A DNA stretch of 52,063 nucleotides from a virus, in IMG/VR virus record IMGVR_UViG_3300046812_000338, positions 1 through 52,063 of that record. One strand, written 5' to 3'. The notes beneath the pieces are model-generated. The model did not search any database, had not been told where the DNA came from, and saw only the letters and a list, made by a program, of their open reading frames with translations. Below are positions 1 to 52,063 of the stretch, one piece after another; the stretch's first letter is position 1; the number at the start of each line of letters is the position of its first letter. The position numbers and the translations under genes were made by a program.

Positions 1-127
1 AGATGGCGAAGGCATTCGTCCTGCTGCTTTTCAACCTCGGCGGTGACGCCCGCACCGGCGCCCGGGCGCTCGGGGAAACCTTCGTCGACACCTACCTGGA
101 GAACCAGGGCGCGATCGCCGACTGGTA
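1..127. repeat. Terminal direct repeat, left copy
   Basis: Bases 1-127 are identical to 51937-52063. The repeat lies inside the portal coding sequence and keeps its frame. A 127-base exact overlap equals a common maximum k-mer size in de Bruijn assemblers, so it is best read as the signature of a closed circular contig rather than as a physical terminal repeat. Confidence 0.9.
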
Positions 128-1436
128 CTGCGAGATGACGCAGACGTTGATCGACCGCCTGGTCGCCCGCAACTACGGCCCCGACGTGCAGGCGCCGCTG
201 CTGACCTACACGCGCCTGGAGACTGCCGAGCTTGCCTTCAAAGACCTCGCGCTGGGGATCGAAAAAGGCGCGATCGCCGTCGACCCCGAACTGCGCGCCT
301 ACATCGGCGAGCGCTGGAAGGTGCCGGGCCAGCAGGCCGCGGCTGAGCTTGAAGAAGAGGAACCGCCCACGCCTCCCACGCCGCCGCCTCCCGCCAACGA
401 AGGCGACCCCGAAGAAGAAGGCCCGCCCGCGGCAAGCGGGGGCGCAGGCGCCCGCAGGAAGCCCCAGCCGAAGCGCACCGCGCTCGCTGAGTCGATCGCC
501 GCGGCGCTGACGGCCCCGATGACCTGGCCGGCGCTCGCTCGCGCGGCCGGCTCAGACCCGAAGAACCAGACGGCCCGGCGCGCCCGAGACGGGCTGATCG
601 CCGAGGGTGTCATCTTGCGCGGGCCGAAGAAGTCGGGGTCTGACACCCTGATCCCGGTGATCGCGCTGGAACTGCCGGCGCGCGACCTGAAGCGCCAGCC
701 GCTCGCCTTCGAGGTCACGGCCGAAGTCAACTTCGCCGCGATGGAGACGACCTACACGACCGGCCGCGAGACGCTGGTTGCCGCCTACCGCGAGGGCCAG
801 GCCCAGCAGGTCGAGCAGCTGGTCGCCGAGGTCGAGGCCGCCGAGGGCGACGCGGCCAAGCTGGCGTCGCTGACCTGCGACCCCGTCGACACCGACGTCC
901 TCGCCGGCCCCATGCAGGTCATCGCCGAAGAAGGGGTCGCCTCGGCCCGCGGCGAGCATGAAGCCCAGGTCGGGGTGCAGGCCCGGGCAGCCTTCCGCGG
1001 CGCCGAAGCCGACGCGACCGCCCTGGCGGCTCGGGTACGCGAACGCGCCGAAGCTGCCGCCCTGACGCTGTCGAGCGGCCTGTCGGCGTCGGCGAGCAAG
1101 AAAGCCGCCGCGGTGTCGACGCTGGAACCGACCGCCGCCGCCGCCGCGGTGCGCGAGCATCTGACCTCGCTGTCGGACGCGGCGCTCAATGAGCAGCTGG
1201 GCGGGGCGACGTCGCAGGCGTACAACTCCGGGCGCCTGGCCTACATGAAGGCGGCCGGGCCGAAAGAAATCTACGCATCCGAGATTCTTGACGAGAACGT
1301 CTGTTCGGCCTGCAACTCCATCGACGGCACCGAATGGACCACGCTGGGCGAAGCCGAAGTCGCCTATCCGGTCGGCGGCTACGTGGAATGCGAAGGCGGC
1401 CTGCGCTGCCGCGGCACCCTGGTCGCGGTGTACTGA
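1..1436 (+). CDS. Portal-MuF fusion protein, 3' part (continues from 50925 across the circular join)
   Basis: This is the C-terminal 477 codons of an 815-residue protein that begins at 50925; the frame is continuous when base 51936 is joined to base 1. Residues 1-100 here finish the Mu gp29-like (DUF935) portal. A Pro/Glu-rich linker follows at about 110-145. Residues 155-225 look like a winged helix (MTWPALARAAG then RARDGLIAEGVI). The rest is helical and ends in a cysteine-rich MuF/SPP1-gp7-like module, with a CSAC pair and ECEGGLRCRG at the extreme C-terminus. Portals form the DNA gate at the capsid vertex, and MuF proteins are minor head proteins normally encoded by a separate downstream gene. 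Domain assignments are from motif memory; the fusion itself is seen directly. Confidence 0.8.
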   Translation, partial: MAKAFVLLLFNLGGDARTGARALGETFVDTYLENQGAIADWYCEMTQTLIDRLVARNYGPDVQAPLLTYTRLETAELAFKDLALGIEKGAIAVDPELRAYIGERWKVPGQQAAAELEEEEPPTPPTPPPPANEGDPEEEGPPAASGGAGARRKPQPKRTALAESIAAALTAPMTWPALARAAGSDPKNQTARRARDGLIAEGVILRGPKKSGSDTLIPVIALELPARDLKRQPLAFEVTAEVNFAAMETTYTTGRETLVAAYREGQAQQVEQLVAEVEAAEGDAAKLASLTCDPVDTDVLAGPMQVIAEEGVASARGEHEAQVGVQARAAFRGAEADATALAARVRERAEAAALTLSSGLSASASKKAAAVSTLEPTAAAAAVREHLTSLSDAALNEQLGGATSQAYNSGRLAYMKAAGPKEIYASEILDENVCSACNSIDGTEWTTLGEAEVAYPVGGYVECEGGLRCRGTLVAVY

Positions 1437-1633
1437 TGCGCTGGCGGGCGATCGCCTGCGCCCTCTTCTACGGCTTCGTGCCCTCCCGCTTCTACGAGCC
1501 GACGCCCCACTTCGAGCCGATGACGTACTTCGCTCACCTGCGCATGAATCTCGCCTACGCCTGGGTCTGGGCCACGCGCCGCGAGGACGCCGTCGACCGG
1601 GCCTTCGAGCGCGAGGTCAACGGACGTACTTGA
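1436..1633 (+). CDS. Small hypothetical protein (65 aa)
   Basis: The ATG overlaps the portal stop codon as TGATG, so it is probably translated by reinitiation from the portal gene. The product has an aromatic and arginine-rich N-terminal half (MRWRAIACALFYGF) and a charged C-terminus. No family was recognised. The N-terminus is hydrophobic but short, with no clear membrane span. GC-rich third codon positions support real coding. Its stop lies at the -35 box of the promoter at 1630. Confidence 0.6.
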   Translation: MRWRAIACALFYGFVPSRFYEPTPHFEPMTYFAHLRMNLAYAWVWATRREDAVDRAFEREVNGRT

Positions 1634-1659
1634 CAAACCGCCAGCGGATCGGCTACGGT
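1630..1659 (+). promoter_or_regulatory. Promoter TTGACA-N18-TACGGT with TTGACAAASCGC block
   Basis: TTGACA lies at 1630-1635 and TACGGT at 1654-1659, spaced 18. The bases after TTGACA (AACCGCCAG) match the block repeated at 26800, 37881, 38142, 44725 and on the minus strand at 50723. The expected start near 1666 is followed at once by the predicted structured RNA. Confidence 0.7.
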
Positions 1660-1665
1660 CCCTGC

Positions 1666-1926
1666 TGTCGGGCGTCGAAACCCGACTGGGAGTGACAGAA
1701 CAGGGGTTGACGTGCAGCGTAGGCCCCGAATTGTGATTCCGGCGTTGAAAAGCCAAGCCCGCAGGCTGATCCAGTGAGCGGGCGCGGTGGCTTCTCCGAG
1801 TACACAGGAGGGGCAGCGTGGTCCGGTGGGACCTAACGGAAGGCTCCGAGGTAAGCCACGCTACGGCAAGGCTGCACCCTCGGTTGCGGGCAGCCAATCC
1901 CGCCTCCCGCTTAACTTCGCTCGATC
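1666..1926 (+). ncRNA. Candidate structured non-coding RNA with a pseudoknot
   Basis: A non-coding stretch of about 260 bases follows a strong promoter. Helices visible by eye are: 1667-1672 with 1681-1686 (GTCGGG/CCCGAC); 1751-1755 with 1788-1792 enclosing 1757-1762 with 1778-1783 (GCCCGC/GCGGGC); 1794-1797 with 1807-1810; 1815-1821 with 1856-1862 (AGCGTGG/CCACGCT); 1870-1875 with 1890-1895 (GGCTGC/GCAGCC). CCGAGG at 1846-1851, in the loop of the fourth helix, is complementary to CCTCGG at 1878-1883 in the loop of the fifth, a loop-loop pseudoknot. It does not match tmRNA, RNase P, 6S or group I intron cores that I know. The 3' end is uncertain; it may be a long structured 5' UTR of the gene at 1927. 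Confidence 0.5.
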
Positions 1927-2160
1927 ATGGACGCCCACCAGCTACTCACATTCCCGGCCTCGAAGCTGACGCGCAAGCAGCGGCTCGAACGCGCCGCGCT
2001 GAAGCGCGTGATCGCCGAGCAGGCGCGCCAGTCCCTCCCGCCCGGCTACGCCGTCGGCGAGGTCCGCGTGATCGACCGCAGCGTCGAGCCGAACCCGGTG
2101 CCGCGCCCCGGCCACATCATCGTGAACTACGCGGACACCGACCTCGGCCGCTTCGGCTGA
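1927..2160 (+). CDS. Hypothetical protein (77 aa)
   Basis: The ATG follows the structured region with no visible Shine-Dalgarno. The N-terminal half is a basic helix rich in Lys, Arg and Ala; the C-terminal half looks beta-rich (VGEVRVIDRS, HIIVNYADTD). Third positions are strongly GC. The TGATG overlap with the next gene indicates an operon running to 2865. No family was recognised. In virion operons, small genes between portal and protease are usually accessory head proteins, but nothing in the sequence proves that here. Confidence 0.65.
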   Translation: MDAHQLLTFPASKLTRKQRLERAALKRVIAEQARQSLPPGYAVGEVRVIDRSVEPNPVPRPGHIIVNYADTDLGRFG

Positions 2161-2366
2161 TGATGGTCCGCTACTGCGAGCGCCACCGCCACGCCTGGCC
2201 GGTCGCCTCGCCCTGGAAGCCCGGCGAGCCGTGCCCGTTCTGGGCGAAGGTGACGAGCGCGGCGAAGGGCACCGACTGCGAGGTCAAGTCCGTCGACGCG
2301 ATCGCCAAGATCAACGACCTCGGCTTCGAGCTAGAGGGCCGCGACGAGGAAGAACGGGAATCCTGA
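2160..2366 (+). CDS. Small hypothetical protein with two tryptophan-proline motifs (68 aa)
   Basis: Starts at an ATG overlapping the previous stop (TGATG); a second ATG at 2163 is also in frame. The sequence has CERHRHAWPV, then PGEPCPFWAK, then an acidic helical C-terminus. Cys and His residues are present (C6, H9, H11, C26, C40) without a classical CxxC zinc pair. Its stop overlaps the next start as TGATG. Family unknown. Confidence 0.6.
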   Translation: MMVRYCERHRHAWPVASPWKPGEPCPFWAKVTSAAKGTDCEVKSVDAIAKINDLGFELEGRDEEERES

Positions 2367-2584
2367 TGGACCGCCCCTGGGCCGTCATCTGCGGGGACCT
2401 CGACCGGGCAACTGGTCGGCGCTTCCCGCCCATCGTCGGGGGTGGGCGAGGGGTCGTCATGCCCTCGCAGTCAACGCAGTCGACGGCGCTCGCCACCCTC
2501 GAAGAGATGCTGCGCGATCCGGTCATCATGGAGGGCCTGCCGCGCGCCTTCGCCCAGTTCGGCGAGCAGGTCGGGATTCTCTGA
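2366..2584 (+). CDS. Small hypothetical protein (72 aa)
   Basis: ATG overlaps the previous stop. The product begins MDRPWAVICGDLD and has a Gly-rich middle (PPIVGGGRGVV) and a helical C-terminus (TLEEMLRDPVIMEGLPRAF). The C-terminal helix resembles short helical segments of head accessory proteins, which is too weak for a name. Coding is supported by tight packing and GC-rich third positions. Confidence 0.55.
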   Translation: MDRPWAVICGDLDRATGRRFPPIVGGGRGVVMPSQSTQSTALATLEEMLRDPVIMEGLPRAFAQFGEQVGIL

Positions 2585-2865
2585 CCGACGCCGCAAAGAT
2601 CGAGGGCCTGCGCCAGCTGCTCGCCCGCGATGGCGCCGTGACGTTCAAGGGCACCGGCGCCACGGTGCGCCGCGACCCCGGCTGGCACTCCGACCTGCTC
2701 GTCGACCGCTCCGACGGCTCGACCAGGCGCGTCAACGAATTCGCCCACGACCAGCTGGCCCAGGCGTATGCGATCGCCATCGCCGAGCCGGTCCCGCCGG
2801 CGCCCCCGCCGCAGGTCTTCAAGCCGACGCGCTCGCGCACCGACTTCGGCGAGTGCCCGTTTTGA
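2581..2865 (+). CDS. Small hypothetical protein (about 94 aa; start uncertain)
   Basis: The frame is open and GC3-rich from 2581, where CTG would overlap the previous stop as CTGA, the coupling geometry used throughout this genome with ATG or GTG. From CTG the product would begin (M)TDAAKIEGLRQLLARDG. The first conventional start is GTG at 2638, giving 75 aa. The core GTVRRDPGWHSDLLVDRSDGS-like stretch and the C-terminal proline-rich tail suggest a small beta domain. CTG initiation is an inference from spacing and codon bias. Confidence 0.55.
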   Translation: MTDAAKIEGLRQLLARDGAVTFKGTGATVRRDPGWHSDLLVDRSDGSTRRVNEFAHDQLAQAYAIAIAEPVPPAPPPQVFKPTRSRTDFGECPF

Positions 2866-2962
2866 AATGTATGCACGAACCTGAATAAGATTGCGGCGGG
2901 CCGGGAGGTCGCGGATCGCTTGCCGCCGCCGTCGCCTCCAGATGGGGCGCCCGGCCCAACCC

Positions 2963-2975
2963 TAGACTTGCCGGC
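2963..2975 (+). promoter_or_regulatory. Leaderless promoter: TAGACT, 7 bases, ATG
   Basis: TAGACT at 2963-2968 is followed by seven bases and the ATG of the protease gene at 2976. No -35 resembling TTGACA is seen 17-18 bases upstream. The geometry predicts a transcript starting at or next to the A of the ATG. No Shine-Dalgarno is present. Confidence 0.6.
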
Positions 2976-4613
2976 ATGGACTTCGTCACCATCCTCGACG
3001 TCGAGCTATGCAGCGCCGGCATGGAGTGGCCGAGCGCCGGCGGCCCCGTCACCCTCACGCTGGAGCATATTGCCGACTGCGTCCTCGCCGGCCAGGACTC
3101 GCTGATTACGCCCCCGCGGCTGAAGATCGGCCACTCCGACCCTCGCTTCGCCGACCCCGACGACCCGGGCCACGACCCCTTCTACGATGGCGAACCTGCG
3201 TTCGGGTCGATCGCGAACCTGCGCCTGACCAACGACGGCGCCACGGCGACCGGCGACTACGTCTACGTGCCGCGCTGGCTGGCCGAGGTCGCCCCGTCGG
3301 CCTACCCCTCGCGCTCGATCGAGGGCGCCTACACGATCGGCGAGGGGCCGGGCGGCAAACTCGAAGCCCGCTGGGACGTCGAGACGCCGGCGGGCCGCCA
3401 CTACAGCTTCGTGCTGACGGCCTGCGCGATGCTCGGCATGCAGGCCCCGGCGGTGAAGGACCTGGAGGACCTACAGTTCCGACTTACGGAAGGTAAGGGC
3501 GTGATCGTCACCGGCGACCCCGACTCCGGGGGGGTCCCGGTCGCTGTCAGCATGGGGGCCGTGGAGACGATGACACTGACGCAGGCCCCCGCGGCGATCG
3601 TCAGCCTCGCCGGTGGCGCAGGCCCCGTCACCCTGGAGGCCGACGTCGACAAAGTCATCGACGTCTTCTACTCAGAGTTCTGCGTCGACGAGCGCTATTG
3701 GTGGTGGGCGCGCGCGGTGCGCGTCGATCCCAACGTCATCATCGCCGACGACGACGAAGGCTCGCTCTGGACGGTTCCGATCCAGACCGACGCCGACCAG
3801 AACATCACCTTCGGGGAGCCAACCCGCGTCCTCCAGACCTTCACGCCAGCACCCGAGGCCGCCGCGGCGCTGTCAGCTGCGGCGACGACGAACCCCGACA
3901 CAGGCCACACGGTGAAAGCGTTTTCGGCCCGTGAGCAGACGGTTCCGGCCGATCGCAAAGAGCGGCCAGAGGGGGGGGGTAGCGGAGGCGGTAACAATTC
4001 CGGCATGGACTTGAAAGACCTCACCGACGCGCAGCGCACCCGCCTTCTGTCGGCCCTCAGTCTCGCCGAGGACGCGACCGACGAGCAGGTCGAGGAGGCG
4101 CTGAACGCCGACGCTCCCGATGACGGGAACGGCGGCGAGGGCGGCGGCGACGGCGGCGCACCCGAGGGTGGCGACGGCGGCGAGGGCGAGGGTTCCGAGG
4201 GCGAGGGCGGCGAGTCCGGCTCCGAGGGCGGCGAGGGCGAGGGCGGCGGCGAGGGTGCCGAGGCCAGCGAGTCCCCGACCACCACCGTCGACACGACCGT
4301 CCTGACCCAGCTGCAAGACGACGCGGCAGCCGGGCGCGCAGCCCGCGATCAGCAGATCGCCGCGCATCGCGACTCGATCCTGAAAGCCGCGCTCGCCACG
4401 GGCAAGATCACGCCGTCCTCTCGCGAGGCATGGGCGACCAAGCTGGCGGCAGTGCCCGAGGCCACCGAGGCCGAATTGGAGGCGCTGCCCGAAAACCTTG
4501 TCCCGGTCGAAGAGTTGGGCCACGGCGGCTCCAGCCCGACCGACCCGGTCGCCGTCTCGGCCGAGCAGATGGGGGCCATGTTCCCCGGTCATCCCCAGAG
4601 AGAGGCTGCCTAA
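2976..4613 (+). CDS. Capsid maturation protease with C-terminal scaffold (545 aa)
   Basis: Residues 1-165 resemble the Mu gpI-type prohead protease domain, including YPSRSIEGAY and the serine in HYSFVLTACAMLG. Residues 220-290 form a second domain (WWWARAVRVDPNVIIADDDEG) often attached to such proteases. Residues 345-545 are a scaffold: helical start MDLKDLTDAQR, a Gly/Glu low-complexity spacer, then a coiled helical end that should bind capsid. Position (portal, protease-scaffold, decoration, capsid) fits. An internal ATG at 4006 could give scaffold alone, like Mu gpI/gpZ. A G9 tract at 3971-3979 sits at the domain boundary with TAG in the -1 frame. The start is leaderless. Confidence 0.8.
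   Translation: MDFVTILDVELCSAGMEWPSAGGPVTLTLEHIADCVLAGQDSLITPPRLKIGHSDPRFADPDDPGHDPFYDGEPAFGSIANLRLTNDGATATGDYVYVPRWLAEVAPSAYPSRSIEGAYTIGEGPGGKLEARWDVETPAGRHYSFVLTACAMLGMQAPAVKDLEDLQFRLTEGKGVIVTGDPDSGGVPVAVSMGAVETMTLTQAPAAIVSLAGGAGPVTLEADVDKVIDVFYSEFCVDERYWWWARAVRVDPNVIIADDDEGSLWTVPIQTDADQNITFGEPTRVLQTFTPAPEAAAALSAAATTNPDTGHTVKAFSAREQTVPADRKERPEGGGSGGGNNSGMDLKDLTDAQRTRLLSALSLAEDATDEQVEEALNADAPDDGNGGEGGGDGGAPEGGDGGEGEGSEGEGGESGSEGGEGEGGGEGAEASESPTTTVDTTVLTQLQDDAAAGRAARDQQIAAHRDSILKAALATGKITPSSREAWATKLAAVPEATEAELEALPENLVPVEELGHGGSSPTDPVAVSAEQMGAMFPGHPQREAA
3971..3979 (+). repeat. G9 homopolymer at the protease-scaffold boundary, with TAG next in the -1 frame
   Basis: Nine consecutive G residues at 3971-3979 are read as Gly codons. 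A -1 shift, or one extra G by transcriptional slippage, places TAG (3980-3982) directly after the tract and would release the protease domain alone (about 334 aa). Confidence 0.5.
4006..4613 (+). CDS. Possible separately translated scaffold protein (nested, in frame)
   Basis: An in-frame ATG at 4006 begins exactly where the scaffold part of the protease-scaffold protein begins (MDLKDLTDAQRTRLL). A GGAGG lies about 16 bases upstream, a little far but plausible. Nested scaffold starts inside protease genes are well known (lambda C/Nu3, Mu I/Z). The product would be 202 aa, acidic and helical, removed from the capsid at maturation. This is an inference from domain layout. Confidence 0.45.
4128..4262 (+). 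repeat. GGCGAGGGC-type low-complexity repeat in the scaffold
   Basis: Imperfect tandem nine-base units (GGCGAGGGC and variants) encode a Gly/Glu/Ser-rich linker in the scaffold. Such a tract may expand or contract. It also creates long spurious open frames on the opposite strand. Confidence 0.8.
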
Positions 4614-5390
4614 ATGTCGCTGGAGAGAGTAGCCCGCTACAAGCCGGGCGAGAACATTACGGTCGCCGCCACGGTGGCCGGCGGGATCATCGTCGCGGGC
4701 CGCTTCATCGCGGTCACGGGGATCAACAAACGGCGCGGCTACGACGGCGCCCACTGCTCCGCCGGCGACGAGCGCCCCTTCGGCGTCTCCCAGCGCTCCA
4801 CGATGGACCCCGCCACCGAGGACGTCAACTCGACCGAACTGCTGACCGAGTGCGTCCGCTCCAACGCGGTCGCCCGCGTCGAGGCCGGCGAGGAAATCGA
4901 CGCGACCCCCCCGGTCGACGTCGCGGTCGGTGCCGGCGGCAAAGCCATCGTCGCCGACGTCGCAGTCGCAGCCTTCCTGAAAACCGGCGTCGTCGGCAAC
5001 AACAACGCGATCACCTGGACGGCCCGCGAGGCCGGGGTCGATGGCGACAACCTGACGATCACCCTTCAGAACACCGGCAAAGAAAAAGCCCTTTCGGTCG
5101 ACGTCAACGGCAACGACATCGTCGTCACCCTGGCGACCAACGGGGTCGGCGCCGGCGAAGTCACTTCCACCGCGGCGCAGGTCGAGGCCGCAGTCCTGGC
5201 GCACGACACCGCCTCCCAGCTGGTCACGACCGCCAACACGGCCGGATCGTCCGGCGCGGGCGTCGTCGTCGCAGTCGCGAAAACGAACCTCGCGGGCGGC
5301 GAAGAAGGAACCGCAGGCGCGGTCGCGGTCGGCAAAGCCCTCACGTCGGCGGCAGCGGCCGGCGACATCATCGAGGTCGACCTCTACTAG
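4614..5390 (+). CDS. Capsid decoration (DUF2190-like) protein with inserted beta domain (258 aa)
   Basis: The N-terminal 85 residues (YKPGENITVAATVAGGIIVAG onward) and the last 25 (VAVGKALTSAAAAGDIIEV) resemble the small capsid cement proteins of the DUF2190/RecA-like-named family. Between them lies an insert at about residues 125-230 of the type NAITWTAREAG, LATNGVGAG, AAQVEAAVLAH, LVTTANTAG, LAGGEEG, a beta-rich phage surface domain seen in many sheath and head proteins. It starts at the base after the protease stop and precedes the capsid gene by 14 bases. The likely role is stabilising the head and presenting an exposed domain. Confidence 0.7.
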   Translation: MSLERVARYKPGENITVAATVAGGIIVAGRFIAVTGINKRRGYDGAHCSAGDERPFGVSQRSTMDPATEDVNSTELLTECVRSNAVARVEAGEEIDATPPVDVAVGAGGKAIVADVAVAAFLKTGVVGNNNAITWTAREAGVDGDNLTITLQNTGKEKALSVDVNGNDIVVTLATNGVGAGEVTSTAAQVEAAVLAHDTASQLVTTANTAGSSGAGVVVAVAKTNLAGGEEGTAGAVAVGKALTSAAAAGDIIEVDLY

Positions 5391-5403
5391 GCCACTGAAT
5401 CTC

Positions 5404-6438
5404 ATGAAGACCAACCACACAGACCTCCAGGCCCTTCTCGACAACGTCGCCCCCGGTGCGCGCCTGACCGCAGACGGCCGCATCCCGGCGATGTCCGGCG
5501 GCGCAGGCCCCCAGAACCCGGTCGCCCAGCCTCTCGGCGGGGCCACGGTTCAGGGCACAACCGTCACCGTCGACACCTACGTCAACCCGCCGACGAAAAT
5601 CCCGGCGATCATCCGGGAGCTTGTCGGGGCCGACGCCGGGTACTTCATCGAGCGCGTCTTCGGCACGATCGGCAGCCCCATCCAGGGCGGCGCCGTGATC
5701 GTCGAAGAGACGTTCCCCGAGGACTTCTTCCTTCCGGCCGACAGCGTCCCCGCGCCTCGCGCGCCGGGCGCCGAGGCACCGCGTCTCGCCAGCACCCGCC
5801 ACGAACCGAAAGTGAAACGCCCCGAGTCGTGGGCCGGGTCGATCGAGGTCACCGACGAGGCCAAACAGCGCAACAACGTCCTCGCCGTGCGGCGCCAGTT
5901 CACGCAGGCGGCCAACAGCTTCTCCCAGATCATCCAGCAGCGCGGCATCGAAGTGCTGATCGAGGCGATCGAAGCATGGGAACGGACCCTGGAAGCGAAA
6001 ACCGTCTGGCAGGCAACGCCGGGCGCGGGCCTCTTCAACGTCGACCCGAAAACGCTGCCGGCCTTCGACATCGCCCGGGTCCTCAAACAGTTCCGTGACG
6101 ACAAAGTCGGCATCCGTCCCGACACGGCGATCATGAACACCGAAGAACTTCTCTTCCTGGAGACGATCTACACCGGGGTCGGCGCGGTGCCGACGCTGGA
6201 GTCGGCCTTCTCTCGCCAGGGGATCACCGACATCATCGGCTCCCCGCTCGTCGACGAGGGCGACGTGATCTTCGCGAAGGCCGGCGCCCCGGGCGCGATC
6301 GGCTGGGAGCTTCCGATGTCCCAGGAGATGGTCCGCGAGGGCGTCCGCAAAACCGACGTCTACGTCCTGGAGTGCCGCCCCGTCTTCGCGGCCTTCGACG
6401 CCTCGGCCGTCCTGATGCTCCAGGGCACGGACAAATAG
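5404..6438 (+). CDS. Major capsid protein (344 aa)
   Basis: Length, position after the scaffold and decoration genes, and segments such as YFIERVFGTIGSPIQGGAVIVEETFPEDFFLPAD and the P-domain-like IIQQRGIEVLIEAIEAWERTL fit an HK97-fold major capsid protein. No long N-terminal delta domain is present, consistent with the separate scaffold. The ATG at 5404 is chosen because the product then begins at a helical segment just before the extended arm. A strong hairpin terminator follows 24 bases after the stop, so head genes end a transcription unit here. Confidence 0.8.
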   Translation: MKTNHTDLQALLDNVAPGARLTADGRIPAMSGGAGPQNPVAQPLGGATVQGTTVTVDTYVNPPTKIPAIIRELVGADAGYFIERVFGTIGSPIQGGAVIVEETFPEDFFLPADSVPAPRAPGAEAPRLASTRHEPKVKRPESWAGSIEVTDEAKQRNNVLAVRRQFTQAANSFSQIIQQRGIEVLIEAIEAWERTLEAKTVWQATPGAGLFNVDPKTLPAFDIARVLKQFRDDKVGIRPDTAIMNTEELLFLETIYTGVGAVPTLESAFSRQGITDIIGSPLVDEGDVIFAKAGAPGAIGWELPMSQEMVREGVRKTDVYVLECRPVFAAFDASAVLMLQGTDK

Positions 6439-6462
6439 AACTGCCTGCTGGTCCTGCGCTCG

Positions 6463-6491
6463 CGGCCCGCCTTGTGCGGGCCGTTTGCGTT
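6463..6491 (+). terminator. Rho-independent terminator after the capsid gene
   Basis: CGGCCCGC (6463-6470), loop CTTGT, GCGGGCCG (6476-6483), then TTTGCGTT. An 8-bp GC-only stem with a U-rich tail, directly downstream of the major capsid stop codon. Confidence 0.8.
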
Positions 6492-6656
6492 CTGTAGGCT
6501 CGCCGTAGCGCGCTGGCGGCCCCCGACCGAGGGGGGACCCTGAGTCTCCCGCCCGCCGTTAGGTCCCGAGCGTCGACCGGCCAGCCTTAAACGCGGTGTG
6601 GGGCGGTGCAGAGGGTAGGGGCCTAGACTTCGCCCACAGGGGCGAGGGGCGCGCCG

Positions 6657-6668
6657 TAGACTGGCCCT
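6657..6668 (+). promoter_or_regulatory. Leaderless promoter: TAGACT, 6 bases, ATG
   Basis: TAGACT at 6657-6662, six bases, then ATG at 6669. Located just after the capsid terminator, so it likely drives the connector and tail operon. No -35 TTGACA is visible. Confidence 0.65.
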
Positions 6669-7142
6669 ATGCCCGCACCCTCCTGGACCCCCGATGTCGC
6701 CAGCGTCGCCGCGCTGATCCGGGCCAGGACGAAGATCGCAGGCGGCATCGAGGTCGGGACCTTCGACGACAGAACGCGCCCGACCGGCGACGAGGCCGAA
6801 GCCATCATCGCCCAGGCTGTCGACCACGTCATGGCGGCGATCGGCGGCGAACCCTGCAACGACTCGCTGGGGGAATCCGCCGGGGCGGCAGCCGGCATGC
6901 TCGCCGCCGTCATCATCGAGACGTCCTACTGGCCCGAGCAGGCCGAAGCCCGCGGCTCGGCGGCGTCTCGGCTGGAATCCCTCTTCAACGCCCGCATGAA
7001 GTCGCTGACGGCCGCGGTGGCCGAGCAGTGCGGTGGGCAAGGGGAAGGCACCGAGGGCGCCTCAAACGCCGGCGCGCTGGCCCAGGGCGGCTTCGATGAC
7101 GGCTACGCCCTGCTCGGCCGCGACTGGCCCGAAGCCTGGTAG
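6669..7142 (+). CDS. Head-tail connector (gp6/Ad1-like) protein (157 aa)
   Basis: All-helical protein following the capsid gene, with segments (SVAALIRARTKIAGG, AEAIIAQAVDHVMAAIG, GMLAAVIIETSYWPEQ) typical of the head-tail adaptor that docks under the portal ring. It opens a transcription unit with a leaderless start. The stop is followed two bases later by the next GTG. The exact adaptor family is an inference from position and helical pattern. Confidence 0.6.
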   Translation: MPAPSWTPDVASVAALIRARTKIAGGIEVGTFDDRTRPTGDEAEAIIAQAVDHVMAAIGGEPCNDSLGESAGAAAGMLAAVIIETSYWPEQAEARGSAASRLESLFNARMKSLTAAVAEQCGGQGEGTEGASNAGALAQGGFDDGYALLGRDWPEAW

Positions 7143-7144
7143 CC

Positions 7145-7666
7145 GTGCCGACCGCGATCGAGTATGACGTCGAGGGCCTGGAGCCGATCGAGCATCATCT
7201 GCTCGGCATCGGGGAGCGGGCGATCGAGACGCGCCCAATGCTGGAGATGTTCGCCGCCGACCTGGAGGCCCAGATGTCGGCCCGCTTTGAGGCCGAAGGC
7301 GAAGGCGACTGGGCGCCGCTGGCCGACTCGACGGTCGCTCGCAAGGGGTCCTCGGTGATCGGCCGCGAAACCGACGCGATGATGAACTCGCTGACCGACT
7401 CCGGGGCCGAGGGGTCCCTGCGCGAGATATTCGGCGACGAACTGGTCTTCGGCACCAACCTCGTCAACGACGACGGCTTCCCCTACCCGGTCGTCTTCAA
7501 CGACGGGTCGAAAACCGGCCAGCCTGCGCGGCCCCTCTTCAACCTCGCCCACCTGGACCTGCGCCGCTTCTCGAAGCTGGTCCAGACCTACCTGATCGCC
7601 GGCGACCGTTCGGAGTTCGGCGTCGGGTCCTTCGGCATGGGCCTCACGGTGCCCTTCGGGGCATGA
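7145..7666 (+). CDS. Mu gpG-like virion morphogenesis / head completion protein (173 aa)
   Basis: Starts at GTG 7145. Contains the signature EAEGEGDWAPLADSTVARKG region of the Mu gpG/phage virion morphogenesis family (usually W.PL...T...K), followed by RETDAMMNSLT and a C-terminal PARPLFNL motif typical of HK97 gp10-like and gpG tail-completion proteins. It likely joins head to tail or finishes the tail top. The next small gene overlaps the stop by ATGA geometry. Confidence 0.7.
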   Translation: MPTAIEYDVEGLEPIEHHLLGIGERAIETRPMLEMFAADLEAQMSARFEAEGEGDWAPLADSTVARKGSSVIGRETDAMMNSLTDSGAEGSLREIFGDELVFGTNLVNDDGFPYPVVFNDGSKTGQPARPLFNLAHLDLRRFSKLVQTYLIAGDRSEFGVGSFGMGLTVPFGA

Positions 7667-7824
7667 GCGAGAAGGGCACCGTCCGCGGCTGGGTGCGCCG
7701 ACCCGCCGACTACGGCGTCATGATCGCGGTCATGCGGCGCTGGTACTACGTCCACGGCCCCGAGCCGATCGGCCCCGACGTCGAGTATGCCCCCGCGCCG
7801 GGGCCGAAACCGGGGCCGAAGTGA
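7663..7824 (+). CDS. Small basic protein in the connector operon (53 aa)
   Basis: ATG at 7663 overlaps the previous stop (ATGAGC) and its TGA overlaps the next GTG (GTGA), so it is coupled at both ends. The product begins MSEKGTVRGWVRR, has an aromatic centre (MRRWYYVHGPEP) and a Pro/Gly tail ending PGPKPGPK. No family recognised. The double overlap and codon bias are the evidence for a real gene. Confidence 0.65.
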   Translation: MSEKGTVRGWVRRPADYGVMIAVMRRWYYVHGPEPIGPDVEYAPAPGPKPGPK

Positions 7825-8501
7825 GCCTCTGGGGGCCGGTCACCGATGGCGCTGACGTCGAGGCGGCACTCGTCGCGCACCTGCGCCACTGGATGCCCGC
7901 TGCGGCCCAGTACGTGCGCCGCGCGAAGGACCCCGACAACACGCTCTGGCCCGCCGGCATCGCCGACATCCGCGAATACGGCGTCTCCCACGCCGACGCC
8001 GCGGCGCAGAAGTGGCCCGAGGACCAGCTGCCGATGCTGATCGCCCAGTCGCCGGGCATGGAAGGCGATCCGTTCACCGAAGAGGAGGGCAACGTCTCGG
8101 CGGTCTACGGGGTCGTGCTGTCGGCGATCGCGTCCTCGGTGACGATCGCCGACGCGAAGGCGCTTGCGCGCCTGTACGCCTCGGCGGCGCGCCTGGCGAT
8201 CATCCAGCACCCGAGCCTCGACGCCGGCACCGGGGTCGCTTTCGCCTCCCACGTCGCCCAGGGCGCCGAGCGAAACGGGCAGGTCCGCCGCGGCATCGAA
8301 GGCGAGCGAAACCTGATGGTCTGCTCGGTGCCCTACCTGATCGAAGTGCCGACGATCATGGTCGCCGAGGGCGGCCCGCGCGAGGTCCCCGACGACATCG
8401 AAGTCGAACCGCCCGAAGACCCGATCGTGAAGGAAGGCGGCGCCTCTGCGACCGTCGACGCGCTGACCGAGTCCGGCTTCTTCGACGCCAAACCTGAATA
8501 G
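7821..8501 (+). CDS. Tail terminator-like protein (226 aa)
   Basis: GTG at 7821 overlaps the previous stop. The protein precedes the sheath gene, where contractile phages encode the tail terminator (gp37/gpU-like). Segments such as VEAALVAHLRHWMPAAAQYV, YGVVLSAIASSVTIADAKALARLYASAARLAIIQHPSLD and a long alternating C-terminal region fit a terminator fold that begins with a helix. The C-terminal acidic tail is longer than usual. Assignment rests mainly on synteny. Confidence 0.55.
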   Translation: MSLWGPVTDGADVEAALVAHLRHWMPAAAQYVRRAKDPDNTLWPAGIADIREYGVSHADAAAQKWPEDQLPMLIAQSPGMEGDPFTEEEGNVSAVYGVVLSAIASSVTIADAKALARLYASAARLAIIQHPSLDAGTGVAFASHVAQGAERNGQVRRGIEGERNLMVCSVPYLIEVPTIMVAEGGPREVPDDIEVEPPEDPIVKEGGASATVDALTESGFFDAKPE

Positions 8502-8531
8502 CCGCTGGGGGGGGTCCGGCCCTATGCTGGA

Positions 8532-9980
8532 ATGGGTCGCGTGACGTCTGCCCCAGGCCATGTAGTTACGATCGGTGATCGCGCCTCTTCGCCGCTGGCC
8601 GCCGCCTCGACCTCCAACGGCTTCCTCGTCGGTGTCTGCGAAAAAGGCCCGACCGATCGGCCGATCAAGGCGATCAGCCTGGCCGACGCCGTCGACTCGA
8701 TCGGCGAACGGGTAGCGACCAACCCCTACCTCTACGACGCCGTCGACTGCGCCTTCCGCGAGGGCGCCTCGGTCGTCTACATCGGCCGCGCCGTGGGCGC
8801 CGAATCCGCCACGGCGACCCACACCGCCGTCGACGCCGGCGGCAAAATCTCTTACCACGTCAACGCCAAGTCCCCCGGCGCCTGGGGCAACAACATCGAA
8901 GTCGCGATCACGCTCACCGCCGGCTCGGTCGTGCTGGTCGTCAAACTGAACGGCACGACCGTCGAGACGTCGCCGTCGCTGGGCACGAACGCCGAAGTGA
9001 TCGAATGGGGCAAATCCTCAGAATTCGTCACGATCACCGCCGGCGAAGCCGAAGCCCTCGACGCGAAAACCCAGGCCGTCAAACTCGAAAACGGCAAAGA
9101 CGACATCGCCGGCGTCGGCACCGGCCAGATCGAAGCGGCGCTGAACGTCTTGACCGCCGACCTCGGCCCCGGCCAGGTCGCCGCCCCGGGCTTCACTTCC
9201 GAAGCGATCCACAAAGCTCTGCTGGTCCACTGCTCTGCCAACAACCGGCGCGGCCTGCTCGACGACCCGATCGAATCGACCTCGGGCGAACTCGTCGGCC
9301 ACGCCACGGCGCTGCGCGGCCCCAACGCTCGCTTCGGCTGCCTGCTCGGGTCCTGGGCCTACGTGCCGGGGGTCAGCCTCGGCACCGAACGCAAAGTGCC
9401 CTACTCCGGGATTCAGATGGGCCTGATCGCCCGCGCCGAGGCCGAAGGCAACAACCCCAACCGCGCCGCCGCCGGCCCGCGCGGCAAGTCGCGCTACGCG
9501 ACCGGCCTGGTCAAACTCTTCACCGACGCCCAGCGCGGCGAACTCGACGCCGCCGGCGTGATCGCCTCGATCCTGGTCCGCGGCATCGTCACCACCTACG
9601 GCAACGTCACCCTCGTCAACCAGACGACCGAACCCAACTGGAAGTCCTTCTCGGCCTCCCGGCTGGTCATGGCCGTCGCCGCGAAGGCCGGCCAGATTCT
9701 GGAGTCCTACGACTTCGAGCAGATCGACGGCCACGGCTACGTCTTCAAGCAGCTGCAAGGCGACCTCTCGGGCGGGGCCTGCATGCCCTTCTACCTCGAA
9801 AACGCCCTCTACGGCACCGATCCCGCCGAAGCGTTCTTCGTCAACACCGGCCCCGACGTCAACACCCCGACCTCGATTTCCAACGAAGAAATCAAGGCCC
9901 AGATCGGGTTGCGCGTCAGCCCCACCGCGTCCTTCCTCGAAGTCGAGGTTGTCAAAGTGCCGACCACGGAAAGCCTGTAG
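8532..9980 (+). CDS. Contractile tail sheath protein (482 aa)
   Basis: The N-terminus (MGRVTSAPGHVVTIGDRASSPLAAASTSNGF) and the C-terminal third (RGIVTTYGNVTLVNQT, FSASRLVMAVAAKAGQILESYDFEQIDG, LRVSPTASFLEVEVVKV) match the tail sheath family, with the conserved C-terminal domain that builds the sheath mesh. An inserted domain lies at about residues 95-205. It is followed by the tube gene after three bases. A TATGCT box lies just upstream; GTG at 8541 is an alternative start. This gene defines the particle as myovirus-like. Confidence 0.85.
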   Translation: MGRVTSAPGHVVTIGDRASSPLAAASTSNGFLVGVCEKGPTDRPIKAISLADAVDSIGERVATNPYLYDAVDCAFREGASVVYIGRAVGAESATATHTAVDAGGKISYHVNAKSPGAWGNNIEVAITLTAGSVVLVVKLNGTTVETSPSLGTNAEVIEWGKSSEFVTITAGEAEALDAKTQAVKLENGKDDIAGVGTGQIEAALNVLTADLGPGQVAAPGFTSEAIHKALLVHCSANNRRGLLDDPIESTSGELVGHATALRGPNARFGCLLGSWAYVPGVSLGTERKVPYSGIQMGLIARAEAEGNNPNRAAAGPRGKSRYATGLVKLFTDAQRGELDAAGVIASILVRGIVTTYGNVTLVNQTTEPNWKSFSASRLVMAVAAKAGQILESYDFEQIDGHGYVFKQLQGDLSGGACMPFYLENALYGTDPAEAFFVNTGPDVNTPTSISNEEIKAQIGLRVSPTASFLEVEVVKVPTTESL

Positions 9981-9983
9981 GCC

Positions 9984-10391
9984 ATGCGTACCGACCAAGA
10001 GCGAATCAGCGTCCGCGTCGACGACATCGACTGCGGGGTATGGCAGACCTTCTCGGGCGGCGGCGTGACGGCCGAAGACACGAAGAACCGCCCCGGCGGG
10101 ATGGGTCCCGAGGAAAGCCTCGGCGGCCCGGTCAGCCGCGACGCCTTCTCGATCGCCCGGCTCTACCGCCTGGACCGCGATCACCCACTCTTCAAGCGCC
10201 TCGACGGCCTGGCCGGCTCCGGTCGCGTCGTCGCCACGCGCCAGAAACTGAATAAAGACCGCACCCCCAACGGGGACCCGATCACCTACACGGGTACCCT
10301 CATCAAAGTGACGCCTCCCGATCACGATTCCAACGCATCGGGCCGGGCGGAACTCACCCTCGAAGTCTCGGCCGACGAGCCGATCAGCTAG
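9984..10391 (+). CDS. Tail tube protein (135 aa)
   Basis: Directly follows the sheath, the universal order in contractile phages. The size and beta-rich pattern (ISVRVDDIDCGVWQTFSGG, GRVVATRQKLNKD, YTGTLIKVTPP, AELTLEVSAD) fit a tube monomer of the gpFII/gp19 type. The N-terminus after MRTDQER enters the first tube strand directly, supporting the ATG at 9984. Confidence 0.75.
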   Translation: MRTDQERISVRVDDIDCGVWQTFSGGGVTAEDTKNRPGGMGPEESLGGPVSRDAFSIARLYRLDRDHPLFKRLDGLAGSGRVVATRQKLNKDRTPNGDPITYTGTLIKVTPPDHDSNASGRAELTLEVSADEPIS

Positions 10392-10425
10392 GCCCGTCGG
10401 TTAATCCCGACGAAAGGACTAGCAA

Positions 10426-11130
10426 ATGCCAGACGCAGATCAGGGCCTCCAGGCTGACCCTCGCCTCGACCCCAACTCCCCGGAGTACGACGCCGAGTTC
10501 GCGGCCAACCAGCCGGGCAACGGCGTGGCCGACGACACAGCAGCCCTCCAGGACGCCGCAGCGCGCGTAGAGGGCGGCGAAGACGCCGAGCTAGGGGGGA
10601 AGACGGGCCATAGCGTCCTGACCCGCCTACGGCGCGCATACGCGGCCGGCGACAGCGAGCGCACCACGACCATCGCGATCGCGCCGGGTCGATACCAGGA
10701 CCTCGCGGCCAAGTACCGGCCCCTCGACACGGACCTGCGCCGAAAGCTCCAGCGCCGCGCCGAGCGCACCGGCGCCTTCGGCCAGGAGGCCAACCTCGAA
10801 TTCCAGGCGACCCTGCTCGCCGACGCCTGCCTTTCGATCATGATCCGGCCCGAGCCGGGCGCCGAGTGGGAGGAAGCCCACAAAGTGGCCGAGGTCGCCC
10901 CGCTCACCCAGGGCGAGGTCGTGCGCTTCGACCGTCACCTGGCGGCGATCCTCGGGATCGAGTTGGTCGGCGAAGAGACGCAGGCCCAGGTCGCGCGGCT
11001 GGTCTTCGGCGACGAGGCCGGCTTCGACGTCCACTACACGCAGTTCTCGACCTGGTCGACCCAGCTGGCGCCGGGTGAAGACGACGAAGACGAAGACGAC
11101 GAGGGTGAGGGCAGCAACCGCCCTACGTAA
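10426..11130 (+). CDS. Tail assembly chaperone, first frame (234 aa)
   Basis: Lies between tube and tape measure, the invariable place of the two-frame tail assembly chaperones. It has a helical core (TQGEVVRFDRHLAAILGIELVG) and an acidic C-terminus (DDEDEDDEGEGS). A Shine-Dalgarno-like AAAGGA precedes the ATG at 10426. In the -1 frame, coding resumes at 11109 without a start codon and continues into the next gene, suggesting a frameshift extension near 11109-11130. Confidence 0.65.
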   Translation: MPDADQGLQADPRLDPNSPEYDAEFAANQPGNGVADDTAALQDAAARVEGGEDAELGGKTGHSVLTRLRRAYAAGDSERTTTIAIAPGRYQDLAAKYRPLDTDLRRKLQRRAERTGAFGQEANLEFQATLLADACLSIMIRPEPGAEWEEAHKVAEVAPLTQGEVVRFDRHLAAILGIELVGEETQAQVARLVFGDEAGFDVHYTQFSTWSTQLAPGEDDEDEDDEGEGSNRPT

Positions 11131-11147
11131 GCCTCGACGACGAGCCG

Positions 11148-11333
11148 ATGATCCGCACGGCCGCGATGGTCGGTCGTGCGGGCTTCGGGTCGGAGTACCT
11201 GGCCGCCACCGACCACGACGACATCGCGATCTTGATGGCGATTGGGGAGGCCGGCCGCGTAGAACGCGAGCGCGAGGCCCGCGAAGCCGCCCACTTCATC
11301 GGCGAGGGCACGCGCAAAGTGCTGGGGGGGTGA
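11148..11333 (+). CDS. Tail assembly chaperone, second frame (61 aa or frameshift extension)
   Basis: This frame is open from 11109, upstream of its first ATG at 11148, and the upstream codons look coding (PPYVSLDDEP). It lies -1 relative to the preceding chaperone and ends two bases before the tape measure. Such pairs usually make a G and a longer G-T product by programmed -1 frameshifting. No canonical slippery heptamer is obvious in 11100-11130, so independent initiation at 11148 remains possible. The last codons sit on a G7 run at 11324-11330. Confidence 0.55.
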   Translation: MIRTAAMVGRAGFGSEYLAATDHDDIAILMAIGEAGRVEREREAREAAHFIGEGTRKVLGG

Positions 11334-11334
11334 G

Positions 11335-13911
11335 ATGACCGACGCATCCCTGATCGCGCTGCGCATGCGGCTCACCGGCGGCAAAGAGGTCGTGGCCGAA
11401 ACCGACGCCGTCACCGCCTCCCAGCGGCGCCTTCGCGACGAGCAGGGCAAATTCGTCAAGGGGTCCCAGCAGTCCACGAAGGCGACCGAGAAGCAGGCCG
11501 CCGCCCAGGCGAAACTGGCGAAGACCGCGACCTCCCTGCGCACCGTCGGGAGCGCGATGACGAAGTACGTCTCTCTGCCGCTGGCCGCGATCGGCGTCGC
11601 CTCGGGCGTCATGGCGCTCGACTTCGACCGCTCGATGCGCAACGTCAACTCGATCGCCCAGCTGCCCGAAAAGCGCTTCATCAGCCTCAAAAAACAGGTC
11701 CTCGACCTGGCGGGGCCGACCGCCCAGGCGCCGAAGACGCTCGCCGAAGGGCTATACGACCTCGTCTCCAGCGGCTTCACGGCCGACGAATCCATCCGCA
11801 TCCTGCACAAATCGGCGCTCGCTGCCTCGGCCGGCCTGACCACGACCGAGGTGTCGACGAAAGCCGTCGCCGCCTCCCTGAACGCCTACCACCTGCCCGC
11901 CCAGAAGGCCGGCTGGGTGTCCGACACCCTCTTTGAAACCGTCAACCGCGGCGTCCTGACCTTCGACGAACTCGCCCGCTCGATCGGCGACGTGCTGCCC
12001 TTCGCCTCGCAGCTGAACGTGCCGCTCAATCAGGTCGGCGCGGCGCTGTCGACGATGACGAAGGAGGGCCTGTCCTCGGCCGAGGCGGTCACCCGCACCA
12101 AAAATGTGCTGGTCACCCTGATTAAACCGGGCAAAGCGCTCACCGAAACGCTGGAAGGGATGGGGGTCAGCGGCGAAGAACTGGTCAAAAAGAAAGGGCT
12201 GCAAGGCGCCCTCGAAGCGATCGTCGGCACGACCAAAGGCGGCAAGGCGGAAATCGCCGAACTGTTCCCCAACATCCGCGCCCTGGGCGGCGTCCTCGCG
12301 CTGGTCGGCAAGAACGCCGGCTTCGCTCAGAAGGACCTGGCCGCCTTCAAAGACACCACCGGCGCCACCAACAAGGTCCTGAACGAACAGGAAAAATCAT
12401 TCGGCTTCAAGCTGCAACGCAGCTGGGCAGAACTCCAGAAAGTGCTGATCGAATTGGGCGAAGACCTGCTGCCGATCGTCGTGCCCTTCGTCCTCGAACT
12501 CGCCCACGCCGGCGCCTCGGTGGTGCAGACCTTCGCCGACCTCCCCGGCCCGCTCCAGAAAACGGCGTTGGGCATCGCCACCCTCGCCGCCCTCGCCGGC
12601 CCGATGATCCTCTTCGCCTCCAGCACGATCAACGTCGCGAAAGCCCTCGGCCTGCTGTCGACGGTGTCGGGGGGCGGGCTGCTGTCGGGGCGTGGGAAAA
12701 CCATGAAAGGGCTGCTGGCGCGCGGGGCGGTCGGGATCGGCGGCACCCTCGCGGCCCAGAGCGCCGGCGGCGCGATCGGCGGGGACCTCGGCAACTGGGT
12801 CAGCAGCGCCGGCACGGGCGCGGCGACCGGCTTCGCCCTCGGCGGCCCGATGGGGGCGGCGGTCGGCGGGGCGGTCGGCGGCGTCGCGGCGGCCTACTCG
12901 AAAGTCTCGGGCGAGCTTAAGACGGTCAGCTTCGAGCAGCGGCGGCTGGCCGGCTCAAGCAAGGACGTCGTGAACTTCATGCACCGCCAGCGCTCGGCCT
13001 CGACGGGCCTGACCGTCGCCGAACACCGCGTGGCGGGCGCGCTCAAACGGCGCAAGACCGCGACCGACCAGCTGAAATCTGCCCAGCGCCACCTGTCGGC
13101 GGTCGTCAGCGAGTACGGGCCCCACTCGCGCGCCGCCATCCACGCCGAAGCCCGGCTCACCGGCCTGACCAACCAGCACCGCCAGGCGATCAAACGCCTC
13201 CAGAGCGCCGAACGGCTGCGCGGCGTCGCCCTGTCGGCCTACAAAACGGCCACCAACGTCACCGTCCTCGCCGAGCGCCACCGGATCACCGTCCTCACCG
13301 AACTGCGCGACCGGCAGGCCAAGCTCTACACGTCGTCTAAGCAGGCGAATCCGCAGTCAGAAAAGACGCGCAACCTGGCAAACAACCTGCTCGGCACCGA
13401 AAAGAACCTCTCGAAGGCGGTCCAGCAGCACTCCCAGACGCTCGGCGACGCGGCGGCCAAAGGTGGGCAGGCATACGCGAAGTTCCTCCAGCGCGCAAAC
13501 CAGGAATCGGTGCGCGCCGGCGGCTCGATGAAAGCCCTGAACCTGAAGGCCGAACGGCTGACCACGACCCTGAAGGGCCTGGCCGAACTCGAAGTCACCG
13601 TGCCCCACGTCGAAGCCCACGGCGGTCGACGTCACCCCGGCCACAACGCCGCGGGCACGAATTGGTGGCGCGGCGGGGAAACCTACCTGGCCGAGCGCGG
13701 CCCCGAGCTTGTCAACCTGCCCCGCGGCTCGCGCGTTCTCCCGGCCCCTGCGACCCGCAAGGCGCTGGGCGACCTACCAGCCGCGCGGATTGCTTCAGAG
13801 GCGGGAGGCGGCGGCCAGCGGCTCCTGGCACCCATCATCGTCAAGGTCGGCCGTAAAGTGCTGGCCGAAGTCCAGGCCGAAGTCGAGGCCGACGCAAAAG
13901 CGAGGCTCTGA
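11335..13911 (+). CDS. Tape measure protein (858 aa)
   Basis: The longest gene, directly downstream of the chaperones. The N-terminal region contains a TMP-repeat-type helical core with FDRSMRNVNSIAQ, VSTKAVAASLNAYHL and DVLPFASQLNVPLNQVGAALSTM, as in the phage tail tape measure family. A Gly/Ala-rich stretch at about 455-520 (IGGTLAAQSAGGAIGG) can form membrane-active helices. Long coiled-coil follows. The C-terminus has the GGETYLAERGPELVNLPRGSRVLP motif common to tape measures. Its length sets tail length. Confidence 0.85.
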   Translation: MTDASLIALRMRLTGGKEVVAETDAVTASQRRLRDEQGKFVKGSQQSTKATEKQAAAQAKLAKTATSLRTVGSAMTKYVSLPLAAIGVASGVMALDFDRSMRNVNSIAQLPEKRFISLKKQVLDLAGPTAQAPKTLAEGLYDLVSSGFTADESIRILHKSALAASAGLTTTEVSTKAVAASLNAYHLPAQKAGWVSDTLFETVNRGVLTFDELARSIGDVLPFASQLNVPLNQVGAALSTMTKEGLSSAEAVTRTKNVLVTLIKPGKALTETLEGMGVSGEELVKKKGLQGALEAIVGTTKGGKAEIAELFPNIRALGGVLALVGKNAGFAQKDLAAFKDTTGATNKVLNEQEKSFGFKLQRSWAELQKVLIELGEDLLPIVVPFVLELAHAGASVVQTFADLPGPLQKTALGIATLAALAGPMILFASSTINVAKALGLLSTVSGGGLLSGRGKTMKGLLARGAVGIGGTLAAQSAGGAIGGDLGNWVSSAGTGAATGFALGGPMGAAVGGAVGGVAAAYSKVSGELKTVSFEQRRLAGSSKDVVNFMHRQRSASTGLTVAEHRVAGALKRRKTATDQLKSAQRHLSAVVSEYGPHSRAAIHAEARLTGLTNQHRQAIKRLQSAERLRGVALSAYKTATNVTVLAERHRITVLTELRDRQAKLYTSSKQANPQSEKTRNLANNLLGTEKNLSKAVQQHSQTLGDAAAKGGQAYAKFLQRANQESVRAGGSMKALNLKAERLTTTLKGLAELEVTVPHVEAHGGRRHPGHNAAGTNWWRGGETYLAERGPELVNLPRGSRVLPAPATRKALGDLPAARIASEAGGGGQRLLAPIIVKVGRKVLAEVQAEVEADAKARL

Positions 13912-14612
13912 TGCAGCGAAACCCGAAGGCATATGTGCGGTTCCGCGGTCGCAACTTCGACTTCAGCTGCTACATGGGCAACGGGCGGGCGAAGATCACC
14001 GGCGGGGGGGCCGAATACGAAGCGCTGAAACGCCCGCTCTCAGATGCCGCGACCGTCTTCACCGGCAACGGCCTGCTGACGCTCGACGTGCCCGTCCTCT
14101 TCGACGGCTGGGGGCCGCCCGGCATCCGCTCTGACGTCGGCCCGCATATCGACCAGGTCCTCGCGCTCTGCTTCGGGGAAGGGCGCCTGCCGCCGCCGAA
14201 CTTCATCGCCTCGGGGCCGATCCCCGGCTCGGGCAAGCGCTTCCAGATGGCGCTGCCCGAAGACCTCGAAGACCCCAAACCGATCACCGGCGAAAACGGC
14301 ACCCGCTTCCGCCTGGCGCAGGTCTTGAAGCTGATCGAGTTCAACGACCCCGGCGCGATCGAGTGGAAGTCGGCGCCCGGCTCGGGCCACGCCGGCAAGA
14401 TGGCGATCGGGCCAGGGGTGCCGACGTCGATCGTCCTCGCCCAGGCGAAAACGCTGCTTCAGGTCGGGGCCGAGGTCTACGGGGACCCGGGCGCCGCAGC
14501 TGACATCGGTGCCCTGAACGGGATCGCCGACCTGCGCAAGAAACTGAAAGCCGGGACCAGGCTGAAGCTCCCCGCCGAGGTCACCAACCTCACCGGCGCC
14601 AGCGAGGTCTAG
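13911..14612 (+). CDS. LysM-containing tail/baseplate protein (gp53-like, 233 aa)
   Basis: The ATG overlaps the tape measure stop (TGATG). The N-terminal 130 residues are beta-rich (AYVRFRGRNFDFSCYMGNGRAKITGGGAEYEAL). The C-terminal 50 residues resemble a degenerate LysM repeat (TLLQVGAEVYGDPGAAADIGALNGI, GTRLKLP). This organisation is usual for the protein between tape measure and hub that clamps the tube to the hub; it binds the tail rather than peptidoglycan in most cases. Confidence 0.7.
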   Translation: MQRNPKAYVRFRGRNFDFSCYMGNGRAKITGGGAEYEALKRPLSDAATVFTGNGLLTLDVPVLFDGWGPPGIRSDVGPHIDQVLALCFGEGRLPPPNFIASGPIPGSGKRFQMALPEDLEDPKPITGENGTRFRLAQVLKLIEFNDPGAIEWKSAPGSGHAGKMAIGPGVPTSIVLAQAKTLLQVGAEVYGDPGAAADIGALNGIADLRKKLKAGTRLKLPAEVTNLTGASEV

Positions 14613-14614
14613 CC

Positions 14615-16468
14615 GTGCCGAAAGCAGCCGTCGCGGCGCGCCAGCCGGTGAAGGTCGAACGGATCGTGCCCGGGGTCCATTCGGTGCAGGGGATCAACTC
14701 CAACATCGAGGACATCGTCTTGCGCGGGCAGCCGATGATCGCCCGCATCGGCCCCGTGATCGTCGAAGCCACCCTGGTCCGCAAAATCCTCGGCGCCTCA
14801 GAACTCACCCTGACGGTCCTCGACCCCGCTCCCCGTCGGCGGCTACTGCGCTCGGCTCTGCTCGAAGAAGCCCACGAAGTGGAAATCGACGGGTTGAAGT
14901 GGCGCCTGGTCAAGGTGTCGAGCGAAGGGCAGACCTCGCCCCTGGTCCTCACCTACGAGCCGCTGATCGTCTACCTGCTGAAGCGCCTGAAGGGGCCGAA
15001 CAAAGCCTTCCGCGACAACATGACGCGGGCCGAGTTCGCCGAGGCGAGGGCCTTTGAAGCCAGGCCCCGCCCGCGCTTCATCGCCCCCGAACTGCACGTC
15101 GTGCAGGCGATCGCGTCGTCGACGGCCGGCGAAGAAGCCCAGGAAGAAGCCGAAAAGACGCGCGGCAAGGGCGTCGGCCAACACGCCAACCTGAAGATCA
15201 ACAGCCACCCGGCGACCAAAGCCCAGGCCGACATCATCGACCGGATGCTGCGCCAGGCCGAGGCGATGAAAGCGAACACGAAGGTCATGGAATCGCTGGT
15301 CCTGGCGGTGATCGACGAGTCCAACGTCGGGACGCTGTCGTCGAATCTGCTGCAAGAGGAACCGTTCACCAACCCCAACGACAACAACGCCAGCCCCGAG
15401 GACTCTGCGAAGGGCTACCTGGAAGGCTGGAATGGCGGCGTGGGGGCGATCGAGTACAACCGCGCCCACCCAGGCGACTCACCGGCCCAGATCGCGACCA
15501 ACGTGCAGGCCAACGCCGCCGGCGCCGCGCCGTATGAACGCTTCAACGCCGAAGGGCACGACTGGGTGGTCGCCTACGGGGGCGGCGCCGAGGTCAAGAC
15601 CACCGACTTCAAGCGCTACGCCTTCCAACAGACGGCCAAAGAGTCGAATTGGCACTGCATGGTGCGCCTGGCGACCGAAGTGAAATGGCGCTGCTTTGAG
15701 TCGGCCAGCTGGATTTACTTCCTCGACGACCCGACCCTGCTGCGCAGCCACCGGCGGATGCAGGTTTCCGACATCGAGCCGGGGATCATCGACCTCACCT
15801 TCGACTACGACGTCGGCAAGGAAGTCACGGAAGTCACGGTCGAAGCGCTCGCGAAGGTCTGGGCCGCGCCGCCCGGCTCGATCGCCGCCGTCGATCGCTG
15901 CGGGCCTGCCGACGGCCTCTACCTGGTCGCCCAGATCGAATCCAAGCCCTCGTCGCGAAAGGGCCTCGTCAACGTCACCCTGCGCAAGGAAGTCACCCCG
16001 CTCCCCGAGCCGTCCCCGAAGGCATCGACGTCGACGACGTCCTTCGCCAGCGGCGCGAGCGGGGCACCGGCGGCCGTGCAGTCGATGATCGCGGCGATCG
16101 ACGCCTTCGACGCGGCCAAGACCAAATACCTCTGGGGCGGCGGGCACGGCGGGTCCTTCGCCTCCCCGACCGACCGCGTCGACTGCTCGGGCTTCTGGTC
16201 GGCGGTCCTCCACGCCGGCGGCTACCTGAACACGCCGCTGACCTCGGCGCCGCTCGGCGAAGCCCTGGAGCCGGGCGTCGGGGAATGGGTGACGATCTAC
16301 TCCGACGGTCAGCACGTCCTCGGCAAAATCAAATACCCCGATGGCAACTGGCGCTGGGCCGAGACGTCCTCGTCTAACCCCGAAGGCGGCCCGGGCTGGG
16401 TGCCCGACGCCGTCGGCGAAGAAGGCGCCCGCTCCCACCCCAACGCCTCCCACCCGAAGGGCCTGTAG
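14615..16468 (+). CDS. Baseplate hub (gp27/gpD-like) with C-terminal NlpC/P60 peptidase (617 aa)
   Basis: Residues 1-460 form a hub-type protein (IARIGPVIVEATLVRKILGASELTLTVLDP; later LLRSHRRMQVSDIEPGIIDLTFDYD). Residues about 488-617 are an NlpC/P60-like peptidase: YLWGGGHGGSF, catalytic cysteine C524 in VDCSGFWS, and histidine H567 in DGQHVLG. The domain would cut peptide crosslinks when the tail tip meets the wall. The GTG start at 14615 follows the previous stop by two bases. Fusion of peptidase to hub is seen directly; the identity of the third catalytic residue is unclear. Confidence 0.75.
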   Translation: MPKAAVAARQPVKVERIVPGVHSVQGINSNIEDIVLRGQPMIARIGPVIVEATLVRKILGASELTLTVLDPAPRRRLLRSALLEEAHEVEIDGLKWRLVKVSSEGQTSPLVLTYEPLIVYLLKRLKGPNKAFRDNMTRAEFAEARAFEARPRPRFIAPELHVVQAIASSTAGEEAQEEAEKTRGKGVGQHANLKINSHPATKAQADIIDRMLRQAEAMKANTKVMESLVLAVIDESNVGTLSSNLLQEEPFTNPNDNNASPEDSAKGYLEGWNGGVGAIEYNRAHPGDSPAQIATNVQANAAGAAPYERFNAEGHDWVVAYGGGAEVKTTDFKRYAFQQTAKESNWHCMVRLATEVKWRCFESASWIYFLDDPTLLRSHRRMQVSDIEPGIIDLTFDYDVGKEVTEVTVEALAKVWAAPPGSIAAVDRCGPADGLYLVAQIESKPSSRKGLVNVTLRKEVTPLPEPSPKASTSTTSFASGASGAPAAVQSMIAAIDAFDAAKTKYLWGGGHGGSFASPTDRVDCSGFWSAVLHAGGYLNTPLTSAPLGEALEPGVGEWVTIYSDGQHVLGKIKYPDGNWRWAETSSSNPEGGPGWVPDAVGEEGARSHPNASHPKGL

Positions 16469-17065
16469 ATGGCAACGCTCGCCGACTACGAACCGCCCGC
16501 AGGCTCGCCGGCCCAGCACGGCTTCGTCTCCACGCCGCCGGACAAAATCGGCGATCCGTTCACGGTCACGGTCCCCGACTTCGACGAACAGCACGTCTTC
16601 CAGATTCGCTACTGGCCCCTGCGCGGCGCCACGCTGCCGGCGGTGGGCGACGAAGTCCTGGTCATCAGCGACGACAAAGCCGAGCCGTGGGTCGCGGCGT
16701 GGTGGCCGGCGGCTGGCGACGACCCCGAGGGTGGGGGGCCTGACACGGTGACTATCTTCTCCCTTGTGGTTTCCTCGCAAACGCCGCTCGCCAAAGAAGC
16801 CCCCTGGGTAAGCGCCTGGGTGCCGGCGTCCTTCTGGGAGTCGCGGATCGTCGGCTCCCTCTTCGCCGACCAGAAAGGCGTCCTGCACATCGAGCAGAGC
16901 GCCGACGGCGTCAACGTCGACGTCGATACGAGCTACGAAATCGAAGCCAACGACGGCAAAGGCTTCAGCGAGTCGCGGGTCGCGAAATTCTGGCGGGTGC
17001 GCTTCGTCAACGGCGCGGTCGCCCAGGGCGTCTTCCGTATCGCGGCTGAAGTGAGGGGCGGCTAA
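16469..17065 (+). CDS. OB-fold baseplate spike/gpV-like protein (198 aa)
   Basis: Begins at the base after the hub stop. Residues 30-85 contain the OB-fold pattern of spike and baseplate V proteins (PFTVTVPDFDEQHVFQIRYWPLRGATLPAVGDEVLVISDD). The C-terminal half (residues 90-198) is a separate beta-sandwich-like domain with FWESRIVGSLFADQKGVLHIEQS, which resembles solvent-exposed fiber or binding domains. The likely role is a central or peripheral spike element. Its stop overlaps the tailspike start as TAATG. Confidence 0.6.
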   Translation: MATLADYEPPAGSPAQHGFVSTPPDKIGDPFTVTVPDFDEQHVFQIRYWPLRGATLPAVGDEVLVISDDKAEPWVAAWWPAAGDDPEGGGPDTVTIFSLVVSSQTPLAKEAPWVSAWVPASFWESRIVGSLFADQKGVLHIEQSADGVNVDVDTSYEIEANDGKGFSESRVAKFWRVRFVNGAVAQGVFRIAAEVRGG

Positions 17066-19284
17066 TGGCCGAGGACGTTCTCGGCGATAGCGGCGACGTC
17101 CTCGGTGGGGGCAGCGGCGGTGGCGGCGGGGTAGCGCTCGGCGCCGCGGGCGAAGCCGGCAAGGCGCTCGTCGCCACCGACCCGACGACGACCGACGCTC
17201 GCACTCCCAAAGCCCATCAGGCCTCCCACCACACCGGCGGCACCGACCCGCTCACGCCCGCCAACATCGGCGCGGCCACCACGGGGGAACTCGCCGCGAA
17301 GGCCGGCAAAGCCGAAGCTGGCACCGAGGCGACCGCGCCGACCTACGGACGCGAATCCACGATCGCCGCGCCCCACCTGCGCGACCTGGTCACAATCCTC
17401 GACTTCGCCGAAGCCAAACACGGTGACGGCGTCGAAGACGACACGGCGATCTTCAAGACCGCGATGACCAAACTGGAAGAAGTCGGCCGCTCGGTCTTCG
17501 TCGTCACTCCGCACCGCAAGGGTGGCGGCGTCGCCTTCTGGACGGTCGGCAAAAGCGAAGCCGGCGGGGGCGAAAAATCGGTCTGCGTCCGCATCCCCTC
17601 GAACACGACCATCTCGGCCTACAGCGCGAAATTCCAGGCGCTCAAAGAATCCGGTGGGGTCGAAATGAAATGGAAGCTCTTTGGCACCACCACGCTGAAC
17701 CTGCCCACCGAAGGGATCACGGTCGAAAACGTCCGCTGGTTCGGCGGCAGCTTCATCGGCACCGGCAAAGAGCCAGAACAGCAGGGGTGCCTCGGCTTCG
17801 TGCGCTGCCGCGACGTGTGTGTGCGCGACCTGAGGGCGTCGAAATGGAGTAAGGAACCGACCGGCGCGGGCGGCGGGGTCCTGGATTTCGGCGACAACCA
17901 GCGCTGCCGTATCGAAAGCTGCACGATGACGGAATGCTCCAAAAAAGGGGGTATCAACGTCATCCAGGTCACCGATTCCTACGGCGGCGGCTCCAACGAA
18001 CGGCCCTACACCGAAGTCCTGGTCACGAACTGCATCGTCACGGGCAGCGGCGCCTCGTCCATCTGCGTCGGGATGGGGTCGGGGAGCAAATACTCCAACA
18101 CCACGCCGGTCCGGGTCATCATCGCCGACAACATCGGGGAATCGAGCGGCTGGGCGCCGATCACGGTCGAGGTCGGAGGCAACCCGCCGGCCGAAGGCAA
18201 CTTCCACCAGATCAACATCACCGGCAACCACGCGAAAAGCACGTCAGGGAGCTACGCGATCGACGTCCTGGTCGACTCCACGCCGATCATCGAAAACGCC
18301 TCGACCATCGAAAACGTGCTGATTACCGACAACCAGTGCGAATCGGCGGCCTGGGGCATCCACTCGATGGGCACCGGCACCATCTGCGAAGGCAACATCG
18401 TCAAGGCGAAAGAAAAAGGCATCTACTTCCAGGCGCCGACCAACACCTTCCTCGAACACATGCACATCCGCGGCGGCTCGATCCAGGTCAAAGAAGGCTT
18501 CGCGGTGTACATGAACAAATGCAAAAAAGGCAGCTGCGACACCGACATGAGCTACGAAGCCGGCGGCTCGGGCGAATCCGCGGCCCTCTACTTGCAGACC
18601 TGCACTCGCATCGACGTCGAGTCGAAGATTTACAACGCCCTCGGCGCCGGCATCGAGATTGAAAGCGGCGAAGGCTCCATCTCGATCCTTCCCGGCACCC
18701 GCATCTACAACCCGTCGACCAACGGCACCAAGCCCGGCATCGAAGTCCGCGGCGCCCCGTCCGGCCCGATCTGGGTCCTAGGCGCTCACTGTCGAGACGA
18801 CCGCGGCGGCGAAGCGAAAATGAAATACGGCCTCCAGAACCTCTCGGCCGAAACCAAGGTCTTCTCCTACCGCAACTTCTACCTGGGCTGGACCTCGGCG
18901 GCGACCAACGGCACACTCGCCGGCCAGAAGGACGACACGGTCGACGAAACCGGCGTCCTGGTCGGCAAAATGATCTGGAAAGCCGTCGAAGAAGTGAACG
19001 CCAAACTGGAAGCGTCCTTCTCGACGATTGAATACGCCGTCGAGAACGGAACCGTCTACCTGCGCGGGTCGATGAAATGCAAAGCTGGGGAAGAAGTCGC
19101 GGCCAACGCCGTGCTGTTCAAGATTCCCGTGGGTGGCCGCCCCGCCTCGACCCGCCTGGTTACCGAGCCGACCACCGAAGCCGTCCGGGCGGGGAAGGTC
19201 GAAGCATCGGGCGCCGTCACCTGCCTGAACGCCCTGAAAACGGGCATCAGCATCGGCTTCGACGGCGTCTTCTTCGTCATCTAG
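17065..19284 (+). CDS. Tailspike with right-handed beta-helix (pectate-lyase-like fold, 739 aa)
   Basis: The N-terminus is Gly-rich, followed by a fiber attachment motif (HQASHHTGGTDPLTPANIGA). A beta-helix starts at about residue 110, with the hallmark DGVEDDTAIFKTAMTKL that opens many polysaccharide-degrading spikes, then coil after coil rich in Asn and Thr (VTNCIVTGSGAS, NITGNHAKSTSG, ENVLITDNQCES). The last 100 residues form a beta C-terminal domain. It probably recognises or degrades a surface polysaccharide; catalytic residues cannot be named by eye. Confidence 0.75.
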   Translation: MAEDVLGDSGDVLGGGSGGGGGVALGAAGEAGKALVATDPTTTDARTPKAHQASHHTGGTDPLTPANIGAATTGELAAKAGKAEAGTEATAPTYGRESTIAAPHLRDLVTILDFAEAKHGDGVEDDTAIFKTAMTKLEEVGRSVFVVTPHRKGGGVAFWTVGKSEAGGGEKSVCVRIPSNTTISAYSAKFQALKESGGVEMKWKLFGTTTLNLPTEGITVENVRWFGGSFIGTGKEPEQQGCLGFVRCRDVCVRDLRASKWSKEPTGAGGGVLDFGDNQRCRIESCTMTECSKKGGINVIQVTDSYGGGSNERPYTEVLVTNCIVTGSGASSICVGMGSGSKYSNTTPVRVIIADNIGESSGWAPITVEVGGNPPAEGNFHQINITGNHAKSTSGSYAIDVLVDSTPIIENASTIENVLITDNQCESAAWGIHSMGTGTICEGNIVKAKEKGIYFQAPTNTFLEHMHIRGGSIQVKEGFAVYMNKCKKGSCDTDMSYEAGGSGESAALYLQTCTRIDVESKIYNALGAGIEIESGEGSISILPGTRIYNPSTNGTKPGIEVRGAPSGPIWVLGAHCRDDRGGEAKMKYGLQNLSAETKVFSYRNFYLGWTSAATNGTLAGQKDDTVDETGVLVGKMIWKAVEEVNAKLEASFSTIEYAVENGTVYLRGSMKCKAGEEVAANAVLFKIPVGGRPASTRLVTEPTTEAVRAGKVEASGAVTCLNALKTGISIGFDGVFFVI

Positions 19285-19306
19285 CATCAAGGAATGGGGA
19301 CTCCCA

Positions 19307-19711
19307 GTGCCTAAGGGGCGCGGCGCTCGGCGCAAGACGGCGAAGAGGCGAAATGCCAAAGCCGCTCGGGCGCGTCAGGAAAAGGAACTCGACTTCACCC
19401 AGCCCGGGGCCACCGAGGACGTCATCCGCGAGCGCAACCGCCGCATGCGCCAGGCCACCCACGACGCTGCCGCCGAGGACGGGATCGTCACCGGGACGCT
19501 GCGAGTCGCCGCGATGGACGTGGTCGAGGACCTTCAGATGGCCTACGGCCTCGAAGGCGAGGAGCATCGGGTCGCGATCATCGAGTACCTGGTCGGCGCG
19601 ATGGGCGAGTTGATCCACGCCTTCCCCGAGACACCCGAATTCCTGCCCGGCTACCTCCAGTGGCGCGACGAAAGCAGGGCGCGGGTAACCGGGCCGGTCG
19701 AGGCCGAGTAA
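19307..19711 (+). CDS. Hypothetical protein in tail module (134 aa)
   Basis: GTG at 19307 with AAGGA about 15 bases upstream. The first 35 residues are extremely basic (PKGRGARRKTAKRRNAKAARARQ); the rest is helical (DVVEDLQMAYGLEGEEHRVAIIEYLVGAMGELIHAF). The stop overlaps the next start as TAATG. It lies between two receptor-binding genes and may be an assembly chaperone for them, but that is only positional inference. Confidence 0.6.
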   Translation: MPKGRGARRKTAKRRNAKAARARQEKELDFTQPGATEDVIRERNRRMRQATHDAAAEDGIVTGTLRVAAMDVVEDLQMAYGLEGEEHRVAIIEYLVGAMGELIHAFPETPEFLPGYLQWRDESRARVTGPVEAE

Positions 19712-21465
19712 TGGAGCATGTAGTCAACGGCGACTTCGAGGGGGCCTTCGTCGCCGGCGTCCCCGCCAGCTGGGAAAAGATCGGCACCCAGACGATCGCC
19801 GAAGAGAAAGTCGACGTCCACGCCGGCACGAAGGCGGTCAAAGGCACGACCACTGGCCCCGGCTGCGGGATCAAACAGACGATGGCGGCCTTCGCAGCCA
19901 ACGAGCGCTGCCACCTGAGCGTCTGGCAGCACGTCGACGCCGCCGCGGTGGCCGAAAACTACCGCGTCTGCGCCGAACTCCAGATCGTCGGCGGCGAAAT
20001 GGGCGGTCTGTTCCTCAACTTCAGCACCGGCCAGTGGGAAGCGGAAACCCTCGAAAACGAGAAAAACCTCCAGCTGCTCACGCGCCCGATCAGCACCCGC
20101 TACGTGCAGCTGGCCTACGAATTCTCCGCGCCGCCGATCGGGGCCACGATCCGCCTGGTCTTGAAGCGCGTCGACGGCAACCCGTTCTCATTCTGGTTCG
20201 ACACCGCCTCGGTGGCGACGGTCGCGGTGCCGGCGCGCCCGACCTCGATCGACTGGGGCGAGTACGCCCACCACGTCCCCAACGACCCCGCGGTCCTCGA
20301 CGGGATCATCAGCGAGTTTGGGCGCCCCGACTACATCGGCATGTACCGGGAATGGGGCAAGCCGATCCTGACCCCGGCCGACATCAGGACCCTCGACGCC
20401 CGCAAAATCGTGCCGACCATCTCCTGGGAAACCAACGAAGAAACGCACAAACCGAGCCTGGCCGAAATCGCCGCGGGCGCCGGCGACGCCTACATCGACG
20501 AACAGGCCGCGATCATCGCCGCCTACGGCAAGCCGGTCATCATCCGCCCCTTCTGGGAGATGAACCTGTCGTGGATGTTCGGGGAAAGGACCCCGCCCGA
20601 CAGCTACATCGCCGGCTGGCGCTACATCGTCGAACGCTTCAAAGCCAAAGGCGCCACCAACGCGCTCTGGTTTTGGTGCCCCTCGATCGACTACGACCGC
20701 GGCGAGGGCACGAAGTTTGAAACGATCCACGACTTCTTCCCCTACTTCCCCGGCGACGCCTACGTCGATTTCGTGGGCGCCGATGGCTACTCGTCGGCCT
20801 TCTACAACGAAGAACTCAAAAAAGAGGGCTGGGCGACGATCGAAGAAATCTTCTTCTACACCTACCACTGCCTGATGGGCCTGTCGACCAAGCCGTTCAT
20901 CATCGGCGAGACGGGCGTGGCAGAGGAAGGCGGGGACAAGCCGCACTGGTTCCGCGAAGGGCTGCTGGAGACGATCCCCGAAGTCTTCCCGCGGATCGAC
21001 GCGATCTTCTACTTCAACCGCCACAACGAAGGCGAACTCGAATGGGAGATAGATAGCTCCACGGCCTCCCACGAAGCCTTCAAAGAAGCCGTCCTCGACG
21101 GCCTCTACGTCAACGAACCAGTCGCCGTCACGACCGCCTCGACGATCCGTGCCGGCTTCGGCGGGCGCGTCCCGAAGCTGCGCATACCGCTGCGCCTGGA
21201 AAACGGGCGCCTGGGCATCTGCGAGCAGGACTCCCAGGAGAACGTGGCGGCCTGCGTGTACGCGATCCTCGCCTTCGAGCGCGGCTCGCGCATCGAGGAC
21301 ATCGACTTCGGCGTCGAGGACCCGACCTTCGACACGATGCCGATCGACGTCGACGAATGGCTGGAGCAGATCAGCCGCTATGAGCCTCGGGCCAACGTGC
21401 AGACCAGCCAGGAAGTCGGCGACCTGATCGGGGCGGTCCTGGTCAACGTAGGGTTGGGGCCATGA
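19711..21465 (+). CDS. GH26-like glycosidase fused to a gp25-like baseplate wedge protein (584 aa)
   Basis: Residues 1-165 look like a CBM-type jelly roll (VNGDFEGAFVAGVPASWEKIG). Residues 170-465 match glycoside hydrolase family 26 (beta-mannanase type): acid/base E283 in RPFWEMN and nucleophile E400 in IIGETG, with LWFWCPSIDY between. Residues about 485-584 resemble T4 gp25/gpW wedge proteins (VAACVYAILAFERGSRIEDIDFGVEDP). The following gpJ-like gene overlaps its stop by ATGA, the standard W-J order, so this gene occupies the W position. The enzyme is thus built into the baseplate. The substrate is inferred only from family. Confidence 0.75.
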   Translation: MEHVVNGDFEGAFVAGVPASWEKIGTQTIAEEKVDVHAGTKAVKGTTTGPGCGIKQTMAAFAANERCHLSVWQHVDAAAVAENYRVCAELQIVGGEMGGLFLNFSTGQWEAETLENEKNLQLLTRPISTRYVQLAYEFSAPPIGATIRLVLKRVDGNPFSFWFDTASVATVAVPARPTSIDWGEYAHHVPNDPAVLDGIISEFGRPDYIGMYREWGKPILTPADIRTLDARKIVPTISWETNEETHKPSLAEIAAGAGDAYIDEQAAIIAAYGKPVIIRPFWEMNLSWMFGERTPPDSYIAGWRYIVERFKAKGATNALWFWCPSIDYDRGEGTKFETIHDFFPYFPGDAYVDFVGADGYSSAFYNEELKKEGWATIEEIFFYTYHCLMGLSTKPFIIGETGVAEEGGDKPHWFREGLLETIPEVFPRIDAIFYFNRHNEGELEWEIDSSTASHEAFKEAVLDGLYVNEPVAVTTASTIRAGFGGRVPKLRIPLRLENGRLGICEQDSQENVAACVYAILAFERGSRIEDIDFGVEDPTFDTMPIDVDEWLEQISRYEPRANVQTSQEVGDLIGAVLVNVGLGP

Positions 21466-22625
21466 CGAAGTTCGCCAGCCTGCCGATCGAAGCCACGCCG
21501 CAGGCGATGCTCGAAGAAGCGGTCGCCGAAATGGAGGCCCAGCTCGAAGGCTGGGATTCCAACCTCGGCGAGTACGAGATGATCCTCTTGCAGGCGATCG
21601 TCTGGCGCCTGGTCTGGCCCTTCATTCAGCTGGCCGCCCGCGTCGACGCCACGATCTTCAACGAGTGGGGCCGCCAGATCGTCAACGTGGTCCCCCAGGA
21701 AGCCCAGAAAGCGACCGTGCTGTCGACCTGGACGGTGCGCGACGCCCTCGGCTACACGATCAAAGCCGGCACCCAGGTCGACATCGCCCGCTCCGGTGAC
21801 GAGCGGGTCGGCTTCATCGTCGTCGCCGACGTCGAAATCCCGCCCGGCTCGACCTCCACCAAAGTCGGCGAGGTCATCCTCGAAGCCACCGTGGCGGGCC
21901 TCGACGGCAACGGGGTCGGAGAAGGCGCCGGCATCCTGATCGACGCCCTCGGCTACGTCGAAAGGATCGACATCGTCGGCCTGTCTGACAACGGCGTCGA
22001 CGCCGAGGACCCCGAACACTTCCTCGGGCGCCTGGCCGAAACGATGCAGACCTTCATCGAAGGCGTCGTGGTCGCCAACGACGTCGCGATCGTCTCGCGC
22101 AACGTGCCCGGCATCGGGCGCGTCACGGTCCTCGACAACTACAACGCCGAAACCGAAGAAGACGAACAGGAGAAGACGACCACCGTGGCGGTCACGGGCG
22201 ACCTGGGCGGCGTGGCGCCCATCTGGGCGAAGGAAGCCCTGGAGGCCGTCCTCGCCGAAAAACGGGAGGTCAACTACATCTTCTTCGTCGTCGACGCCGA
22301 CTACAACCTGATCGACGTCGAAGCCGAAGTCGTGCCCTCCCAGGGCTACTCGAAAGCCGCCGCCGCCGCCAACGCGAAAGCCGCGATCGAAGCCCTCCTG
22401 AACCCGCTCACGGCCTTCCAGGACCCACCCGGTGACGACGCGACCTGGGCCAACACGACCACCCTGCGCTTCCAGGACCTCGTCACCGTCGTCAACGATG
22501 CCGAGGGCGTCGATCACTACTCGCTGCTGAAATGGCGCAAGGGCGTCGAAGCGATGGCCGCGGCCGACATCGCCCTGGTCGGGGCGGCGCCGCTGCCCAA
22601 ACCAGACACGATCACGGTCACCTAG
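21462..22625 (+). CDS. Baseplate J-like protein (gp47/gpJ family, 387 aa)
   Basis: ATGA overlap with the previous gene. Contains the gpJ pattern: helical N-terminus (MLEEAVAEMEAQLEGWDSNLGEYEMILLQAIVWRLVW), GYTIKAGTQVDI, EVILEATVAGLDGNGVGEG, then ETMQTFIEGVVVANDVAIVSRNVPGIGRVTVLDN and an acidic insert before the C-terminal domain. It is a wedge component that links hub and sheath. Length and synteny with gpW-like and gpI-like neighbours support the call. Confidence 0.85.
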   Translation: MTKFASLPIEATPQAMLEEAVAEMEAQLEGWDSNLGEYEMILLQAIVWRLVWPFIQLAARVDATIFNEWGRQIVNVVPQEAQKATVLSTWTVRDALGYTIKAGTQVDIARSGDERVGFIVVADVEIPPGSTSTKVGEVILEATVAGLDGNGVGEGAGILIDALGYVERIDIVGLSDNGVDAEDPEHFLGRLAETMQTFIEGVVVANDVAIVSRNVPGIGRVTVLDNYNAETEEDEQEKTTTVAVTGDLGGVAPIWAKEALEAVLAEKREVNYIFFVVDADYNLIDVEAEVVPSQGYSKAAAAANAKAAIEALLNPLTAFQDPPGDDATWANTTTLRFQDLVTVVNDAEGVDHYSLLKWRKGVEAMAAADIALVGAAPLPKPDTITVT

Positions 22626-22628
22626 CCC

Positions 22629-23261
22629 ATGCCGCGACCGGAAGCCTCGCCAGCTGCCGAGGAACTGTACGAAGCGCTCGCGCCTGCCTTCACCCAGGGC
22701 GACGAAGCCAACGACTGGGCGAGCCTCAAGATGTGCATGGCGATCGTCACCGGCCGGCTGGACCTCCTGCACACCTACCTGATCGACGACATTACGAACC
22801 TGCCGGCGTGGGCGGTCGTCTTCGACCCCGAACGCTGCCCCGCCGAGGCGCTGCCCTACCTGGCCCAGTTCTCGGGCGCGATCCTCACCCCCGAGATGGA
22901 AGAAGCCGCCCGGCGCGCGGCCGTCCAGACCCCCGAGGCCCTGAGCCGCGGGCGCGTGGAATCCATCGAAGCCGTCATCAAGCGCCGGCTGACGGGCACG
23001 AAAGCGGTCGTCTTGACCGAGCGCTACACCGGCTCGGCGTGGCGCCTGCGCCTGGAAACGATCGAAGCCGAGACGCCTGACCCCGCCGGCATCATCGCCG
23101 ACCTGATCCGCTTCCAGAAGCCGATCGGCATCGTCCTCTTCTTCAACACCCGCGTCGCCTGGACCTGGGGCGAGGCGAAAGTGTCGGTCGAATTCCCCAC
23201 CTGGGCCGACGTCAAAGCCGGGTTCAAAACGTGGTTTGCCTACCGCACGTTTGAACCGTAG
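22629..23261 (+). CDS. Baseplate/tail protein gpI-like (210 aa)
   Basis: Follows the gpJ-like gene by three bases, the W-J-I order of P2-like baseplates. The motifs LPAWAVVFDPERCPAEALPYLAQFSGAIL and EDAARRAAV-like helices, with RGRVESIEAVIKRRLTGTKAVVLTERY, fit the phage tail protein I family. It is the last gene of the tail operon; a long inverted repeat follows before the convergent lysis-related genes. Confidence 0.75.
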   Translation: MPRPEASPAAEELYEALAPAFTQGDEANDWASLKMCMAIVTGRLDLLHTYLIDDITNLPAWAVVFDPERCPAEALPYLAQFSGAILTPEMEEAARRAAVQTPEALSRGRVESIEAVIKRRLTGTKAVVLTERYTGSAWRLRLETIEAETPDPAGIIADLIRFQKPIGIVLFFNTRVAWTWGEAKVSVEFPTWADVKAGFKTWFAYRTFEP

Positions 23262-23335
23262 GCCCAGCCCACGCCTGATACCTTCGATGGGCGCGGTGTG
23301 TCTCGCGCATCCTCAGCGATTCTGGGGGCCTGCAA

Positions 23336-23385
23336 GCGCCTCGCGGGGACTGGGCCAGGCCGACCCTTCAATTCCCGCGAGGCGC
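23336..23385. terminator. Bidirectional hairpin between convergent genes
   Basis: GCGCCTCGCGGG at 23336-23347 pairs perfectly with CCCGCGAGGCGC at 23374-23385, with a 26-base loop. It lies between the convergent tail (plus) and transglycosylase (minus) genes. There is no good U tract on either side. Confidence 0.55.
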
Positions 23386-23402
23386 CGCGAGGGCGCGTCA
23401 GG

Positions 23403-24002
23403 TCAGCCTTGACAGACCCACTCGCCCGACCTGCCGACCACGTCCATCCACGCCGCCGCGAGGCTCTGCCACTTCGCCGACGTTATGTCGCGGCCCCCGT
23501 AGGGCGTCGTTTCCCAGGTCGAGGGGAGGAACTGGAACCACGATTCAGCGCCCGAGGCGTTGTGGGCGTAGCGGTTGCCGGTCGACTCGCAGTACATGAC
23601 GGCGAGCATCCAGCCTTCGTCGGCCCCGTAGGTGAGCGCGGCCCCGTGGATGCAGTCGGTGATCGGGCCGGCGTCGGTGCATCTGCCCCACCGCAGGCGA
23701 TAGTGCCGGCGCTGGTAGTAGGCGGCGCGGTCCCGGCGCCAGGTCGCCTTCATCGCCTTGCGGTGGCTGGCGGTCGGGGCGCAGCCGATCCGGGCGTGAG
23801 CGGCGGCGATCGTCGAGGCGGGTGGCGCACCGCGGCGCCAGCGCGCCGGGCGCCAAACTCGACCGCTGAAGACCTCGAAGGAACCCAGCAGACATCGGGC
23901 TTCCGGGCGAGTATGGTGGTGCGTTGTGTTCTCTGATGCGGCGGGCGCGGCCAGCACGGCAAATGCAAGGGCCGCGACCGCCGCCAGGGCGAGTCGCTTC
24001 AC
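23403..24002 (-). CDS. Secreted Rpf/SLT-like transglycosylase (199 aa)
   Basis: The GTG start at 24002 has a good Shine-Dalgarno (CAGGAGA). Residues 1-23 are a signal peptide (KRLALAAVAALAFAVLAAPAAS). The C-terminal 70 residues carry the transglycosylase pattern: E139 in YCESTGNRYAHNASGA, then SWFQFLPSTW. The middle is basic, with several Cys that could form disulfides outside the cell. It would cleave glycan strands in the periplasm or wall after Sec export. It lies on the minus strand with two small genes, apart from the plus-strand lysis genes. Its role could be lysis, spread through biofilm or wall remodelling. Confidence 0.7.
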   Translation of the reverse strand: MKRLALAAVAALAFAVLAAPAASENTTHHHTRPEARCLLGSFEVFSGRVWRPARWRRGAPPASTIAAAHARIGCAPTASHRKAMKATWRRDRAAYYQRRHYRLRWGRCTDAGPITDCIHGAALTYGADEGWMLAVMYCESTGNRYAHNASGAESWFQFLPSTWETTPYGGRDITSAKWQSLAAAWMDVVGRSGEWVCQG

Positions 24003-24098
24003 GTTGTCTCCTGTCGGTGAGCGCCGCCGAACGGACGGCGCTAGTGGGGCGTTCTGGGGCCTCCCGGCCTTGCTTCGCTTACAGGTTCGGCGAGAACC

Positions 24099-24179
24099 CT
24101 AGCGGGTCAGGATGCGCCCCGACAGCCAGTAGGCGATCGGGGCGAGGACCAGGGCGAGGGCTACGTGGGCTGCGATCAT
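24099..24179 (-). CDS. 26-residue single-span membrane microprotein
   Basis: On the minus strand, ATG at 24179 overlaps the stop of the upstream gene (ATGA). The product is MIAAHVALALVLAPIAYWLSG followed by RILTR: one hydrophobic span with a basic C-terminus. It lies just upstream of the secreted transglycosylase in the same direction. Size and context suggest a membrane helper such as a pinholin-like or antiholin-like peptide, but no family can be named. The overlap is the main evidence for translation. Confidence 0.55.
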   Translation of the reverse strand: MIAAHVALALVLAPIAYWLSGRILTR

Positions 24180-24634
24180 GCCGCCTGTTTCCGCGCAGGG
24201 GCGCCAAACCCTAGCGGTGCAGGCGATCGTGCATCGAGGCGGTCGAAGGCGGCGCTGACCGCCGGGGCGATGCGCCGCAGGGCCGCGCGCCCGTGGTCGT
24301 GGCGGTCGGCATCGAGGACCGGGCGGCCTTCGTAGACGGCCCGCCAGATCGGCCGCGCCTCTTCGAGCAGCTGGCGTTCTTCGAGGACCAGGGAGCGCAT
24401 CGCCGGGTCTTCGACAGCGCCGCCCGATCCCTGCGGGGCCTGGATGCGGTTGATCGCCGACGACCAGGCGGACTCGAAGGGGACCTCGCGGTCGCGCAGC
24501 AGCGCCAGGGCGCGGCACATGTAGTCAGGCGCCGAGGTCGGCTCGTCGACGCCCGGCAGAGGAAGCAACGACGCGGCCCCTACCGCTGATAGCGAGGCCA
24601 TGAGACTGTCGAACCCCAGGTCGGACGCGATCAC
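24176..24634 (-). CDS. Hypothetical helical protein, first gene of the minus-strand cassette (152 aa)
   Basis: GTG at 24634 or ATG at 24601 (12th codon) may start it. The product is mostly helical (YMCRALALLRDREVPFESAWSSAINRI; VLEERQLLEEARPIWRAVYEG) with no signal peptide and no known motif. A TATGAT box lies upstream on the minus strand, 11 bases before the GTG. It is coupled to the 26-residue membrane peptide downstream. Function unknown; proximity hints at regulation of or partnership with the lysis-related proteins. Confidence 0.6.
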   Translation of the reverse strand: MIASDLGFDSLMASLSAVGAASLLPLPGVDEPTSAPDYMCRALALLRDREVPFESAWSSAINRIQAPQGSGGAVEDPAMRSLVLEERQLLEEARPIWRAVYEGRPVLDADRHDHGRAALRRIAPAVSAAFDRLDARSPAPLGFGAPARKQAA

Positions 24635-24691
24635 TCTGGGCGGGAATCATAGCGCCGGGTGGGGCGGCCGGAAATTGCAAAGATGCCAGGC

Positions 24692-24718
24692 ATGACCTCA
24701 CGGCCAGGCGGGCGCTGA
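24692..24718 (+). CDS. Possible leader peptide MTSRPGGR
   Basis: An ATG at 24692 opens eight codons whose TGA overlaps the next ATG (TGATG at 24716-24720). An AAAGAT box lies seven bases upstream, the same spacing as the leaderless promoters here. The downstream gene has no Shine-Dalgarno, so termination-reinitiation from this peptide would explain its translation. Confidence 0.4.
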   Translation: MTSRPGGR

Positions 24719-25017
24719 TGGAGGGGAACTCGATTCCCTACGAAGTGCGCGACCTGAAGTCAGGCGTCAGTCGGCTCCACAAGCGGGTCGGCGGGATCGA
24801 GGTCAGGCAGAGCGGCCACAACACCGACATCGCCATCTTGCAGCGCGACGGCGCCGAGATGCAGGCCGACATCGCCGAAATTAAGAAGGTGGTCGAAAAG
24901 GAAGGCGAACGCAACCGGGCCTCCAACAACCGCGTGATCGCCGCCGTCATCGCCCTCGCCGTGTCGGCGCTCGGCTCGGCGGTTACCTTCGCGCTCTCGG
25001 CCGGCGGGCACCCATGA
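24718..25017 (+). CDS. Coiled-coil plus C-terminal membrane anchor protein (holin-accessory-like, 99 aa)
   Basis: Residues 5-70 are charged coiled-coil (VRDLKSGVSRLHKRVGGIEVRQSG; DIAEIKKVVEKEGERNR). Residues 72-95 are one membrane span (NRVIAAVIALAVSALGSAVTFALSAG). This is the architecture of XhlA-like hemolysin/holin-accessory proteins found next to endolysins. It overlaps the next gene by ATGA and begins the plus-strand lysis operon. Start support is the TGATG coupling to the leader peptide. Confidence 0.6.
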   Translation: MEGNSIPYEVRDLKSGVSRLHKRVGGIEVRQSGHNTDIAILQRDGAEMQADIAEIKKVVEKEGERNRASNNRVIAAVIALAVSALGSAVTFALSAGGHP

Positions 25018-25481
25018 CGAGCGAGGACATCAAAGTCCAGCCCGAAGTTCGCTGGCGTCGCCGAATCTTCGCCATCGCCATCGTCCTCTTCCTCGCCTCG
25101 ACGGCCTGGAACGTCGGCACCCGGATCAACGTCCAGAAGGGCACCGCGGCGAGCATCGACCAGGTCATTACGACCGTCGAAGACGCCTGCAAAAGTCGCC
25201 ATGCCCTCACCGTGCAGTATCAGGTGCGGGCCAAGAACCAGCGCGTCCTGGCGAGCGTCCTGCTGCTCACGACGGGGGCGCTGCTGACGGCGATCGACGA
25301 AGGGCCATCGCCACCGCCGTCGACCTCCCCCGCCGAGCTTGAAATCAGGGCGAAATTCCTCCACCGCTACAGAGCGGCGATTCCGAAGCTGAAACACATC
25401 CTCGCCACGACCCGAATCTTCCCCCTCGAAGACTGCCACCGCCAGGCGAGGGAACTACGCGCCGACCTGCCGGCGGGCTGA
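25014..25481 (+). CDS. Membrane protein with N-terminal anchor (155 aa)
   Basis: ATGA overlap with the previous gene. Residues 17-35 are a hydrophobic span (RIFAIAIVLFLASTAWNVG) after a basic stretch WRRR; a second weaker hydrophobic segment lies at about 80-95 (VLASVLLLTTGALLTAI). The rest is helical with a Pro-rich spacer. It lies within the lysis operon and could be a spanin-like or holin-associated protein, though actinobacterial hosts lack an outer membrane. No family recognised. Confidence 0.6.
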   Translation: MTSEDIKVQPEVRWRRRIFAIAIVLFLASTAWNVGTRINVQKGTAASIDQVITTVEDACKSRHALTVQYQVRAKNQRVLASVLLLTTGALLTAIDEGPSPPPSTSPAELEIRAKFLHRYRAAIPKLKHILATTRIFPLEDCHRQARELRADLPAG

Positions 25482-25500
25482 AGGGGTCTGGCGCGGCGCG

Positions 25501-25513
25501 TAGAGTCCCCGCC
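25501..25513 (+). promoter_or_regulatory. Leaderless promoter: TAGAGT, 7 bases, GTG
   Basis: TAGAGT at 25501-25506 and seven bases before the GTG at 25514 of the endolysin. No Shine-Dalgarno and no TTGACA-like -35. Suggests separate late control of the endolysin. Confidence 0.55.
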
Positions 25514-26341
25514 GTGCAGAAGATTCGCGAACGCCTTCAGCGAGTGGCCGACCGCCTCACCGGCCGCCGGGCCGACCTCGCGAAGTCTCGCCGCCGGCAC
25601 AAGGTCTGGCGCGAACACGCCGAAACCCAGCACGGCAAGCAGCTGAAGGCCGAAGCACACGGGCACCCCCTGCGGGCGGCGACCTTCAAGCGCCGCGCCA
25701 CCCGCTCCCACGTCAAGGCGACCTACTGGAAAGGGCGCCTGCGCCGCGAACAGGGCGCGATCGCCACCCTCGAAGGACTCGAAGCCAGGCTGCAAGCCGA
25801 ACTCGCGACCTGGGCCAAAGAACACGGCGTCACCTTCGAGGGCCACAACAAGATTCGCGGCGGCACCCTGGAGCAGCGCGCCCACGCCGTGCAGGTGAAA
25901 GCGATGGCGAACTACAACGCCGGCACCGCGACCGTCGGCCCCGCCTACTATTCGATGGAAGGCGGCCCGCGCGACTACGCCCACGCCATCTACCACTACC
26001 CGCAGGGGCGCATCTACGACTGCTCGACCTACGCCGACGGCACCTGCTTCGTCACCGGCGACCCCTCCCCGTCCGGCCCCGACGGCTTCCGAGTCGGCGG
26101 CTACACGGGAACCGAGCTTGAGTTCAGCCACCGCGTCACCGGCAAGGTGCAGTGCGGCGACCTGGTCGTCTTCCTGCGTTACGCCGGCGACACGGTCGGC
26201 CACCACGTCGAGCGCGTCCTCGACCCCGAGGCCAAGACGACGACCGGCCACGGCGACTCCGCGATCAACATCGGCTGCAACGGCAGCTGGGACCTCTTCG
26301 GCGACGGCCTCTACGTCATCGTCAGGCCCCCGACCAGCTAG
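25514..26341 (+). CDS. Endolysin, NlpC/P60- or CHAP-like cysteine peptidase (275 aa)
   Basis: The first 100 residues are a very basic helical region (RERLQRVADRLTGRRADLAKSRRRHKVW). The catalytic part at residues 135-275 has C170 in IYDCSTYADGTC and H230/H231 in VGHHVERVL, with GDLVVFLRYAG between, the order of NlpC/P60 and CHAP folds. There is no signal peptide, so it depends on the holin encoded immediately downstream. The N-terminal helix bundle may bind wall polymers or the membrane. The GTG start fits the leaderless geometry. Confidence 0.75.
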   Translation: MQKIRERLQRVADRLTGRRADLAKSRRRHKVWREHAETQHGKQLKAEAHGHPLRAATFKRRATRSHVKATYWKGRLRREQGAIATLEGLEARLQAELATWAKEHGVTFEGHNKIRGGTLEQRAHAVQVKAMANYNAGTATVGPAYYSMEGGPRDYAHAIYHYPQGRIYDCSTYADGTCFVTGDPSPSGPDGFRVGGYTGTELEFSHRVTGKVQCGDLVVFLRYAGDTVGHHVERVLDPEAKTTTGHGDSAINIGCNGSWDLFGDGLYVIVRPPTS

Positions 26342-26348
26342 GAGAAGC

Positions 26349-26696
26349 ATGGACCCGACCTCGAATATCAGCCGTTGGATCACCTTCGTCGTCACCCCGT
26401 TCCTGGCCCTCGCCGGCGGCTTCATCGCCCTGAAGGCGAACACCTGGTTCGGCATGCACCTGGCGCCCGCCGAAGCGACAGCCTGGGTCACGGCCGTCGT
26501 GGGGGGCATCATCGCCCTCGCGCTGAAGTGGCTGCACACCCGCGGCCAGTTCGAGCTTGCGAAGTCGGTCGGCGTCGACCCGAAGGTCGTCGACCAGATC
26601 GTCGACGCCGTCATCGACCGGCTGCCCCAGGCTCCGCAGGTCCCCCCGGCCGGCAAACCTGGGGCGGCCGCCAACCCCGGCGCGCCGCCTGCTTAG
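26349..26696 (+). CDS. Holin-like membrane protein (115 aa)
   Basis: ATG at 26349 with a GGAG five bases upstream. Two membrane spans are clear: residues 9-28 (WITFVVTPFLALAGGFIALK) and 41-61 (AEATAWVTAVVGGIIALALKW). A charged cytoplasmic part and Pro/Ala-rich tail follow (VPPAGKPGAAANPGAPPA). Size, two-span topology and position directly after the endolysin fit a class II holin. A terminator hairpin follows about 70 bases downstream. Confidence 0.7.
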   Translation: MDPTSNISRWITFVVTPFLALAGGFIALKANTWFGMHLAPAEATAWVTAVVGGIIALALKWLHTRGQFELAKSVGVDPKVVDQIVDAVIDRLPQAPQVPPAGKPGAAANPGAPPA

Positions 26697-26766
26697 CTGC
26701 CATCGGGTCGCCGCGTGGCGAGTATCCCGGCCGGCTCTGCGAAGACATCCGGCGAAGCGGTCGACG

Positions 26767-26793
26767 AGGCGCCCCCGAGTGGGGCGCTTCTTC
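26767..26793 (+). terminator. Rho-independent terminator ending the late lysis operon
   Basis: GCGCCCC (26769-26775), loop CGAGT, GGGGCGC (26781-26787), then TTCTTC. It separates the lysis operon from the promoter at 26800. Confidence 0.8.
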
Positions 26794-26799
26794 GTTGAC

Positions 26800-26829
26800 T
26801 TGACAAAGCGCAAGCGCACCCGATAGGCT
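26800..26829 (+). promoter_or_regulatory. Promoter with TTGACAAAGCGCAAG block and leaderless ATG
   Basis: TTGACA 26800-26805, spacer of 18, TAGGCT 26824-26829, six bases, ATG at 26836. The spacer carries AAGCGCAAGCGC, identical to the promoter at 38142. It drives the early operon of overlapping small genes. Confidence 0.8.
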
Positions 26830-26835
26830 CGGGCC

Positions 26836-26865
26836 ATGAACCGAGTCGATCAAGGGAGTCGCTGA
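26836..26865 (+). CDS. Leaderless leader peptide MNRVDQGSR
   Basis: The ATG is exactly six bases after the -10 box, so it should be the first codon of the mRNA. Nine codons end in TGA that overlaps the next ATG (TGATG at 26863-26867). Its first bases ATGAACCGA also begin the leaderless gene at 38179, and ATGAACCG begins the minus-strand gene at 50687. AAGGGAG inside the peptide also serves as a Shine-Dalgarno for the downstream gene. Confidence 0.5.
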   Translation: MNRVDQGSR

Positions 26866-27071
26866 TGTTCTTCTACGAAATCCGCACCACGCGGCGCCGC
26901 AAGACCGCCACCGGCAAGCGGCGCTCGGTCACGACCGAGTACATGGAGGCGCTGAAACCCGCCTACGTCGGCGAGAAGGTCGCCGCCCTGCTGGGCAACC
27001 GCGAGGTCGTGCGCGTCACCGTCGACCCGATCAACCAGGCGAAGTTCATCGCCGCGACGAGGGCCGACTGA
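26865..27071 (+). CDS. Small basic hypothetical protein (68 aa)
   Basis: First ordinary gene of the early operon, starting at the TGATG junction with the leader peptide, with AAGGGAG about nine bases upstream. The product starts MFFYEIRTTRRRKTATGKRRS and ends in a beta-alpha stretch (REVVRVTVDPINQAKFIAATRAD). No family recognised. Coupled by one-base overlap to the next gene. Confidence 0.65.
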   Translation: MFFYEIRTTRRRKTATGKRRSVTTEYMEALKPAYVGEKVAALLGNREVVRVTVDPINQAKFIAATRAD

Positions 27072-27301
27072 TGGCCGCGCCCGTCTTCCGTTACCGGATC
27101 GTCGACGCGCACCCCTACCTCGACCGCGAAGAGGAATACGACGGGCTGCTGCTCAATGAGGCGGCGGCGCGCTTCGAGGACCTGACGCCGATCCCGGCCG
27201 ACCTGGTCCTCTCTGACCTCGACGAAGGCGTCGACTGGCCGTATCGGTGGGTCGACGAGGAAACGGGCCGCGAGGTCACGATGACGCGCGAGGTCAGCTG
27301 A
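27071..27301 (+). CDS. Small hypothetical protein (76 aa)
   Basis: TGATG overlaps at both ends. Acidic, with aromatic residues (YRIVDAHPYLDREEEYDGLLL; VDWPYRWVDEETGREV). No known motif. Belongs to the chain of short early genes between 26.8 and 27.9 kb, which are typical candidates for host take-over factors, though nothing specific can be inferred. Confidence 0.65.
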   Translation: MAAPVFRYRIVDAHPYLDREEEYDGLLLNEAAARFEDLTPIPADLVLSDLDEGVDWPYRWVDEETGREVTMTREVS

Positions 27302-27588
27302 TGCCGGCGACGCACGACTACAGCGGCGCGAACCGCGGCTGGGGCCACGATTACACCTTCGAGCCGGTAGACGGCGGCCAGCGGGCGGTCGCGAAGGGCT
27401 GGGGCCGCGGGCTGAATGAAGGCGACTACCTGATCCTCGACCACCCTGACGGCGGCACGACCCGCTACGGGATCGCCTCGATCAGCTATTACACCGAACC
27501 CAGCGATATGTGGCGAGCCGACCTTGTCTTCGATCCTCGCCTAGCCGAGGCCGGCGAGATGTCGACGAGCGATGGGCTGGGGTCATGA
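27301..27588 (+). CDS. Small hypothetical protein (95 aa)
   Basis: ATG overlaps the previous stop. Gly- and Tyr-rich N-terminus (THDYSGANRGWGHDYTFEPVDGG) followed by a small beta-barrel-like pattern (GDYLILDHPDGGTTRYGIASISYY and MWRADLVFDPR), similar in feel to other short beta proteins of this genome (30372, 40024). The stop overlaps the next ATG as ATGA. Family unknown. Confidence 0.65.
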   Translation: MPATHDYSGANRGWGHDYTFEPVDGGQRAVAKGWGRGLNEGDYLILDHPDGGTTRYGIASISYYTEPSDMWRADLVFDPRLAEAGEMSTSDGLGS

Positions 27589-27932
27589 GGCGCTATCTGG
27601 GAACGTGGACCCGCGGCGCGAAGACCGTCCGCATGATCGAAGCCGATGACGCCCGCGGCGCGGCGCAGGTCGCCCGCGCTCACCGGCAGGGCTGGGCGCT
27701 GCGGGAGGTCGACGCGGACTTCACGATGACCGACAACCAGGCGAAGGCCATCGGCGGCCTGACGGTGCGCGGCCTCGCCCACGACCCGACGCAGCGCGCG
27801 AGCCTCCTGCGCCACGTAGACGGCTCGCGCATCTGGACCCTTACGGTGCAGTCATTCCGCGAAGACGAGCCGCCGAGGCGCTTCCAGATCGCGCCAGACG
27901 GGGCGATCAAAGAGACGACCAACCTCGACTGA
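27585..27932 (+). CDS. Hypothetical protein (115 aa)
   Basis: ATGA overlap. The N-terminal half contains YLGTWTRGAKTVRMIEADDARGAAQVARAHRQGW, a beta-beta-alpha pattern; the C-terminal half has ASLLRHVDGSRIWTLTVQSF and a charged tail. No motif recognised. Its stop overlaps the start of the sigma-like gene (TGATG), so the two are likely co-translated. Confidence 0.65.
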   Translation: MRRYLGTWTRGAKTVRMIEADDARGAAQVARAHRQGWALREVDADFTMTDNQAKAIGGLTVRGLAHDPTQRASLLRHVDGSRIWTLTVQSFREDEPPRRFQIAPDGAIKETTNLD

Positions 27933-28771
27933 TGGCCGCGGCGGTCGCATTCGACTTCGAGGACGTCCTGCCGACCGTCCGGGGGGCGCACTCCCGCGCC
28001 AACCGAGACGACGCCGAAGAAGCGGTGCAGACCGCTGTCGCCGAGATGCTGGAAAGGGGCGAACCACTGACCGCACCCTTCGTCGTCACGAAGGCCCGGG
28101 ATCGCCTGCGGAACGCCCTTCGGCGCCGCGAGCGCGGCAACTCGTCGCTCGACGCCTTCGCCGAGGACACCGAGGACCAAGCCCCCGTCGAGCTTGCGAT
28201 CGAGGAAGTCGACTTCGACTCACACATCGCCCTCTCTGACCCGGTCACCGAGGCCCGGAGGCGGGCGGTCGAAGGAAACTGCGGGTCGTGCCGGGGGTGG
28301 ACGCCCGACAATGTCCTGATCGCGCTCCAGCACTACACCCGCGTCAACGGCCAGACCCCCGTCTACCGCGACCTCGCGGCCGATCCCAACCTGCCGCACT
28401 CAAACACCGTCAGGCGTTACCACGGCACCCTCAACAAGGCCCTAACCGCTGCGGGCCTGCGGCCCCGCAAGCACCTGATCGAGCGGCCCGAATGGACGTT
28501 CGACGAGGCTCGCGAGGCGCTGCGCGACTACGTCGCCGACAACGGCCGCCTGCCCACGGCCGTCGACCTGCGGAACGCGACTGCGATCGGGCTGCCTGCG
28601 CAGATGGTCTGCTACCGCCTCTTCGGCTCCGTCTCGCAGCAGCGTCTCGCCGAGGTCGTCTACGGCGAGGACGGCGTCCGGCTCCGCTCTGCAATCGCCA
28701 TCCTGCGGCACCCAGGGTCGGGCCAGAACGAGGACCTGGCGGCGCAACTGGCGGAGTTCTGCGGTGGCTAA
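27932..28771 (+). CDS. Sigma-region-2-like protein with two HNH-repeat-type DNA-binding modules (279 aa)
   Basis: Residues 20-70 resemble ECF sigma region 2 (RDDAEEAVQTAVAEMLERG, then VVTKARDRLRNALRRRERGN, matching the usual DAEDxVQ and basic RNALDxLRRR pattern). No sigma region 4 is evident. Instead residues about 127-183 and 190-243 are two copies of the homing-endonuclease-associated repeat (W..DNVLIALQHYTRVNGQTPVYRDL; W..DEAREALRDYVADNGRLPTAVDL), a helical DNA-binding unit. A role in directing RNA polymerase to the phage TAG(A/G)CT promoters is a hypothesis. The next gene overlaps by eight bases. Confidence 0.5.
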   Translation: MAAAVAFDFEDVLPTVRGAHSRANRDDAEEAVQTAVAEMLERGEPLTAPFVVTKARDRLRNALRRRERGNSSLDAFAEDTEDQAPVELAIEEVDFDSHIALSDPVTEARRRAVEGNCGSCRGWTPDNVLIALQHYTRVNGQTPVYRDLAADPNLPHSNTVRRYHGTLNKALTAAGLRPRKHLIERPEWTFDEAREALRDYVADNGRLPTAVDLRNATAIGLPAQMVCYRLFGSVSQQRLAEVVYGEDGVRLRSAIAILRHPGSGQNEDLAAQLAEFCGG

Positions 28772-29330
28772 GCCGAAGGGCGGGGACTGGGTGAAGGCGG
28801 CGTTCGCCGAGGGCGTCCCGGAACTCGCCGGCATCGCCCGCCCTCGGCCTGCGCCGCCCTACAAAGGCGCGCTGGGGCGCTGCTGGCTCGCCCAGCACGA
28901 CGAGCGCCGGCGCCCCTGCAAGGGGCCGCTCGAACGCTTCCACTTCCTGCGCCGCGGCACGGTCGAAGACACGCTGCGCGCGGCCCTGCCCACCGCCGGC
29001 TACTACCCGACGCTTCCCGACGACACGATCACGGCGATGATGGACGGCTTCGACCGCGGGGCGCTCGTCTACATCGCCGCCTGGGACCCCCGTAATGCCG
29101 AGGTCGGCTGCGAAGGCCACCACCGGCGCTATGACAACCACGCCACGCCGCCCCTGCCGATCGGCTACCACCAAGTGCCTAATCGCGTCATCGAGTTCGC
29201 CCTCGACTGGGGCCTGGAACGCGCCTTCGAGGATCGCTTCGGCGCCGCCCTGATCGGCCTCGATGTCGACCCGCAGCCGTCCCCACCGACGCATAGACTT
29301 CACCCCGTTAGCACCCTTCCCACGACATAG
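28764..29330 (+). CDS. Putative HNH-like / zinc-binding protein (188 aa)
   Basis: GTG at 28764 overlaps the sigma-like gene by eight bases. The segment AAWDPRNAEVGCEGHHRRYDNHATPPLP resembles the core of HNH and recombination-associated phage nucleases (Asn, then Cys-His-His near a helix); an upstream CWLAQHDERRRPCKGPLERFHF could give the remaining Cys/His ligands. It lies directly before the Rad52-like gene, consistent with a recombination nuclease. The call is tentative, since the canonical His-Asn-His spacing is not fully met. Confidence 0.45.
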   Translation: MAKPKGGDWVKAAFAEGVPELAGIARPRPAPPYKGALGRCWLAQHDERRRPCKGPLERFHFLRRGTVEDTLRAALPTAGYYPTLPDDTITAMMDGFDRGALVYIAAWDPRNAEVGCEGHHRRYDNHATPPLPIGYHQVPNRVIEFALDWGLERAFEDRFGAALIGLDVDPQPSPPTHRLHPVSTLPTT

Positions 29331-29341
29331 GAGACGCCCCC

Positions 29342-30379
29342 ATGACTGACCCCGCGCCGGCCGAGACGCCGATGCCTGTCGACAACATTACCGACGCTCT
29401 GCCCCTGCTTCGGCGGCCCTTCGCACCCGGCGCCGTGAAGTGGAAGGTGCAGTCTGAATGGCCGCGCGAGGGCACCGCCGACGGCGCGATCGTCGTCGGC
29501 TACATCGACGCCCGCCTGGTCAGCGCCCGGCTGAACAAGGTGGTCGGCGGCAACTGGTCAGAGAAGCCGATCCGCGTGGAGGGCGCGACCAACGCCCTGC
29601 TCGGCGAACTCACCGTCTTCGACCAGACGCATATCGACCTCGGCGTAGCCCAGGGGCGCACCGACGAGATGAAGCTGAAGGCGGTCCACTCCGACGCCCT
29701 GAAACGGCCGGCGGTGCGCTTCGGGATCGGCGAGTCGATCTACGCCATGCCCGAGATTCGCCTCACCTGCACCGACGACGGCTCCGAGGCGGGTGACGGG
29801 ACGCCGACGATCAAGCGCGTCACCCACGGCAACCGCAAAGGCCGGGCCGGCTACCTGACCGAGGCGGTCGAAGCCTACCTGCGCGGGCGCTACGAGGACT
29901 GGCTGCGCGACCACGGCACCGAGGCTTTCGGGGCGCCGCTCGATCACGGCGACGCGCCCGAGGGATCGGTCGGGATGGGCGAAGTCGCCGACGACAGCAG
30001 CGCCGAGCAGGCCAGCGGGCCGGCACCGGCCGCGAGCGAGAAGGCGATCGACCTGCTGGCCGACGCCCGCAAGCTGCGCGACGACATCCGCGCCGTCGAC
30101 GACAGCGCCCTGCCCGACCAATCCTTCGACGCCGCCCTGGCCCAGCGCGAACACTCAGAGGATCGGCTCGCTGACTTCGTCGGCAACCTGACCGAACTGC
30201 TCGCCGACGTCGAGCGCTTCGGGGTCCTCGAAGCCGAAGCCCACGACAAGCTGGGCGGCACCGAGGCGAAGAAGGCGATCGACAAGGCCAAGCGCCGCGC
30301 CTCTCGCGGCGAGCGGGTCGACTCGCTGGAGAAGTCGCTCGCCGAGGCCGAAGAGAAGGGAGGCGAGGGCGATGCCTGA
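29342..30379 (+). CDS. Rad52/Sak-like single-strand annealing protein (345 aa)
   Basis: GGAGA lies nine bases before the ATG. The N-terminal 190 residues show the Rad52/22-type SSAP pattern: VVGYIDARLVSARLNKVVGGNWSEKP, ELTVFDQTHIDLG, and the diagnostic LKAVHSDALKRPAVRFGIGESIYAMPEI. The C-terminal 140 residues are charged helix, probably for partner contact. With the downstream Cas4/RecB-like nuclease it would form a phage recombination pair that anneals single strands during replication or repair. A TAGACT box at 29293 lies upstream but not in leaderless geometry. Confidence 0.75.
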   Translation: MTDPAPAETPMPVDNITDALPLLRRPFAPGAVKWKVQSEWPREGTADGAIVVGYIDARLVSARLNKVVGGNWSEKPIRVEGATNALLGELTVFDQTHIDLGVAQGRTDEMKLKAVHSDALKRPAVRFGIGESIYAMPEIRLTCTDDGSEAGDGTPTIKRVTHGNRKGRAGYLTEAVEAYLRGRYEDWLRDHGTEAFGAPLDHGDAPEGSVGMGEVADDSSAEQASGPAPAASEKAIDLLADARKLRDDIRAVDDSALPDQSFDAALAQREHSEDRLADFVGNLTELLADVERFGVLEAEAHDKLGGTEAKKAIDKAKRRASRGERVDSLEKSLAEAEEKGGEGDA

Positions 30380-30701
30380 CGACACCTACACGCTCGCGCC
30401 GGTCACGCTGCCCTTCCCGCCCGACACGATCATCGCGGTCGGCATGCGCCTCGCAGTCTCCGACCACGGCCTCGACCTGAAGATCAAGCGGATCGCCGTC
30501 AGCCTATGCCCGAACCGCGACATCGCGGCCGAGGGCGTCGGCGAGTGGGCGCCCGGCGTCGAGGGCGACCTGCCCACCGCCGTCGAGGTCCCGCAGATCG
30601 AGGCCGCGCTGCTGCCGTATGCGGTCTTCGACTTCGGGGGCCACTGGGCCTACGGCAGCCAGGTAACCGCGATTCGAGAGGGTGACGAGCATGAGGGCTG
30701 A
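30372..30701 (+). CDS. Small beta-rich hypothetical protein (109 aa)
   Basis: Overlaps the annealing protein gene by eight bases. The pattern LAPVTLPFPPDTIIAVGMRLAVSDHGLDLKIKRIAVSLC is beta-rich. The mid-part has an acidic loop; a Trp-containing C-terminus follows (VFDFGGHWAYGSQVTAI). No family recognised. It is embedded in the recombination operon and overlaps the next gene, so it is probably expressed with it. Confidence 0.65.
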   Translation: MPDDTYTLAPVTLPFPPDTIIAVGMRLAVSDHGLDLKIKRIAVSLCPNRDIAAEGVGEWAPGVEGDLPTAVEVPQIEAALLPYAVFDFGGHWAYGSQVTAIREGDEHEG

Positions 30702-31011
30702 GGTCGTTTTCGACGCGCCGACGATGATGGTCAACGTGTACGTGATCCAGGATGGGCTGGGGTCGGTCGCCCGGGTATGGACCCCCACGGGGGCCGGCTA
30801 CGACTGGACCGAGGTTCCCGTCGGCGGGGAGATGCCGGTCAGCCTGGCCTTCCCCCGCGACATCTGGGAGGCGCTGAACGCAGCGGCGGCCGACGTGCCG
30901 ATGCCGGGGCGGGCGCTCGCCGACCACCTGGCCGACACGATCGCCGTGCGCGACCGGCTGCTGGCGATGGCCGAGCGCTCTGCGCTGCGCCCCCTCCCGA
31001 GCGATGCCTGA
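30691..31011 (+). CDS. Small hypothetical protein (106 aa)
   Basis: ATG at 30691 (GTG at 30682 is an upstream alternative) overlaps the previous gene. The N-terminal half is beta-rich (AEVVFDAPTMMVNVYVIQDGLGSVARVW), the C-terminal half helical (DIWEALNAAAADVPMPGRALADHLADTIAVRDRLLAMAE). No known motif. It overlaps the nuclease gene start by eight bases. Confidence 0.65.
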   Translation: MRAEVVFDAPTMMVNVYVIQDGLGSVARVWTPTGAGYDWTEVPVGGEMPVSLAFPRDIWEALNAAAADVPMPGRALADHLADTIAVRDRLLAMAERSALRPLPSDA

Positions 31012-32350
31012 CGAGCCGCGCGCCGTCAACTGGCGCGACCTGCCCCCGATCCCCGAGGACGCCCAGCCATCCGTCCTCGACAACCCCGACTGGACGCCCT
31101 CCCAGACGTTCTTGCGGGCGATGGACCGCTGCGACGGCGCCGCCCTGCTCTACCTCCAGCACCGCGGCGGCGGCGCCACGCATGAGCTAAACCGCGGCTC
31201 CATCGTGCATGAGACGATCGACCGCCTGATCCGGCTGCTGATCGACGCCCACCGCCAGCGCACCGCCACGGCCGCCGGCACCGACTTCGAGTACGAGGTC
31301 ACCGCCGGCGAACGCGCCGAACAGCTGGCGACCCAGCGCGAAGACCAGATTCCCCCCGAGTACGGGCGCGAAATCCTCTACGAGGTCATGGCCGACAACC
31401 CCGAGATGCAGATCAGCGCCGAGGAACGCGACGCCTGCCGCTACATGATCGACCACTTCTGCCGCGGCACCCGCTTCGACCCCAAGACGATCATCGGGGT
31501 CGAGAAGACGCTGACGCTGGAGACGGGCGGTTTCCGCGTCCTGATCCGCCCCGACCTGCTCGAAGAACCGGAACCGCGCGTCCTGCGCATCCGCGACTGG
31601 AAGACCGCCTGGCCGCCCGACTCCGAAGACTTCCGCGCCCAGGCGTGGGACGCGCAGGGCAACCCGCGCTGGGCCGGCAACTACCAGCTGAACATGACCG
31701 CCGTGGTGGCCGCCTTCGGGATCACCGACGACGGGCTGCCGCTCGGCAACTTCGACCGCTTCATCCTCGACCTCGAATTCCCCCGCATCCTGCGCGACGA
31801 CGGCATCGACCAGCGCCGTGTCGAAGTCGACCGCCTCCAGGTCCAGGCGTTCCGCGACGACCTCGACCTCCAGCTGCACCGCCTGCGCGAGGTCTGCATC
31901 GGCAAGCGCAAGTGGCAGCCCACTCCCGGCAACCACTGCACCGAATGCACCGCCGAGGTCGCCTGCCGCCTGCCCCGAGTGCTGCGCCCGGAGTCGCAGA
32001 TGGCCGACCTCCAGACCCCCGACGACCTCGCCGAGGCGGGGGAGAAGTGGCATTTCATGACGCGCTCGGCCGAACGGCTGAAACGCCGCCTGAAGAAGGC
32101 CGCCGAGGCCATCCTGCCCGAGGACCTGGAGGCGTTCATCGTCGGCGACAAAGAGGTCAGGGGCGTCCGCATCGGCAAGGACCTCGCGCTCGTCTTCGAG
32201 GATGTCGAGAAGACCGAAGTGCCCGACCGCGACAACCTGCTCGCCGCCGCCGAGGCCGCCGCCAACTTCGGCGAGCCGTTCAACCGCGACGACCACGTCA
32301 AGAAGCGCACGTCGGTCGAATTCAAGAAACGCAAGGTGGCGGCAGAGTGA
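31004..32350 (+). CDS. Cas4/RecB-like PD-(D/E)XK exonuclease (448 aa)
   Basis: Contains the RecB-family order: a helix with RGSIVHETIDRLIRLL (motif with His), the catalytic strand LIRPDLLEE and RIRDWKT (D and the E/D-x-K lysine), then the QLNMTA helix corresponding to the QxxxY-type motif. Near residues 308-320 HCTECTAEVACRL gives clustered Cys typical of Cas4-like iron-sulfur binding. The C-terminal 110 residues are helical and charged. It probably resects DNA ends for the annealing protein encoded upstream. ATG at 31004 overlaps the previous gene. Confidence 0.7.
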   Translation: MPDEPRAVNWRDLPPIPEDAQPSVLDNPDWTPSQTFLRAMDRCDGAALLYLQHRGGGATHELNRGSIVHETIDRLIRLLIDAHRQRTATAAGTDFEYEVTAGERAEQLATQREDQIPPEYGREILYEVMADNPEMQISAEERDACRYMIDHFCRGTRFDPKTIIGVEKTLTLETGGFRVLIRPDLLEEPEPRVLRIRDWKTAWPPDSEDFRAQAWDAQGNPRWAGNYQLNMTAVVAAFGITDDGLPLGNFDRFILDLEFPRILRDDGIDQRRVEVDRLQVQAFRDDLDLQLHRLREVCIGKRKWQPTPGNHCTECTAEVACRLPRVLRPESQMADLQTPDDLAEAGEKWHFMTRSAERLKRRLKKAAEAILPEDLEAFIVGDKEVRGVRIGKDLALVFEDVEKTEVPDRDNLLAAAEAAANFGEPFNRDDHVKKRTSVEFKKRKVAAE

Positions 32351-32874
32351 ACGTCACCCTGACCTGGTCAGAGGTCGCGATCGGCGCCCGCGTCGGGGAG
32401 TCGCGCTGCCTGCGAAACCGCGCCAACGGCAGCGCCCACCGCCACGGCAAGGCCGCCGGCGCCGACTGGTCGGGCGACATCGAGGCCGCCTGCGCGGAGA
32501 TGGCGGCAGCGAAGGGCCTCGGCGTCTACTGGCCGATCACGGCGACCCCCGACGATGATCGTCACGGCGACCTCGGGTTCGGCATCCACGTCCGCCACTG
32601 CGCCCGCGCCGATGGGCGCCTGATCCTCCACCGCGACGACCAGGACGTCGGCCTCTTCATCCTCGTCACCGGCGCGGTGCCCACGTTTCGTCTCTGCGGC
32701 TTCCTCGCCGCCGCTGCGGGCAAGCAAGACGAGTGGTGGTGCGACCCCACCGGCGACGATCGCCCGGCCTTCTTCGTCCCGCAGGACGCCCTGCACCCCA
32801 TCGACGGGCTAGTCGCCCTTCGCCCCGTACCCCCGCCGGCGAGTTGGTCGTCGGCTTACGAAAGGAATGCCTGA
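32347..32874 (+). CDS. Conserved phage hypothetical protein next to the nuclease (175 aa)
   Basis: GTGA overlap with the nuclease gene gives the start. The pattern LTWSEVAIGARVGESRCLRNR, ADWSGDIEAACAEMAAAKGLGVYW, GFGIHVRHCARADGRLILHRDDQDVGLFILVTG and AFFVPQDALHPI matches a family I remember from many actinophages, always near recombination genes and of unknown function; the fold may be PD-(D/E)XK-like (acidic E and D plus a V-R-H strand). The stop overlaps the next gene as TGATG. Confidence 0.6.
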   Translation: MNVTLTWSEVAIGARVGESRCLRNRANGSAHRHGKAAGADWSGDIEAACAEMAAAKGLGVYWPITATPDDDRHGDLGFGIHVRHCARADGRLILHRDDQDVGLFILVTGAVPTFRLCGFLAAAAGKQDEWWCDPTGDDRPAFFVPQDALHPIDGLVALRPVPPPASWSSAYERNA

Positions 32875-33152
32875 TGCCAGACGATCGCTACTACAAAGTG
32901 CTGCAAGTTGTCGGTGAGGTCGACGTCGCCGAGGCGCCGAAGTTCGCCGACCTCGGTATCCACCAAGCCGACCGGGCCGAGCGCGCCGTCGAGATGGCCG
33001 TCGACGCCGGCGGGGACGCCGGGATCGAGCGGGCGATCGCGGTCCCGATCGGCAACTGGACCGAATGCACGGTCGAAGAGGACCCGCGCCCGCGCTTCCG
33101 GGCCAAGCGAGTCGAGCCGACGACCGCCGCCGAGCCTGCCGCCAGTGAGTAA
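32874..33152 (+). CDS. Small hypothetical protein (92 aa)
   Basis: ATG overlaps the previous stop; AAAGGAA lies about ten bases upstream. Begins MPDDRYYKVLQVVGEVDVAEAPKF, then a helical acidic/basic middle and a disordered-looking C-terminus. No family recognised. The stop is overlapped by the following GTG gene. Confidence 0.6.
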   Translation: MPDDRYYKVLQVVGEVDVAEAPKFADLGIHQADRAERAVEMAVDAGGDAGIERAIAVPIGNWTECTVEEDPRPRFRAKRVEPTTAAEPAASE

Positions 33153-33306
33153 GCGCGGGAAGTCCCCCCACGAAAGGGCGAACCGGCGCAACAAACGCGC
33201 CGCTCGCCGCTCCGCGCGCCAGGCCCGCCAGGCCGAGCGCGAAACCGCCGAGCGCCAGCGCACCGCGGCCGAAGAGGCGAAGCGAAAGCTGGAGCCAGGG
33301 CGATGA
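33145..33306 (+). CDS. Very basic helical small protein (53 aa)
   Basis: GTG at 33145 overlaps the previous stop by eight bases and its own stop overlaps the ATG of the ASCH gene (CGATGA). About 40 percent of the residues are Arg or Lys, arranged as one long helix (ANRRNKRAARRSARQARQAER). It likely binds nucleic acid or is intrinsically disordered. No family. Overlaps at both ends support translation. Confidence 0.55.
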   Translation: MSKRGKSPHERANRRNKRAARRSARQARQAERETAERQRTAAEEAKRKLEPGR

Positions 33307-33812
33307 TGTTCACCGAGGCCCTGGCGATCGCCATCGTCAAGGGCCAGAAGACGGCGACGCGGCGGCGGATCAGCGACAACCCGCGCTCGCCGTGGGCTGA
33401 ACCGACCGGGATGACGCACGATCGCACCTGGCGCTACCCGGTCGGCATGGTCTTCACCGTCAACCCCGGCCGCGGTGTCCGGCGCGTCGCCGAATGCAAG
33501 GTCACGCGCCGGCGGATCGCCGCGCTCGTCGACCTCACCGATGCCCAGGCGCAGGCCGAGGGATTCGCCCACCGCCAGGCGTTCTTCGAGGGCTGGGAGA
33601 AGATCAACGGCGGCGTCGACTTCCTCGTCGAGCGCGTCCACGTCATCGAGTTCAAGCTCGCCGGCCTGGAGTGCCTGCTCTGCGACGGTAAGCGCTACGT
33701 CGACGACCTCGGCGAGGGCCGGCAGCCCTGCCTGGACTGCTTCGAGACGGGCATCGACGTCACCCCCGAGGCGCGCGAATTGATCGCGAAGGTCGAGGCC
33801 GAAGGTGACTGA
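33303..33812 (+). CDS. ASCH/PUA-like domain protein (169 aa)
   Basis: Shows the ASCH pattern: FTEALAIAIVKGQKTATRRRIS at the N-terminus, a beta strand GMVFTVNPGRGVRRVAECKV, and the helix AQAEGFAHRQAFFEGWEKIN (usual EGF...F...W). ASCH domains bind RNA or modified nucleosides, and some are nucleases. A C-terminal CxxC...CxxC (CLLCDGKRYVDD then CLDC) suggests an added zinc knuckle. It overlaps both neighbours by a few bases. Confidence 0.65.
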   Translation: MMFTEALAIAIVKGQKTATRRRISDNPRSPWAEPTGMTHDRTWRYPVGMVFTVNPGRGVRRVAECKVTRRRIAALVDLTDAQAQAEGFAHRQAFFEGWEKINGGVDFLVERVHVIEFKLAGLECLLCDGKRYVDDLGEGRQPCLDCFETGIDVTPEARELIAKVEAEGD

Positions 33813-34041
33813 CCCCTGGGACGATCCGATCGAGGGCGCCGAGTGGAGCGAGAAGACGCCGCCGAAGCTGACCCGCGGCGAGTACATCCGCGACGCCCGC
33901 GGGGAGCGGCTGAAGGTCCTGGCCGCCTTCCCGATCGGGGCCACCGTGCCGGTCTGGTACGTCACCGCCTACCGACCCGGCGAGGCCACGCGGCAGTCGA
34001 GCGTCGACGTCAACGAGCCGATCCCGGTGGAAGTGCGATGA
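33805..34041 (+). CDS. Small hypothetical protein (78 aa)
   Basis: GTG at 33805 overlaps the ASCH gene by eight bases. Starts TDPWDDPIEGAEWSEKTPPKL and has a beta-rich second half (ERLKVLAAFPIGATVPVWYVTAYRPGE). No motif recognised. Stop overlaps the next ATG (ATGA). Confidence 0.6.
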   Translation: MTDPWDDPIEGAEWSEKTPPKLTRGEYIRDARGERLKVLAAFPIGATVPVWYVTAYRPGEATRQSSVDVNEPIPVEVR

Positions 34042-34229
34042 CGCCCGAGCAGTGGGAGCGCCTGCCGGGCTGGGTGCGAGTCGCCCTGACCAGGCGCATG
34101 TTCGGCCCCGACGACGTCACCGACGTCGAGTTCGAGGTCGGCGTCAACCGCGAGCCGAAGTTGATCCGGGTGAAGCTGAAGCCGCGCGTCGAGGTCATCC
34201 GCGTCGACATCGTCCGCGAGACGCCGTGA
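34038..34229 (+). CDS. Small hypothetical protein (63 aa)
   Basis: ATGA and GTGA overlaps at its ends. N-terminal helix (TPEQWERLPGWVRVALTRRMFG) and a C-terminal pair of beta strands (KLIRVKLKPRVEVIRVDIV). No family recognised. Lies directly before the DnaA-like gene. Confidence 0.6.
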   Translation: MTPEQWERLPGWVRVALTRRMFGPDDVTDVEFEVGVNREPKLIRVKLKPRVEVIRVDIVRETP

Positions 34230-34558
34230 ACGGCTGGGAGGATCACGCCGTGGCGCTCGCCAACGTCGCCGTGATCCCCACCGACCCGCCGCCCCGGCCA
34301 GACCAGCCCGACGAATCCCTACCGCAGCTGCTCGCCCGCGTCGGGCGCAGCCTCGGCGTCGAGTGGGAGGACCTGAAGGGCGCCAGCCGCCGCAAATACA
34401 TCTGCCGCGCCCGAGCGATCGCCGCCGCCGAGGCCCAGGTCGCCGGCTACTCGTCGCCGGAAATCGGCAGAGCGCTCGGCGGTCGCCACCACTCCACGAT
34501 TCTGCATGCGATCGCGTCCCTGGCGCCGCTGCACGATGGGGGCGAGACGCCGGGCTAG
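34226..34558 (+). CDS. DnaA domain IV-like DNA-binding protein (110 aa)
   Basis: GTGA overlap gives the start. Residues 32-97 match the DnaA C-terminal DNA-binding domain: LLARVGRSLGVEWEDLKGASRR, CRARAIAAAEAQVAGYS, and the signature SPEIGRALGGRHHSTILHAI (usual IG..FG.RDHTTV.HA). No AAA+ domain is present. Phages use such stand-alone domains to bind DnaA boxes, either to compete with host DnaA or to mark an origin. H89, S90 and T91 correspond to the residues that contact DnaA-box bases. Confidence 0.75.
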   Translation: MNGWEDHAVALANVAVIPTDPPPRPDQPDESLPQLLARVGRSLGVEWEDLKGASRRKYICRARAIAAAEAQVAGYSSPEIGRALGGRHHSTILHAIASLAPLHDGGETPG

Positions 34559-34567
34559 GCTGCCCGT
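34556..34567 (+). promoter_or_regulatory. Leaderless promoter: TAGGCT, 6 bases, GTG
   Basis: TAGGCT at 34556-34561 overlaps the stop of the DnaA-like gene and is followed after six bases by GTG at 34568. Drives the small basic gene and perhaps the tRNA region. Confidence 0.6.
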
Positions 34568-34714
34568 GTGCCTCGCCGGAATCGCAACGCGAAGAAGATC
34601 GCCAAGCGCCACACGCGCACTGGCGGCGGCTGGATGAAGGGCCGCCAGAAGAACCAGCCCGAGCGGGCGCCGCTCACCCCGGGCGCCATGCATTCCAAGA
34701 CGCGCCTGCGCTAG
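34568..34714 (+). CDS. Leaderless 48-residue basic protein
   Basis: GTG six bases after a TAGGCT box; no Shine-Dalgarno. The product starts MPRRNRNAKKIAKRHTRTGGG, with WMKGRQKNQPERAPL after it, and ends SKTRLR. Strongly basic, so probably nucleic acid binding. It lies between the DnaA-like gene and the tRNA genes. No family known. The leaderless geometry, GC3-rich codons and an orderly stop before the tRNA-like gene support it. Confidence 0.55.
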   Translation: MPRRNRNAKKIAKRHTRTGGGWMKGRQKNQPERAPLTPGAMHSKTRLR

Positions 34715-34727
34715 TCTTCGCCGCCGA

Positions 34728-34850
34728 GCGCCCATAGCTCAGTTGCCTACTGGCACCCGCGGGGGTCGACAAAAGAGCGCCGGTCACGGTGGGAGATAGC
34801 TACCCACTCAGAAACCGGAGGGCGGGGGTTTAGGCGGCCCTCTGGGCGCA
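34728..34850 (+). tRNA. tRNA-like gene with hairpins in the D-loop and anticodon loop
   Basis: Acceptor arms GCGCCCA (34728-34734) and TGGGCGC (34843-34849); D stem GCTC (34737-34740) with GAGC (34775-34778); anticodon-type stem CCGGT (34780-34784) with ACCGG (34814-34818). The D-loop is 34 nt and the anticodon loop 29 nt, holding a GTGGG/CCCAC hairpin. CCCTC before the acceptor pairs with GAGGG, leaving an odd 15-nt T-loop and no variable loop. If the loop hairpin is removed, CTCAGAA would present CAG, but identity is not assigned. It may be a degenerate tRNA, an intron-bearing tRNA or a tRNA mimic. No CCA is encoded. Confidence 0.5.
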
Positions 34851-34874
34851 GCCTCTTGAAAGGCCGACGCCGCG

Positions 34875-34899
34875 CCCCGGGGGTATACGCTCCCGGGGC
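34875..34899 (+). promoter_or_regulatory. Hairpin with TATACG box just before the tRNA-Glu
   Basis: GCCCCGGG and CCCGGGGC form an 8-bp stem whose loop carries TATACG. TATACG could be the -10 box of the tRNA-Glu promoter, or the hairpin could guide processing between the two tRNA genes. Confidence 0.4.
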
Positions 34900-34997
34900 G
34901 CACGTAGCTCAGTGGTCAACGCGGCCTGGTAATTCGGGTCGCAAAGAGCGGTGGCCTTTCAAGCCACAGGTCGCGGGTTCGATTCCCGTCGTGCGCA
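34898..34997 (+). tRNA. tRNA-Glu (anticodon TTC) with a 35-nt D-loop containing a hairpin
   Basis: Canonical parts: acceptor GCGCACG/CGTGCGC, D stem GCTC (34907-34910) with GAGC (34946-34949), anticodon arm GTGGC-CTTTCAA-GCCAC (TTC at 34958-34960), variable AGGTC, and T arm GCGGG-TTCGATT-CCCGT. Discriminator A at 34997; CCA not encoded. The D-loop (34911-34945) is 35 nt against the usual 7-11; the extra part forms GCGGCCT/GGGTCGC (34921-34927 with 34936-34942, one G-U and one terminal U-G) with loop GGTAATTC. All other arms are intact, so the molecule may be functional. Confidence 0.75.
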
Positions 34998-35061
34998 TCC
35001 AGGCCTCGCCTCCCGCCGCCTCGCGCCCGTTCCGTCCCCGGCCCTGGTCAGAGTGCCCGTC

Positions 35062-35646
35062 ATGGACTTCGTCCCTGAGAGAGGCCCAGAGCGCTTCCGA
35101 TTCAAGGTGCCCGGCCAGGCCGCCGGGGCGGGATCGAAGAAGGCGTTCCCCGTCACCCGCGGCGACGGGTCCTTCGTCTACACGAAGGGCGGCGTCCTGC
35201 TGCTGAACTACACCCACGACTCGAAGAAGACGGCGCCGTGGATGAAGGCGGTGAAGCAGGTCGCCAAGACGGGCTGGGGCGATCGCGCCCCGCTCGACGG
35301 CCCCCTCTACGTCGACCTCTGGTTCTATGAGATGCGCCCCGCCGGCGACTACCTGAAGCGCAAGGCGGGCCGCGTCCTGCGCCCCGAGGCACCGGCCTAC
35401 CCCGACCAGACCCAGACGCACGACTACGACAAGATGCGGCGCGCGATCAGCGACTCGCTCACCCAGGCGGGCGTGATCGCCGACGACCGCCGGGTCGTGG
35501 GAGGCGAGGGCTGGAAGCTATTCGCCGACAACTTCAACCTGACCGAGCCGTTCACGGTCGTCATCGTCGGCTCGATGAACTTCACCACCGCCGAAGAGGC
35601 GGGCCTTGTCACCCCGGACCCGGCCGGGCAGGCCGCGCTGGTCTAG
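35062..35646 (+). CDS. RusA-like Holliday junction resolvase (194 aa)
   Basis: ATG at 35062 lies seven bases after a CAGAGT box, the leaderless spacing; GTG at 35053 is also in frame. Residues 10-140 carry the RusA pattern: RFRFKVPGQAAGAGSKKAF, PLYVDLWFYEMRP, and THDYDKMRRAISDSLTQAGVIADDRRVVG, with the acidic residues that bind magnesium at the four-way junction. It would resolve branched DNA before packaging. The C-terminal 45 residues extend beyond the usual length. Confidence 0.75.
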   Translation: MDFVPERGPERFRFKVPGQAAGAGSKKAFPVTRGDGSFVYTKGGVLLLNYTHDSKKTAPWMKAVKQVAKTGWGDRAPLDGPLYVDLWFYEMRPAGDYLKRKAGRVLRPEAPAYPDQTQTHDYDKMRRAISDSLTQAGVIADDRRVVGGEGWKLFADNFNLTEPFTVVIVGSMNFTTAEEAGLVTPDPAGQAALV

Positions 35647-35953
35647 TCGGGCGCCGCTCCCGCCGGGGCATCAGCTGCTCGTTTCCTCCCAGCCGACCTT
35701 TCATTCGCCCCGACGACAGCGGCATCCAGAGCCGGGCGGACTAGCTGCTCTGCACCCGCGGCCCTTCGCCCCCTGCTGACCAACCGCCCCGGGAGCTAGA
35801 GCCGGCGCCCGCGCAATATGACAGCGGAATATGACGGCGGCCCCCTCTACGACGAAACGGCCCCCGTGGGAGCCGTCCGGTCGAGCGACAAAGATGCCGC
35901 CAGCGCCCCTTCCCAGAGGCGCGGCAAACCATATCGACCAGGAGGTCCCCCGC
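35647..35953. other. Intergenic region with a tandem 13-base repeat
   Basis: A 307-base stretch without a convincing gene. It holds two tandem copies of AATATGACRGCGG (35815-35827 and 35828-35840, one mismatch) and an AT-rich patch in otherwise GC-rich DNA. It may contain the promoter of the gene at 35954 (TATGAC as -10). An in-frame ATG at 35831 could extend that gene by 41 codons, but those codons look less biased. Confidence 0.5.
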
Positions 35954-36337
35954 ATGGGAGCAGTCGCAGAGGCACCGCCCGCAGGCAAAGGCGCGGCAGG
36001 CAACGGCAACGGCGAACCGCTCGACGGCGAGCATGCCGACGAGCAGGGCACCGAGAAAAAGGCCGCGGAGAAGAAGGCCCCGGACCTGGTCCTGGAGGGC
36101 AAGGGCCAGCTGTCGCTGAAGATCGGCGGCAAAGCGCCGGACAAGGCCACGGCGAAGATGGTCGGCGGCAAGATCACGATCCCGGCCGGCGAGTACCAGC
36201 CCGGCGAGGTCATCGAGGTCGTCTCGCGGATTCAGGTCCGCAAGGTGTCGATCATCCACAAGGTCAACGACGGCGAGACGGTCGAGGTCGAGCGCGAGCA
36301 TCAGTTCAAGCTGCTCCAGATCGAGAAGGTCGACTGA
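35954..36337 (+). CDS. Hypothetical protein with disordered N-terminus and beta-rich C-terminus (127 aa)
   Basis: AGGAGG at 35939-35944, nine bases before ATG 35954, is one of the strongest Shine-Dalgarno sites in the window, suggesting high expression. Residues 1-50 are Ala/Gly/Lys/Glu-rich and disordered. Residues 52-127 are beta-rich (KGQLSLKIGGKAPDKATAKMVGGKITIPAGEYQPGEVIEVVSRIQVRKVSIIHKV). It stands alone between a repeat region and a strong terminator. Such single, highly expressed early genes can be DNA-binding or decoy proteins, but function is unknown. Confidence 0.65.
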   Translation: MGAVAEAPPAGKGAAGNGNGEPLDGEHADEQGTEKKAAEKKAPDLVLEGKGQLSLKIGGKAPDKATAKMVGGKITIPAGEYQPGEVIEVVSRIQVRKVSIIHKVNDGETVEVEREHQFKLLQIEKVD

Positions 36338-36368
36338 CCGCTCGATCTTTTCCCTGCAAAGTCCGAGA

Positions 36369-36413
36369 CACACAAGAGGCCGGGTCCGTTGACGGGACCC
36401 GGCCTCTATGTGT
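36369..36413 (+). terminator. Long hairpin terminator
   Basis: AGAGGCCGGGTCC (36375-36387) pairs perfectly with GGACCCGGCCTCT (36395-36407); flanking ACACA and TGTGT extend the stem after a small bulge. There is no U tract, but stem strength and position after a single-gene unit suggest termination. Confidence 0.7.
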
Positions 36414-36511
36414 AAGCTGCCGTCACGGTGATGATCGACTGTAGAAGCGTACCCCATTGAGCGGCGAAAACAACGCAATCGCTGCGGGCGTCCTTCTTCT
36501 TCTGCCGATCA

Positions 36512-36550
36512 GCCTCGACGTCCGACGTCGGGGAGCCTCGACGTTCGACG
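36512..36550 (+). repeat. Pair of 16-base direct repeats upstream of the primase-like gene
   Basis: GCCTCGACGTCCGACG (36512-36527) and GCCTCGACGTTCGACG (36535-36550) differ at one base and are 23 bases apart centre to centre. They lie 20 bases before the ATG at 36570. They could be operator sites or short iterons. Confidence 0.5.
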
Positions 36551-36569
36551 CCGCCGACGCCCGCTGACC

Positions 36570-37310
36570 ATGCCTGTCGCGGACCCCGTGTCGGTTGCTA
36601 GCCCGTCAGAGGGGCATCGGGTCGCTGCGCCCGGAAACGAGGCGCAAGCGGGGCAAGACGGCGTCGACGAAAAATCGAAGGGTCACCGCCAGGGGGTCAC
36701 TTTCGCCGATGTTGTGGCGGGACTGGAAGAGGCCAACCGCCCGGGCACCGAGACGATGGCGCAGTTTCACCGCGCCCCGGCTGCCACGCGGACAGCCTTC
36801 TGGGCCGAGGTCCGAAAACGCACCGAGGCCCAGCGGTTGGTGTCGAGAAGAAGGGAAGCCGAAGCCGTGGAAACGGGCTTCGACTTCACCGACTACTGCG
36901 CCTGCGTGCTGCTCGCCGAGGCGGGCAACCTCTGGCGCGAGGGCGCGCGGCGAATCTGGAACCAGCGCTGGCGCGATCGCGCCTACCGGGACCGGGCGAT
37001 CGAGGAACGCGGGCGCATCGTCGACGACGGCTTCGACGGCGAGAAGGGCCGGCTGCTGAACCTGGAGGCGATCGACTACGTCTTCCGCCTGACCGGCGTG
37101 GAGGCCAACCACGGCGGCTACCTGCTCTGCCCGCTGCCCACGCACGACGAGCGCACCCCGTCCTTTCAGTGCCGCGACACGCGCTGGCGCTGCTACGGGT
37201 GCGAAGCCTACGGCTCGATCTATGAGCTAGCCGGCATCCTCTGGGACCTGCCGCGCTCGGGCGCCGACTTCAGACGAATCCACGAACGCCTACTGGAGGT
37301 CTTCCCTTGA
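36570..37310 (+). CDS. Primase zinc-finger (CHC2-like) protein without a catalytic domain (246 aa)
   Basis: Residues 187-225 match the DnaG zinc-binding domain: C187, H192 in CPLPTHDERTPSF, then C208 and C211 in WRCYGCEAYGSIYELAGIL. The N-terminal 185 residues are helical and charged without a known domain. No TOPRIM or RNA-synthesis domain follows, so it is shorter than DnaG or phage T7 primases. It may load or steer host primase, or pair with another phage protein. It starts downstream of the repeats at 36512 and couples to the next gene by a TTGA overlap. Confidence 0.7.
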   Translation: MPVADPVSVASPSEGHRVAAPGNEAQAGQDGVDEKSKGHRQGVTFADVVAGLEEANRPGTETMAQFHRAPAATRTAFWAEVRKRTEAQRLVSRRREAEAVETGFDFTDYCACVLLAEAGNLWREGARRIWNQRWRDRAYRDRAIEERGRIVDDGFDGEKGRLLNLEAIDYVFRLTGVEANHGGYLLCPLPTHDERTPSFQCRDTRWRCYGCEAYGSIYELAGILWDLPRSGADFRRIHERLLEVFP

Positions 37311-37906
37311 GCGCAGAGCCAGCCCGCCACCTTGCCGCCGCCCCCGAGGCGATGGCGCCCGAGATGATCGTCGTCGACCCCGATGGGATGCGCGTCGGCG
37401 TCCTGGGCGACTTCGTCCAGAAGCTCGAAGACGAGATAGCCGGCCTGCAACGCGACGTGCGTGGGTGGGCCGCCCGCCACGCCGAACTGAAGCGAGACAA
37501 GGATGCCGAGGCCGAGGAATCGCCCGTCTGGCCGGCGGCCCTGCGCGTCTTCAAATACTGGCGCACCCAGTGCAAGCACCCCCGGTCGGAGTTCACCCTC
37601 GATCGCTTTGAAATGATCCGCCCCCACCTGGAGAAGCTGGCCGCCCCGGGCAAGGACCGATCCACCGACCCGGCCGAGCGCCTGGCCCACGCCGAGGACG
37701 TCTGCAAACTGGCGGTCGACGGGATCGCCTTCGACCCCTACGTCTCGGTGCGCAAGAACGGCACGAAGAAGCGCAACGACGGCTGGCATCTGGTCTTCGG
37801 CACCCGCGACCAATTCGAGAACCGCTGCAACGCCGCGCCCCTGGAGCGCATCCGCGAGGTCATGGGGCCGGCGCCCTCGGTTGACCAAGCGCAAGCCGAC
37901 GGGTAG
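37307..37906 (+). CDS. Conserved phage hypothetical protein next to the primase-like gene (199 aa)
   Basis: TTG at 37307 overlaps the previous stop (TTGA), the most likely start. Contains a coiled-coil (VQKLEDEIAGLQRDVRGWAARHAELKRDKD) and the conserved block FKYWRTQCKHPRSEFTLDRFEMIRPHLEKL, with a C-terminal DPYVSVRKNGTKKRNDGWHLVFGTRDQFE. I recall this arrangement from other actinophages, adjacent to primases or helicases, with unknown function. The promoter for the next gene lies inside its 3' end. Confidence 0.6.
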   Translation: MSAEPARHLAAAPEAMAPEMIVVDPDGMRVGVLGDFVQKLEDEIAGLQRDVRGWAARHAELKRDKDAEAEESPVWPAALRVFKYWRTQCKHPRSEFTLDRFEMIRPHLEKLAAPGKDRSTDPAERLAHAEDVCKLAVDGIAFDPYVSVRKNGTKKRNDGWHLVFGTRDQFENRCNAAPLERIREVMGPAPSVDQAQADG

Positions 37907-37909
37907 ACT
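37881..37909 (+). promoter_or_regulatory. Promoter TTGACC-N17-TAGACT, leaderless GTG
   Basis: TTGACC 37881-37886, AAGCGCAAGCC block, TAGACT 37904-37909, seven bases, GTG at 37917. Member of the repeated TTGACAAAGCGCAAG set. Confidence 0.75.
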
Positions 37910-37916
37910 CCCCTGC

Positions 37917-38132
37917 GTGAGGGCCGAGACGCAACCCGGGTCGATCGTCGGGCGCTACGAGATAGCGTCGATCGTCGGGGTCACTCGCCAGGGCGTCGCC
38001 TCGGTGATCGACCACCCCGATTTCCCGCAGCCCATCTGCTCTATCGGCAAAAACGCCGCGCCCCTCTTCTACCGGCGCGACGTCGAACGCTTCGCCGAAG
38101 AACGCAGCGCCCCGGCTGCCGCAGCTGCCTAA
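37917..38132 (+). CDS. Excisionase/AlpA-like winged-helix DNA-binding protein (71 aa)
   Basis: GTG at 37917 is seven bases after TAGACT, so leaderless. The sequence IVGRYEIASIVGVTRQGVASVIDHPDFPQPI, then APLFYRRDVERFAEE, is the MerR-like/excisionase winged helix (helix-turn-helix followed by a wing with FYRRDV). Such proteins regulate transcription or direct recombination. No integrase was recognised, so a regulatory role is more likely. It is a candidate binder of the repeated operator-like block in its own promoter. Confidence 0.7.
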   Translation: MRAETQPGSIVGRYEIASIVGVTRQGVASVIDHPDFPQPICSIGKNAAPLFYRRDVERFAEERSAPAAAAA

Positions 38133-38141
38133 TCCTCCCGC

Positions 38142-38171
38142 TTGACAAAGCGCAAGCGCGTCTGTTAGCGT
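38142..38171 (+). promoter_or_regulatory. Promoter with TTGACAAAGCGCAAG block and leaderless ATG
   Basis: TTGACA 38142-38147, spacer 18 with AAGCGCAAGCGC, TAGCGT 38166-38171, seven bases, ATG at 38179. Its block is identical to that at 26800, and both transcripts would begin ATGAACCGA. Confidence 0.8.
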
Positions 38172-38178
38172 TCGCGCC

Positions 38179-38712
38179 ATGAACCGAAGTCAACCCCAGG
38201 AGGCCACGATGACCACTGCAACCCGCCCTGCGCCCGAGGGCTTCGACGAGAAGCTGACCAGCGGCGAGTATTTCCGCCTGCATGCCGCCTCTGCGGCCTC
38301 GATGTTCGGCTACCAGCCGCCTGCGATGGCGAGCAGCTACCCGCGGGCGCTGGCCCTGCTGGCGAAAGGCGCCGCGATCAGCGACCGGCAGGCCGAGCTA
38401 GTCAACGCCGTCGTCAAGTCCCTCTCTGCCTTCGGCCCCACGGCCGGCCAGGCGGTCGAGGCCATGTACCGCGCCGCCGAGCGCCGCCTCGCCGACCCCT
38501 ACGTCGACGTGATTCGCAAGGCCGGCCCCGAACCAGGGCGGCATTCCGACTGGACCCACGACTGGACGGTCAGCGACGCGGCCACCTTCGCGGTCACCCT
38601 GCACGAAGCGGCCCGCTGCTACGTGCCCAGCACCGGCATCGGGTGGGCGCTCGCCGCGGTCCTCGACGAGCATAGCCTCGGTGGCCGCACGATCCGCGGG
38701 GAGGTTGGCTGA
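38179..38712 (+). CDS. Hypothetical helical protein (177 aa, leaderless or 167 aa)
   Basis: ATG at 38179 is at leaderless distance from the -10 box; an in-frame ATG at 38209 has AGGAGG ahead of it (MTTATRPAPEGFDEKL). Both may be used, one on the intact leaderless end and one internally. The protein is helical (EYFRLHAASAASMFG; RQAELVNAVVKSLSAFGPTAGQAVEAMYRAAERRLADPYVDV) with no known motif. Its stop overlaps the TOPRIM gene start by one base. Confidence 0.65.
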   Translation: MNRSQPQEATMTTATRPAPEGFDEKLTSGEYFRLHAASAASMFGYQPPAMASSYPRALALLAKGAAISDRQAELVNAVVKSLSAFGPTAGQAVEAMYRAAERRLADPYVDVIRKAGPEPGRHSDWTHDWTVSDAATFAVTLHEAARCYVPSTGIGWALAAVLDEHSLGGRTIRGEVG

Positions 38713-39647
38713 TGGCCCGCCCCCGCGGATACGCCGACTGGTCGCCGAAGCCCGACACGCTCGCGCTGATCGACCAGGTCCAGGTCATCCTGAACGAATA
38801 CCGCGCGAACCTGCCGATGACGGCGCGGCAAATCTTCTACCGGCTCGTCGGCGCCTACAACTACCCGAAGACCGAGCGCGACTACAAGAACCTCTGCGAG
38901 AAGCTGGTCCGCGCCAGGCGCGCCCAGATGATCGGCTTCGACGTGATCCGCGACGACGGCACCACGACCGCCGGCGGTGACTGGGGGTACGTCGACCCGG
39001 CGTCCTTCTGGGAGGACCTGAAGGATTCGGGCCGCGGTTACCACCGCTACACCCGCGAGGGCCAGGAGTATCGGATCGAGTTGTGGTGCGAGGCGGGCGG
39101 CATGGTGCCGCAGCTGGAGCGCGTCGCGCAGGACTTCGGCGTCCGCGTCTACTCGACCGGCGGGTTCTCGTCGGTCACGGTCACGCACGAAATCGCCCAG
39201 CGCGCCCTGCGGTTCTCGAAGCCGACCGTCTTCCTGCACGTCGGCGACTACGATCCCAGCGGCGAGTCGATCTTCGACGCCATGACGACCGACGCCCTGC
39301 ACTTCATCGCCGGGCACTCCGGGGGCGGCTTCATCTCCGACCACGAAGAGAAGTTCAACCCGATCCGCGTCGCGCTCACCCAGGACCAGGTCGCCGAGCA
39401 TGACCTGCCGACGGCGCCGCCGAAGTCGAGCGACAGCCGCTCGGTCAACTGGTCCGACGAAACCTGCCAGGCCGAGGCGATGCCGCCCGACCTGCTCGCC
39501 GAAACGGTGCGCGACGCGCTCGCCGAGTGGACCGACGAGGACACCCAGCGCGAGGTCGAAGCGAAGGCCGACCGCGAGCGCGACCTGATCGTCGAGCGCC
39601 TGGAGTCGATCGAGTTCGGCGAGGCCGACGACGAGGATGTCGACTGA
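38712..39647 (+). CDS. Spo11/TopoVI-A-like TOPRIM protein (Mini-A-like, 311 aa)
   Basis: N-terminal helix-turn-helix region with TARQIFYRLVGAY, where Y43 aligns by eye with the catalytic tyrosine of the Spo11/TopoVI-A CAP domain. The TOPRIM part has E127 in IELWCEAGGMVPQLE and D179/D181 in FLHVGDYDPSG. No TopoVI-B partner gene is present. Such solitary A-subunit homologues (Mini-A) have been described in mobile elements. It may nick or cut DNA to start replication or recombination. The C-terminal 60 residues are acidic helix. It is coupled to a short frame at 39647 by TGATG. Confidence 0.6.
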   Translation: MARPRGYADWSPKPDTLALIDQVQVILNEYRANLPMTARQIFYRLVGAYNYPKTERDYKNLCEKLVRARRAQMIGFDVIRDDGTTTAGGDWGYVDPASFWEDLKDSGRGYHRYTREGQEYRIELWCEAGGMVPQLERVAQDFGVRVYSTGGFSSVTVTHEIAQRALRFSKPTVFLHVGDYDPSGESIFDAMTTDALHFIAGHSGGGFISDHEEKFNPIRVALTQDQVAEHDLPTAPPKSSDSRSVNWSDETCQAEAMPPDLLAETVRDALAEWTDEDTQREVEAKADRERDLIVERLESIEFGEADDEDVD

Positions 39648-39694
39648 TGCCGGCGGCCACCAAATCGTCGGGGGGGGGGGGCCTCGATGACTGA
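39647..39694 (+). CDS. 15-codon frame containing a G12 tract
   Basis: ATG at 39647 overlaps the TOPRIM gene stop (TGATG). Fifteen codons (MPAATKSSGGGGLDD) end at TGA, overlapping the start of the next gene. The tract G12 (39670-39681) encodes Gly. With one G fewer, this frame would run in frame into the GroES-like gene and extend it by 13-14 residues. It may be a leader peptide or a phase-variable N-terminus. Confidence 0.35.
   Translation: MPAATKSSGGGGLDD
39670..39681 (+). repeat. G12 homopolymer
   Basis: Twelve consecutive G residues, the longest homopolymer in the window, between the TOPRIM and GroES-like genes. Length may vary between virions or be an assembly error. Confidence 0.7.
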
Positions 39695-39962
39695 GCAGAC
39701 GGAGATTCGAGCGGTGACGCCGGCAGGCGCCCGCCTCACGGTCACCGATCCCCCCGTGCCCGAGTCTGAGGGCCTATGGGTGCCGCCGAACATGAGCGGC
39801 GCGGAGACGGAGATGGCGATCGTCGTCGAGCGCGGCGTCGACTGCACCATCAACGTCGAGGCCGGCGACCGCGTCTACTTCCACGCCGGGCACTTCGCGA
39901 AGATCAACGACGTGAAGATCGTCCCCGAGGACTGCATCCTCGCGTTCGAGAAGAGGGCCTGA
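39687..39962 (+). CDS. GroES/Cpn10-like protein (91 aa)
   Basis: The C-terminal half (MAIVVERGVDCTINVEAGDRVYFHAGHFAKINDVKIVPEDCILAFEKR) follows the co-chaperonin pattern of VGPG...V..GD.V......I......I..EDILA. Length is right for GroES (about 95 aa). The mobile-loop region would correspond to residues 20-35, which is Pro-rich here. If real, it would pair with host GroEL to fold virion proteins. Similarity is moderate, so this is a tentative call. Coupled to the next microprotein gene by TGATG. Confidence 0.5.
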   Translation: MTEQTEIRAVTPAGARLTVTDPPVPESEGLWVPPNMSGAETEMAIVVERGVDCTINVEAGDRVYFHAGHFAKINDVKIVPEDCILAFEKRA

Positions 39963-40027
39963 TGGCGGCGATCATCGACGTCGTCAGCGTGGGCCTGGTC
40001 GTCTTCTGGCTCTGGGCGCTCGGATGA
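39962..40027 (+). CDS. 21-residue membrane microprotein
   Basis: MAAIIDVVSVGLVVFWLWALG is a single hydrophobic span with an acidic residue near the start. The ATG overlaps the previous stop (TGATG) and its TGA overlaps the next ATG (ATGA), so it is coupled on both sides. No family known. It could be a membrane-depolarising or superinfection-exclusion peptide, which is speculation from topology. Confidence 0.6.
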   Translation: MAAIIDVVSVGLVVFWLWALG

Positions 40028-40278
40028 CCACGCTGGTCTACCAGGGCGACTTCGGCGCGATCGGCCTGTTCGGCGCGGTCAGGGTCGTCACCGGCATCGG
40101 CTACCGAGGGCAGCTGGTCCGTGTGGTCGACGACTTCGGCACCGAGCGCTACGGGATCGTCGACGTCGTCGTCGTCAATCGCATCTACCCGCCGAACAAG
40201 TGGTGGCGCCGGCGCTCGCGCGGCTACCGCGAGCGCAGCGTCGTCGTCAGATTCGGGCGGCGGGGGTACCCGGGCTGA
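40024..40278 (+). CDS. Small beta-rich protein with basic C-terminus (84 aa)
   Basis: ATGA overlap. Alternating strands (TLVYQGDFGAIGLFGAVRVVTGIGYRGQLVRVV; YGIVDVVVVNRIYPPN) suggest a small barrel; the C-terminus is Arg-rich (KWWRRRSRGYRERSVVVRFGRRG), so it likely contacts nucleic acid. No named family. The stop overlaps the next ATG (TGATG). Confidence 0.6.
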   Translation: MTTLVYQGDFGAIGLFGAVRVVTGIGYRGQLVRVVDDFGTERYGIVDVVVVNRIYPPNKWWRRRSRGYRERSVVVRFGRRGYPG

Positions 40279-40508
40279 TGGCCTGGCGGGTGAAGATGTC
40301 GACGGCCAACGGGCCGATCGCCGACGAGGACCACGGCGGCCTGCTCGACGAGTCCTTCGACGACCTGAGCGCACCGGCGGCGATGGCGAAAGTCACCGCG
40401 CGCCTGGCCGACACGGTCGCCGACCTCGCCGCCACGGCGCCGAAGATGGCCGAGGTCGGCTTCCGGGCGCCGCTGACGGTGACGATCACCGAGGTCGACC
40501 GTGGCTGA
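40278..40508 (+). CDS. Small hypothetical protein (76 aa)
   Basis: ATG overlaps the previous stop. Acidic first half (NGPIADEDHGGLLDESFDDLSAP), helical middle (MAKVTARLADTVADLAATAPKM) and a final beta strand (APLTVTITEVD). No motif recognised. The next gene starts eight bases before its end. Confidence 0.6.
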   Translation: MAWRVKMSTANGPIADEDHGGLLDESFDDLSAPAAMAKVTARLADTVADLAATAPKMAEVGFRAPLTVTITEVDRG

Positions 40509-41373
40509 GAACTCGTCGATCGCCTGGACGGATCACACCTTCAACCCGTGGATGGGCTGCGCGAAGGTCAGCCAGGGATGCAAGCACTGCTACGCCGAGA
40601 CGCTGATTACGAACCGGATGGGGCGCGACCTCTTCGGCGCCACCGAGAAGCGCAGCCGGACCTCGAAGTCAATCTGGGAGAAGCCGGTGGCGTGGAACCG
40701 CGCCGCGGCGATCGACCGCCGGCCCCGCAAGGTCTTCGTCGCCTCCCTCGCCGATGTCTTCGAGGACGCGCCCGGGCCGAATGAGTGGCGCCCCGACGTC
40801 TGGGCGCTGATCCGCGCCTGCCCGTGGCTCGACTTCCAGCTGCTCACGAAGCGGCCCGAGAACATCAACCGCATGCTGCCCGACGGCTGGGGGCGTGGCT
40901 GGCCGAACGTCTGGCTGGGCACGTCGATCGAGGATCGCCACGTCGTGGAGCGGGCGAACATCCTCGCCGGCACCCCCGCCTTCAGCCGCTTCATCAGCTA
41001 CGAGCCGGCGATCGGGCCGGTCTTCTACGACTTCCCCGAGCCGGGCGGCAGGGCGTCCGGGATGCCGGGCAACTTCGACTGGACCGAGGACGGCTGCACC
41101 GATCCCGAGCTTGACCTGACCGGCATCGACTGGCTGATCGCCGGTGGCGAGTCCGGCTCCGACCGCCGGCCGATGAACCTGGGCTGGGCGCACGACGCCC
41201 GCTTCGCCTGCCAGGAGGCGGGCGTCGCCTTCTTCTTCAAGCAGATCAGCGCCTACAAACCGGGCCAGGGCGAGGACGCGCTCGGCCGCGTCTTCCATCA
41301 GTTCCCGATCAGTTGGGACCGCGCCAACGTCGACACCCACCCCGTCTTCGCGCCCGAGGGGTCGCTGCTATGA
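40501..41373 (+). CDS. Phage Gp37/Gp68 family (DUF5131) protein (290 aa)
   Basis: GTG at 40501. The N-terminus carries the family signature SIAWTDHTFNPWMGCAKVSQGCKHCYAE with C20, C27 and C30, reminiscent of radical-SAM iron-sulfur clusters, followed by FVASLADVFEDAPG, FQLLTKRPENI, NVWLGTSIEDRHV and DWLIAGGESGSDRRPMNLGWAHDAR. The family is widespread in phages and mobile elements. Its exact reaction is not established; radical-SAM-type nucleic acid modification is suspected. Length is normal and all signature residues are present. Confidence 0.8.
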   Translation: MAENSSIAWTDHTFNPWMGCAKVSQGCKHCYAETLITNRMGRDLFGATEKRSRTSKSIWEKPVAWNRAAAIDRRPRKVFVASLADVFEDAPGPNEWRPDVWALIRACPWLDFQLLTKRPENINRMLPDGWGRGWPNVWLGTSIEDRHVVERANILAGTPAFSRFISYEPAIGPVFYDFPEPGGRASGMPGNFDWTEDGCTDPELDLTGIDWLIAGGESGSDRRPMNLGWAHDARFACQEAGVAFFFKQISAYKPGQGEDALGRVFHQFPISWDRANVDTHPVFAPEGSLL

Positions 41374-41675
41374 GCCGCCGCAGCTATGACGAAATCGAGG
41401 CGCTGGCGGCGCAGGCCGAGGCGACCGGCGGGTATGCCCGGATCGGCGCGGCTGACGGCGAATACTTCGAGGTCCTCGCTGGCGACGAGCGAACCCGCAT
41501 CGAGGGCGAGGACCGCATCGACTTCCTGATGCACATGCTGCGCCGGTCCCAGGATCGAGAGGCCGAATTGCGCGGTGTCGACGGCTACGACCATGCCGAG
41601 CGCGAGCAGGTCCGCCGTGACGCGCGCCGCGAGGTCCTGGAGGCGGCAAACGAGGCGATGGAGCGGTTTCGGTGA
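41370..41675 (+). CDS. Small acidic helical protein (101 aa)
   Basis: ATGA overlap with the previous gene. Contains SYDEIEALAAQAEATGGYARIGAADGEYFEVLAGDE, then a charged helix (REQVRRDARREVLEAANEAMERF). No family recognised. The following GTG overlaps its stop. Confidence 0.6.
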   Translation: MSRRSYDEIEALAAQAEATGGYARIGAADGEYFEVLAGDERTRIEGEDRIDFLMHMLRRSQDREAELRGVDGYDHAEREQVRRDARREVLEAANEAMERFR

Positions 41676-41980
41676 GCGGCGAGGCGTACAACGGCGCCCA
41701 CGTCATCATGCTCGACGAGTTGATCGGCGGCCATCAGAGCCTCCCCGACCTGGAACGGATGCGCGACGACCTGAACCAGGTCCCCGAATGCGGCCCGCTG
41801 GCGGCCGAGCTAACCGCGATCATCAGCTTCGCTCGCGTGGAGCGCGCCCGGATCGCCCAGCGCCAGAAGCGCGCCGACGACCTCTTCGCCTGCCTGCACG
41901 ACTTCGCGTGGTGGCAGAGCGCCGACGGCACCGAGGATCGCTTCCGTGAAACCCTGGCGCAGTGGAAGGCCGAGCGGTGA
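41672..41980 (+). CDS. Small helical hypothetical protein (102 aa)
   Basis: GTGA overlap. All-helical (VIMLDELIGGHQSLPDLERMRDDL; AELTAIISFARVERARIAQRQKRADDLFACLHDFAWWQ). No motif. The next gene overlaps its stop by GTGA. Confidence 0.6.
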   Translation: MSGEAYNGAHVIMLDELIGGHQSLPDLERMRDDLNQVPECGPLAAELTAIISFARVERARIAQRQKRADDLFACLHDFAWWQSADGTEDRFRETLAQWKAER

Positions 41981-42336
41981 AGGCCGCCGAGGCGATCACC
42001 ATCGAATACGCCGCCCGCCTGGCGCGGCTGAACCACACCGAGATTGAGTGGGTGAAGGGCGACAACCGCCACGGCTTCGACGATCGAGGCTGGCGCACCT
42101 TCCGCTTCAAGGTCTGGAATAGGCGCCCGGATACGGGCAAGCGCTGGCGCCGCTTCTACCTGCACCCGTCGGGCTTCCTGGTCGAGGGTGGCCGCGGCGG
42201 CGCCCGCATCTTCGCGCCGCCGGCAGAGGCCCTGCTCGGCCGGGACCCGATGGCCTGGCAAATCTTCGGCTTCCCCTTCGCGCGCGTCCCTGACTGCCAG
42301 AACGCGGCGGCCATCGTCGAGGCTCTGGCCCGATGA
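41977..42336 (+). CDS. Hypothetical protein (119 aa)
   Basis: GTG at 41977 overlaps the previous stop and is preferred over GTG at 41962, which would give a longer overlap. N-terminal helix (KAAEAITIEYAARLARLNHTEIEWVKG), then a basic, aromatic beta region (RTFRFKVWNRRPDTGKRWRRFYLHPSGFLVEGG). No family recognised. ATGA overlap with the next gene. Confidence 0.6.
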   Translation: MKAAEAITIEYAARLARLNHTEIEWVKGDNRHGFDDRGWRTFRFKVWNRRPDTGKRWRRFYLHPSGFLVEGGRGGARIFAPPAEALLGRDPMAWQIFGFPFARVPDCQNAAAIVEALAR

Positions 42337-42620
42337 CGCACGTAACCGTCGATCGCTACCCCGACCGCCCGCTCGACGAGCGCGGCACCCGCCACGACAT
42401 CTGCCCCTACTGCGGCGGCGATCGCGACGAGCTTCTGATCGCGCCCGACCTCTTCTACTGCGAGCCGTGCAAGCGCTCGACCCTCGGCCCCAACTCGATC
42501 CCGCCCGAGCAGCCGCCCGAGCAGATGACGATGCTGGGCGCCCCGCCTGCGGCCGAAGACGACGGCCCGCCGATCGACGAGGGCATGGCGTGGATGGCCG
42601 ACGAGATGCCGGACGAATGA
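42333..42620 (+). CDS. Zinc-ribbon protein (95 aa)
   Basis: C24/C27 (CPYC) and C43/C46 (CEPC) form a four-cysteine zinc ribbon at residues 22-50; the second half is acidic and Pro-rich, ending MAWMADEMPDE. Such small ribbon proteins often bind nucleic acid or RNA polymerase; here the partner is unknown. The stop abuts the left arm of a 15-bp inverted repeat. Confidence 0.65.
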   Translation: MTHVTVDRYPDRPLDERGTRHDICPYCGGDRDELLIAPDLFYCEPCKRSTLGPNSIPPEQPPEQMTMLGAPPAAEDDGPPIDEGMAWMADEMPDE

Positions 42621-42710
42621 ATCTTCGGGGCCGGCTGAGGTTAGGCGTCGGTAGTGTCACCGGTGATACTGGCGTCCTGCGGATCGAGGCAGGTCGCCGG
42701 CCCCGAAGAT
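42621..42710 (+). promoter_or_regulatory. 15-bp inverted repeat overlapping the start of the next gene
   Basis: ATCTTCGGGGCCGGC (42621-42635) and GCCGGCCCCGAAGAT (42696-42710) are perfect inverse complements. The right arm covers the first two bases of the ATG at 42709. The 60-base loop holds a second perfect palindrome, TCACCGGTGA. In RNA the long stem would hide the start codon. Confidence 0.65.
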
Positions 42711-42924
42711 GAAATGGAGTGGTGACAAGCGGGTCGGGCCGTTCTGGTTCGGTTGGGCGCTCTGGACGATCCCGCGCCCGCGGTGCGGCTTCCTCTGGGA
42801 ACTGGAGACGATGTCCTTCCACGTCAGCCTGGGTAACGGCTACTCCGACGACATCGTCTGCGTCGGCTTCACGGTGCCCGAGCGCCTGGTCCGGCGGATC
42901 AACTGGATCGCCGGCTACCGATGA
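42709..42924 (+). CDS. Small hypothetical protein (71 aa)
   Basis: Starts inside the right arm of the inverted repeat. Trp/Phe-rich N-terminus (KWSGDKRVGPFWFGWALWTIPRPRCGFLWELETMSFHV) and a beta-helix end (DIVCVGFTVPERLVRRINWIAGYR). No family. No Shine-Dalgarno is visible, so the hairpin could decide whether it is translated. ATGA overlap with the next gene. Confidence 0.55.
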   Translation: MKWSGDKRVGPFWFGWALWTIPRPRCGFLWELETMSFHVSLGNGYSDDIVCVGFTVPERLVRRINWIAGYR

Positions 42925-43463
42925 CGTCCTTCGACCTCGCCAAGCGCGAAGCCGAGCGCCTGACCCCGAAGGGCTGGCCGCGCCCCCGCCGGCGAGACAA
43001 GCACGGCAAGTCCTGGCCGGCGCCCTGGATCACGCGGGTCCCCGACTTCGCCTCGATGGATCGCGACCGCGGGCTGCGCTCGATCGAGCAGCGCCTCTGC
43101 CAGGTCTGCGGCGAGGGCCACGATCCGGGCGCGGACGTCGTGATCTTCCTCGACGGCACCCTGCGCGACTCGAAGACGTATGAGCCGATCGGCGTCGTCT
43201 CGATGTCTACGCACGACTGGCCCGAGGGCATCGAGACGGTCGTGCTGCGGGCGCTCGACCAGGCGATCATGCACGACCGTTGTGCCAAGCTCGCCGCCGG
43301 CGCCTGCCCGCAGCTGCGCAAGATGCGCGACGAGGACCGCCTCTTCGCCTTCGCTGGCCCCGTCGAGTCGATCACCCATCAGACGAAGGAAGGCGTCCCG
43401 ACGCGGGTGTACATGCCGGCGCGCTCGGCGAAAGCCTGGACGCTGCCCGAGCGGGCGCGCTAG
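42921..43463 (+). CDS. Hypothetical protein with a Cys pair (180 aa)
   Basis: ATGA overlap. Contains RRDKHGKSWPAPWITRVPDFASMDRDRGLRSIEQRLCQVCGEGHD (CxxC) and ADVVIFLDGTLRDSKTYEPIGVVS. I have seen similar phage proteins near terminases, unnamed. A partial zinc site is possible, with further Cys at about residues 122 and 130. It is the last gene of the middle operon before the packaging genes. Confidence 0.6.
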   Translation: MTSFDLAKREAERLTPKGWPRPRRRDKHGKSWPAPWITRVPDFASMDRDRGLRSIEQRLCQVCGEGHDPGADVVIFLDGTLRDSKTYEPIGVVSMSTHDWPEGIETVVLRALDQAIMHDRCAKLAAGACPQLRKMRDEDRLFAFAGPVESITHQTKEGVPTRVYMPARSAKAWTLPERAR

Positions 43464-43472
43464 GATCGACCC
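43461..43472 (+). promoter_or_regulatory. Leaderless promoter: TAGGAT, 6 bases, GTG
   Basis: TAGGAT at 43461-43466 overlaps the stop of the previous gene; six bases later GTG at 43473 opens the small terminase gene. Confidence 0.55.
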
Positions 43473-44063
43473 GTGCCGGCCGGTCGCCCATCGAAAATCA
43501 CCATGACGGTCACCCTGCCGGCGATGGAAGGCATCGGCCCCGAACGGGAGATGCCGATCACCGACGCCATCTGCCTGCTGCTGGAGCAAGGCAGCTACCC
43601 GACCAACGCCGCAAAGGCATGCGGAATCAGCGAGGCCACCTTCGCCAACTGGCTCAATAGGGGGGCGGCCTGGGCTGACGCGGACCCCGCTGAGCACTCT
43701 GAGGCGGAGATGGAGGCCAACCGGGTCTTCGTCGAATTTCTAAGCGCCGCTACACGCGCGGAGGCCCGCGGCCTGGTCTGGCATGAGCAGAACGTCCGAC
43801 GCTCGGCAGCCCAGGCTCGCGACCGAGACGGCCGGCTGAGCCTGGAGTTCCTGGCCCGCCGCCAGCCCAACGTCTACTCGAAGCGCATCGAGGTCAAGAC
43901 CGACCCCGTCAACCGCCGCCCCGCCGGCATCGACGCCGACCTGGCCGCCAGGGTGGACGAGACGTTCCGCGTCGCCGGCCTGCCCGAGGACCTGGACCCC
44001 GACGACTTCCTGCCGAACATCGAAGCGGCCGAGGACGCGGTCGAGGCTGGGGCCGAGGCGTGA
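43473..44063 (+). CDS. Terminase small subunit-like DNA-binding protein (196 aa)
   Basis: Begins PAGRPSK, the usual opening of terminase small subunits of the Gram-positive phage type, followed by a helix-turn-helix (NAAKACGISEATFANWLNRG) and a helical oligomerisation region (VWHEQNVRRSAAQARDRDGRLSLEFLARRQPNVYSKR). It recognises phage DNA and feeds it to the large subunit. The large subunit gene lies 2.1 kb downstream, separated by small genes, which is uncommon but not rare. Confidence 0.65.
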   Translation: MPAGRPSKITMTVTLPAMEGIGPEREMPITDAICLLLEQGSYPTNAAKACGISEATFANWLNRGAAWADADPAEHSEAEMEANRVFVEFLSAATRAEARGLVWHEQNVRRSAAQARDRDGRLSLEFLARRQPNVYSKRIEVKTDPVNRRPAGIDADLAARVDETFRVAGLPEDLDPDDFLPNIEAAEDAVEAGAEA

Positions 44064-44320
44064 GGCAGCGAATCCGAGAGGGCGCGCTGAGCGCAGAGCG
44101 AACGCCTGTCAACCCACCTGCGCCGACGACGCTGCGGCCCCTCACCCCGCGCCCCGGCACCGAGGTCAAGATCAACCCGATCGAGCCGCCACGGATGTCG
44201 AGACGCCAGCGCCTTCGGTGGTGGTGGGACCGGGTCCGTGCGTGGCGCGATCCCGAGGGCTACCTGCGCGAGCGCGGGATCACGGTCGTCACCCCGACGC
44301 CGCGCAACGTTCAGCGGTGA
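44060..44320 (+). CDS. Small hypothetical protein (86 aa)
   Basis: GTGA overlap with the small terminase gene. Pro-rich N-terminal half (NPPAPTTLRPLTPRPGTEVKI) and an Arg/Trp-rich helix (SRRQRLRWWWDRVRAWRDPEGYLRERG). No family. Its stop overlaps a further GTG. Confidence 0.55.
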   Translation: MRQRIREGALSAERTPVNPPAPTTLRPLTPRPGTEVKINPIEPPRMSRRQRLRWWWDRVRAWRDPEGYLRERGITVVTPTPRNVQR

Positions 44321-44493
44321 AGCGCACCCGCCGCGAGTCCCGCCGGCGAGGCGTCAACGAGCGCCTGCACCGCGAGGAAGCGACCGACCCCACCGATAGC
44401 TTCCGTCCCCGTGAGCGTGATCGAGAAGCTGCGGGCGGCGATCGGGGGACGCAACGCACTGGACGAAGCAGTCGCCCGGCGCCGCGTCTCTGA
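44317..44493 (+). CDS. Possible small basic protein (58 aa)
   Basis: GTG overlaps the previous stop (GTGA), giving KRTRRESRRRGVNERLHREEATDP and so on. The last 28 codons overlap the next gene in another frame. Only the first 31 codons have no competing frame. It may be real, or a coupling bridge between neighbours. Confidence 0.35.
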   Translation: MKRTRRESRRRGVNERLHREEATDPTDSFRPRERDREAAGGDRGTQRTGRSSRPAPRL

Positions 44494-44719
44494 CCTGATC
44501 CGCGACTACCGCGTCCTCTGCGCCGACATCGGCCCCGTCACGTATGCGGCCGATCTAGAGGCCAAAGAGGGCGCCGACCTACGGATCATCGCCTACATGG
44601 CCGTATGGCGCGACGTGCCCGCTCTGAGCGTCTGGCAAGACGTCATGGACCTCGACGCCGTCGACCTGGTCATCGACGCCGCGGTCGAGGGCTTCGAGCA
44701 TCATCTGAGCCGCGCCTAG
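44411..44719 (+). CDS. Small helical hypothetical protein (102 aa)
   Basis: GTG at 44411 lies eight bases after a TAGCTT box, close to the leaderless geometry. Helical (VIEKLRAAIGGRNALDEAVARRRVSDLIRDYRVLCADIG) with an acidic C-terminal half (VWQDVMDLDAVDLVIDAAVEGFEHHL). No family recognised. Ends just before the promoter at 44725. Confidence 0.6.
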   Translation: MSVIEKLRAAIGGRNALDEAVARRRVSDLIRDYRVLCADIGPVTYAADLEAKEGADLRIIAYMAVWRDVPALSVWQDVMDLDAVDLVIDAAVEGFEHHLSRA

Positions 44720-44724
44720 CGCTT

Positions 44725-44752
44725 GACGAAACGCAAGCCGCTGCTAGGCTGC
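44725..44752 (+). promoter_or_regulatory. Promoter TTGACG-N16-TAGGCT with AAACGCAAGCC block
   Basis: TTGACG 44725-44730, spacer 16 with AAACGCAAGCC, TAGGCT 44747-44752. Unlike the leaderless set, the next ATG (44790) is 37 bases further and has a Shine-Dalgarno (AAAGGAAAGG). Confidence 0.75.
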
Positions 44753-44789
44753 AAGCGCCAACGCAACCCCCCCAAAGGAAAGGCAGAAC

Positions 44790-45425
44790 ATGCAAATCAG
44801 AACCCGAAACACCGACGGGACGGTGATCGTCGACGTCATTGACGCCAGTGACGGCGCCATCGCCGGGTCGTATCAGGTCCCGATGAACGACCAGCTGGTC
44901 GTCACCGCGACCACGGCCCACTCGCCGGCGGACATCGAGGTCGGCGCCATCGAACCGATCCCGACCGAGACGACCGACGCCCCGCCCGCGACCGAAGGCG
45001 CCGAGCCGCCCGCGGCAGGCGGCGACGAAGGCAGCGCGGCCCCGGCCGACGGCGAAGGCGCCGGTGCCCCCGCCGAGGGAGCCGAAGGCACCGACACCGC
45101 AGGCGGCACCCCGCCCGCCGAAGGTGCCGACACGGGTGGCGCGGCCCCCGCAGGCGAAGAGGCCGCGGAAGGCGCAGGCGCGCCGACCACGTCCGAGGCG
45201 TCGGAGAAGCCGCTGTACACGCTGGCCGGCGAGGTCCCCGAGGGCTTCGCCCCGTCGGGCCTCGACACGCCCGACGGCGCCACCCTCTATCACTACGCCG
45301 GCGACAGCGCCGGGGCGGCTCACACCGCAGACGTAGGGATCGAAGGGCTGGACCTCTACGCCGAGGCCGACGACAACAGCCAGCCGGTCGTCGCCGCGGG
45401 CGGCCCCGAGCAGGCCGCCGCCTAG
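44790..45425 (+). CDS. Ala/Gly/Pro/Glu-rich protein of unknown function (211 aa)
   Basis: A good Shine-Dalgarno (AAAGGAAAGG) precedes the ATG. Residues 1-55 are a beta-rich domain (IRTRNTDGTVIVDVIDASDGAIAGSYQVP). Residues 56-140 are low-complexity Ala/Pro/Glu/Gly, and 140-211 form a small acidic C-terminal domain. It is transcribed alone, between its own promoter and terminator. The strong signals suggest abundant expression; it may be a head or tail accessory or a surface-exposed spacer protein. No family recognised. Confidence 0.65.
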   Translation: MQIRTRNTDGTVIVDVIDASDGAIAGSYQVPMNDQLVVTATTAHSPADIEVGAIEPIPTETTDAPPATEGAEPPAAGGDEGSAAPADGEGAGAPAEGAEGTDTAGGTPPAEGADTGGAAPAGEEAAEGAGAPTTSEASEKPLYTLAGEVPEGFAPSGLDTPDGATLYHYAGDSAGAAHTADVGIEGLDLYAEADDNSQPVVAAGGPEQAAA

Positions 45426-45433
45426 TCCGGTCA

Positions 45434-45476
45434 GTGGGAGCGGGGCGCTTCGGCTCCGCTCCCACGCCGTTCTTCC
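45434..45476 (+). terminator. Rho-independent terminator
   Basis: GTGGGAGCGG (45434-45443) pairs with CCGCTCCCAC (45456-45465), with inner GC/GC pairs around GCTTCG, then GCCGTTCTTCCC. Ends the single-gene unit at 44790. Confidence 0.75.
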
Positions 45477-45477
45477 C

Positions 45478-45717
45478 ATGCCGACCACCGCTCGCTTCGA
45501 GGTTTACGAGGGCTATTCGGACGGCCGCCTGACGGGCCGGTTCAAGTGGCGATTCATCGACGGGCACGGCACTCGCACCGGAATGTCTGGGCGCGAATTC
45601 GACAGCCGCGACGAGGCAAAGCAGGGGGCCGCCGACTTCGTCCTGGCGATGCGCGCCGTCACCTACGGCAAGCGCTTCGACGACCAGATCGCCGCGATCG
45701 TCGTCGACGCCGCCTGA
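45478..45717 (+). CDS. Small beta-rich hypothetical protein (79 aa)
   Basis: ATG directly after the terminator with no good Shine-Dalgarno. Beta strands (TARFEVYEGYSDGRLTGRFKWRFID) and a helical second half (RDEAKQGAADFVLAMRAVTYGKRFDDQIAAIVVDA). No motif. It overlaps the next ATG (TGATG). Confidence 0.6.
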   Translation: MPTTARFEVYEGYSDGRLTGRFKWRFIDGHGTRTGMSGREFDSRDEAKQGAADFVLAMRAVTYGKRFDDQIAAIVVDAA

Positions 45718-45980
45718 TGGACACCACCGACCGCCGCGCCCTGCTGAACTTCCTCTGGTTCACCGAGGACTTCGAGCGCAGCCGCCAGAGCTTCGAGGAC
45801 GTGCGCTCCCGCGGCTTCCGCCAGTGGGTGCGCCAGGCGCCCAAACACGCCCAGCAGGGCATCCGCGACGCGCGAGCCGCGGCCCCTGACGGCCTCGTCG
45901 CCTTCTGCACCGCGCTCGCCCCGCACTTCCCGGTCTATGCGGAATGGCTGCAAGTGGTCGAGGAACACGACCTCGCCTGA
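45717..45980 (+). CDS. Small helical hypothetical protein (87 aa)
   Basis: TGATG overlaps at both ends. Helical (RALLNFLWFTEDFERSRQSFEDVRSRGFRQWVRQAP), with a hydrophobic C-terminal half (LVAFCTALAPHFPVYAEWLQVVEE). No family. Directly upstream of the packaging genes. Confidence 0.6.
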   Translation: MDTTDRRALLNFLWFTEDFERSRQSFEDVRSRGFRQWVRQAPKHAQQGIRDARAAAPDGLVAFCTALAPHFPVYAEWLQVVEEHDLA

Positions 45981-46219
45981 TGCCGAGTGCCGCCGTCGAA
46001 GCCGCCCTGTCGCGCATGGACCTGGCGGCGGGCCTCCCACCCCGACCCGTGGCGCCGCTGGAGGGACGTGGCGGCGAGCCGGGGCAGCTGCTCGACGCGC
46101 CCCTGCGCTGGCGCTTCCTCGCGGCCCTCGACGCTGACCTCGCCCTGCACCCGCGCGCCCTGGCCGCGGCTGACCCGATCCGCTTCGGCACGATCGCCGG
46201 CAGTTGGTGGGCACGGTGA
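45980..46219 (+). CDS. Small hypothetical protein (79 aa)
   Basis: TGATG start overlap and GTGA overlap with the large terminase gene. Contains AAVEAALSRMDLAAGLPPRPVAPL and LRWRFLAALDADLALHPRALAAADPIRFG. No motif recognised. It is co-translated with the large terminase and may be a packaging accessory. Confidence 0.55.
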   Translation: MPSAAVEAALSRMDLAAGLPPRPVAPLEGRGGEPGQLLDAPLRWRFLAALDADLALHPRALAAADPIRFGTIAGSWWAR

Positions 46220-47799
46220 ACCCCACCGAGCGCCGCGAAAAGCGGGTGGCTGCGGCCTTCGGAAACCCCGTCTACTTCGGCGAGACGTACATCCGGCCCT
46301 ACGACGACAACTGGGCGGCGCCGCTGCCCGACGTGGCGGTCGAGCTACTGCGCTTCGCCTGCCAGGCGCGCCGAGGCGTGGTCATGACGCCGCCCGAGTT
46401 CCTGAAGACGACGACGATCAGCCAGGTCTACCCGCTCTGGCTCACCTACCGCTACGCGCAGGCCGGCAAGCTGGCCCACCTGCACGGCGCCCTGATGTCG
46501 GAATTGCAGGAGTTGGCAGAACGCAACCTCTCGGTGATCGCCTGGCACATCGAGAACAACCCCGACCTGGCGCGCGACTTCGTCGATATGCACGGGCGCC
46601 CGCTCGTCGAGCCTGACCCCGAGCAAGACAAATGGACCGACGAGGAAATCATCGTGCGCCGGCCGACGCCATCGAAGGACCCGACCTGGCAGGCGAAGGG
46701 CGTGAAAACCACGATCCAGGGGGCGCGCCTGAACCACTTCATCGGCGACGACCTGGTCACGCCAGGCTCGGCGAAGTCGGTCGCCAAACAGCGCGACGCC
46801 CTCGACCGCTGGGACACCGAAGTCACGACCCGCCTGGTCGCCAACGGCCAAGCGCTGATCGCCGGCAACTTCAACCACCCGCGCGACCTGCTGTCGACGG
46901 TGGCGTCGAGGCCCAGCTACCGCGTCCTGAAGCGGCCTTCCCTGCACGTCCCGGACGATCCCGAAACCGCACCCGAGGACCCGCGCGATCCGACCGCCGT
47001 GGTCGCCCTCCCCGAGAAGTGGCCGCGTCAGCGCATCCTCGCCGAGCTATCGGAGAAGCCGTTTCGCTTCCCGGTGATCCACCTGCTGCGCGCGGCCCAG
47101 AAGGGCGGCACGATGCTGCGCGAGGCGTGGGTGACGCGCATCAGCCTCGACCAGATACCGGCGCTGGGGCGAACGATCCTCTTCGCGATCGACCCCGCGC
47201 CAGGGGCCGAGGTCGACCCCGACCCGTCCTTCTTCACGATCACGGTCGGCATCTTGACCCGGGCCAACCTCGACATCGTCGAGTCCTACGCGGCCCGCAT
47301 GGAGCCGACCGAGCAGGTCGAGCTACTGAGCGCGATGGTCGAATCGCGGCGCAGCCAGGGCCACGTCGGCGGCATCGGCATCTCCAAAGTGGCGCTGGAC
47401 AAGTACGCCCGCGGCGCCTTCGAGGTCGGCGACCCGACGCTGCGGCCCCTCCTGCACCCGCACTCAGTGGGCGAGGGGTCGAAGGTCGAGCGCCTGGGGC
47501 AGCTGGGCACGTACTTCAAGGGCGGCTGGGCGCGCGTCACCGAGGACGCCTGGCATGCGAAGACGAGCGCGCCCGACGACCGCGACCAGGAGACGACGCT
47601 CGCCGAGGAGTGGACCACGCTGCCGATGCAGCGCCACGATGATCGCCTGGACGGTGTCGACGTGCTGGTCAAAGAGGCGATGTCGGTCGGCGGGCACCCC
47701 GGCGCCCAGCAGCCGATCTTCGGTGACGGCGCCCCGCAGGACCCCACGATGCCGGTCGAGGACCCGATCACCGCCGGCATCCTTGACGAGCAGTGGTGA
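46216..47799 (+). CDS. Terminase large subunit (527 aa)
   Basis: GTG at 46216 overlaps the previous stop; GTG at 46204 is four codons upstream. ATPase part: RRGVVMTPPEFLKTTTISQ, a deviant Walker A with K64, and a hydrophobic strand ending in acidic residues (LNHFIGDDLVTPG), consistent with Walker B. Nuclease part: TILFAIDPAPGAEVDPDPSFFTITVG, then IVESYAARMEPTEQVELL and VDVLVKEA at the end. It translocates DNA through the portal and cuts it. Length fits the family. Confidence 0.75.
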   Translation: MNPTERREKRVAAAFGNPVYFGETYIRPYDDNWAAPLPDVAVELLRFACQARRGVVMTPPEFLKTTTISQVYPLWLTYRYAQAGKLAHLHGALMSELQELAERNLSVIAWHIENNPDLARDFVDMHGRPLVEPDPEQDKWTDEEIIVRRPTPSKDPTWQAKGVKTTIQGARLNHFIGDDLVTPGSAKSVAKQRDALDRWDTEVTTRLVANGQALIAGNFNHPRDLLSTVASRPSYRVLKRPSLHVPDDPETAPEDPRDPTAVVALPEKWPRQRILAELSEKPFRFPVIHLLRAAQKGGTMLREAWVTRISLDQIPALGRTILFAIDPAPGAEVDPDPSFFTITVGILTRANLDIVESYAARMEPTEQVELLSAMVESRRSQGHVGGIGISKVALDKYARGAFEVGDPTLRPLLHPHSVGEGSKVERLGQLGTYFKGGWARVTEDAWHAKTSAPDDRDQETTLAEEWTTLPMQRHDDRLDGVDVLVKEAMSVGGHPGAQQPIFGDGAPQDPTMPVEDPITAGILDEQW

Positions 47800-47824
47800 A
47801 GCCGCTACGGTTGCGCTTTGTCAA
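47783..47824 (+). promoter_or_regulatory. Possible promoter with an inverted TTGACAAAGCGCAA site at the start region
   Basis: TTGACG (47783-47788), 17 bases, TACGGT (47806-47811). Directly after it, TTGCGCTTTGTCAA (47811-47824) is the exact reverse complement of the 14-base core of the repeated promoter block. In this orientation it cannot be a -35 for the downstream gene, so it looks like a protein-binding site. Confidence 0.5.
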
Positions 47825-47844
47825 CCCTTCCCACTGGAGGCAGC

Positions 47845-48075
47845 ATGGATCAGCAGCCGAGCGTTTGCCGCACCGTCCTCTACTCGCGCCCGCAGAACGG
47901 CATCGAAGAGGCGATGGAGGTCCCGGCGATCGTCACCGACGTCTGGGACGCCGAGGGCGGCGGCGTCAAACTGACCGCCTTCCCGCCTGACTGCGCCCCC
48001 GAGCCGGTCGCCGGCATCGTCAAGTACGACGCCGAGGGCGGCGAGAACACCTGGGCGTGGCCCCCGCGCGTCTGA
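47845..48075 (+). CDS. Small hypothetical protein (76 aa)
   Basis: GGAGG lies six bases before the ATG. Beta-rich, acidic (CRTVLYSRPQNGIEEAMEVPAIVTDVWDAEGGGVKLTAFPPD). Resembles short virion-associated or accessory proteins of many actinophages, without a name. First gene after the terminase; stop overlaps the next ATG. Confidence 0.65.
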   Translation: MDQQPSVCRTVLYSRPQNGIEEAMEVPAIVTDVWDAEGGGVKLTAFPPDCAPEPVAGIVKYDAEGGENTWAWPPRV

Positions 48076-48293
48076 TGGAGGCGCACGACACCACCACGCC
48101 GAAGGGCGCGTTCCTGGCCGAAAACCCCTACGCGGCCGAGGCCGACCGCCTGCTGGAGACGGCGATCGAGAAGCGCTCCGAACACGTCCTGCGCCGGGCC
48201 GAAACCTACGCCACGCTCGCGGTCGCCTTCGAGACGCGCCAGCAGCGCTTCGACCTGGAGCAGACGATGCGTGAAGCCGCGGGGCAGGTCTGA
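48075..48293 (+). CDS. Small helical hypothetical protein (72 aa)
   Basis: TGATG overlap. One long helix pair (YAAEADRLLETAIEKRSEHVLRRAETYATLAVAFETRQQRFD). No family. Overlaps the next ATG by one base. Confidence 0.6.
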   Translation: MEAHDTTTPKGAFLAENPYAAEADRLLETAIEKRSEHVLRRAETYATLAVAFETRQQRFDLEQTMREAAGQV

Positions 48294-48490
48294 TGGCGGT
48301 CGCAGACCCCACCGACACGGTCGAGGTCCCGCAGACCACCCTCGACGAGACGGTCGCAGACCTCGCGGCGATCTTCGTCTCCCACAACGTGGGCATGGAC
48401 AAGCGGCGCCTGGCGCGCGAGTCGCTGGAGCGCCTGGCGCCCTACGCCACGTCGGACGTCGACAACTGGATCAAGGGGAGCGGCTGCTGA
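48293..48490 (+). CDS. Small hypothetical protein (65 aa)
   Basis: TGATG overlaps at both ends. Helical with a Cys at the C-terminus (TTLDETVADLAAIFVSHNVGMDKRRLARESLERLAPY). No motif recognised. Confidence 0.6.
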   Translation: MAVADPTDTVEVPQTTLDETVADLAAIFVSHNVGMDKRRLARESLERLAPYATSDVDNWIKGSGC

Positions 48491-48702
48491 TGGCGGCCTG
48501 CACCAACAACCTCGCCGCGGCGCTGCTCTGGAAGCTCGACCACCCGCAGCAGCACTCGTCGCAGATCGACAGCGCCCTGGGCGAATTCGTCGACGCTGCC
48601 GACCTCGACGCGCAGGCCGAGCGCGAAGGCAAGGTGGGCCGCATCCTGTACCCGCCGCCGTCTGCCGACCTGATCGCTCGCGCCCGGGAGCAGGCGCGGT
48701 GA
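48490..48702 (+). CDS. Small helical hypothetical protein (70 aa)
   Basis: ATG overlaps the previous stop; GTGA overlap with the next gene. Contains AACTNNLAAALLWKLDHPQQHSSQID and a charged helical C-terminus. No family. Confidence 0.6.
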   Translation: MAACTNNLAAALLWKLDHPQQHSSQIDSALGEFVDAADLDAQAEREGKVGRILYPPPSADLIARAREQAR

Positions 48703-48896
48703 GCGGCGAAAAGCCGGCTAAGGACCTGAGCGGCCACGAACTGCGCGGCAAAGCGCGGGGGCGGATGACGGACCGGCGCGAAGAGTGCCGCACCGAGCTA
48801 GGTCGCCGGCGCGACAACCTGCGCGGCGCCGTGATCCCGGCCTGGGAGTACAAGGCGCGCGGCCCCGAGCCGAGCAGCTGGGACCTGACCCGGTAG
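48699..48896 (+). CDS. Small basic hypothetical protein (65 aa)
   Basis: GTGA overlap. Very charged (ELRGKARGRMTDRREECRTELGRRRDNLRG). Possibly nucleic acid binding. A TAGGGT box lies 13 bases after its stop, and a GC hairpin region follows before the next gene. Confidence 0.55.
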   Translation: MSGEKPAKDLSGHELRGKARGRMTDRREECRTELGRRRDNLRGAVIPAWEYKARGPEPSSWDLTR

Positions 48897-48995
48897 CCGA
48901 CACCCCCGCTAGGGTTCGCCCCGCTGGGCGAGCGTCGCGGCTGGACTGGGGCCGCGGCGCTCGGTCGGCTCCACCCCTACCGAGAGGACTACCCG

Positions 48996-49472
48996 ATGGA
49001 CTCAGAGCAGGCCCGCGCCACCCTCGCCGCGATCGACAACCACGACCGCGCCGTCGCCAACCTGCGCAACGCCGCCGCCATGATGGCCGACGACACGCGC
49101 GCCACGCCGATGCTCGAAGAGGCCGGCGACGCCTACGGGGCAGCGGTCGCCAAGCTGAATGACGTCGAGGTCGCGGCCATGCGCGGCGTCGAGGCGCCGA
49201 GCCTGATGGCCCCCGAGGGCCGCGACCCGGGCATCGCCCTCTACATCGTCAAGGGCGGCACCGGCGCCGGCTTCGTCGCGCCCAACCGCCCCGAGGGCAC
49301 CGACCCAGGCTCGATCGTGCTGCGCCTGACGTGCGACGCTCGCTTCCGCGGCGAGGACTACCCGGCCGGCTCTGAAGTCGTGATCCCGGAGGACTGCCTG
49401 TCTGACGTCCCTCCCGAGGGCGCCAGCACGACGAAGACGCCCGACGCGGGCAAGGACACCGCGAAGGCATAG
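48996..49472 (+). CDS. Hypothetical protein before the portal region (158 aa)
   Basis: GAGAGGA about ten bases upstream of the ATG. N-terminal helices (QARATLAAIDNHDRAVANLRNAAAMMADDTRA; LEEAGDAYGAAVAKLND), then a beta-rich C-terminal domain (GIALYIVKGGTGAGFVAPNRPEG; IVLRLTCDARFRGEDYPAGSEVVIPED). The second half is similar in style to small virion decoration domains. No firm family. Confidence 0.6.
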   Translation: MDSEQARATLAAIDNHDRAVANLRNAAAMMADDTRATPMLEEAGDAYGAAVAKLNDVEVAAMRGVEAPSLMAPEGRDPGIALYIVKGGTGAGFVAPNRPEGTDPGSIVLRLTCDARFRGEDYPAGSEVVIPEDCLSDVPPEGASTTKTPDAGKDTAKA

Positions 49473-49523
49473 CGGCCCTTACGCGCCCGCTGGTCGCCTC
49501 TGACGGGGTCGGCCGGTGGGCGC

Positions 49524-49536
49524 TAGGCTGACCACG
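49524..49536 (+). promoter_or_regulatory. Leaderless promoter: TAGGCT, 7 bases, ATG
   Basis: TAGGCT at 49524-49529, seven bases, ATG at 49537. An upstream ATG-type start at 49516 would place the box inside the gene, so 49537 is preferred. Confidence 0.6.
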
Positions 49537-50025
49537 ATGAAAGCGACACCAATCGCCGGCCTGCCGTTCCCCGACGACACCGACGCGCCCGACGGGCCGG
49601 TACAGATCGGCGGCCTGGCGGCAGCGCTCGACCCGCTGGTAAAGCCGCAACGGGGGATCAAGTCGGCGAGCGAAGGCTTTGAACTCCCGGAAGCCTACAA
49701 AGACGTGCCCGGCACGACGCTGGAAATCACCCCCCCGACCGCGAGTACGCTGCTCGTCGTCGGCACCTGGCACTTCCAGAGCGCCGGGGCGGGAACGATC
49801 CTTCAGGGCACCATGAGCCTCGACGGGGTCGACCAGGCGGCCGTGGCGCTGCTGACCGTAGGCGGCGCGAACGCGCACTACCAGACGGTTTCGCAGGTCT
49901 ACGCCCTGGCGCTGGCCGCCGCCGAAAAACACACGATCAAGATGCGGGCGAAATCAAGCACGAAATCCGTCGTGTACTCGCTAGTGGCGGCCAACACGCG
50001 CTTCCTCTACGCGATGCTCGGCTAG
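49537..50025 (+). CDS. Beta-rich virion-associated-like protein (162 aa)
   Basis: Leaderless start at 49537 (MKATPIAGLPFPDDTDAPDGP). The first 45 residues resemble the attachment segments of phage fiber proteins (PVQIGGLAAALDPLV). The rest is a jelly-roll-like beta pattern (TTLEITPPTASTLLVVGTWHFQSAGAGTILQGTMSLDG; HTIKMRAKSSTKSVVYSLVAANTRFLYAML). Probably a minor structural or head fiber protein. The stop shares a CTAG palindrome with the stop of the opposing metalloprotease gene. Confidence 0.6.
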   Translation: MKATPIAGLPFPDDTDAPDGPVQIGGLAAALDPLVKPQRGIKSASEGFELPEAYKDVPGTTLEITPPTASTLLVVGTWHFQSAGAGTILQGTMSLDGVDQAAVALLTVGGANAHYQTVSQVYALALAAAEKHTIKMRAKSSTKSVVYSLVAANTRFLYAMLG

Positions 50026-50687
50026 ATCAGCGCTGGTTCGGCTTCAGCTTCGGCGATCACGCTGGGCCATTCGCTCGCCAGCTGCCGGCCGAGCGCCCGC
50101 GCCCTGGCGTGGCAGGGGCGACTCTTACACCGGGCCGCGAGGCGCTTGCGCTGGGCCGTGGCGGCCTGTAGTTCGGCGAGCCGCGCCTCCCAGGGTGGCG
50201 CCGTCGTGGTCGCTTCGGGGAGGTTGGCTGCTTCAGCGCAGATCGGCATATCGCCCAGCGACGCCGTCGAGTAGGACGGGTACATGACGCTGCTGGGATC
50301 AGTGGAGTGGGCCAGCCCGTGCATATGGCCGACCTCATGGGTGACGATCAGGCAGGCGGCGATCGGGTCGGCGGCTTTGGAGGCGGCGAGGCGGATGAAG
50401 CACGTATCGCCTTCGCGCCAGTAGAGGCCGACCTCGCTCGGTGGCAGGTCGTCGGTGACGCGGGCCTGCACGTAGAAGCAGCCGGGCATCGGCTCCCCCG
50501 ACCAGCGGTTCTGAGCCAGCCGGTAGTACGTCGCTTCCTTCCCCCCGAAGGGGACTTCGGCGGCGCTCGCGACCGTGGCGTAGACGACGCAGAAGATCAG
50601 GAAGGCGCAGAAGAGGGCGATCGGGAACAGGCAGCAGGCAACGCCCAGGGCGCGGAGTCCGTCGATCAGGCGATCCGTGCGGTTCAT
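50022..50687 (-). CDS. Membrane-anchored zinc metalloprotease (matrixin-like, 221 aa)
   Basis: Residues 15-42 form an N-terminal anchor or signal (VACCLFPIALFCAFLIFCVVYA). The active site is H117, E118, H121 and H127 in THEVGHMHGLAHS, the metzincin signature HExxHxxGxxH, followed by the Met-turn SSVMY (M135). Residues 150-221 are a helical basic tail with two CxxxxC-like Cys. It would act on the outer face of the membrane. It is the only gene transcribed against the late genes here and has its own strong promoter with a leaderless ATGAACCG start. Confidence 0.75.
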   Translation of the reverse strand: MNRTDRLIDGLRALGVACCLFPIALFCAFLIFCVVYATVASAAEVPFGGKEATYYRLAQNRWSGEPMPGCFYVQARVTDDLPPSEVGLYWREGDTCFIRLAASKAADPIAACLIVTHEVGHMHGLAHSTDPSSVMYPSYSTASLGDMPICAEAANLPEATTTAPPWEARLAELQAATAQRKRLAARCKSRPCHARARALGRQLASEWPSVIAEAEAEPALI

Positions 50688-50723
50688 GGTCCTAGCCTAG
50701 CTGCTCTAGTTGCGGTTTGTCAA
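50688..50723 (-). promoter_or_regulatory. Minus-strand promoter TTGACA-N18-TAGGCT, leaderless ATG
   Basis: Reading the minus strand: TTGACA (50723-50718), AACCGCAAC block in an 18-base spacer, TAGGCT (50699-50694), six bases, ATG at 50687. The best match in the window to the combined -35, block, -10 and leaderless-start pattern. Confidence 0.8.
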
Positions 50724-50802
50724 GTGCCTGATGCCGTGCTAGGGTGGCGCCATCGTGTGACGCCTGCCCCTTCTCCCTCGATCTGCTCTGCCGGGTCGGT
50801 CG

Positions 50803-50814
50803 TAGGATGGGGGC
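50803..50814 (+). promoter_or_regulatory. Leaderless promoter: TAGGAT, 6 bases, GTG
   Basis: TAGGAT at 50803-50808, six bases, GTG at 50815. It could start the short frame at 50815 or simply be the head operon promoter with the portal ATG 110 bases downstream. Confidence 0.45.
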
Positions 50815-50943
50815 GTGTTGGCACGGTTCATCGCCGCGGCCCCGCCAATCGGTCAGCACATGACGAAATGCGGGGCCGACGGCGTTCTAGGGGGGGTGAC
50901 ACCTTTCGCTAGCTTCGGGTGTCAATGCCATCCGAAGCCGTAG
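50815..50943 (+). CDS. Possible leaderless small protein upstream of and overlapping the portal start (42 aa)
   Basis: GTG at leaderless distance from TAGGAT. The product LARFIAAAPPIGQHMTKCGAD ends CQCHPKP and overlaps the portal start by 19 bases. Codon bias is weaker than in neighbours. It may be a leader that couples to the portal, or spurious. Confidence 0.3.
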   Translation: MLARFIAAAPPIGQHMTKCGADGVLGGVTPFASFGCQCHPKP

Positions 50944-52063
50944 AAGCAGCCCGCGCCCGACTCGCCGCCCGAGGCGGCCCCGTCGAGGCGGCAGCCGTGA
51001 GCAAGGACGCCCAGCGCGGCGCCCCGACCAAAGAGGAAGGCATATCCGGCCTGGTCATGCCGGGCCTGGGGACGGTCGGCGGCTTCAACCATCCCGAGTG
51101 GGCCTACTTCGTCGACGACCGCGAGTACGCGCCAGAGCTTCAGTGGCCCGCCTCGGTGCCGAAGATCGAACGCATGGAAACCGACGCCGAGTTGAAAGGG
51201 CTGATCCTCGCCACGACGCTGCCGATCCGCCGCTTCCGCTGGGAAATCGACCCCAACGAGGCCGACCCCAACGTCGTCGCCCACGCTGCCGAAGACCTGA
51301 ACCTGCCGGTCGCCGGCGAGGACGAAGGCCCCCGGCGCCGCGGCACCTTCAACCACGACCGGCACATGAGCCACGCCCTGCGCGCGCTCACCCAGGGCCA
51401 CTACCACTTCGAGGAAGTGCTGGAGCTTCGCGACGACGGCCTTCTGCACCTGGTCAAACTGGGCACCCGCCCGCCGCGCTCGCTGATCGCGATCCGCACC
51501 GACGAACACGGCGCCCTGGAGGCGATCGAACAGCTGCGCGGCGGCTTCACGACCGGCGGTCAGATTCTTGCCGGCGCCGCGGGTGGGGCGATCCGCGTCC
51601 TGGAGGCCGACCGCCTCGTCACCTACCTCTGGGACACCGCCGACGACGGCGACCAGGTCGGGCGCTCGATGCTGCGCGCCTGCTACCGCGACTGGCTGGT
51701 CAAGGACGCGCTGATCCGCGTCGACGCCGTCAAGCATGAGCGAAACGCGATGGGCATCCCGTGGTTTGAGGTCGACCCGGCGGCCTCAAAGGAGCAGATC
51801 GAATCCCTCGCCCAGCGCGCCGAAGAACTGCGCGCCTCGACCGTCGGCGGCGGCGCCGGCCCGGGCAAGCTGCGGATCGCCGGCGTCGAAGGCGTCTTGC
51901 CCGACACGATCGGCTCGATCCGCTACCACGACGAGCAGATGGCGAAGGCATTCGTCCTGCTGCTTTTCAACCTCGGCGGTGACGCCCGCACCGGCGCCCG
52001 GGCGCTCGGGGAAACCTTCGTCGACACCTACCTGGAGAACCAGGGCGCGATCGCCGACTGGTA
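50925..52063 (+). CDS. Portal-MuF fusion protein, 5' part (continues at base 1)
   Basis: ATG at 50925 (GTG at 50919 is in frame) opens the Mu gp29-like (DUF935) portal. Landmarks: ELKGLILATTLPIRRFRWEIDP, HMSHALRALTQGHYHFEEVLE, LVTYLWDTADDGDQVGRSMLRACYRDWLVKDALIRVDAVKHERNAMGIPWFEV, then a helical region. The frame is open to the end of the window and continues in frame from base 3 after removing the 127-base overlap, giving 815 residues, much longer than a portal alone (about 500). A TAGCTT box lies nine bases upstream of the ATG; no Shine-Dalgarno is present. Confidence 0.8.
   Translation, partial: MPSEAVEAARARLAARGGPVEAAAVSKDAQRGAPTKEEGISGLVMPGLGTVGGFNHPEWAYFVDDREYAPELQWPASVPKIERMETDAELKGLILATTLPIRRFRWEIDPNEADPNVVAHAAEDLNLPVAGEDEGPRRRGTFNHDRHMSHALRALTQGHYHFEEVLELRDDGLLHLVKLGTRPPRSLIAIRTDEHGALEAIEQLRGGFTTGGQILAGAAGGAIRVLEADRLVTYLWDTADDGDQVGRSMLRACYRDWLVKDALIRVDAVKHERNAMGIPWFEVDPAASKEQIESLAQRAEELRASTVGGGAGPGKLRIAGVEGVLPDTIGSIRYHDEQMAKAFVLLLFNLGGDARTGARALGETFVDTYLENQGAIADW
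51937..52063. repeat. Terminal direct repeat, right copy
   Basis: Identical to bases 1-127. See the left copy for interpretation. Confidence 0.9.

Follow-up and report, generated by a model that had tools for sequence, protein, structure and literature searches.

The gene at positions 19711–21465 (+) of the window, i.e. the whole stretch of 52,063 nucleotides of viral DNA (a contig from IMG/VR) that was analyzed, encodes in one uninterrupted open frame a glycoside hydrolase domain of family GH26 followed by a C-terminal domain of the gp25/W type. It is likely that the product is a virion enzyme held at the wedge/sheath-initiator position of the baseplate, in about six copies, where it would trim a host-surface glycan during adsorption. 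The location in the virion, the copy number, the activity, its timing and the class of substrate are what we infer from the domains, the gene order and the known homologs described below.

The fusion gene and its neighbours

The fusion gene runs from ATG to TGA and codes for 584 amino acids. A preliminary description of the same DNA had read here a single frame in which a GH26 domain with both catalytic glutamates is joined to a gp25/W-like C-terminus and directly followed by a gpJ-like gene. All these points were upheld, with neither a missed stop codon nor an internal start. From the N-terminus, the parts are an N-terminal domain (residues 1–174; 19711–20232 (+)), the GH26 domain (residues about 175–467; 20233–21111 (+)), a linker of ~19 residues (468–486; 21112–21168 (+)) and the gp25/W-like sheath-initiator domain (residues 487–584; 21169–21462 (+)). 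A GAGG-like ribosome site lies upstream of the ATG. The start of the gene overlaps the stop of a 134-aa gene (19307–19711 (+)) as TAATG and its stop overlaps the start of the J-like gene as ATGA, as in translationally coupled genes. The 134-aa gene gave weak database matches only, and no counterpart of it was found in contig L001, which carries a second copy of the fusion, or in the loci of the other relatives.

The order of the tail operon is as follows: tail sheath protein (8532–9980 (+); PHROG tail sheath, 2.7e-26), tail tube (9984–10391), tape measure (11335–13911), probable hub protein (14615–16468), a 198-aa protein (16469–17065 (+)), a 739-aa putative beta-helix spike or fibre (17065–19284 (+); weak Beta_helix and PHROG tail/virion matches), the 134-aa gene, the fusion, a baseplate J-like protein (gp6-like wedge; 21462–22625 (+); Pfam Baseplate_J, 3.4e-18; 88% identical in L001) and a Tail_P2_I-like protein (gp7-like wedge; 22629–23261 (+); Pfam, 7.1e-5). 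The presence of the sheath gene means that the tail is contractile, and the source is a soil-type, contractile-tailed, actinophage-like phage. The first ~85 aa of the 198-aa protein correspond to a conserved baseplate protein of small size, which is probably gpV-like with an OB-fold. The hub protein has near its C-terminus a DCSG motif, which is NlpC/P60-like though no family matched, and it is possibly a second cell-wall enzyme of the tail. Directly past the operon there is a transglycosylase-like (SLT) gene (23403–24002 (−)), which is resembled by an antisense gene at 8093–8659 of contig L009. Long antisense frames, such as that at 20188–21072 (−), were taken as chance products of high-GC DNA.

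Concerning residues 1–174, the preliminary description had seen in them a carbohydrate-binding-like domain. This was not confirmed, as no convincing match to them was found in Pfam, PHROG, NCBIfam or PDB. A single-sequence AF2 model of the whole protein (pLDDT 33.5) makes this part beta-rich, in an unreliable manner, and a carbohydrate-binding beta domain is possible there. The segment is 80% identical in L001, with a dN/dS of 0.36.

One polypeptide and its linker

Positions 5995–7749 of L001, an independent contig, contain the same fusion, with 85% amino acid and 88% nucleotide identity over the full length. Between residues 430 and 511, and thus throughout the linker, neither copy has an in-frame ATG, GTG or TTG; the first in-frame start past residue 430 is a GTG at residue 512 in the window and an ATG at residue 543 in L001. 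Since there is no start from residue 430 to the gp25 helix, the codons indicate that the gp25 domain cannot ordinarily be synthesized on its own. An internal start at V487, ahead of PKLR, was considered and rejected, its codon being GTC.

The comparison of both copies yielded dS values of 0.25–0.34 across all the parts of the fusion, and their similarity indicates that the parts have been inherited together. The dN/dS ratios were 0.26 for the GH26 domain, 0.21 for the gp25 domain and 0.99 for the fast-evolving linker. The amino acid identity was 53% in the linker and 92% in the gp25 domain, which is conserved as strongly as J. By this measure, the GH26 and gp25 domains are under purifying selection, and the sequence of the linker is unconstrained. 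A short, divergent and unconstrained linker fits a joint that is merely flexible, but it also fits one that is cleavable. The fusion could be made and then cut by a protease in or near the linker. The baseplate would receive the gp25 part, while the GH26 part would be set free, soluble or loosely bound, and would help spread or release. We consider such processing improbable, as no conserved cleavage motif is apparent in the two copies, the open frame has been kept in both lineages with no clear gain if the parts act separately, and the relatives with separate genes manage.

The GH26 domain

The Pfam family GH26 (PF02156) was matched by residues 270–365 with E = 3.9e-10 (40 bits, versus a cut-off of 20.2). 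In a phmmer search of PDB, residues 239–461 aligned with CtLic26A (endoglucanase H) with E = 3e-26 and ~35% identity over ~210 aa, while the match to mannanases was limited to ~90 residues, at 1e-6 or worse. Mannan was dropped as a candidate substrate because the closest solved structure is that of a lichenase, and even this one is too distant for a substrate to be assigned.

E283 (20557–20559 (+)), the predicted acid/base, and E400 (20908–20910 (+)), the predicted nucleophile, align with positions 109 and 222 of the CtLic26A chain, which we take to be its acid/base and nucleophile, respectively, the catalytic Glu pair of GH26 being presumably on strands 4 and 7. Scanning genomes with the acid/base region (40 aa) returned no relative, and a second scan provided 80 cellular GH26 loci. 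E400 is present in 80/80 of them and E283 in 78/80, while R279, N285 and W288, which the fusion also has, occur in 74/80, 74/80 and 72/80. The closest of the 80 loci, with 36% identity, belongs to an Actinomycetota MAG, and none of them has wedge or J genes close by.

A His before the acid/base is common in GH26 but does not define the family. At this position (282), the fusion has Trp, while the relatives have His in 67/80 and Trp in 5/80. As Trp also occurs in those five relatives, W282 does not, on this alignment, exclude the domain from GH26, and it could alter the activity. The conservation of the catalytic Glu pair and the motif residues argues that the domain is probably competent as an enzyme. 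The unusual W282 ahead of the acid/base would also be explained if the domain no longer cleaved and served the baseplate as a receptor module that binds glycan, in the manner of the CBM folds of Vp4 Gp119, which set a precedent for binding modules borne by wedges (PMC11406892). It seems nevertheless unlikely that activity has been lost from a domain that retains both catalytic Glu plus R279, N285 and W288 and that is under purifying selection.

The gp25-like C-terminal domain

The PHROG matches of the C-terminal domain were PHROG 5026/43. Searched alone, it matched Pfam GPW_gp25 with E = 0.021, which is below the curated cut-off, and the baseplate family PHROG 5026 with E = 0.0034; for the C-terminus of L001 alone the values were 0.0067 (Pfam GPW_gp25) and 3.6e-5 (PHROG). 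With this Pfam model, the Arthrobacter proteins annotated as wedges have only slightly better scores (0.0006–0.012). A family profile, from an alignment of 14 sequences built from relatives, was searched against the 177,635 sequences of PDB. The matches were almost wholly gp25 proteins, and at E<0.01 only gp25-type chains were found. The best match was 2ia7 (4.8e-6), T4 gp25 was matched at 2.3e-4, and further matches were 9gtp, 9qgl, 9rce, Pvc9, PA0617 and Afp9. Alignment to the Arthrobacter wedges with hhalign gave E = 1.2e-10. An AF2 model from the family alignment was of low confidence (pLDDT 58), and its top Foldseek matches were baseplate proteins of E217, T4, Bas63 and XM1, the best with E = 0.045. 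On the basis of the profiles and the synteny with the Arthrobacter wedge–J–tail order, and with tentative fold matches that agree, the C-terminal domain is assigned as a gp25/W-type sheath initiator.

Considering that the sequence taken alone does not reach the curated cut-off of GPW_gp25, the C-terminus could derive from gp25 and merely anchor the enzyme, with an unrecognised protein initiating the sheath. This is very improbable: the domain is conserved like J (with the 92% identity and dN/dS of 0.21 given above), its EPR motif (558–560) is intact, it is 84% identical to standalone wedges that occupy the same slot, and no second gp25-like place was found within the 52-kb record.

Relatives and origin of the fusion

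Contigs L009 and L010 have a standalone wedge of 102 aa, 83–84% identical to residues 487–584, followed by the same J, and standalone wedges (in L018 also of 102 aa) likewise precede the same J in L018 and L011. The Arthrobacter phages Hirko, Colucci and Abba have wedge, J and tail protein in the same order as the window, with related J and wedge, but their wedges are standalone (105–117 aa). In a tree of J proteins, the window and L001 (100/100) are nested inside a clade of standalone wedges. The GH26–gp25 fusion is carried by two close phages only, and scans of viral contigs with the GH26 domain alone and with the N-terminal domain found nothing beyond the L001 copy. As the close relatives carry gp25 as a separate 102-aa gene, the fusion is, by sequence comparison, a derived and uncommon design.

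A different fusion is present in contig L036, which according to the J tree requires a separate origin. Its gene (2823–5264) is located before the L036 J and codes for 813 aa, which comprise two Ig-like repeats (He_PIG), a central domain (about 290–610) and, at the C-terminus, a gp25 domain (35% identity, E=2e-11). Upstream of the gp25 domain, the nearest in-frame start is a GTG at a distance of 23 codons, with no evident ribosome site. Altogether, two events account for the 3 fused wedges among 27 distinct sequences from phages, and the other 24 start at the gp25 N-terminus. In these counts near-identical contigs were taken once, and, coming from pattern searches for wedge relatives, they do not represent an unbiased frequency.

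A survey of GPW_gp25 in 396 Actinomycetota genomes gave four open frames longer than 400 aa (704, 733, 546 and 433). The 704 frame was rejected as a fusion: a normal ATG stands 39 codons ahead of the core, and the frame is extended beyond it by chance in high-GC DNA. The locus of the 433 frame likewise offers a start, a GTG at 40 codons from the core. The readable gp25 loci of the survey start close to the core and include no fusion, the 546 (L138) and 733 frames being outside this reading. A metagenomic record and high-GC DNA that yields long chance open frames (e.g. in G108) could suggest that an assembly artefact or a read-through frame unites two genes in the window, but the probability of this is negligible and the idea is already largely refuted by the recurrence of the junction in an independent contig that differs at 12% of the nucleotides, by flanks that are both protein-like and under selection, and by the lack of a start for a separate gp25, the recurrence in L001 and the dN/dS pattern ruling out a chimeric assembly in practice.

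The gene for the ~85-aa baseplate protein upstream of the wedge is standalone in some relatives (88–91 aa), and elsewhere the C-terminus of the protein carries a fused module of fibre, collagen, beta-helix or pectate-lyase-like type. Its loci are 16469–17065 in the window, 2907–4886 in L010, 1651–4425 in L018, 4213–5568 in L011, 3491–4642 in L026 and 3552–4646 in L027. In L010, a GT4 glycosyltransferase gene (4903–5976; PHROG moron category) lies between spike and wedge. We infer a cargo slot between the ~85-aa gene and the wedge gene, the contents of which may fuse to either neighbour. Among the structural genes upstream of the wedge, L009 also has a GT4 glycosyltransferase (1772–2818), where the window has GH26.

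Proposed mechanism

The preferred reading, a virion enzyme on the wedge, supposes that the cargo slot, flanked by the spike/OB-like gene and the wedge gene, once contained a glycosidase gene, and that this was joined in frame to the wedge gene. The C-terminal domain, as the sole gp25-type sheath initiator, would dock on the J/I wedge in roughly one copy per wedge, which would give about six per baseplate. The flexible linker would join at the point where a standalone gp25 begins, and the GH26 and N-terminal accessory domains would be displayed beside the baseplate. At adsorption, the six enzymes would cut the host-surface glycan beneath the baseplate, making a path for spike and tube; this clearing is proposed because of the general role of virion glycosidases.

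The preliminary description had spoken of six or more copies. About six can fairly be expected by homology with XM1 gp15, a gp25 homolog of which each wedge has one copy, lying on the core bundle and holding the first sheath ring (PMC10457771). An N-terminal cargo on gp25 appears sterically credible, with the enzymes near where spikes attach elsewhere, in view of XM1 gp15, Milano BW1 and the PDB chain 9qgl_9A. The contact of XM1 gp15 with the sheath persists post-contraction, when only its first 22 residues lose the rigid-body fit (PMC10457771). In Milano BW1, also a gp25 homolog, N-terminal cysteines bond sheath and tail spike, Cys41 being bonded to the latter (PMC10811340), so the gp25 N-terminus can adjoin adsorption parts. 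Chain 9qgl_9A is a Photorhabdus gp25-type chain with ~118 residues N-terminal to the gp25 domain, in a structure with six such chains.

A wider proposal, which seems to us rather doubtful, is that gp25 is a general and repeatedly used cargo anchor and that sheath firing couples the cutting of the glycan mechanically to injection. The cargo would be the glycosidase in the window and the Ig-like array in L036, in actinophage-like viruses, and gp25 would stay on the first sheath ring through contraction, so that the position of the enzyme would shift upon firing. Gating of the enzyme action by contraction is speculation.

Comparison with known systems

Few parts of contractile injection systems are as conserved as gp25, which is usually regarded as purely structural. 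The fusion shares with T4 gp25, P2 gpW and XM1 gp15 (PF04965) the profile, the EPR motif, the position before gpJ and the contractile tail; these, however, are structural proteins of ~100–150 aa, to which the fusion adds a true hydrolase domain. An old claim that gp25 is a lysozyme was not upheld for HsiF, an ordinary gp25-like protein (PMC3352280). CtLic26A, a lichenase of Acetivibrio (Clostridium) thermocellum and the closest solved GH26, has in common with the fusion the catalytic Glu pair and the motif. The fusion differs in having Trp for the usual His before the acid/base and in being joined to a phage structural domain.

The view of the preliminary description that depolymerases are normally on spikes or fibers is fair, but polysaccharide-binding modules on a wedge are known: Vp4 Gp119, of a Bacillus phage, is a baseplate wedge 3 protein with CBM folds that binds cells (PMC11406892). 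Like the fusion, Gp119 has a carbohydrate-active module in a wedge protein, a module that a homologous wedge lacks; it differs in being another wedge subunit (A511 gp105-like) and in binding only, without a hydrolase. A511 gp102, i.e. BW1 (gp25) fused to BW4 (gp53) (PMC10811340), also contains a gp25 domain within a longer polypeptide, but both of its parts are structural and gp25 is N-terminal, while in the window fusion it is C-terminal. Tail-spike and fibre depolymerases and the T4 gp5 tail lysozyme are virion glycosidases acting at entry, as the fusion would be, yet they sit on trimeric spikes or fibres or on the hub, not on a sheath-initiator subunit.

Domain shuffling is common among tail proteins (PMC10684548). 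In the open-access literature, no case was found of a glycosidase on gp25 or on a wedge, or of GH26 in a phage tail. In kind, the fusion product would be a tail-associated glycosidase, and wedge CBMs and a gp25–wedge fusion are already known. If the preferred reading is true, the conserved baseplate core, beyond spikes and fibres, can bear adsorption chemistry, and the gp25 N-terminus is a natural site at which a folded cargo of ~470 residues is tolerated. The old 'gp25 lysozyme' annotation would then be nearly right in this fusion, with another enzyme.
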